Shown here: piece after piece, positions 1-31,008 of the stretch
Position numbering within the stretch: position 1 is the first letter of the stretch
Layout of the letters: every line of letters starts with the position of its first letter
Source of the DNA: a virus
DNA: 31,008 nt
IMG/VR virus record: IMGVR_UViG_3300025585_000122
Location: 1-31,008 of that record
Direction: 5' to 3' (one strand)
Position numbers and translations under genes: made by a program
The notes under the pieces: generated by a model
The model's input: the letters and a program-made list of their open reading frames with translations, nothing else
Databases searched by the model: none
What the model was told of the DNA's origin: nothing

Positions 1-259
1 AAATGGTCAGACATTCGGTGGAGCACGTACAACACGTGTTCTCGGAATTGACGTACAAGAAGTTCCTTACTATCCAGATGGATATGTCGATTTGACATTC
101 CCTCAGAACCGTGTATGGGGCTTCCAGAGAGACATCGTTGTAAACCGTGAATACAAGGCAAAGAAGGATACAATTGAGTATACCGTCTTCGTTCGTTTTG
201 GTATTCAATGGGAAGAAGAAGATGCAATCGTCTGGGCCGATGCTGCTGCAGATGAGTAA
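1..259 (+). CDS. Major capsid protein, C-terminal part (partial at the left edge)
   Basis: An open frame runs from the window edge to a TAA stop; 85 complete codons are visible and the start lies outside. The visible part is a compact mixed alpha/beta C-terminus with a proline- and tyrosine-rich stretch (VPYYPDGYVDLTFPQ) followed by VNREY and ending RFGIQWEEEDAIVWADAAADE-like, a layout seen at the end of HK97-fold capsid proteins. Arginine codons are mostly CGT, unlike the AGA-rich neighbours, which suits a very highly expressed protein. It is followed by a strong terminator and then by head-completion genes, which fits the usual position of the major capsid gene. The call rests on context and the C-terminal pattern, not on the whole protein; another abundant head protein remains possible. 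Confidence 0.7.
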   Translation, partial: NGQTFGGARTTRVLGIDVQEVPYYPDGYVDLTFPQNRVWGFQRDIVVNREYKAKKDTIEYTVFVRFGIQWEEEDAIVWADAAADE

Positions 260-280
260 TCTGTAAACAGTACCTTTTGA

Positions 281-318
281 GAGGGGGCAGGGGTTGATCT
301 CCTCCCCCTCTTATCTTT
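281..318 (+). terminator. Rho-independent terminator after the major capsid gene
   Basis: A GC-rich inverted repeat pairs GAGGGGGcAGG (281-291, one unpaired c) with CCTCCCCCTC (301-310) around a 9-base loop, followed by TTATCTTT. It stands out in an AT-rich genome and lies 21 bases after the capsid stop. It would end the capsid transcript just before the next promoter. Confidence 0.85.
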
Positions 319-325
319 AGTATTC

Positions 326-334
326 TGTTATAAT
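326..334 (+). promoter_or_regulatory. Extended -10 promoter for the head-completion genes
   Basis: TGtTATAAT (TG at 326-327, TATAAT 329-334) is a perfect extended -10 box. No -35 resemblance lies 16-18 bases upstream, where the terminator stem sits. Transcription should start near 341, which would put the AGGAGG ribosome binding site (341-346) at the very 5' end of the message, 7 bases before the ATG at 354. Confidence 0.7.
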
Positions 335-353
335 AGTCACAGGAGGTAAAATA

Positions 354-836
354 ATGGAAGAAAATAATTTAAATAATGAAAATAGTTCTCCAGTAGAAAA
401 TACTACTGTTGAACAATCCACTATTGATACACCAGTTGTAGCAGAACCAGTAGTTGAAACCAAAGTAGAAGAAATTGCTGCTGAAAATAATATTCAGGTA
501 TCAGTTTCTGAGGTATCAGAATCTTCTGATGTTATTACTACAAACTATTTCAGCAAGCCAGCAAATGATACAGAGCAGGCTGTTGGTTCTATCGTAAATG
601 GTGTGATTGGGGTCACAGAAGTTCCCCGTCAAAATAGAGATGCAGAGACATCTGTTGAAAAGAAAGTTAACAAAACAGTTGCTCTTCATTCTACAAAGAA
701 TGTAAGTTTGCCTGGAGTTGGCAAGGTATATCGTGGATATAATATTGTCACACCACAGCAGGCTGAAAAGTGGTTAGAACGCAGTCACATTAGACTTGCT
801 ACACCAGAAGAAGTCGCCAAGGAGTTTGGTCGATAA
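354..836 (+). CDS. Capsid-adjacent protein of unknown function
   Basis: This 160-residue protein has two parts. The first ~110 residues are rich in Glu, Asn, Ser, Thr and Val and look disordered. The last ~50 residues look folded, with a basic/hydrophobic segment (SLPGVGKVYRGYNIV) and a helix ending RLATPEEVAKEFGR. The start has a textbook AGGAGG seven bases upstream and follows a promoter and terminator, so the gene opens a new transcription unit right after the capsid gene. A gene here could encode a head decoration, head fibre base or minor capsid component, but I recognise no family. It is followed without a gap by the adaptor gene. The tail-like N-terminus with a small C-terminal anchor would suit a protein that docks onto another surface; this is inference. 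Confidence 0.8.
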   Translation: MEENNLNNENSSPVENTTVEQSTIDTPVVAEPVVETKVEEIAAENNIQVSVSEVSESSDVITTNYFSKPANDTEQAVGSIVNGVIGVTEVPRQNRDAETSVEKKVNKTVALHSTKNVSLPGVGKVYRGYNIVTPQQAEKWLERSHIRLATPEEVAKEFGR

Positions 837-1757
837 ATGGAAGTATTGAGAGTTCCACCTTATCCTCTAGTCACAACATGGGATTTGCCTATCGCAAATT
901 ACGAGTATATTGTGTATGTCGAGGATTTGGTGGATCACTCAGTCGAAGAATCAAATATTTTTTCTAATGCAAATGGTAAATTAATTTATGAGTTACCAAT
1001 TGAAAAGGTACAGTTTGATCGTGACTTTTTAATTAGATTTTATGATACAGAGCACGAACATATTCTTTATGAAAGCAACTTATCAGTAATTAGACCATAT
1101 ATAAATCCTTTAAATATGGCAGATACAGCCACGGCAATTAATGAATATCAGATGTACGAACTTATAGCAAGATCTATAATTGATACATATGTTGGCGATG
1201 GTTTTTATAATCATAAGTTGGTTATAAATACAACTGGAAATGGTGCAGATTATTTCCCAATATGGCATGATTTTAATAGAGTTTTAAAAGTTTATGAAAA
1301 TGATATCTTAGTATATGATATAGATAATCCAGAAAACTATGAATTTGAATATAAGGTTTTATTAGATAATTCTGCGATTTATAAAGTTGAAACAGCAACT
1401 GTCGGTCAAGAAAGAAACAGAAGAGAAAACGATTTAACGAAGATATCTACAGCGCATGGAGATTTAGGTTATGTTGCTTACTCTCCAACAGATTTTCCGA
1501 GAGGCTTTGACTATACATTTATTTTAGATGTTGGATATCGTGCAGTACCAGCAGATGTAGAAGTTGCAACAAAAATGCTTATTGAAGATATAAAGTGTGG
1601 AAAGTTAGATTATTACACCAGATATATTTCTGCATATAATACAGATCAGTTTAGAATACAGTTCGATAAAAGCATGATGGCTGGCACTGGTAATATGATT
1701 GTTGATAGAATTTTAGATAAGTACGTTAAGACAATAACTAAGCCAGGAGTTTTATAA
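837..1757 (+). CDS. Head-to-tail adaptor (connector) protein
   Basis: A 306-residue protein placed directly after the capsid-side genes and before the stopper. Its C-terminal third carries the pattern of phage head-tail adaptors (HK97 gp6 / SPP1 gp15 class): VPADVEVATKMLIEDIKCGK, then RYISAYNTDQFRIQF and a GTGNMIVDRILDKY helix. These proteins form a ring under the portal and extend the DNA channel. The N-terminal half is beta-rich and longer than in the small adaptors, so this belongs to an enlarged form with an extra domain (roughly residues 1-100). The ATG directly follows the previous TAA, with AAGGAG at 819-824 inside the preceding gene. Its TAA overlaps the next ATG by one base, suggesting translational coupling. 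The role is assigned by gene order and C-terminal pattern. Confidence 0.65.
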   Translation: MEVLRVPPYPLVTTWDLPIANYEYIVYVEDLVDHSVEESNIFSNANGKLIYELPIEKVQFDRDFLIRFYDTEHEHILYESNLSVIRPYINPLNMADTATAINEYQMYELIARSIIDTYVGDGFYNHKLVINTTGNGADYFPIWHDFNRVLKVYENDILVYDIDNPENYEFEYKVLLDNSAIYKVETATVGQERNRRENDLTKISTAHGDLGYVAYSPTDFPRGFDYTFILDVGYRAVPADVEVATKMLIEDIKCGKLDYYTRYISAYNTDQFRIQFDKSMMAGTGNMIVDRILDKYVKTITKPGVL

Positions 1758-2206
1758 TGGTTATATGCGAAACTCCAGACTTCGCATTTCCTATGCAAGC
1801 AGACGTTTACCATCCAATAGTTGATCAAGGTGCCTATGGAAATGTTAAAAAAACTTGGATATTAGATCGTACAATTGCTTGCTCATTTGCTCCAGCAGGT
1901 AGTGCTTTTAAAGAAGAAGTAACGCCAAACATTAATATTACGCAAGAAAAATTATTACTTGGAAGATGCAAAACAGATATTAGACTTTCTAGCAAAGAAG
2001 CAAAAAATTCAATAACAAATGTAATCATAACAAATATTCGTGATAAAAACTGTAATGAAATCTACCTAGAGACATCTGGGCCACGCTCTGGAAAGTCTAC
2101 AATATTTGAAATAGCAGCACAAGATCCGTTTGCTGGCCCATTTGGAAATGTTGAATATTACAAGTTAGTTATTCGTAGATCTGAAAACCAGGCGGTAGAT
2201 ATATGA
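1757..2206 (+). CDS. Head-to-tail stopper-like protein
   Basis: A 149-residue, beta-rich protein in the second neck position. Head stoppers (SPP1 gp16 class) are small beta-barrel proteins that form the ring closing the DNA channel beneath the adaptor. Here the N-terminus (PMQADVYHPIVDQGAYGNVKK) reads like the first strands of such a barrel, and the rest alternates hydrophobic residues typical of strands, with a loop GPRSGKST near residue 110. That GKST is not in a P-loop ATPase context, so I do not read it as nucleotide binding. The start overlaps the adaptor stop (TAATG) and the end overlaps the next gene by four bases (ATGA), placing it firmly in the neck operon. The function comes from position and size; sequence similarity in this family is weak. 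Confidence 0.55.
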   Translation: MVICETPDFAFPMQADVYHPIVDQGAYGNVKKTWILDRTIACSFAPAGSAFKEEVTPNINITQEKLLLGRCKTDIRLSSKEAKNSITNVIITNIRDKNCNEIYLETSGPRSGKSTIFEIAAQDPFAGPFGNVEYYKLVIRRSENQAVDI

Positions 2207-2877
2207 TTACTACTAGGTTTGATAATAAATTATTTAAAAAGCAAATGAATAATCTAATAGATTACTCTGTAGGATTTTTAGACGGTATGCAGAATGGTAA
2301 AAGAAAGTTTTTAGTTAGCCTAGGCTCAGATGTGTCAGAGTTAGCATCACAGTTTATAGACTCAAATGCAAGAGTAAATCCAGAAGCATTGCATCACGTA
2401 TACGAATGGTATCAAACTGGAAGTCCTAATGCTAGATTATTTGATATAGAATATGTTGCAAATAAAAATGGTATTTCTTTTATTTCTTCTTTTAAGCAAT
2501 CATCTACTGTTAAGAGTGGATCTACAGAGCCATTTAGAGAAAAAGCATTTATTATGGAAAATGGAATAAGTGTTACAATTAAACCAAAGAATGGTGAAGT
2601 TTTAAGGTTTGAAGATAATGGTGATGTTGTATACACAAAGAAACAAGTAACCGTAGACAACCCTGGTGGAATAACTCAGAATCAATTTAAAAATACATTT
2701 GAGTCTTTTTTTAAAAACTATTTTACACAAGCATTTTTAAAGAGTAGTGGTCTTAGAGAATATTTTGCTAGACCAAAAAGTTATAAAGCAAATCTACCTG
2801 CTGGCATAAAAGGCGGAAGAAGCGTTGGTCTAAGTGCTGGTTATAAGTGGGTTGCAGAGGCTGGGGTTATGAGATAA
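2203..2877 (+). CDS. Neck / tail completion protein (HK97 gp10-like position)
   Basis: A 224-residue protein starting at an ATGA overlap with the stopper gene. The N-terminus is helical (KKQMNNLIDYSVGFLDGMQNGKR), followed by a segment naming Asn-Pro and aromatic residues (NPEALHHVYEWYQTG), a beta-rich middle, and a basic, glycine-rich C-terminus. In the standard order adaptor, stopper, completion, tail terminator, major tail, this is the completion/joining slot; HK97 gp10-like proteins of that slot also start with a helix followed by a His/Trp-containing loop. It would sit at the tail-head interface. The next start is embedded in its stop (TAATG at 2875-2879). The family call is tentative; a minor tail component is the alternative. 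Confidence 0.5.
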   Translation: MITTRFDNKLFKKQMNNLIDYSVGFLDGMQNGKRKFLVSLGSDVSELASQFIDSNARVNPEALHHVYEWYQTGSPNARLFDIEYVANKNGISFISSFKQSSTVKSGSTEPFREKAFIMENGISVTIKPKNGEVLRFEDNGDVVYTKKQVTVDNPGGITQNQFKNTFESFFKNYFTQAFLKSSGLREYFARPKSYKANLPAGIKGGRSVGLSAGYKWVAEAGVMR

Positions 2878-3443
2878 TGGCAGAATCAACATCAGTATTT
2901 AATACACCAGTACTCTGGGTAAATGAATATCTAAAAGAAAAGATAGGACTCGATACAGGAATTGGGGTTCCATTTTTCCCATCACGCCCAGCATCAATTG
3001 ATGAGTTGACTGAGAGTTGGATTGTAATTACTCCAGAAAGCACAACTGAACCACAAAGGCTTGCCTATGCTGGAGTTATGGCTACATGGGATAGGCTTGT
3101 TCGTATGAGAAGATCACCATTTCCACATATAAAGCAAGAGCAACTTTTGTATTATTTTTATGCAACAGAAAGCGATGTTACCGAGAAGATGGTTCAGGTT
3201 CAAGAAAAAGTTCTTCGTCTAATGGACCGTGAAGATGAGACTGCAGAAGAGATTAACGATTGGGCAAAATCCAAGGGTCAGATAGAAGGTATGCAAAATA
3301 AGTTCTTTTTCCACAAGTTTCGTGTATACCAACTTGAAGAGGCCAGAGATATCATTGACTTCGGAACAGCCCGTACCTATGGCGGGAATAAGATTATTAT
3401 AGATTTTGAGTATCATCAAATGCAAGATATTATACCAAACTAA
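2877..3443 (+). CDS. Tail terminator-like protein
   Basis: I place the start at the ATG at 2877, which overlaps the previous stop as TAATG and matches the coupling used by its neighbours; an upstream in-frame ATG at 2847 would add ten residues inside the preceding gene and is less likely. The 188-residue protein is alpha/beta, with a segment that reads like the terminator fold (LLYYFYATESDVTEKMVQVQ) and a long helix (EKVLRLMDREDETAEEINDWA). Tail terminators cap the growing tail once it reaches tape-measure length, then bind the stopper. The position immediately before the major tail gene is the usual one for this protein. More CGT arginine codons than in the upstream neck genes hint at moderate expression. 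The assignment is mainly by gene order. Confidence 0.55.
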   Translation: MAESTSVFNTPVLWVNEYLKEKIGLDTGIGVPFFPSRPASIDELTESWIVITPESTTEPQRLAYAGVMATWDRLVRMRRSPFPHIKQEQLLYYFYATESDVTEKMVQVQEKVLRLMDREDETAEEINDWAKSKGQIEGMQNKFFFHKFRVYQLEEARDIIDFGTARTYGGNKIIIDFEYHQMQDIIPN

Positions 3444-3453
3444 TAAAAATGGG

Positions 3454-3462
3454 TGTTATACT
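3454..3462 (+). promoter_or_regulatory. Extended -10 promoter for the major tail protein gene
   Basis: TGtTATACT (TG 3454-3455, TATACT 3457-3462) lies in the 75-base gap before the major tail gene. There is no -35 resemblance at the right distance. Transcription starting near 3469 would give a leader of about 50 bases that ends with a purine-rich stretch and GAGGTG (3507-3512), six bases before the ATG. Confidence 0.65.
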
Positions 3463-3518
3463 TAGCATTGAGGAAACACTGCCCTTTAATTTCTATAGAA
3501 AAAAAAGAGGTGAATTAA

Positions 3519-4124
3519 ATGGCTCTAGGTAATAGTAATAATATTATCGTCGGTGCAGCCCAACTTTGGGTGCACAAGGCTGGTGCTCTAGGCGTTGGTG
3601 GAAACCCATCATTCGTTTCAGGTACCAAGTATGCTACAACCATGGATGCGGACACAGATTTCCGTAACCTTGGATATACTATGAATGGTTTGGAAATTTC
3701 TTTCCAGCCAGACTTCGGTGAGGTTGCTGTTGACCAGGTTCTTGACGTTGCTAAGTTGTTCAAGCAAGGCATGCAAGTTAATCTAAACACAACATTTGCT
3801 GAATCTACTTTGGAGAATCTTTTGATTGCCGTTGCTGGTGCTGATTCAGATCTCGAAGATGGTGTCTTCAATATGAAGGCAGGTACTCTTGGTGAGTGCC
3901 CCGTCGAACGTGGTCTAGTTGCAGTAGGTCCAGGAACTGGTGATTGCGAAGAAGGTTCTAATAAGGAACGTGTATATGTTGCATATCGTGCACTCTCAAT
4001 TGAGAATGTAACCGTATCGGCAAAGCGTGATGAGGCTACAATGTTTGAAGTTTCATTCCGTCTTCTTCCAGAAGATTCAACAGGATCTTACGGTAAGATT
4101 ATTGACCGCACAGTTAGTGCATAA
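3519..4124 (+). CDS. Major tail protein (tail tube subunit)
   Basis: A 201-residue, beta-rich protein with glycine- and alanine-rich N-terminus, at the usual site just upstream of the tail chaperones and tape measure. The sequence (LGYTMNGLEISFQPDFGEVAVDQ, in parts) and the late 'MFEVSFRLLPEDSTGSYG' segment fit the tube-subunit fold, in which a ring of six copies stacks to form the tail. It has its own promoter, a leader with GAGGTG, and a strong terminator, so it forms a single-gene transcription unit. All seven arginine codons that I count are CGN and none are AGA, in contrast to the AGA-rich tape measure; this expression-related codon choice fits a very abundant structural protein. Certainty comes from the agreement of position, isolation and codon use. 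Confidence 0.8.
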   Translation: MALGNSNNIIVGAAQLWVHKAGALGVGGNPSFVSGTKYATTMDADTDFRNLGYTMNGLEISFQPDFGEVAVDQVLDVAKLFKQGMQVNLNTTFAESTLENLLIAVAGADSDLEDGVFNMKAGTLGECPVERGLVAVGPGTGDCEEGSNKERVYVAYRALSIENVTVSAKRDEATMFEVSFRLLPEDSTGSYGKIIDRTVSA

Positions 4125-4144
4125 TACAATTTAATAAAAAGATT

Positions 4145-4175
4145 AGCCCAACCAAAAAGGTTGGGCTTTTCTGTT
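4145..4175 (+). terminator. Rho-independent terminator after the major tail gene
   Basis: A perfect 9-base-pair stem, AGCCCAACC (4145-4153) with GGTTGGGCT (4159-4167), encloses an AAAAA loop and runs into TTTTCTGTTT. It starts 20 bases after the major tail stop and ends directly before the next promoter. Confidence 0.92.
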
Positions 4176-4184
4176 TGGTATAAT
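4176..4184 (+). promoter_or_regulatory. Extended -10 promoter giving a leaderless chaperone message
   Basis: TGGTATAAT (TG 4176-4177, TATAAT 4179-4184) abuts the terminator's T tract. Six bases separate the box from the ATG at 4191, which is where transcription is expected to begin. No ribosome binding site exists in that space, so the message should be leaderless. No -35 box is visible because the terminator stem occupies that position. Confidence 0.75.
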
Positions 4185-4190
4185 TAATAT

Positions 4191-4877
4191 ATGGCAACTC
4201 AAATTTACAAAACATTAGATTTAACATTATCTGACGGATCTATTATAGAACTATCTCCACTAAAGATAAAATATTTAAGAAAATTAATGATTGTTTTTGA
4301 AAATGTCAAGGTAGCAAGAAATGATATAGATGCAATAATTGCATTAACACAATGTGCACGAGTTTGTATGGAACAGTTTAAGCCAGAAATTTCTACGAGT
4401 GTTGAGGTTTTAGAAGATTACATTGATTTAGATGCAATCTATAAAATATTAGACATAGGCGCTGGAATTAAGATTAAACAAGACTCAGAAGAAACTGTTA
4501 AGGATCAAGCCACAAAGGGTGGTTCTAGTTGGGAAGATCTAGATATAGCAAAATTAGAATCAGAGGTTCTACTTTTAGGAATATGGAAAAATTATGAAGA
4601 ATTGGAAAAATCTATTTCCTTACCAGAGTTGATGGGGCTATTGACTCAAAAACGAGAATCTGACTATGAAGAAAAAAAATTTTTTGCTGCAATCCAGGGC
4701 ATAGATTTAGATAAGAAAGTTAAAAAAACAAATGAATGGGAAGACCTGAAGGCCAGGGTATTCAGTAAGGGCAAGGCAAAAGATTCATCAGACATCATGG
4801 CTCTACAAGGCATTAATGCACAACAAGCAGGCTTTGGTATAGGTATGGGCCTAGACTATGAAGAAATAACCGACTAA
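4191..4877 (+). CDS. Tail assembly chaperone, long form (G+T-like in one frame)
   Basis: A 228-residue protein between the major tail and tape measure genes, the place of lambda gpG/gpGT-type chaperones, which keep the tape measure soluble and recruit tail subunits. Residues ~8-95 form a G-like domain (DGSIIELSPLKIKYL, then EDYIDLDAIYKILD). After a linker, residues ~112-175 (SSWEDLDIAKLESEVLLLGI, ending EEKKFFAAIQG) resemble the T-like extension that is normally reached only by a ribosomal frameshift. Here both lie in one uninterrupted frame. The start is probably leaderless: ATG six bases after TATAAT, with no ribosome binding site. The following gene is a paralogue of the first domain only. 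I looked for a slippery heptamer near the domain boundary (about 4480-4560) and saw none that was convincing. Confidence 0.72.
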   Translation: MATQIYKTLDLTLSDGSIIELSPLKIKYLRKLMIVFENVKVARNDIDAIIALTQCARVCMEQFKPEISTSVEVLEDYIDLDAIYKILDIGAGIKIKQDSEETVKDQATKGGSSWEDLDIAKLESEVLLLGIWKNYEELEKSISLPELMGLLTQKRESDYEEKKFFAAIQGIDLDKKVKKTNEWEDLKARVFSKGKAKDSSDIMALQGINAQQAGFGIGMGLDYEEITD

Positions 4878-4893
4878 AAATAAAAGTCGACTA

Positions 4894-4902
4894 TGGTATA
4901 AT
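4894..4902 (+). promoter_or_regulatory. Extended -10 promoter for the short chaperone gene
   Basis: TGGTATAAT (TG 4894-4895, TATAAT 4897-4902) is identical to the motif at 4176 and 21436. No -35 box is seen. A start near 4909 would give a leader of about 20 bases with GGGAGG (4918-4923) four bases before the ATG at 4928. Confidence 0.75.
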
Positions 4903-4927
4903 TAATTAACATATCTCGGGAGGAAAA

Positions 4928-5257
4928 ATGAGTTCAAAAACTAACACTCAGTCTAAGAATGAACTATCTTTAATTGATGGAACAAAGTTTGAAGTTAAGC
5001 CACTAAAAATTTCTTTACTTAAGCCGTTCCTTGCAAAGTTTAGTCAATTGGCTGATGTAGCAGACGATAATACAAAGTCTATGGACGTTTTATTGGATTG
5101 TGTTCAGATTGCATTTAAGCAGTACCTACCAGCATTTGCAGATAACAGAGAGATCATTGAGGATAATCTTGATCTTCCAACAGTATACAAGGTTATCGAT
5201 GCAGCATCTGGAATGCAGTTGTCTGAATCTACAGGTCTTTTAAATTCAGTTAAATAA
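4928..5257 (+). CDS. Tail assembly chaperone, short form (G-like paralogue)
   Basis: A 109-residue protein that aligns along nearly its whole length with the first domain of the preceding gene. The shared skeleton is L-x-L-x-DG near residue 15, E-x-x-PLKI, a phenylalanine and a leucine-cysteine pair, Q-x-x-P, ED-x-x-DL, YK-x-x-D and a final glycine; by eye roughly a quarter to 30 percent of positions are identical. It lacks the T-like extension and no second reading frame follows before the tape measure start at 5280. It would therefore be the counterpart of the short, unshifted G protein, made from its own promoter and a good GGGAGG site. In phages with frameshifting, the short form is the more abundant one, and this stronger-looking translation start agrees with that. 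Confidence 0.7.
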   Translation: MSSKTNTQSKNELSLIDGTKFEVKPLKISLLKPFLAKFSQLADVADDNTKSMDVLLDCVQIAFKQYLPAFADNREIIEDNLDLPTVYKVIDAASGMQLSESTGLLNSVK

Positions 5258-5279
5258 ATAAATATTGGGGGTGTCATGA

Positions 5280-8200
5280 TTGGCTGATGATTTAAACGCA
5301 AATATTAATGTCAATATTGACACTAAAGATGCGTTAAGACAATTAAGACAACTACAGGCAGCATTAAGTAGATTTAATCAAGCCTTAACTCAAGGCAACA
5401 TTGCATCAGTAAATGCACAAAAAGGTTTAACTGATCAATTAATCCAATCAATAAATGCTACTGGAAAATTTGTTGCATCCCAAAAAGAGATAGCAACTAG
5501 CACTAAGTCATTTACAGATGCCTTAGAAAAAAATAAGTTATCTCTAAAAGAATATTTTAGGTATACTGCTGCTGCTGCTACTGCTGACACAAAGGTATTT
5601 AGTAAGGCTTTTGCTGCTGAAAGAGAAGTCTTAAATCGTGCTCGTAGAGACCGTGTAAAACTTTTACAGTCTCAGTATATTCAATTAACTAATGCAAACG
5701 GAGAACTTGTTAAGGTTCTTCAGGTTGTTCCAAAACACCTTGAGATGGTTAATGGAAAGTATGCTGATTATGCTACAAGAGTACAGATGGCTGCACAGCG
5801 CCAACAATTTCTTAATCAGTTATTAAAACAAGGCTCAACACAACTATTAAATTTTGGTAAGAACACTCAGTGGGCTGGTCGTCAGTTAATGGTCGGTTTG
5901 ACAATACCATTAACAATGATGGGAACTGCTGCTTCACGTGCCTTCATGGACATGGAAGAGGCTTTAATAAAATTTAGCAAGGTTTATGGTGATACTTTTA
6001 CATCTAATAGCGCAACAGAAAAGGCTATACAAGATATAAAAAGACTTTCTCTAGAATTTACAAAGTATGGAATTGCTGCAAAAGATACAATCGACATGGC
6101 CTCATCTGCAGCAGCGATGGGTCTTGTTGGAGATGCTCTTGAGGCACAGGTAAGACAAGCAACCAGATTATCTGTTCTTGGACAAGTTGAACAGCAACAG
6201 GCTTTAGAAACAACAATATCTTTACAGAATGCTTTTGGAATATCAACTGAGCAATTAGCACAAAAGATTAACTTTTTAAACGCAGTAGAAAACCAAACAG
6301 TACTTTCAATTGAAGATTTGACAATCGCAATACCAAAGGCTGGACCTGTTGTTAAACAACTTGGTGGATCTGTAGAAGATCTTGCATTCTTCCTTACAGC
6401 AATGAAGGAAGGTGGAATCAATGCTTCAGAAGGTGCTAACGCATTAAAGTCTGGACTTGCAGCATTAATTAATCCTACAGATAAAGCATCTGAAATGCTT
6501 GCTGGCCTTGGGGTTAATATTAAGGGAATTGTTGAATCTAATGCGGGTGATCTTAAGGGAACTGTAGTAGGTTTTGCAAGAGCGCTAGATACACTTGATC
6601 CACTAAATCGTGCTCGTGCTATTGAACAACTATTTGGTAAGTTCCAGTTTGCACGTTTATCAACATTGTTTAAAAATGTTGCTACAGATGGAAGTCAAGC
6701 AGCAAGAGCATTTAGACTGGCTGGTGCCTCTGTAGAAGAACTAGCAATTTTATCTGAACGAGAATTAGGAAAAGTAGAAAATGCTGTAGGGGTTAAATTT
6801 AAGAAAACAGTAGAGCAGTTAAAGTTGGAGTTAGTTCCAATAGGAAAAGCATTTTTAGAAGCCCTAACACCAGTTGTTAAATTTATTGGAGACATTCTTA
6901 AAAAGTTTAATGGGCTAAGTGACGGAACCAAAAAAGTAGTAACAATTATTACTGGTGTATTAGGATTGATTGCCCCAGTAGCACTTATGTCTATAGGTCT
7001 TGTTGCCAACGGTGTTGCTAACTTAATTAAATTCTTTGCAATGCTACGTGGCGGAATTGCAAAATTAAATGGCGCAAATCAAGTATTAGGTGGAGGATTT
7101 GATTATTTAACTCAACAAGAAATAGAAAATCTTGCAGAAACAAATGCATTACATACATCTCATCAAAATCTTATTTCTACATTTAATGTTGAGGCTGGAG
7201 CATTAAACGCATTGGCAGGAGCATATGCAAATGCTACATCACAAGCAAGGGCTTTAGCAGCATCGGCACCTGGATTATTCAATACTTCACCTGGTGTTAA
7301 AGCAGTAACACCTCCTCCAGTTAAAGGATATAAAGATGGTGTATTCAGTGTTCCAGGAACTGGAAGTGGCGACAAAGTTCCAGCAATGCTTGAACCAGGC
7401 GAAACAGTTGTATCAAAAGATAATACAGAAAAGTATGGTCCACTACTTCAGGCCATAGCAACAGATTCTGTTCCTGGATATAGAAAGGGCAGATACGATG
7501 TTGCTGCTTCACAGTCAGATAGACTGTTTGCCTCTGGCACAGTAAAGCCTGGAGCAACTCAAGATTTTATAATTAATGAATTAGGAAGAATCAGAGATTT
7601 ATCAGATAAGGAATTAATAAGTTATGCCAAAAGAACTGGCAAAGTTTTAGCAGATACATCAAAGGAAACTTTAGAGGGTGTCAGAGAAGCAATAATTAGC
7701 GAACTCAAAGATATCGTTAATGAAGCAAGGCAACTAGAAGGTGGAGTAACTGAAGGTAATATATCTTCAATAGGAAAGAGATTTGATGTAGAAAAAGGCA
7801 TGAGCAGGATGGGTGCATATGCGCCAAAGATTGATCAGCAATGGAGAGATCAATTTTCACACGTAGGAACTGCAAAAGTAAAAACATTAGAAGAATTAAG
7901 AGGAATGAGCCTAAAGCCTTCAGTTGCAAAGGCGCTAGATGTAATGGAAAGTCAAGGACTCGGAGGAAAAGACTTTAGAGTTGCTGATGCTTTTGGTTAT
8001 AGTATGCGTGGAAATATTAATAGAGGTATGGCAAGCAAAGGTTCTGCTGCTGCATATGAAGAACAATTTGGTAAAGGAAGTTTAGTAAAAGACTTTGTTT
8101 CTGAGTTTGAAAGAACTGGATCTGCAAAATGGGAGCAGATGACAAAAATTATGGGTGCAGATTTTGATTCTTTGCAGGGTCAAATACAAATTTATGACGA

Positions 8201-11200
8201 CGCACTATTAGAAAAAATTAAGTTATGGCAAGAGCAAAATGCCAATAAGCCTATTCCAGATTTATTAACAGACGACGTAATTCACGGATTATCTGCTGAA
8301 GTTGAAGCACAAATTCAAACAATAGCACCAGAGTTTAGTGCACTAATTAAAAAAGCAAAAGAAACTATAACTGCAATAAGAATAAGCGTAAGCGAAGAAG
8401 AGTTGCAGATGCTAAATCAGGCAGCATCAGAGGCTGGAATTAAAACAAAAACTCCATTCGGTCCAGAAACAGGAAATGCAAAAGTATTAAATCGTGAAGC
8501 AAGAACAAGCGGACAAATTTTAGGAACAACAACTATAGATGGATTGAATGATGGTGCAGGAACTGCATCTCCATCAAAGAAGAGCAAGAAAACAGGAAAT
8601 GATATTGGCGACGGTTTAATAATTGGAATGCATGAAAAAGAAGTTGCTGTTAAAGCACAATCTGATAGACTTGCAAATGCTGCATTACCTACTGCATCTG
8701 AGACTGCAGATAAAGTAAGCAGAATGGATTTAGCAAATAAAGCATTTTATGATGACTTAAATAATGAAGAAAACAGAGATATAAGACAGGTATTAAAGTC
8801 TCAAGATAGACAAAGAAGAAAGAGGGGCGTAGGACGAAGAAAAGTCCAGCCAATTGCAGAAGATCAAAAGACTGATTCTGTTTCTGCATCCATTCGTGTT
8901 TCATCTAAGAAGACTATTAAGAGCGCTAAAGTATTGGCAGAAAAGACAGAACAAACAGCACAGGCACAAGAACAAGCAGCAAATATTGCAAATCAAACAA
9001 CCATAACAATGACGGATGTTAAGGATACAACACAAAGAAATGCAGAAGTATTAGAAACTACAAATCAGGATCTGCTTACACAGGGTCAACTAAATGATGC
9101 TATTTCTCAAACTGATCAAGATAGATCAGAAATTTTAGACAAGACTCAACAGGTCGAACAAGAAACACTACAGGCAAAACAAGAAGAATTAGATGCTGCT
9201 AGAATAAATGCACAGCAAGCAATGGATCAGGCAAGCATACCAGACGGAGCACAAACACTAATAGACCCAGCAACTGGAGAAATGATTCCATATGGAGCAT
9301 CATCTCCAATAATGACAAGCAAAGAAAGAAAGATGGCAAAGAAAAAGGCTCTTGCTGAAAAAAGAGGTTTAAGAAAAGAAAAAGTTCAAAGATTCTCTGG
9401 AAAGGTTTCTGGAGGATTAGGTGTTGCAGCAATGGCAGCAGGTGCATTGGGTGCGCCAACTGGAGTAACTGCTGCTCTTGGTACTGGAGCAATGGTTGCT
9501 CAATTTGCCCCAATGCTTGCTGGAATGGGTCCAGTTGGTTGGGCAGTAACTGCAATAGCAGCACTTGGTGTAGGTGCTAAAGTACTTAATGATAAGTTAA
9601 CTAAAGCAGCAGAAGCAACAGCAACATATGTTAAGCAAACATCAATTACTGCAGGCTTATTAAAGAAGATTGGTGAACAACAGGGCACTGTCGGTGCTTC
9701 TGAAATTATGTCAAAGCGCAGAGGTGGATCTGCTTTTGGATTATACAATGAGGCTGCAAGAAAAGGAACAGATGCAAGCGAAAGATTTATGTCTGGTGAG
9801 GCTGGACAACAAATGCAAAAGACCTTTACAGAAGTTCTTCAAAAACAAGGAATGGATGTAGCGACAAAAACTTTTGCTATGCAACTTGCAGGTGCAGTTT
9901 CTGACGGGACTATATCTGGAAAACTTGCTTCAGATATTGCGTATCAATTAGGAGTTAATCTTAAAGATTCGTCAATTACAATGCAGGTTGATGGATATTT
10001 AAGATCATTAATAGGAAGAGATGGAGAAGATTTAACAAAAGATCCTCTTGCTGTAAGGACTAGAATTGCAAATGTTGCAGATATTAGATCACAAGATGCT
10101 TTATCTAAATTACAAAGTGGCGATCAAGGATCTAACAGCATATGGTCTCAAATAGGAACTCTTGGTCTAATCGGCAAGGCAAGTGGTTCTGGTTTGGCAG
10201 CAGAGTTTGCTGCATCAAGTTCTAATGCAATTGAGGTAGCACAAGCACAAGCAGACGCTATGGCTTTATATTATGAAGATCAAATAAAATCTTTAGAAGC
10301 ACAAAAGGCAGCAACAACCGATAAACAAAAGCAATTAGAGATAGAAACAAAAATAAAGGCAATGCAGGATCAGCAAATTGCTGGAATGCAAAGAATGAAC
10401 TCATTGGTTGCTGCTAGATTAGAAAGTGCGGTTTCAGGATTCAATGAAAATATAAATAGTGGACAGACTGGTTTGGGTTGGTTAAGCGATGTTGGAAGAA
10501 GAGAAGATGCTTATTTTGATGCATTAAAGGGTAATGTTAAGGGCAAATATAAAGGAACAGCATTTGAAGGATCTGCTCAACAGGCACTAAATACCTTAGC
10601 AAGGTCTGACGAAGATCCATCGTTTATGAAAACAGATAGAACAATGGACATTGCTGCTGCTAAATCATTTGAAGCAAAAATGCAATTGGTTATGGAGTCT
10701 GGACAAATGAATCCAGATCAAGTTAATACAATTCTTGAAATTTTTAAAGGAAATCTAAAAGAGGCAGACGCATTAGTTAATATTGGAATGAGAACAGTTG
10801 GCGGACAAAAGACCGCAGAACTGTTTGGATTCTTTAAAAACTTTAAAGATAAAAAGAGTTCTCAACTTAATATAGGCGCATTAATTAGATTATCAAAGAG
10901 TAACCCACAACAATTTGACTCAGTTTCTAATGCTATGGCTTTATTACAACAAAGCGATGGTTTAGAAATAGATATGGAAGCATATATAAAGACTGTAGGT
11001 CTACCAGGACTTATAGCATTATCTGAAAAACTAAATAACATTGAAGCACTTAAATCTCCAATAACAAAAGAAGTCGTTACTAAATTTGGACAAGACAATA
11101 ATGTTAATATGCAGGGTGTAATTGACAACTGGGATTATTACGGTGCAATGCCAGATGTAGTTCAAAAAGAAGCACTGCAAACATATACAGCACTTTATGA

Positions 11201-14132
11201 TAATTTAATTCATTTTGAAAATGAAGATGCTAGAAGAGCCTGGGCAACAAAGCAGGCAGAACTAGAAGCACTGGGTGCTGGGGCTAAAGGTTCTAAAGAG
11301 TATGAAGATGTTTATAAGACAAGATTTGAATATTACACTGCTGGAACCCTTAACGATCCAACTCAGGCTGCTAAGATAGCAAATCAGCAGACAGAGGCAA
11401 AATACGGAAGCATTGAAACTATTAAGGCTAATATTCCTCCAGCAGGTCCAAAGGATGCGGGTAAAGGAAATAATCCATTAGATTTCTTAGACTCTCTTGC
11501 AATGAGAATTAAAAATGTTCGTGACGGCGCATTCGATGCAACAAAGCCACTACAGTCAATGATTGCAGCATTTACAAGTAAAAAGGCTCAAAAGGATGCA
11601 TCAAAGATGTTTACCATATTTGATGGTTTGCAGCAAAGAATGTTAAAGATGAAAGTTCCAAAGGAATTTAGAGACATGATTATGGGTATGTCATCTGAAG
11701 ACTTTAGCAAATTAGCAAACCTTAAGGGTGATAAGGCAATATTTAAGTTTGCAGAAGGAAAGCCAAAGACAAAATCAAACATAACTGGCCTAACCAAAAC
11801 TGGACAGGCAATTATGCAAACATACAGAGAAGCACAGGCTGGAGAGTACCAGTTGGCTCAAAAGGAAACAGTTCAAGATATTAAGGATCAAAATACAGCA
11901 TTTAATCAATTAGTGGCATCTGGAATGAGTGCAACAGAGGCGCTTGCAGTTGTAGAAGATCAAGCAGTAGCCTCTGCTGTTGCAGCAGGAGCAGTTGGTA
12001 AAACTGGATCAACTGAAATGAAACAATTTGTCAAAGATATTAAAGAAGCAAATAGTGCTCTTGAACGCCAAAAAGTTATTAATGACATGATTAATAAAAA
12101 TGAAGAATTTAAGTTATTACAACAAATGCCACAACTTGCATCATCATTAAAGGCAACTGGAATGTCTGTAGAACAAATTGATGAAGTTTTAAATGACCCA
12201 CAATTAGCAAAGGTATTAATTGAAGATCTAAAAGATGGAAAAATTGATGCAAAAGAAATTGCAGACTATCTAAATTCTATTCCTGCAAGAAAAGTTATCG
12301 AGATACAGACAAAGATGAACAAGGGTGACTTCGCTGGAGCAGCAGCAGAGGGCAGAGATATAGTCGATCAGATGTTTGATATTCAAGAAAGATTAATCAG
12401 AACTGGTGCTGATCCAAGAAGCACAGCGATGGTTGATAAGATGAAGGCCAATACAAAAGAAATTAAGGCTGCAGAAAATGCAGCAAGAGCACTCAGAAAA
12501 CAAATTGAAGATATTAATGAAGAAATATCTGATATGCAAAGAGAAATTGAAATTAATTATACTCGTCCTATTGAGGATATGAATGAAAAGATTAGCGATT
12601 TTAATAGAACCTTAGAAGTCGGTGGAGAGTACGAAATCGGCGGAAAGAAGATGAATCTTGACTTTAAACTCAGTAATAGATACATGGAGCAATTAAATCA
12701 AGAGTCAAATAAACTTTCTAATGATTTACAAGTAATATCTCATCAGTCAGATGCTATTAATGAAAAATATGATAAGCAGGCAGAATCTTTAAGAAAAGTT
12801 GCAGAAATAAATGATCAAATAACCAAACAGCAACAGAATCAACTTACACTTGCAGATGCAATTACTGAAGGAGATATATCTGCTGCTGCTGCTGCAGTAC
12901 AACAAAGTCGTGCCGATGCATCTGGAATGTTCCAAGATCAAGCAATGGCTGCGCTTGAACAATCAAGAACCAACGAACTTAATGCATTAGTGGGGCCAGA
13001 AAGTGGTTTGACACAAGAGCAAATTCAAGAAAGACAATATCAGATACAGCAAGAGTTGTACAGGATTGAAACTAGTCCAGAAAGAACTGCTATTAAAGCA
13101 GAAATGCTTAGACTTGAAGATGAAATTTATAAACTTGAAGAATTGCGTGAGGCAAAATTATTAGAAATACGTAAAAAAGAAGATGAGATTTATGATATAC
13201 AAGAAAAACAACTAGAGCCATTAGAAAGAAAAATTGATGATCTGACATATGAGAATCAATTATTGCAAGATCAGATAGACGCACTTGTAGAACAAATAAC
13301 CGTTCTTGGAATGAATAGAGATGAATGGGAAAGAGTTAAGGCAAAGATTGATGCATCTGCATTGGCAGCGCAAAATTTTGGTGCAGCACTTGCTGGTCTT
13401 TTAGCAGCAGTAAATGCAATAAATTCAGCATGGGATGCAACCCTAGCAAAAATTCAATCATACTCATCAATGTCTTCTCCTGCAGTTTCTCCAATTGTTA
13501 AGCAGGCAGAAGAAATATTAGACACAGCAAAAAAGAATGATGCGGAAGCAAAAGATAAGGTAGACGCTGCAACAAACCTTGCTAATGCTCAGGCATATGT
13601 AAATAAAATAAATGCAGATGCCAAGACTGCAAGCGGAAGAAATTATGTAACAGATGCTCAAATGGATAGAGCACTTGCTGCAGCAGATAGCAAGTATGGA
13701 ACAAATCTGTATGGTGGTAATGCTACTAAGGCACCTATTGTAGATGAACAAACAAAAATTGCTGCAATGAGGGCTGCAGCGAACCCAACACCAAAACCAA
13801 CATATACTGGATATAGAATTAATGACAGATCTTCTGGCGGATTAATTATTCGAGGGTACGCCAATGGCGGTAGAATTAAGCCAATAGGTACAGATACTGT
13901 ACCAGCATTATTAACCCCAGGTGAATTTATAATGAGTAGGTATGCTGTCAACTCTTACGGCTTAGATAAGATGAAAGCAATTAATAATGGCGATTCAATT
14001 GGAGAGTCAGTATATAATTACAGCATTAATGTTAATGTTAAGTCTGATGCAAAGCCAGATGAGATTGCAAATGCAGTAATGGTACAATTAAAGAGAATAG
14101 ATTCTCAAAGAATTACAGGAGTTAGAATATAA
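5280..14132 (+). CDS. Tail tape measure protein, very large
   Basis: A 2950-residue protein that sets tail length and is ejected with DNA. The start is TTG at 5280 with GGGGGTG at 5267-5273; the nearby ATG at 5276 stops at once. Residues ~200-465 match the TP901-type tape measure core (FMDMEEALIKFSKVYGD, GGINASEGANALKSGLAALI). Hydrophobic, membrane-type stretches lie near 553-590 and 1372-1440. A loop motif, DKVPAMLEPGE, appears near 697-707 and again as DTVPALLTPGE near 2870. A SPSKKSKKTGNDIGDGL segment lies near 1095. Gln/Ala-rich helices follow (~1170-1320), and heptad-rich coiled coils fill ~2393-2530 and ~2595-2685. I saw no cysteine in the protein. The region ~710-1080 looks globular and unassigned. 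The stop overlaps the next ATG. Confidence 0.95.
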   Translation: MADDLNANINVNIDTKDALRQLRQLQAALSRFNQALTQGNIASVNAQKGLTDQLIQSINATGKFVASQKEIATSTKSFTDALEKNKLSLKEYFRYTAAAATADTKVFSKAFAAEREVLNRARRDRVKLLQSQYIQLTNANGELVKVLQVVPKHLEMVNGKYADYATRVQMAAQRQQFLNQLLKQGSTQLLNFGKNTQWAGRQLMVGLTIPLTMMGTAASRAFMDMEEALIKFSKVYGDTFTSNSATEKAIQDIKRLSLEFTKYGIAAKDTIDMASSAAAMGLVGDALEAQVRQATRLSVLGQVEQQQALETTISLQNAFGISTEQLAQKINFLNAVENQTVLSIEDLTIAIPKAGPVVKQLGGSVEDLAFFLTAMKEGGINASEGANALKSGLAALINPTDKASEMLAGLGVNIKGIVESNAGDLKGTVVGFARALDTLDPLNRARAIEQLFGKFQFARLSTLFKNVATDGSQAARAFRLAGASVEELAILSERELGKVENAVGVKFKKTVEQLKLELVPIGKAFLEALTPVVKFIGDILKKFNGLSDGTKKVVTIITGVLGLIAPVALMSIGLVANGVANLIKFFAMLRGGIAKLNGANQVLGGGFDYLTQQEIENLAETNALHTSHQNLISTFNVEAGALNALAGAYANATSQARALAASAPGLFNTSPGVKAVTPPPVKGYKDGVFSVPGTGSGDKVPAMLEPGETVVSKDNTEKYGPLLQAIATDSVPGYRKGRYDVAASQSDRLFASGTVKPGATQDFIINELGRIRDLSDKELISYAKRTGKVLADTSKETLEGVREAIISELKDIVNEARQLEGGVTEGNISSIGKRFDVEKGMSRMGAYAPKIDQQWRDQFSHVGTAKVKTLEELRGMSLKPSVAKALDVMESQGLGGKDFRVADAFGYSMRGNINRGMASKGSAAAYEEQFGKGSLVKDFVSEFERTGSAKWEQMTKIMGADFDSLQGQIQIYDDALLEKIKLWQEQNANKPIPDLLTDDVIHGLSAEVEAQIQTIAPEFSALIKKAKETITAIRISVSEEELQMLNQAASEAGIKTKTPFGPETGNAKVLNREARTSGQILGTTTIDGLNDGAGTASPSKKSKKTGNDIGDGLIIGMHEKEVAVKAQSDRLANAALPTASETADKVSRMDLANKAFYDDLNNEENRDIRQVLKSQDRQRRKRGVGRRKVQPIAEDQKTDSVSASIRVSSKKTIKSAKVLAEKTEQTAQAQEQAANIANQTTITMTDVKDTTQRNAEVLETTNQDLLTQGQLNDAISQTDQDRSEILDKTQQVEQETLQAKQEELDAARINAQQAMDQASIPDGAQTLIDPATGEMIPYGASSPIMTSKERKMAKKKALAEKRGLRKEKVQRFSGKVSGGLGVAAMAAGALGAPTGVTAALGTGAMVAQFAPMLAGMGPVGWAVTAIAALGVGAKVLNDKLTKAAEATATYVKQTSITAGLLKKIGEQQGTVGASEIMSKRRGGSAFGLYNEAARKGTDASERFMSGEAGQQMQKTFTEVLQKQGMDVATKTFAMQLAGAVSDGTISGKLASDIAYQLGVNLKDSSITMQVDGYLRSLIGRDGEDLTKDPLAVRTRIANVADIRSQDALSKLQSGDQGSNSIWSQIGTLGLIGKASGSGLAAEFAASSSNAIEVAQAQADAMALYYEDQIKSLEAQKAATTDKQKQLEIETKIKAMQDQQIAGMQRMNSLVAARLESAVSGFNENINSGQTGLGWLSDVGRREDAYFDALKGNVKGKYKGTAFEGSAQQALNTLARSDEDPSFMKTDRTMDIAAAKSFEAKMQLVMESGQMNPDQVNTILEIFKGNLKEADALVNIGMRTVGGQKTAELFGFFKNFKDKKSSQLNIGALIRLSKSNPQQFDSVSNAMALLQQSDGLEIDMEAYIKTVGLPGLIALSEKLNNIEALKSPITKEVVTKFGQDNNVNMQGVIDNWDYYGAMPDVVQKEALQTYTALYDNLIHFENEDARRAWATKQAELEALGAGAKGSKEYEDVYKTRFEYYTAGTLNDPTQAAKIANQQTEAKYGSIETIKANIPPAGPKDAGKGNNPLDFLDSLAMRIKNVRDGAFDATKPLQSMIAAFTSKKAQKDASKMFTIFDGLQQRMLKMKVPKEFRDMIMGMSSEDFSKLANLKGDKAIFKFAEGKPKTKSNITGLTKTGQAIMQTYREAQAGEYQLAQKETVQDIKDQNTAFNQLVASGMSATEALAVVEDQAVASAVAAGAVGKTGSTEMKQFVKDIKEANSALERQKVINDMINKNEEFKLLQQMPQLASSLKATGMSVEQIDEVLNDPQLAKVLIEDLKDGKIDAKEIADYLNSIPARKVIEIQTKMNKGDFAGAAAEGRDIVDQMFDIQERLIRTGADPRSTAMVDKMKANTKEIKAAENAARALRKQIEDINEEISDMQREIEINYTRPIEDMNEKISDFNRTLEVGGEYEIGGKKMNLDFKLSNRYMEQLNQESNKLSNDLQVISHQSDAINEKYDKQAESLRKVAEINDQITKQQQNQLTLADAITEGDISAAAAAVQQSRADASGMFQDQAMAALEQSRTNELNALVGPESGLTQEQIQERQYQIQQELYRIETSPERTAIKAEMLRLEDEIYKLEELREAKLLEIRKKEDEIYDIQEKQLEPLERKIDDLTYENQLLQDQIDALVEQITVLGMNRDEWERVKAKIDASALAAQNFGAALAGLLAAVNAINSAWDATLAKIQSYSSMSSPAVSPIVKQAEEILDTAKKNDAEAKDKVDAATNLANAQAYVNKINADAKTASGRNYVTDAQMDRALAAADSKYGTNLYGGNATKAPIVDEQTKIAAMRAAANPTPKPTYTGYRINDRSSGGLIIRGYANGGRIKPIGTDTVPALLTPGEFIMSRYAVNSYGLDKMKAINNGDSIGESVYNYSINVNVKSDAKPDEIANAVMVQLKRIDSQRITGVRI

Positions 14133-14779
14133 TGGCTACAGAATTATACATGTCTGGTCGTAAAAAATACCATAGAGCACAATCAATATTGTGGTCAAAT
14201 AATCCAGGAACCCTTGTTGACGGACTTTATGTACCAAGAGGACTTGAGATAGGCGCATATAATGATGGAGAAGATTCTCTATCAGATGAGTTTTTAATTT
14301 TATCTGATCATAATAGAAAGAGTCTTAATTTTTCTAACACAAGAATTGAAAAAAAGGAAAGAATGATTAATGGCAGAATGAGGTCTTATCATATTGCCGA
14401 TAAACTAAACATATCAATGAATTGGGATAACCTTCCATCAAGAGCATATGCATTGCGTCCAGATTTTGATGCTAATGGAGTTTCTGAGTACGACGGTGTT
14501 ACTGGCTTGCCAAACAGACAAGAAGCATCATACACGGTGGATGGCGGTGCTGGAGGAAACGAACTATTGAATTGGTATAACAACCATCAGGGATCTTTTT
14601 GGATGTTTTTGGCATATGATAATTATAGAAATTTTGGAGACAATGATGCTTCGTATGCACACCTTAACCAATATAATGAAGTAATTGAAGTATTTTTTTC
14701 AAGTTTTAATTATGATGTAGTTAAAAGAGGACAATATTTTGATTTGTGGAATGTTACTTTATCGTTGGAAGAGGCATAA
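14132..14779 (+). CDS. Distal tail / minor tail protein
   Basis: A 215-residue protein immediately after the tape measure, starting inside its stop codon (TAATG). This is the slot of the distal tail protein (Dit), which forms the ring joining tube to tip. The sequence is beta-rich with many aromatic residues in its second half (ELLNWYNNHQGSFWMFLAYD, YFDLWNVTLSLEE), consistent with a jelly-roll or barrel. The last motif, 'W-N-V-T-L-S-L-E-E', is like the closing strand of the N-terminal Dit barrel, where a conserved tail-tube-like fold ends. It lacks the large C-terminal domain of some Dit proteins. I see no carbohydrate-binding motif. The next gene starts in its TAATG overlap. The name rests on position and general composition. 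Confidence 0.55.
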   Translation: MATELYMSGRKKYHRAQSILWSNNPGTLVDGLYVPRGLEIGAYNDGEDSLSDEFLILSDHNRKSLNFSNTRIEKKERMINGRMRSYHIADKLNISMNWDNLPSRAYALRPDFDANGVSEYDGVTGLPNRQEASYTVDGGAGGNELLNWYNNHQGSFWMFLAYDNYRNFGDNDASYAHLNQYNEVIEVFFSSFNYDVVKRGQYFDLWNVTLSLEEA

Positions 14780-17700
14780 TGTTTGATTCTGATGATCTTA
14801 AAAAGCATTTATATGAGTCTTCTTCTGTTTCAACTCAATCTGCCGTAATAGCAGAATGGAACATGAATATTCCAACAAATATTTTAAAAATAGGAAACTA
14901 TAGATATAGACCTACAGAAACAAATAGTCTTTATAAAAATATTCCAAACTCTTTTGATATTAACGATAATGGATATTATTATACAAATGCAACTGATGCA
15001 GACATAATAATAGACGGAACATTTGATGATGAAGGTCAACCGTTTTTATTTTTAAAAAAGAATAAAAAAAATAATTTACTTTTTTCTTTAGAGGATTGCT
15101 TTAAGCCATTTAGGCCAAGATCAGGAATAAATAAAGCACGGTATATAGACAAAACATATTTGCATCATCCAAATATTAATATGGCAAAGCGTCCAAGATA
15201 TTACATGCCAGATAAAAATGATTTATTCAAATATTGGACATCTATAAGAACAGAATCACTGTACAAGCATCAATATGGAACTGAAGTTATCTACAGCGCC
15301 AAACCAACCTATGTAGACAATGAAGGAACACAAAAAGACGGAGAGATGGTTTCAACTACAGAGTATGGTGTTTCTCAATCAATCAATGGTGATAATTTTA
15401 TTAGTGACACTGCACCATTTGTTGTTTATGAAAATAATGTTCCAGTTAATAGAATTGTGACAAAAATACAAACACATATAGGCTCAATAGATTTAGGTAC
15501 ATTCTCAAATAACTCAACAGCATTTTCAGATCCATTTTATGGAAACACCAATAGACAAACACCGAAAAAGTGGAAGATTCAAGTACTTAAAAATAATAAC
15601 TGGACAGATATAATATCATTTACATCAACATCAAAAAGAAAAGACGGCTCAGATATTATTAAAAGTGATGGATATGTAGAGATTGCATACGGCTTAAAGG
15701 TTCCAGAAAAATATAGAGATATCTTTATTTATGCAGAAACACTATCAAGTTCAACATTATTACCAGAAAAAAATGTAAACGGATATGCATATTTGGTTAT
15801 TGAAAATGAAAATGAGCAGGGAAAGTACTATATCTGGATTGATGATATTAATGATTATGAAGAGTTTATACCAGAGTATGGATGGTATTTAGAAGAAGAA
15901 ACTGTTGATCGTTTGACTAACTTTGTAACTAAATTTGTTGACATTCCAAAATTTATTAATAGTGGACTTGGACAAACAGTATACCGTGAAGTTGATTTTA
16001 TTTCTGGAATAAGAATTGTTGTAGATACAATGCATAATAAAAATTCTATTTTTGATTTAATCGAACTATCGCCAAGACTTGTTGCAAATTTAACAGATAG
16101 AACTGTGTCCTTTAATGTTACAAAATCAGCATCAGACTTAGGCGTTGCTGGACTACCAGTTAGCCAATTGCTGGCATCAGTCGGTTCTTTAGAATTATTT
16201 GACTACGATGATTCCTTTAATATTAATAACAAAAATAGTATTATTAATAATTATTTAAATAAAAATATACAAATAAAGATTTATGAGATAATAGTAGGAG
16301 TATTGCAATCAAGCAATGGAATAAAGTATGACTATTATGTTCCAATTAAAACATTGTATACAGAAAACTTACCAGATAGCAAAGAAGAAAATAAGCATGT
16401 TTCTTTATCTTTAAAAGATTTATATTTTTATTTTGATAGTTTGACTGCTCCACAACTTCTAATGACAAATGTTTCTATTAGCACTGCTGTATCAACAATA
16501 TTGGATTATATTGGTTTTAGTAATTATGTATTTAAAAGAAATGAAGGAGAGTCTGAACAACTTATCCCATACTTTTTTGTAGGACCAGATCAAAGCGTTG
16601 CTCAGGTTTTACAAGATATTGCGGTCTCATCTCAATGTGCAATGTTTTTTGATGAATATAATAATTTTGTGGTTATGAGTAAGTCTTATATTTTACCAAA
16701 GTCTACAGAAAGAACAACTGACTTAGAGTTATTGGGTTCTGAAGATTCTGTTAGAGATGAAAGAATAAAGAATAAAAGAATATCAGATAAACTAGCAAAT
16801 ATTATTAATGTTAGTTCACAGTCCACTAATATTTTTAATGGTGGGAAAATTAATTATACATCTAGATATATCCAAAAGTCATACGGCTCAATTAAACAAG
16901 CAACAATGATTGATCAAGATAAAACCTGGATATACAAGCCAGTTCTTTTATGGGAAGTTGGCGGGACTCAAAATACAAAATCAATTAACGGTGAAATAAA
17001 CAATCAATCAAACTATGTGTTATGTGCAATACCATTAAACTTTGATTTGACCAAAGATGTTCCATATGTAAGCAATAGACAAATTAAAAATAATATTATT
17101 AGTTTAGGAGAAGGTGTATATTGGATAACAAGATACAATGGCTTGTTTTATGCAAATGGAGAAATTATTAAGTTTGATGCAGTAGAATACAATGTTGCTG
17201 GAGTAGGCGATGTTTGGATTAACAGCACAGAAGAATATTCTGAATATTTTTCAAAGTTGCCATTCAATGGAAAAATATATCCCACTGGTAGAGTTAGAAT
17301 TTATTGCGAACCAAATTATGAAGAAATAAATGGAGTTATAAAATTAAAAAACGGTACGGTTGCAAAGCATGGCCGTGGACAGTTTGGGACAACACCAGTA
17401 GATCATTTTGCTGGACTTAATCCATATTGGGCAGATAATACAAACGTCCGTGGATGTAGTATGAAATCCGAATATATTTTTGATAGCAGTAAAACTGAAA
17501 TACCAACTGTAGTAGGTCCTGCTGGTATTAATAATGACCAGGCAAAAAAATCTGTAAGATCTGGAGTTATTAAAAACTTTTTATCTACTACAAATGTAAA
17601 AGAAACTGATTTACAAAAATTATCAACACAGTCTGGAACAATCCAATCTTCTGCACTTGTTTTTCAAGGTCCAAAATTTAATACAACAGAAACACCAAGA

Positions 17701-19158
17701 GACTTTTTGAGTTATGTCTATAAGCCATTAGATAGCAAGTATGTGCATTTTGGAACTAGAATGAGAATTGTGGGAAGATTAGAAACTGGACAGGCTCAGA
17801 CACCAAACGGTGCGTCATATCTTTATACCATCCCTGGTACTACTCCAGATAAAAATATTAATATATCTGGTGGCTCTGGCGGTATTGGAGTTATGGTAAA
17901 TCCAGATACAAATGTCGGTTACTATTTTGAAATATGTGCGCTTGGAACACAAAGTCTTAAAGATATAAAAAATGTTAACAATATAATTTTTTATAAAATT
18001 AAAAAAGATTCTGCTAGTAGTAGTGCTGTTCCAGTAAAACTTTGGGAAAGTCTGGGACAAATTGTTGTTGATGATGGAAAGTTCACTGGACAGTATAGGA
18101 TGGTAAATGAAAAGACTCCTACCGTTTATGATCTATCTGTTGAGTATAAAGATATAGCAAATGTAAGAAGGTTTTACTTATATATTAATGGAAAACTATT
18201 AAAGGTAGTTGACGATGTTAACCCTCTTCCAAAGTATAATAATATGTGCTTATTTGTAAGAGGGTCAGCAACATGTATGTTTGAAAATATATATGCAGTT
18301 ACTAACAACTATAGTCAATCAACAGTAACAAAATTAGACACACCAATGAATTCTGTTTTTGGAGATGACGAAGTTGATAATAATGAGGCATTCAGAAAGT
18401 ATGCAATGTCTGGTGCCATTAAGTCAACTTATCTTGCTGGTATATCCCCTAATCAAATTCCAGAATACGATATGTATTTTGATGAATTTGGAACTATTAT
18501 GCGTGAAGCATCATATTTTAATATTAGATATGACAAAGCATATCCAGCATTATATGCAAAACTATCACCTACCTTTAATAGAGTTAAAGGTTATACTGTT
18601 TCTGGATTCCGTGCAGGATCTTATGGTGCTGAGTTCTTAATTTTTAATTCAACTGATACAGCATTGACACTAGACTCTGGATCTGGAAATTATTTAAGAA
18701 TACAGGGAATTACTTTTACACAGCAAAATCCATCGGTTCTAAGTGTTGATGAATATTTTAATAAAAATATGGATCTTTCAAATCAAGAAATATCTGGAGA
18801 TTCATTAGTTAGGTCTCCGTTTAAATTAAAGAAAAATTTTGAAGATATAAAATTAAATAGAATGACATATGGAAATAAAGAATTTAATATCAGTCCAGTA
18901 TATATTCAGTCGGCAGACTCAGCAACCACCATGATGGAATGGTTTGTTGACCGTGTAATGAAACCAAGACAAAACATAGGTCTAAAAATATTTGCAAACC
19001 CTATGATTCAACTAGGAGACATTGTTTCTGTAGATTGTGTTAAAAATGGAATAGATGTTGTCGGCGGTATAACAAGATTTGTAGTCTATAATATAGAATA
19101 TTCTAAAACTACGGGAGGACCAGAGATGACTGTATACTTATCTCAGGTAGAGCAATGA
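14779..19158 (+). CDS. Large tail hub / minor tail protein with lectin-like insert
   Basis: I choose the ATG at 14779, which overlaps the preceding stop (TAATG); an in-frame ATG at 14746 lies inside the previous gene. The 1459-residue product looks modular. Residues ~220-330 (IVTKIQTHIGSIDLG, KKWKIQVLKNNNWTDI) resemble a discoidin-type beta sandwich. Residues ~420-640 resemble the tail hub fold, with ISTAVSTILDYIGFSNYVF and PYFFVGPDQSVAQVLQDIA. Residues ~985-1175 look like a LamG/concanavalin-type sandwich (FYLYINGKLLKVVDDVN is the most typical part). The C-terminus (~1370-1459) returns to hub-like strands (IFANPMIQLGDIVSVDC, then PEMTVYLSQVEQ). It would form the tail tip, and the sandwich domains could touch the cell surface. 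Domain borders are by eye. Confidence 0.65.
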   Translation: MFDSDDLKKHLYESSSVSTQSAVIAEWNMNIPTNILKIGNYRYRPTETNSLYKNIPNSFDINDNGYYYTNATDADIIIDGTFDDEGQPFLFLKKNKKNNLLFSLEDCFKPFRPRSGINKARYIDKTYLHHPNINMAKRPRYYMPDKNDLFKYWTSIRTESLYKHQYGTEVIYSAKPTYVDNEGTQKDGEMVSTTEYGVSQSINGDNFISDTAPFVVYENNVPVNRIVTKIQTHIGSIDLGTFSNNSTAFSDPFYGNTNRQTPKKWKIQVLKNNNWTDIISFTSTSKRKDGSDIIKSDGYVEIAYGLKVPEKYRDIFIYAETLSSSTLLPEKNVNGYAYLVIENENEQGKYYIWIDDINDYEEFIPEYGWYLEEETVDRLTNFVTKFVDIPKFINSGLGQTVYREVDFISGIRIVVDTMHNKNSIFDLIELSPRLVANLTDRTVSFNVTKSASDLGVAGLPVSQLLASVGSLELFDYDDSFNINNKNSIINNYLNKNIQIKIYEIIVGVLQSSNGIKYDYYVPIKTLYTENLPDSKEENKHVSLSLKDLYFYFDSLTAPQLLMTNVSISTAVSTILDYIGFSNYVFKRNEGESEQLIPYFFVGPDQSVAQVLQDIAVSSQCAMFFDEYNNFVVMSKSYILPKSTERTTDLELLGSEDSVRDERIKNKRISDKLANIINVSSQSTNIFNGGKINYTSRYIQKSYGSIKQATMIDQDKTWIYKPVLLWEVGGTQNTKSINGEINNQSNYVLCAIPLNFDLTKDVPYVSNRQIKNNIISLGEGVYWITRYNGLFYANGEIIKFDAVEYNVAGVGDVWINSTEEYSEYFSKLPFNGKIYPTGRVRIYCEPNYEEINGVIKLKNGTVAKHGRGQFGTTPVDHFAGLNPYWADNTNVRGCSMKSEYIFDSSKTEIPTVVGPAGINNDQAKKSVRSGVIKNFLSTTNVKETDLQKLSTQSGTIQSSALVFQGPKFNTTETPRDFLSYVYKPLDSKYVHFGTRMRIVGRLETGQAQTPNGASYLYTIPGTTPDKNINISGGSGGIGVMVNPDTNVGYYFEICALGTQSLKDIKNVNNIIFYKIKKDSASSSAVPVKLWESLGQIVVDDGKFTGQYRMVNEKTPTVYDLSVEYKDIANVRRFYLYINGKLLKVVDDVNPLPKYNNMCLFVRGSATCMFENIYAVTNNYSQSTVTKLDTPMNSVFGDDEVDNNEAFRKYAMSGAIKSTYLAGISPNQIPEYDMYFDEFGTIMREASYFNIRYDKAYPALYAKLSPTFNRVKGYTVSGFRAGSYGAEFLIFNSTDTALTLDSGSGNYLRIQGITFTQQNPSVLSVDEYFNKNMDLSNQEISGDSLVRSPFKLKKNFEDIKLNRMTYGNKEFNISPVYIQSADSATTMMEWFVDRVMKPRQNIGLKIFANPMIQLGDIVSVDCVKNGIDVVGGITRFVVYNIEYSKTTGGPEMTVYLSQVEQ

Positions 19159-19685
19159 CATCTTCAACACCAAACACACCAACTCCACAGGCTTCTACAA
19201 CAGCATCAACTGCAGTAAAGCAGGCCACCCCAGATCTTCAAATATTTAATGAAATAGCAATACCAGTAGAGATAATGACTGATCTTGTTTTTGAGGATAT
19301 TGGTGGCCAAGAGTTAATAAATATTTCAAGACACGACCTCATTAATGGCATTGATGTTTTGTATCAGCCAATTAAAAATATAAGCATGCTCTATTTTACA
19401 TGGAATCCAAATAACATATTAAAATTGCAAGACGCATCATTAGACTATTTTAAAAACTTCCCAATACAACTATCAAAAAAGATACCTCAATGCGGTACGG
19501 GGTATGATTATGACTATGAGTCTGAAGTAAAAAGCCCTAACTGCAACATAGTCTATATAGACCCAATAACTGGAAGCCTTGTTATAAATGTTACAAATAT
19601 GGAAAAATCAGAGCAGGTAGAGGTTCAGATTTTTAACTCCATAGACCTGTCAGATGGTACAATATATACTGAGGATATATCATGA
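19155..19685 (+). CDS. Tail-module protein of unknown function
   Basis: A 176-residue protein starting in an ATGA overlap with the hub gene and ending in a similar overlap with the next. The first ~25 residues are almost only Thr, Ser, Pro and Ala, a disordered leader. The remainder is mixed alpha/beta with a tyrosine- and aspartate-rich segment (TGYDYDYESEV) and two cysteines (around residues 112 and 129) that could pair or bind metal, though a structural role is a guess. The last part (ITGSLVINVTNMEKSEQVEVQ) is beta-like. The unbroken coupling to both neighbours implies equal expression with the tail-tip genes. I recognise no family; a baseplate or tail-tip accessory component is the most natural expectation. 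Confidence 0.75.
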   Translation: MTSSTPNTPTPQASTTASTAVKQATPDLQIFNEIAIPVEIMTDLVFEDIGGQELINISRHDLINGIDVLYQPIKNISMLYFTWNPNNILKLQDASLDYFKNFPIQLSKKIPQCGTGYDYDYESEVKSPNCNIVYIDPITGSLVINVTNMEKSEQVEVQIFNSIDLSDGTIYTEDIS

Positions 19686-21010
19686 TAACTAATATTGGCA
19701 AAAACATAATATCAAAGTACCTGGTTGGGCAGACAACATCTTATGCCTCCTATATCGCCATAGGTTGCGGTACAAAGCCAATATCATCTTTAAGTTTTAA
19801 CATTACAGACATTTTGGCTACACCTACAAAATTATATTTAACATGCCCAGATCATGAATTTGAAATTGGAGATTCTGTATATGTTAAATTAAATATAAGT
19901 TCTATAGACGGAACAAAAAATATTGTTGACATTAATGAAAATATATTAGAATTTGAATATTCTGGAAATGCAATATCCCAGCAAGAAATTACTGGAACAA
20001 TATATTTTGATTTTTCTAATAAAGAAAATTTAGATTTTGAGATGATAAGAGTTCCAGTAACATCAAAGGGATATGTTAATCAAGATGGTGTTTCTAAAAT
20101 AGTTTTAACAGCAGAAGTCCCGACAGAAGAAAGATATGAGATATCAGAAATAGGTGTTTGGTCAGCAAAAGCAAATCCGAATGCTGGAGTTTATGATAGT
20201 AAAACAATTTTTTCTTTTGATACTAATAAAAACTGGACAGTAGGTCCAGATCAAACTGCAATTAGTGAAGTTCTCACACCGCTTGACGCTGGAAATGATG
20301 GACTAAATGATGAAAAAAGTAATAACATAACAGTCACACATAAAATATTTTCTACTAATGCAGATAACAGAGTTTTAGCAAGTAATGCTCGTACTATAAG
20401 AAATGAAAGACCAAGATTTTTAAATAAAGCCTTAGCGTTTGCTGGCGATAGTTGCGAGATTATAGAAGAAGATGGACAGCAAGTTCCAGTTACTGCTCCA
20501 GGAAATCATCTTGTTTTGACTGGAGAAAATGTTAATCTAAAACAAAATACTCCTACAGACGAATTAAGGCTTGCATTCTCAGTAATAAATAAATTTGATT
20601 CTAACTCATATGTTCCAGATGCCGTTAAAATTATCATAGAGTTTTCTAATTCTACTGTTTTTGGAAGTGGAGAATGGGCTAGATTTGTTGTTGATGAAAG
20701 TTTAGATTTTTCTAATAATAGATATTTTGTTATAAAAAAACAATTACAGGATTTAGTTAAAAGCAGCAACGGATTTAACTGGTCAAGCGTAGACACGATA
20801 AAGGTATATTGTTCTGTTATTGAAAATGATATACCTTCAAATCAATATTTTGTTCTTTTAGATGGACTTAGACTTGAGAATACATCAATAATTAATCCGT
20901 TATATGGTCTTGTTGGCTATACGAGATTAACAACAGACAATAAAAGAACTATAGTAAAGTCTGAAAATAAAGCAAGTTATTTAGAGTTTAGGTTTGGGGT
21001 GGATGTATAG
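19682..21010 (+). CDS. Minor tail / baseplate-like protein
   Basis: A 442-residue protein in the tail-tip operon, starting in an ATGA overlap. The N-terminus (IISKYLVGQTTSYASYIAIG) introduces a glycine-rich turn followed by strands, and a second conserved-looking segment is VPTEERYEISEIGVWSA around residues 146-162. These resemble parts of tail-tip proteins that begin with a short trimer-forming or docking domain. The C-terminal half (~250-440) is a beta sandwich with FSNSTVFGSGEWARFVV and LLDGLRLENTSIINPLYGLVG, a pattern seen in jelly-roll, carbohydrate-binding-like modules where a conserved 'D-x-L-R-L-E-N' strand precedes a calcium- or surface-binding loop. No catalytic residues are evident. 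It is probably structural at the tip; the role in adsorption is inference. Confidence 0.65.
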   Translation: MITNIGKNIISKYLVGQTTSYASYIAIGCGTKPISSLSFNITDILATPTKLYLTCPDHEFEIGDSVYVKLNISSIDGTKNIVDINENILEFEYSGNAISQQEITGTIYFDFSNKENLDFEMIRVPVTSKGYVNQDGVSKIVLTAEVPTEERYEISEIGVWSAKANPNAGVYDSKTIFSFDTNKNWTVGPDQTAISEVLTPLDAGNDGLNDEKSNNITVTHKIFSTNADNRVLASNARTIRNERPRFLNKALAFAGDSCEIIEEDGQQVPVTAPGNHLVLTGENVNLKQNTPTDELRLAFSVINKFDSNSYVPDAVKIIIEFSNSTVFGSGEWARFVVDESLDFSNNRYFVIKKQLQDLVKSSNGFNWSSVDTIKVYCSVIENDIPSNQYFVLLDGLRLENTSIINPLYGLVGYTRLTTDNKRTIVKSENKASYLEFRFGVDV

Positions 21011-21435
21011 TGTCTTCAGAAATAATTAAAAATGTTATTATTTCACAAGAAACTCTACCTGGTGTTGATGCACAGAATAAGCATTATGTTAGATACAGAA
21101 TAATATCTGAAGATAAAAATAGAGTGTCTGAGTGGTCACCAATATACAACATAAATGGAATAAAGTTACCAGAAGAAATGGAAGAGGGTTCTGTTTCTAT
21201 AAGTGGAGAATTTATTGTTGTTAGATGGTCTAATATAAGACCGATACAGGCATTTGATATTTATGTAAAATATGATGCTGGAGATTATGCATATGTTGGA
21301 TCTTCAAGCAATAATACATATTCATTTGTAAAAAATAGCAGTGCTTCTGCCGTCTCAGTCTCTGTTCATCCAAAATCTTCTATCAAAACATATAGTGATA
21401 AAACTAGTATATATACAGGAGGAACTACCATTTAA
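21010..21435 (+). CDS. Fibronectin type III-like tail protein
   Basis: A 141-residue protein beginning with GTG at 21010, which overlaps the TAG of the previous gene; GGGGTGG at 20996-21002 serves as ribosome binding site. The first domain (YVRYRIISEDKNRVSEWSPI) has the classic fibronectin III strand, where an aromatic-hydrophobic-arginine strand is followed by 'S-x-W-S-P'. The second half (SGEFIVVRWSNIRPIQAFDI, YVKYDAGDYAYVG) repeats such a pattern, so there may be one complete and one partial domain. These modules are common as spacers or weak carbohydrate binders in tail-tip proteins. It ends only 18 bases before the next gene, and the promoter of that gene begins immediately after its stop codon. 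Confidence 0.7.
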   Translation: MSSEIIKNVIISQETLPGVDAQNKHYVRYRIISEDKNRVSEWSPIYNINGIKLPEEMEEGSVSISGEFIVVRWSNIRPIQAFDIYVKYDAGDYAYVGSSSNNTYSFVKNSSASAVSVSVHPKSSIKTYSDKTSIYTGGTTI

Positions 21436-21444
21436 TGGTATAAT
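21436..21444 (+). promoter_or_regulatory. Extended -10 promoter giving a leaderless tail-tip message
   Basis: TGGTATAAT (TG 21436-21437, TATAAT 21439-21444) starts right after the stop codon of the FN3-like gene. Eight bases lie between the box and the ATG at 21453, and they contain no ribosome binding site. Transcription is expected at 21450-21453, so the message is leaderless or nearly so. It is the fourth intergenic TGGTATAAT-type motif before a structural gene with a clear match. Confidence 0.75.
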
Positions 21445-21452
21445 ATTTAATT

Positions 21453-21893
21453 ATGGCAAAAATTCCATTACCAGAAAGAGGACAACCGCTTGATGTAACA
21501 TACATTTATAGTATGGTTGACGCTATCAATAGTTTGTCTGCAAGCATTCCATCTACCACTTATAAATATTTAACATTAGATATTCCTGGAAGACCTTCAG
21601 AAACAGAAAAAACGTCTAATGCAAAAATAGTTTTAGGATATAAGCAAGTAACAACAACGCAAACAGTAAAGCCTGGGGACACTGTTTCTTTTGATTATGA
21701 TTATGCTGATTTTAAGTTTCCACCAATTGTAACGGCAACACCAGTAAACATTACTGGAACGGTTGCTGGTAAAAATGTTTCTGTTGTAATTGATCCACCA
21801 ACAACAACAAAAGTTACTGGTCTAGTAAGATTTTATGAAGGCGGAGATGCAACTGTGGGGGTAAACCTAATGATAATAGGGATACCCAATTAA
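21453..21893 (+). CDS. Small beta-rich tail-tip protein
   Basis: A 146-residue protein, the last gene of the structural module. A short N-terminal helix (VTYIYSMVDAINSLSASI) is followed by strands and a C-terminal sandwich with FDYDYADFKFPPIVTATPVN and VGVNLMIIGIPN. The 'F-x-x-P-P-x-V' strand followed by a last hydrophobic strand is what one sees in H-type-lectin-like tips of phage fibres, and a leading helix can trimerise. A receptor-binding tip is therefore possible but not shown. It has its own leaderless-type promoter separated from the rest of the tail operon, so its amount can differ from its neighbours. The stop overlaps the ATG of the zinc-ribbon gene. I recognise no named family with certainty. 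Confidence 0.65.
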   Translation: MAKIPLPERGQPLDVTYIYSMVDAINSLSASIPSTTYKYLTLDIPGRPSETEKTSNAKIVLGYKQVTTTQTVKPGDTVSFDYDYADFKFPPIVTATPVNITGTVAGKNVSVVIDPPTTTKVTGLVRFYEGGDATVGVNLMIIGIPN

Positions 21894-22084
21894 TGATACC
21901 ATGCAAGAAATGTAAAAGAAAAATGTTTGTTGATAGAGTTTATAATTCTATATCACATATTGAGACATATTGTTTACATTGTGGAACAAGAGTTTTTTAT
22001 CATCCACCAGAAAACTCAGTTGAGGGAAAATGGTTACTAGCGGTAGAAAAAATAAGAGCGAAGAATACAATCTCGCTCCTGTAA
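21893..22084 (+). CDS. Small zinc-ribbon protein
   Basis: A 63-residue protein with two cysteine pairs, CKKC at residues 4-7 and CLHC near residues 27-30, spaced by about 20 residues containing a basic strand. This is a standard zinc-ribbon layout. Proteins of this type bind nucleic acid or RNA polymerase, or stabilise a complex. The ATG overlaps the preceding TAA by one base, so it should be translated from the tail-tip message; its 3' end overlaps the following gene by 55 bases in another frame. Lying between the structural and replication modules and next to a helix-turn-helix gene, it may be a transcription factor of the phage, but that is inference from context. No signal sequence or membrane segment is present. 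Confidence 0.7.
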   Translation: MIPCKKCKRKMFVDRVYNSISHIETYCLHCGTRVFYHPPENSVEGKWLLAVEKIRAKNTISLL

Positions 22085-22572
22085 TAACTGGAAGTAAAAA
22101 AATCTGGTTTTTAAATGGTGATTTAGTTAGAGTGCATCATTATAACAGATCAAGTGGGATTATGTCTATTTATAATATAACAAAAGATTTATTACAAAGT
22201 TGTTTAATTTCTGATTTTAAAACAAAAAGACAAAGAGCGTATACTATTTCTGAAACAGCACAACTAATGAATAGGCATAAAAAATATATGCCATCTCTTA
22301 TTAAAAAGGGAATTATCCCAGAACCAGTTGGGTGTCAAAAAGGTGGAAAGCGTGGATGGCAAATAAGGTCATATTATTCAGAATCGACAGTTCATCAGAT
22401 TCGTGATATACTTTCTACATATCATATTGGTAGACCAAGAAAAGATAATTTAATAACAAATGATATTACTCCCACAAAGGCTGAGTTGACACGAAGAATG
22501 GGAGATGGTATACTGACATATACGAAGACTGAAGATGGTAGGTTTATACCAATTTGGTCAGAATCAATATAA
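22030..22572 (+). CDS. Helix-turn-helix DNA-binding protein (MerR/excisionase-like)
   Basis: A 180-residue protein whose centre (residues ~75-100) reads AYTISETAQLMNRHKKYMPS, then LIKKGIIPEP: a helix-turn-helix followed by the wing-like step of MerR and excisionase-type domains, in which a target is bound after 'K-x-G-x-I-P'. It continues with a GGKRGWQIRSYYSE strand and a second helix (TVHQIRDILSTYHIG) as in HTH_17-like domains. It starts inside the zinc-ribbon gene with GAGGG only three bases before the ATG, implying coupling and perhaps a joint role. Such a protein could regulate late or replication genes, act in packaging, or organise DNA. A complete promoter for the replication module lies inside its own 3' end (22486-22514). 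Confidence 0.7.
   Translation: MVTSGRKNKSEEYNLAPVITGSKKIWFLNGDLVRVHHYNRSSGIMSIYNITKDLLQSCLISDFKTKRQRAYTISETAQLMNRHKKYMPSLIKKGIIPEPVGCQKGGKRGWQIRSYYSESTVHQIRDILSTYHIGRPRKDNLITNDITPTKAELTRRMGDGILTYTKTEDGRFIPIWSESI
22486..22514 (+). promoter_or_regulatory. Full sigma70-type promoter for the replication module, inside the HTH gene
   Basis: TTGACA (22486-22491) is followed after exactly 17 bases by TATACT (22509-22514), which also carries the extended TGG (22506-22508). Both hexamers and the spacing fit the housekeeping consensus. A start near 22521 gives a leader of ~66 bases to the ATG at 22587. No other promoter is apparent between the HTH gene and the helicase operon. Confidence 0.72.
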
Positions 22573-22586
22573 CAGAAGGGTATGAA

Positions 22587-22793
22587 ATGGAAGAAACAAA
22601 AGTATCAGTAACGCTGGGGTACACATTAAATCTTGGAAATTTTCAATCACTTAGACTAGATCTAGGTGTAATAGATTCAAAGCGTGATGGTGAAAATACG
22701 GATCAGGCTTTTGAGCGTGTCTATAAGTTTGTTGAAGATAAATTAACAACAAAAATATCAGAGGCAAAGTTAGAACTATCTGAAAGCGAATAG
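22587..22793 (+). CDS. Small conserved-looking phage protein of unknown function
   Basis: I choose the ATG at 22587: AGAAGGG lies six bases upstream (22574-22580), whereas an earlier in-frame ATG at 22554 has none and sits inside the previous gene. The 68-residue protein has a beta hairpin (VSVTLGYTLNLGNFQSLRLD) with strictly alternating hydrophobic residues, then an amphipathic helix (FERVYKFVEDKLTTKISEAK) and an acidic end. The pattern of 'GYT-x-NLGNF' strand plus a helix resembles small accessory proteins I know from other phage replication regions, without an established function. Its position as first gene after the replication promoter suggests an early role. It is separated from the next GTG start by one base. 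Confidence 0.72.
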   Translation: MEETKVSVTLGYTLNLGNFQSLRLDLGVIDSKRDGENTDQAFERVYKFVEDKLTTKISEAKLELSESE

Positions 22794-22794
22794 T

Positions 22795-23103
22795 GTGACT
22801 AATAAACAGAAGCGTTTTGCTCTGTTGAGTAGGTTTGACAAACACTATAAGTTTAAACTGGGACAAGAGCCACGCTATAACAAGTGGGTTGAGCAATGGT
22901 CTGCCGATTCCTTAATAGAATCTTATGGACTAGAAGTTTGCTATGACTTACTAGAATATTATTTTGAAGTTAGCGAAAGTCCGTCCTGGAATAATTTTGC
23001 ATATATGGCAGATGATATACTAGAAGCAAAAGAACAGCAGAACAAGGATTTAAAGGAACGAGAAGAGCGTAGAAAGATGGCTAAGGAGTGGTTGAGTGAA
23101 TAA
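22795..23103 (+). CDS. Unknown protein upstream of the helicase, possible replication accessory
   Basis: A 102-residue, mostly helical protein starting with GTG one base after the previous stop. It is rich in Trp and Tyr in its middle (PRYNKWVEQWSADSLIESYG, LLEYYFEVSESPSWNNFAYM) and ends in a charged coiled-coil-like helix (EREERRKMAKEWLSE). It ends eight bases inside the helicase gene, so the two are coupled. Small helical proteins directly upstream of a replicative helicase are often loaders or adaptors; with no ATP-binding motif it would be of the non-ATPase kind. I cannot name a family, so loader function is a guess from position only. AAGGAG-like sequence at 23082-23087 within this gene serves the next start. 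Confidence 0.7.
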   Translation: MTNKQKRFALLSRFDKHYKFKLGQEPRYNKWVEQWSADSLIESYGLEVCYDLLEYYFEVSESPSWNNFAYMADDILEAKEQQNKDLKEREERRKMAKEWLSE

Positions 23104-24322
23104 TACAGAATCAAAGTTAATCTCAGCCGTATTAAAAGATAAGCAGGCTCATGTATTATTACAGGCCAATGTGGAAAGCATACTCAGCACTCATGTGGAT
23201 GTCTGGCAGTTTATAAGAAAGTATTATGAGCATAATGGAACAGTACCTCCATCAGAGTTAGTAGTTGAAAAGTTTAGAGACTTTGAACCTATTAATGGGG
23301 TTGGGTCAACAAAACACCATCTTGAAGAATTACAGGCAGAGTATCTTACAAATAGTTTAAAGGATATTATTAGATCTGCTGCGACAGATGTGCAAGGCGG
23401 TCTTGGTGTTGAGGCATTAGAAATATTAATTACAAAAACAGCAGAACTTAGAAAAAATACTGCAGCCATTCGTGATATTGATGTTACTGATTTAGATTCA
23501 GCAGTTGCATATTTTGAAAACCTAAAGAAGCAACAAGAGGCTGGCGCTATAGGAATTAAAACAGGTCTTCCAGGATTTGACAACTACCTACCTTCTGGAA
23601 TCATGCCAGGGCAGTTAGGAGTCTTTCTTGCATATCCAGGTATAGGAAAGTCTTGGCTATCTCTCTATTTCGCTGTACAGGCTTGGAAACAGGGTCGTAG
23701 CCCAATGATCATAAGTCTTGAAATGTCTGAGGTTGAAGTTAGAAATCGTGTATTTGCAATTATGGGGGAGGGAGTTTGGTCACATCGTAAATTAAGTGCT
23801 GGTGAAGTTGAGATGGACATGTTAAAGTCCTGGCACACTAAATATGTTCAGGGTAGACCAGAGTTTCATATTATTTCAAACGACACTGGTGGAGATATTA
23901 ATCCATTAGTTCTTCGTGGAAAGATTGATCAATATAAACCAGACTTTGTTATTGTAGACTATTTGCAACTCATGAGTCCAAATCAAAAGTCAGATAATGA
24001 AACTGTTCGCATGAAGAATCTTTCTCGTGAATTAAAGTTGATGGCTATTTCAGAAGAGGTTCCTATTATTGCTATCTCTTCTGCTACTCCTGACGATGTA
24101 ACCAAACTTGAAACCGTGCCAACTCTTGGTCAAACAGCATGGTCAAGGCAGATTGCTTACGATGCTGACTGGGTTTTGGCACTTGGGCGAGGTACAAATA
24201 GTGACATTATTGAATGCGTATTTAGAAAGAACCGTAATGGTTTTATGGGAGAATTCTTAGTTCAGGCTGATTTTGACAAGGGATATTACAGATATAAGGA
24301 TTATGAAGATAAGACAGTATAA
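23096..24322 (+). CDS. dnaB: Replicative DNA helicase, DnaB-type
   Basis: A 408-residue helicase starting with GTG at 23096, eight bases before the previous stop, after AAGGAG. The N-terminal ~140 residues are helical, as in the DnaB/primase-interacting domain, and the RecA-like motor follows. Walker A is PGIGKS near residue 181-186, followed by WLSLYFAVQAW; Walker B is VIVDYLQLMSP near 282-292, a very typical DnaB form. Motif H3 (PIIAISSATP, where most DnaB proteins have Q or S then Q) and the arginine-rich C-terminal strand (ECVFRKNRNGFMGEF) are present. The protein is shorter than cellular DnaB, mostly at its N-terminus. It would form a hexamer that opens the fork for the polymerase in this module, acting with the primase encoded downstream. 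Confidence 0.93.
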   Translation: MNNTESKLISAVLKDKQAHVLLQANVESILSTHVDVWQFIRKYYEHNGTVPPSELVVEKFRDFEPINGVGSTKHHLEELQAEYLTNSLKDIIRSAATDVQGGLGVEALEILITKTAELRKNTAAIRDIDVTDLDSAVAYFENLKKQQEAGAIGIKTGLPGFDNYLPSGIMPGQLGVFLAYPGIGKSWLSLYFAVQAWKQGRSPMIISLEMSEVEVRNRVFAIMGEGVWSHRKLSAGEVEMDMLKSWHTKYVQGRPEFHIISNDTGGDINPLVLRGKIDQYKPDFVIVDYLQLMSPNQKSDNETVRMKNLSRELKLMAISEEVPIIAISSATPDDVTKLETVPTLGQTAWSRQIAYDADWVLALGRGTNSDIIECVFRKNRNGFMGEFLVQADFDKGYYRYKDYEDKTV

Positions 24323-24323
24323 T
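24318..24323 (+). promoter_or_regulatory. Possible -10 box overlapping the helicase stop codon
   Basis: TATAAT overlaps the helicase TAA (24320-24322). Seven bases separate it from the ATG at 24331, and there is no ribosome binding site, matching the leaderless pattern elsewhere. It lacks the TG extension and a -35 box, so it is weaker evidence than the other promoters. Confidence 0.35.
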
Positions 24324-24330
24324 ATGCGGT

Positions 24331-24657
24331 ATGGAGACATATCAGCACAAACCCATAAAAAGGTTTGGTTTAAATGGGGTCATCAATGATGACTCTGCAA
24401 TATACAGATTACAGCAAGAATATATCAGACTATTGGTATCAGAAATGCGACTATCTGGGTATGTTCCAAAATTTGACATCGATCCACAATTTACACTATC
24501 ATATAATGAAAACAAAAATTACTTTGAATTTACATTAAGCGTATACGGAATATATATTGGGAGAAAGAAAGCAGAATGGATACTAGGAATAGACGGAGTG
24601 AAGCCAGTGTATACACAACCAGCCAAGTTAAAAGAGTACTCGCAGGATCTGGCATAA
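24331..24657 (+). CDS. Unknown protein between helicase and primase
   Basis: A 108-residue protein starting eight bases after the helicase stop, without any ribosome binding site, but after a TATAAT box that might make the transcript leaderless. It reads as a helix (YRLQQEYIRLLVSEMRLSGY), then strands (FDIDPQFTLSYNENKNYFEF, TLSVYGIYIGRKKAEWIL), and a C-terminal tail. The antiparallel strands and the nearby basic residues would suit a small nucleic-acid or protein-binding fold, but I find no motif to name it. Its last 82 bases are shared with the primase gene in another frame. Placement between helicase and primase suggests a replication role such as a helicase-primase adaptor; this is inference. 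Confidence 0.7.
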   Translation: METYQHKPIKRFGLNGVINDDSAIYRLQQEYIRLLVSEMRLSGYVPKFDIDPQFTLSYNENKNYFEFTLSVYGIYIGRKKAEWILGIDGVKPVYTQPAKLKEYSQDLA

Positions 24658-25520
24658 CTGTAGAAAAAGAAGCAGAGTCTGAGTACATAGTATTTTGTCC
24701 GTTTCACTCAAACCATAGAACACCTGCTGGAGAAATAAATAAGTTTAGTGGATTGTTTTTTTGTTTTTCTTGCAGCAAGACGGCAGACTTAGTAGAACTT
24801 GTAATGCATTTTTCTAATAGAACATATTTTGAGGCTGTTAGATTTATTAAGAGTAAAGAGGTTGAAACAGATATTTTATCTGAGGTAAATTATAAGTTAG
24901 TTGAAAAAGAAGAGTGGACAGAGTTTGATATTTCTGTTGTAGATAGATTGCACGAACAAGCACTAGTTTCTGAAAGAGCAAAAGATTATTTTATTAGAAG
25001 AAAGATTACTAAAGATTCTGTAATTAAATTCAAACTTGGTTACTCTGAAAATCAGGACATGATATCAATACCAGTATATAACCATGAAGGTTTATGTGTT
25101 GGCTTTGTAGCAAGATCAGTTGAAGGTAAAGAATTTAAGAATACGACCAAACTACCCAAATCTAAATTATTATTTAATTTAAATAGAGTTAAAACTGCAT
25201 CTAAGGTTTATGTAGTGGAATCATCATTTGATGCCATTAGATTAGATCAGGTTGGTTTTCCAGCAGTCGCTACATTGGGTGCAAATGTATCATCCAAACA
25301 AATAGATTTGCTTCAAAGGTACTTTAGTGATATAATTATTATTGCTGATAACGATGAGGCAGGCGGTAACATGAAAGAAAAGATAGTCGAAAGATTAAGT
25401 GGGAGTGTTACCGTAATTAACTTAGATAAACAATATAAAGATATAGGCGATATGGACGATAAGTCAATAAAAGAATTGGAATACCAATTTGACAAATCAA
25501 TACTGTCTATGCTAAACTAG
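24576..25520 (+). CDS. dnaG: DNA primase, DnaG-type
   Basis: A 314-residue primase. The zinc-binding domain comes first: CPFH at residues 41-44 and CFSC at about 63-66, the standard CHC2 arrangement with a spacing of 18 residues. The TOPRIM catalytic fold follows, with the acidic motif VYVVESSFDAI near residue 211-221 (a glutamate in the position of the usual E-G-x-x-D start) and IIADNDEAGG near 255-264 as the metal-binding D-x-D. No helicase domain is fused, so it must work with the DnaB-type protein upstream. It starts 82 bases inside the previous gene in a different frame; GGGAG (24559-24563) lies 12 bases upstream. It ends 20 bases before the SSB gene, and the SSB promoter is buried in its last codons. 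Confidence 0.92.
   Translation: MDTRNRRSEASVYTTSQVKRVLAGSGITVEKEAESEYIVFCPFHSNHRTPAGEINKFSGLFFCFSCSKTADLVELVMHFSNRTYFEAVRFIKSKEVETDILSEVNYKLVEKEEWTEFDISVVDRLHEQALVSERAKDYFIRRKITKDSVIKFKLGYSENQDMISIPVYNHEGLCVGFVARSVEGKEFKNTTKLPKSKLLFNLNRVKTASKVYVVESSFDAIRLDQVGFPAVATLGANVSSKQIDLLQRYFSDIIIIADNDEAGGNMKEKIVERLSGSVTVINLDKQYKDIGDMDDKSIKELEYQFDKSILSMLN
25489..25518 (+). promoter_or_regulatory. Sigma70-type promoter for the SSB gene, in the end of the primase gene
   Basis: TTGACA (25489-25494) is followed after 18 bases by TAAACT (25513-25518), preceded by TG (25510-25511), an extended -10. Transcription would begin near 25525, just before AAAGGAG (25529-25535) and the ATG at 25541. An extra promoter suits a protein needed in bulk. 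Confidence 0.58.
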
Positions 25521-25540
25521 AGAAAACAAAGGAGAAAACT

Positions 25541-26203
25541 ATGAGCGTTATTAAGGGATTAAAAAACATCAATGCCCTGCTCGACAAGAAAACAGATGAA
25601 ACAGGTCCAAAGGTTCGTTGGCTAAAGTTGGCTGATGGACAAGCAGTAAAGATTCGATTCATTGAAGAATTGGATGAGGACTCAGCAAATTATAACGAGA
25701 AGCGTGGCCTTGCTCTTGTTGTTAAAGAACATACAAATCCAAAGGACTACAAGCGTAAGGCTGTAGATACACTTGATACAGAAGGTCGTGACTGGGCTGA
25801 AGAGATGTATCGTAAGGATCCAAAGGGTAATAGCGGATGGCGTGGTCGTCTTCGTTTTTACTGTAATGTTCTTGTAGACGACGGCATTGAGGAAAAGCCC
25901 TATGTTGCAATTTGGTCTATGGGAGTAAGCAAGCAATCTGCATTTAATACTATTCGTGAGTATGCACTTGAAACAGGAAGCATCTCAAACATTGTTTGGA
26001 AGTTAAAGCGTAATGGTCAGGGAACTGAAACATCATACACTTTGATTCCTTCTGCTCCAGATAAGGAGCCTTTTAACTGGGAAGGCATTGAACCATATCC
26101 ACTAGAGAAGGCATTGCGTCGTGTTCCATATGCGGAACAAGAAGCATTCTATCTAGGATTTGATTCGCCTTCATCTACATCAGCGACGAACATCGACTGG
26201 TAG
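25541..26203 (+). CDS. Single-stranded DNA-binding protein, phage type
   Basis: A 220-residue protein with AAAGGAG six bases before its ATG. It has the composition of phage SSBs of the gp32/gp2.5 kind: a basic, mixed N-terminal part (LKLADGQAVKIRFIEELDED), an OB-like core rich in Trp, Tyr, Arg and Lys (GWRGRLRFYCNVLVDDGIEE), and a central segment ending VWKLKRNGQGTETSYTLIPS. The single cysteine excludes a zinc site like that in T4 gp32. The C-terminus ends in small polar residues rather than a classical acidic tip, unusual for SSBs that contact partner proteins this way. Most arginine codons are CGT, as in the capsid and tail tube genes, indicating high expression. It lies between primase and polymerase, consistent with its role at the fork. 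Confidence 0.78.
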   Translation: MSVIKGLKNINALLDKKTDETGPKVRWLKLADGQAVKIRFIEELDEDSANYNEKRGLALVVKEHTNPKDYKRKAVDTLDTEGRDWAEEMYRKDPKGNSGWRGRLRFYCNVLVDDGIEEKPYVAIWSMGVSKQSAFNTIREYALETGSISNIVWKLKRNGQGTETSYTLIPSAPDKEPFNWEGIEPYPLEKALRRVPYAEQEAFYLGFDSPSSTSATNIDW

Positions 26204-26206
26204 TAG

Positions 26207-29200
26207 ATGAACTACGTACCACTTCATTTACATACCCACTTTTCACTATTCGATGGTATTGGGTTGCCATCAGAATATGTTGACCGTGCTATAAAGTTGG
26301 GTATGCCTGCAGTATCAATTACAGACCATGGCTCCCTTTCTGGCCACAGAGAAATGTATCGTATTGCTAAAGCAAGTGGTATAAAGCCTATTCTTGGCAT
26401 AGAAGGTTATATGTGTGAAGATCGCTTTGATCAAAGAGATAAAGGCGAACGAACCGATCAATTAGATATGGTTTATAACCATATAATCCTTCTAGCCAAG
26501 AACAAGGTAGGCTTAGAAAATTTAAATAAACTAAACGAAATTGCTTGGACAGAAGGTTATTATAAGAAGCCAAGAATAGATTTTGAAGTTTTGTCTAAAT
26601 ATAAGGAAGGCATTATTGTGTCTTCTGCCTGTCCAAGTGGAATTGTTGCTAAGTCAATCGAACTTGGCGAACTTGGAATGGCAAAGAAATATATTAAATG
26701 GTTTAAAGAAGAATTTGGTGATGATTATTATCTTGAGGTTATGCCACATAACGATGAATCAATTAACAGAACAATTCTACAGTTAGCAGATGAATTTAAG
26801 ATTAAGCCAATTGTAACTCCAGACTGTCATCATGTTGATAAATCACAAAAAGAGATTCAAGAGTTAAAGTTAATTCTTAATACTTATTCTAATAAGATTC
26901 AAAAAGATGCTACATATGAAAAATCTAAAAAGCAAGGCGATTTAATGAAGCGACTAGATTACTTATATGGTGCAGACAGACAGATGTCATTTAATAAGTT
27001 TGATATCCATCTACTGTCATATGAGGAAATCAAAGAGGCTATGGAAAAGCAGGCGGTATGGAGAACTGATATTTATGAAAATACAATCGACCTTGCCAAT
27101 AAGATTGAAGACTATGATATACAAGATGGACTAAACCTATTGCCAGTTCAATATAAAAATCCAGATAAGCAATTAAAAGAACTTGCTATGGAGGGCTTAA
27201 AGGATAAGGGTCTTGATACTAATCAAGAATATCTTGATAGACTTGAGGAAGAACTAAAGGTTATTAAAGATAAAAACTTTGGACCTTACTTCCTTGTTGT
27301 TCAAAGCATGATTTCATGGGCTAAAAAAGAAGGCATCATGGTTGGTCCAGGTCGTGGATCATCTGCTGGTTCTTTATTGTGTTACGCACTGGGTATTACT
27401 GATATTGATCCATTAAAACATGGCCTATTGTTTTTTCGTTTTATTAATCCAGAGCGTAATGACTTCCCAGATATTGATACTGATATTCAAGATTCTCGTC
27501 GTGATGAAGTAAAAGATTATCTTGTTAGACAATATAAGCATGTTGCATCTATTGCTACATTCTTAGAATTTAAAGATAAGGGTGTTGTAAGAGATGTTGC
27601 TCGTGCATTAAACATACCATTAGTAGATGTCAATAAAGTTTTAAAGTTAGTAGACACTTGGGATGAATATTGTTCATCAAAAACTACTGCTTGGTTTAGA
27701 GAAAAATATCCAGAGGTGGAACAATATGGAGAACAACTTCGTGGTCGTATTAGGGGTACTGGCATTCACGCTGCTGGTGTTGTCACTAGTAAAAATCCTA
27801 TTTTTAGGTACGCACCGATGGAAACACGCAATTCTCCTGGTAGCGATGATCGCATACCAGTTGTGGCGGTTGACATGGAAGAGGCTGAAAAAATCGGACT
27901 CATCAAAATCGATGCACTTGGTCTTAAAACCTTAAGCGTTATTAATGATACATTAAAGATTATTAAGGAACGAGAAGGTACTGATATTAATCTTTTAGAC
28001 ATAGACATGGAAGATCAAAAGGTTTATCAGATGTTATCTGAAGGGTACACAAAGGGCGTCTTCCAATGTGAAGCAACACCATATACAAACCTTCTTGTAA
28101 AGATGGGTGTAAAAAATCTAGCAGAACTTTCAGCATCAAATGCTCTTGTTCGTCCAGGTGCCATGAACACTATCGGTAAAGATTATATTGAGCGTAAGCA
28201 CGGCAGACAGGCAGTAAACTACCTTCATCAAACTATGAAGCCTTTTACAGAAGAAACATATGGGTGTATCCTATATCAAGAACAGGTTATGCAAGCCTGT
28301 GTTCAACTAGGAGGAATGTCATGGTCTGAGGCCGACAAGGTTCGTAAGATCATTGGTAAAAAGAAGGATGCTAGAGAGTTTGATGCGTTTCGTGATAGGT
28401 TCGTTGATGGTGCTTCTAAGTTTGTTAGTCCTAATCAGGCTCGTGATTTATGGCATGACTTTGAAGCGCATGCGGGTTATTCGTTCAACAAGTCTCATGC
28501 GGTTGCTTATTCTACGCTCTCGTATTGGACGGCATGGCTAAAGTATTATTATCCAATTGAGTTTATGTACTCATTGCTAAAAAATGAAAGGGACAAGGAT
28601 GCACGAACTGAATATCTTATTGAAGCGAAAAGAATGGGGATTAGCATTAAACTACCTCACATTAACGATTCGGATATTGATTTTAAAATTGAGGGTAAGG
28701 GTATTCGGTTTGGACTCTCGGGGATCAAGTTTATCTCTGATAAGATTGCAGAACGATATATATCGGCACGACCTTTTAAGTCTTTCGAGGAAGTTAAAGC
28801 CTTTACATTTACGAAAGGTAATGGAGTCAACAGCAGAGCACTTGAAGCCCTAAGAATTATTGGTGCTGCAACATTCCCAGATAATCCAAGAAATGATGAT
28901 GAATTAAGAGAAAATCTTTATGAGTATTTAGGTTTACCAGAATTTACACAAACAGTTCCATCACATTATCACGCATTTATAAATCCTGTAGAAGACTTTG
29001 AAGAAAAGGGATCATTCATTCTTATGGGAATGGTTAAAGGTATTAAGCGTGGTAAGGGTTGGTCTCGTGTTGAAATCTTAGATAAGACAGGAAGTATTGG
29101 TGTATTTGATGAAGAGCAAACTACGATTGAGGCTGGACGAAGTTATATTGCACTCTGTTCTGATAATAGAATTGTCAGTGCTGTTCCTGTGGACGAGATA

Positions 29201-29485
29201 AAAAATTCAGATGCTGCATTGATTAAGTTTTTAAATTATAGAATGTTGCCTTACAAGGATGATGAGTTGTTTGTGGTATCCTTTAAACCTAGGATAACGA
29301 AAGCAGGAAAGAAGATGGCATCGCTGACTCTAGCAGATACATCTAGAGAACTTCATCCAGTAACAGTATTTCCTACTGCATTTGCCAAAGCATACATGAA
29401 GATTGAAGAAGGCCATGCATATAAGTTTGAATTAGGTAAAACTAAAGACGGTACAGTAATATTGGAGGATATAAATGTCAGTTAG
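26207..29485 (+). CDS. dnaE: DNA polymerase III alpha subunit, DnaE-type
   Basis: A 1092-residue replicative polymerase. The ATG follows two TAG codons in a row (26201-26206) and has no ribosome binding site, so coupled translation from the SSB gene is likely. The PHP domain (residues 1-~280) has HLHTHF, ITDHG, GIEGY, PHND, PDCHH and FDIHLL, apparently a full metal-ligand set. The palm has GPGRGSSAGS near 380 and PDIDTD near 421 (two catalytic aspartates), with the third in KIDALGLKTL near 568. FNKSHAVAYS lies near 763. The end has an OB-like fold near 935-985 (GMVKGIKRGKGWSRVEILDK) and a second, classical one near 1020-1085 (KAGKKMASLTLADTS). The tau-binding domain of cellular alpha is missing. 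The stop lies 11 bases inside the recombinase gene. Confidence 0.95.
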   Translation: MNYVPLHLHTHFSLFDGIGLPSEYVDRAIKLGMPAVSITDHGSLSGHREMYRIAKASGIKPILGIEGYMCEDRFDQRDKGERTDQLDMVYNHIILLAKNKVGLENLNKLNEIAWTEGYYKKPRIDFEVLSKYKEGIIVSSACPSGIVAKSIELGELGMAKKYIKWFKEEFGDDYYLEVMPHNDESINRTILQLADEFKIKPIVTPDCHHVDKSQKEIQELKLILNTYSNKIQKDATYEKSKKQGDLMKRLDYLYGADRQMSFNKFDIHLLSYEEIKEAMEKQAVWRTDIYENTIDLANKIEDYDIQDGLNLLPVQYKNPDKQLKELAMEGLKDKGLDTNQEYLDRLEEELKVIKDKNFGPYFLVVQSMISWAKKEGIMVGPGRGSSAGSLLCYALGITDIDPLKHGLLFFRFINPERNDFPDIDTDIQDSRRDEVKDYLVRQYKHVASIATFLEFKDKGVVRDVARALNIPLVDVNKVLKLVDTWDEYCSSKTTAWFREKYPEVEQYGEQLRGRIRGTGIHAAGVVTSKNPIFRYAPMETRNSPGSDDRIPVVAVDMEEAEKIGLIKIDALGLKTLSVINDTLKIIKEREGTDINLLDIDMEDQKVYQMLSEGYTKGVFQCEATPYTNLLVKMGVKNLAELSASNALVRPGAMNTIGKDYIERKHGRQAVNYLHQTMKPFTEETYGCILYQEQVMQACVQLGGMSWSEADKVRKIIGKKKDAREFDAFRDRFVDGASKFVSPNQARDLWHDFEAHAGYSFNKSHAVAYSTLSYWTAWLKYYYPIEFMYSLLKNERDKDARTEYLIEAKRMGISIKLPHINDSDIDFKIEGKGIRFGLSGIKFISDKIAERYISARPFKSFEEVKAFTFTKGNGVNSRALEALRIIGAATFPDNPRNDDELRENLYEYLGLPEFTQTVPSHYHAFINPVEDFEEKGSFILMGMVKGIKRGKGWSRVEILDKTGSIGVFDEEQTTIEAGRSYIALCSDNRIVSAVPVDEIKNSDAALIKFLNYRMLPYKDDELFVVSFKPRITKAGKKMASLTLADTSRELHPVTVFPTAFAKAYMKIEEGHAYKFELGKTKDGTVILEDINVS

Positions 29486-30488
29486 CCTTGAAGATGTATT
29501 AGCACAACTAAATCCAAAATTAAGAAAGAATATTCTTGTAGGTGATGAAGTACCAAAAACAGAGTATGCAGCAACACCAAGTTTTGGGTTAAATCGTGCA
29601 CTAAATGGTGGCCTGCCCTACGGTAGACAAGTTCTCATTTGGGGAAGTAAGTCAAGCGCAAAATCATCTTTATGCCTTCAAACAATTGCTTTAGCGCAAA
29701 AAGAAGGAAAGATCTGTGCATGGATTGATGCAGAAATGTCATACGACAAAGAGTGGGCAGAAAAGTTAGGCGTAGATACCTCAAAACTAATTGTTTCACA
29801 AGCAAGAACTATTAATGAAATGGTCGATGTTGGAGTAAACCTAATTGAGGCTGGAGTTGATATAATTGTTGTTGACTCAATTACCTCTTTGCTTCCAGCA
29901 ATTTATTTTGAAAAAGATTCATCAGAATTAAAGCAGTTAGAAAATACAAAGCAAATTGGTGCAGAGTCTCGTGACTTTAGTAACGCTTGGAAGATGCTTA
30001 ACTATGCAAATAATAAGGTTAAGCCAACACTATTAATTCTTATTTCTCAATCTAGAAATAATATTAATGCAATGTACACAAGCCAGCAACCAACTGGTGG
30101 TCAGGCTACAAAGTTTTATTCTTCTACTGTTGTTAAACTATTTTCATCTGAATCAGATAATCAAGCGTTGAAAGGAAAGATATATGTTGGTGACAAGGCT
30201 ATTGAAGAGAAGATTGGTAGAAAGATTAGGTGGGAACTTCAATTTAGTAAAACTAGCCCTGCTTTTCAGTCTGGTGAATATGATTTCTATTTTAGAGGCG
30301 ATACTTTGGGCATTGATGGGGTCGCTGATCTTGTTGACACTGCTGAGTTAGTTGGTATTGTTGAAAGAACTGGAGCGTGGTATGTTCTCCCAGATGGATC
30401 AAAGGTTCAGGGTAGAGATGGATTTGTTAATAGAGTAAGAGAGGATCTTGATCTACAAGATATGATTAAGACTAAGATCAGTGGATAA
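29475..30488 (+). CDS. RecA/UvsX-type strand-exchange recombinase
   Basis: A 337-residue recombinase starting inside the polymerase end, with GGAGG at 29464-29468. The ATPase core has GSKSSAKSS as Walker A (near residue 56-64; alanine stands where RecA has glycine) and IIVVDSITSL as Walker B (near 134-143). The L2 DNA-binding loop is NNINAMYTSQQPTGGQATKF near 194-213. The C-terminal segment GIVERTGAWYVLPDG (near 297) is the signature of the RecA core, so the protein is a mix of RecA-like and UvsX-like features. T4 UvsX also departs from glycine at this point of its Walker A. It would coat DNA, promote strand exchange and support recombination-dependent replication or repair. It overlaps the next gene by eight bases. 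Confidence 0.9.
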   Translation: MSVSLEDVLAQLNPKLRKNILVGDEVPKTEYAATPSFGLNRALNGGLPYGRQVLIWGSKSSAKSSLCLQTIALAQKEGKICAWIDAEMSYDKEWAEKLGVDTSKLIVSQARTINEMVDVGVNLIEAGVDIIVVDSITSLLPAIYFEKDSSELKQLENTKQIGAESRDFSNAWKMLNYANNKVKPTLLILISQSRNNINAMYTSQQPTGGQATKFYSSTVVKLFSSESDNQALKGKIYVGDKAIEEKIGRKIRWELQFSKTSPAFQSGEYDFYFRGDTLGIDGVADLVDTAELVGIVERTGAWYVLPDGSKVQGRDGFVNRVREDLDLQDMIKTKISG

Positions 30489-30657
30489 GTACACAATATT
30501 TGAAGGAAAATTTCCTTGCAAAACTTGTAAAAAAGAAGTAAAAACTATCAGGGTATACATATCAACTGGGATGGCATCCTGGATGTGTCAAGATAAGCAT
30601 TTATCAGAAGTTCAATTGTTTAAGGTTGGATATAAGAAAGTCAAAAGAAATGACTGA
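30481..30657 (+). CDS. Small zinc-finger-like protein (GTG start)
   Basis: A 58-residue protein whose GTG start (30481) lies inside the recombinase stop region and whose stop overlaps the next gene by eight bases. It begins DKYTIFEGKFPCKTCKKEVK and has CKTC at residues 13-16, then a basic strand (KTIRVYISTGMASWMCQDKH) with one more cysteine (36) and a histidine (40): C-x2-C and C-x3-H, a plausible zinc site. It ends with a basic helix. The frame is open, in close coupling with both neighbours, and has the amino acid composition of a real protein, so I regard it as a gene although it is short. A small zinc-binding accessory of recombination or transcription is a natural expectation, but no family is recognised. 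Confidence 0.68.
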   Translation: MDKYTIFEGKFPCKTCKKEVKTIRVYISTGMASWMCQDKHLSEVQLFKVGYKKVKRND

Positions 30658-30940
30658 AAAAAACGAAAGTAAAAGGTTAGGGGCAAAGCAGCACAAAAAT
30701 TCTGGTAGAAATACTAAGAAGGGCGATGCTACTTGGGGAAACTTTACTGTAGATTTTAAAGAAAACTCAAAATCTTTTACACTAAATCAGGATGTATGGG
30801 CTAAAGCAACCACAGATGCTATACGAAATGGCAATGATCCAGCCATCGTAGTGGTACTTGGTGAGGGGTCTAAAAAGGTAAGACTTGCTATAATAGAGTT
30901 AGAACTACTAGAACAGATGGTGAATAATGGAACAGAATAA
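30650..30940 (+). CDS. PD-(D/E)xK nuclease / Holliday-junction-resolvase-like protein
   Basis: I choose the ATG at 30650, which overlaps the preceding TGA; an in-frame ATG at 30626 lies inside that gene. The 96-residue protein has a basic, glycine/asparagine-rich start (KRLGAKQHKNSGRNTKK), then GD at residues 25-26 and VDFKENSKSFTL at 34-45. This is the layout of a PD-(D/E)xK active site (G-D, then D-x-K on a strand), followed by a helix (WAKATTDAIRNG) and a closing strand (PAIVVVLGEG). Small phage resolvases of the RecB-like or Hjc-like class show this outline. It directly follows the recombinase, which suits a function on junctions formed by it. The first acidic residue is conserved as D rather than in a perfect consensus, so the call is probable, not certain. 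Confidence 0.55.
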   Translation: MTEKNESKRLGAKQHKNSGRNTKKGDATWGNFTVDFKENSKSFTLNQDVWAKATTDAIRNGNDPAIVVVLGEGSKKVRLAIIELELLEQMVNNGTE

Positions 30941-31008
30941 TACAACACTAGAAATGATTAACGGTTTGTCAGAAATAGCAGAATATATGGAGGATGATGA
31001 GTTAACCG
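30927..31008 (+). CDS. Start of an unknown gene (partial at right edge)
   Basis: An ATG at 30927 overlaps the previous gene by 14 bases and opens a frame that stays open to the window end (27 codons and one base). It begins MEQNNTTLEMINGLSEIAEY, acidic and helical. The AGATGGTGAATA upstream contains only a weak ribosome binding site. The tight overlap with the nuclease-like gene follows the habit of this operon, so it is likely real. The visible part does not allow a family assignment. Confidence 0.55.
   Translation, partial: MEQNNTTLEMINGLSEIAEYMEDDELT

Follow-up and report, generated by a model that had tools for sequence, protein, structure and literature searches.

Few recoding events of tailed phages are as conserved as the G/GT frameshift, and it has long been asked whether the slip of the ribosome is itself important, or whether all that counts is the ratio in which it yields two proteins. 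The locus analyzed here, in which a long G+T-like protein and a short G-like protein are encoded by two separate genes (A and B), raises this question directly. The window, the whole stretch of DNA under analysis, is a 31,008-base virus record with a tail module and a GC content of 35%. A and B are very probably the GT- and G-type chaperones of a siphovirus-like phage near the Stanwilliamsviridae, in which a frameshift unit would have been duplicated once and the ratio of the two forms would now be set at initiation. The evidence comes from the layout of the locus, the homology of the two proteins, the architecture of related loci, the expression signals and the trees.

Organization of the chaperone locus

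The long protein was first noticed in a sequence-only reading of the window as one unbroken G+T-like frame, and it is indeed a single open frame (ORF A, 228 aa). Genes A and B are placed between the major tail protein (MTP) and tape measure genes, which is the locus position of G/GT-class siphoviruses. Among the relatives, loci with G and T in one frame are called fused, and loci with T in a separate frame after G are called split. The features are listed below, all on the + strand.

3519–4124, +, major tail protein gene: PHROG 2175 'protein with Ig domain' (E 1e-33), a weak major tail protein match, and alignment with an annotated Streptomyces phage major tail protein
4145–4167, +, terminator-like hairpin followed by a T-rich tail, just 5' of the A promoter (consensus scan)
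4176–4184, +, extended -10 promoter of A, TGGTATAAT, ending 6 nt 5' of the A ATG (predicted leaderless)
4191–4877, +, gene A, fused long tail assembly chaperone (G+T, single frame), 228 aa
4191–4490, +, G-like domain of A (A-N), residues 1–100, fast-evolving, paralogue of B
4512–4874, +, T-like domain of A, residues 108–228: PHROG 10474 (E 4e-16); hhalign E 3e-66 against the -1-frame T ORFs of split loci
4894–4902, +, extended -10 promoter of B, TGGTATAAT; TGnTATAAT with 6/6 matches in 53/53 fused representatives
4918–4923, +, Shine-Dalgarno sequence of B, GGGAGG; a Shine-Dalgarno of at least 4 nt in 94/94 B genes
4928–5257, +, gene B, short (G-type) tail assembly chaperone paralogue, 109 aa
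5280–14132, +, tape measure protein gene, TTG start, 2,950 aa: PHROG 10030 (E 8e-100), PF10145

Hairpins similar to the one at 4145–4167 are also located 5' of gene A in relatives. Within the tape measure gene (5280–14132), two distant copies of a G-T-x-x-D-x-V-P-A-x-L-x-P-G-E motif were seen by eye.

Homology and predicted fold of A and B

The short gene had been described as a paralogue of the first domain of A only, which the alignments bear out. Residues 10–99 of A align with B at 29% identity over 91 aa (E 4e-16), the A N-domain and B compared as profiles give an E value of 9e-36, and the identity between the two ranges from 29 to 40%. Both A (E 2e-15) and B (E 1e-16) match PHROG 10504, and the C-terminal part of A matches PHROG 10474, a separate family, at the E value listed. 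Both domains are significant in the Stanwilliamsviridae-type chaperone family, with PHROG 10504 as G and PHROG 10474 as T. The C-terminal part of A is of T type, as proposed, being homologous to the -1-frame T ORFs of the split relatives (64% identity in the profile alignment, with the hhalign E value given above). The locus has the G/GT-class trait of an N-terminal domain common to a short and a long protein, the long one adding a T domain.

Structure prediction, which had been suggested as a check, gives A-N and B the same predicted topology. Specifically, the AlphaFold2 models (pLDDT 76 for A and 78.6 for B) both order the elements of the shared domain as two strands followed by four helices, a likeness of element order rather than of pairwise superposition. 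These elements are E9-12, E18-21, H26-40, H45-63, H71-77, and H80-91 in the A model, and E11-14, E20-23, H28-41, H48-66, H74-80, and H83-94 in the B model. In BFVD, a collection of predicted viral proteins, B finds its best match in an uncultured-phage protein labelled 'tail assembly chaperone' (E 9e-7, TM 0.70), and a lower, non-significant structural match is the frameshift chaperone of Enterococcus phage EfaCPT1. Weak family matches to tail assembly chaperones were also obtained (NF047360, phrog_1932). Foldseek against the PDB returned no match and PDB sequence searches nothing usable, so that no similar solved structure was found, and the Pfam matches are at chance level. The comparison with lambda gpG and gpT, from which the G and T labels had been drawn, failed at the level of sequence: profile alignment detects no similarity (hhalign E 0.41 and 0.49), and single-sequence comparison was also negative. 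From their family and structural matches and their place in the locus, A and B are presumably the tail assembly chaperones of these phages.

Two architectures among related loci

IMG/VR scans together with annotated records yielded 567 loci, of which 337 are distinct. Additionally, tblastn against cultured phages matched the Stanwilliamsviridae of Streptomyces and a few Rhodococcus phages. The fused class comprises about 250 of the 337 distinct loci, and B is present wherever the contig extends that far; not one of the sufficiently long fused genomes is without B. The split class comprises 85 distinct loci, cultured Streptomyces phages included, in which G is followed by T, in every case in the -1 frame, without a further G gene. 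A canonical heptamer (GGGAAAY or CCCAAAY) lies in the G–T overlap of 82 of these 85 loci, as GGGAAAC in 38, CCCAAAC in 35, CCCAAAT in eight, and GGGAAAT in one. The single-gene state that had been predicted for related genomes, namely one G, a -1-frame T, a heptamer and no second G, is thus what the split class displays. The same arrangement is seen in the five Streptomyces phages examined, whose T ORF is shifted by -1 relative to the G ORF and which lack another G gene before the tape measure gene. In Rhodococcus phage Dorin, the annotation of the corresponding locus is a chaperone CDS joined across a frameshift. No genuine mixed arrangement was found among the 337 distinct loci; the odd architectures of L326, L442, L469, and L499 trace to contig ends or to breaks by a single frameshift. 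A scan of genome contigs gave one match, a contig of 110 kb (L248) that is binned as an uncultured cyanobacterium but is probably of phage origin and misbinned. Its chaperone locus is split and has CCCAAAC, and its tail module is related.

Probable loss of the programmed frameshift in fused loci

The absence of a second frame after the short gene, noted at the outset, is confirmed by the coordinates, as B stops at 5257 and the tape measure gene starts at 5280. Likewise, the domain border of A was said to lack a slippery heptamer, and none is conserved there among the fused loci. Across 99 distinct loci, the density of canonical XXXYYYZ heptamers is 0.0083 per codon in the fused border vs 0.0089 in the rest of the gene, that is, at background. 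The -1 programmed frameshifting of the G/GT class is presumably absent from the lineage of the window, which has a fused frame and no conserved heptamer. Base composition was tested as the cause of slippery-site loss and found no support (median GC 0.377 vs 0.376). The T domain of A contains an A8T6 run that was weighed as a slippage site and rejected, its length varying from 5 to 8 across the fused loci; A_AAA_AAA in that domain derives from EEKKFF codons and is present inconsistently.

It might be argued that frameshifting persists inside A or B through an unrecognized signal and gives extra forms. Some heptamer does occur in 20 of the 99 fused borders, mostly as poly-A, apparently by chance, and B of the window contains T_TTA_AAT near its end. 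Moreover, three split loci of the Boydwoodruffvirinae (L083, L084, and L085) have no canonical XXXYYYZ heptamer and carry CCCGGAA at the homologous place, so slippery sites are not always canonical. However, no heptamer is conserved in the fused loci, border density equals background, B has no second frame behind it, and a separate gene for the short form already exists. T_TTA_AAT has a stop two codons on, and its reading as a relic slippery site is rejected because it is missing in L004 and most relatives. We consider persisting frameshifting highly improbable, and A and B are presumably made without a frameshift product.

Expression signals of A and B

The proposal that A and B differ in their starts, leaderless versus GGGAGG, is correct, and the difference is conserved among relatives. 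In 42 of the 53 fused representatives, an extended -10 element (TGnTATAAT-like) ends 5–7 nt 5' of the A start, compared with 1.35% at random positions, and the A genes have no strong Shine-Dalgarno. With the -10 element about 6 nt from the start and no strong Shine-Dalgarno, A has the predicted anatomy of a leaderless mRNA. Gene B is preceded by a perfect TGnTATAAT in 53/53 fused representatives, mostly 24–28 nt upstream, followed by a Shine-Dalgarno. A promoter of the same kind precedes split G in 40 of 42 cases, again with a Shine-Dalgarno. Extended -10 elements of this kind were not found at the major tail protein or tape measure genes of the same loci. Since the promoter and Shine-Dalgarno pattern of B resembles that of split G, B appears to retain the ancestral signals and A to carry the unusual ones. 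In lambda, GT is the minor form relative to G; here too, B would be made in excess and A would be the minor form. Most likely, a stoichiometry set by frameshifting has been turned into one set by two transcription and translation starts.

At 21436–21453 of the window, a further TGGTATAAT ends 8 nt 5' of the ATG of an ORF (21453–21893), which is therefore possibly a second leaderless gene.

Descent of the gene pair

In the G-domain tree, computed under a mixture model, the A N-domains are monophyletic (99/99), and the B proteins are monophyletic (97/88) and nested among the split G proteins of IMG/VR; the same pattern is obtained with 148 sequences. As A forms one clade, and B forms one clade that groups with split G, the pair arose once. 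Split G is closer to B than to A-N in 53/53 genomes (mean 58% vs 42%). A-N is the most variable part, with a within-group identity of 52.5% vs 64% for B and 66.5% for T.

The divergence of B from A-N, down to 29–40% identity, could be taken to mean that B is a paralogue with a new role outside the chaperone complex, A alone acting as the chaperone. This is improbable, as B is nearer than A-N to the ancestral G in all 53 genomes, has kept its promoter and Shine-Dalgarno, and is present in every sufficiently long fused genome.

The direction of the change is indicated by the relatives. The outgroups, namely the Streptomyces phages, the L248 contig, and Rhodococcus phage Dorin, are all split, and CCCAAAY is found at the same NDPN codons in the Streptomyces Loccivirinae, L248, the L080 group, and the L139 group. 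In the MTP and T trees, rooted on distant Streptomyces phages, the split loci are not basal. Because these trees do not put the split loci at the base, the polarity rests on the outgroup state, the common position of CCCAAAY and the G tree. We give the shared slippery site more weight than the MTP and T trees because those alignments are short and the root branches long.

The origin of A itself can be read in two ways. A-N lies on a long branch outside B and split G (96/93), which would fit an A acquired by recombination from a divergent related phage, already or later fused, with B being the old G minus T. That the tail module recombines adds to this possibility. In the tape measure tree, the fused loci form one clade that also includes three split loci, L139, L143, and L146; these have MTP, G, and T of the split type beside a fused-clade tape measure (the L139 contig is without MTP). 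These sequences are most simply explained by a swap of tape measures between the split and fused classes. However, the T domain of A is 59–60% identical to split T, as close as the split T sequences are among themselves, and the long branch may only reflect the faster evolution of A-N. Topologies that join A and B in a single clade are not rejected (AU p 0.234). We regard acquisition as unlikely, though less so than a new role of B. Duplication followed by fast change of A-N is favored because the T part of A has not diverged unusually far, and A would then be a duplicate of the resident gene. The original proposal of duplication and loss of frameshifting thus stands in its main part: the frameshifting ancestor type has been found and the slippery site is lost, while for the second copy duplication of the resident gene is favored, and acquisition of a divergent copy is the possible alternative.

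The favored duplication would have proceeded as follows. In the ancestor, one gene would have produced G and, by -1 programmed frameshifting at GGGAAAY or CCCAAAY, a minority of GT. This unit would have been duplicated once, in the ancestor of the fused lineage; one copy would have been permanently fused in frame as G+T (A), and its counterpart would have kept G only (B), with T lost. The ratio would now be set at initiation, with a dedicated extended -10 promoter yielding a leaderless A mRNA, and B expressed from a perfect extended -10 promoter with a strong Shine-Dalgarno, putting the short form in excess. A more far-reaching account of the course of events, held with moderate confidence, is that the frameshift was lost once, the duplicated pair with its leaderless-versus-Shine-Dalgarno ratio took over, and the surplus G-like domain of A then diverged.

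Comparison with known systems

The closest known systems are those of the Stanwilliamsviridae (Streptomyces phages such as Circinus, Moab, Genie2, and Coruscant), whose G and T domains are homologous to those of the window and occupy the same place between the MTP and tape measure genes. They have one G gene with a -1-frame T and no second G, whereas the window has a fused A and a separate B. In Rhodococcus phage Dorin, genes 53/54 share a homologous T domain and the same locus with A of the window; unlike A and B, they are annotated as a single gene with a frameshift join. Lambda G/GT has the same genomic position, and its -1 frameshift logic is common to lambda and the ancestral, split form, but there is no detectable sequence similarity to A or B, and the frameshift is presumably absent in the window. 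Lambda G belongs by match to PHROG 42.

A short and a long chaperone gene also occur in T4-like phages, where we take the pair to be gp26 and gp51. T4 gp26 and gp51 are paralogues, both in PHROG 150. The split-G profile has no significant similarity to either of them, no B member matches PHROG 150, and 4 of 31 split G proteins match this family weakly (best E 0.004). The two T4 genes are divergently placed, unlike A and B. The short and fused chaperone genes of T4-like phages were reported by Vladimirov et al. 2022, and, as far as the summary in PMC10274946 describes them, they are like those of the window in consisting of separate short and longer genes with the short domain in common and no frameshift. 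Going by that summary, the two-gene solution has a precedent and is not wholly new. In some subclusters of the Microbacterium cluster EA phages, two chaperone ORFs are reported to be expressed separately with no evident frameshift (PMC7302621); paralogy of a short and a fused long protein is not reported there. What is new here is the siphovirus lineage, the clear polarity with frameshifting sister groups, and the leaderless-versus-Shine-Dalgarno arrangement, and our search of the open-access literature found no paper on this lineage or this arrangement.

Frameshifting and two-gene versions of one homologous locus thus stand in sister lineages, beside homologous tape measures. As the fused lineage, a large group of uncultured phages, has two genes and its nearest relatives one gene and a slip, a decoding trick has apparently been replaced by gene duplication. 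In L139, L143, and L146, a frameshifting cassette accompanies a tape measure of the two-gene clade, and either chaperone system is found with the same tape measure type. The two versions in sister lineages, together with these three loci, suggest that the ribosome slip is dispensable and that two protein forms suffice. Annotation pipelines that expect a joined frameshift would misread loci with a fused A and a B.

Elsewhere in the window (23096–30488), DnaB helicase-, primase-, bacterial-type DNA polymerase III alpha-, and RecA-like replication genes were seen by eye.
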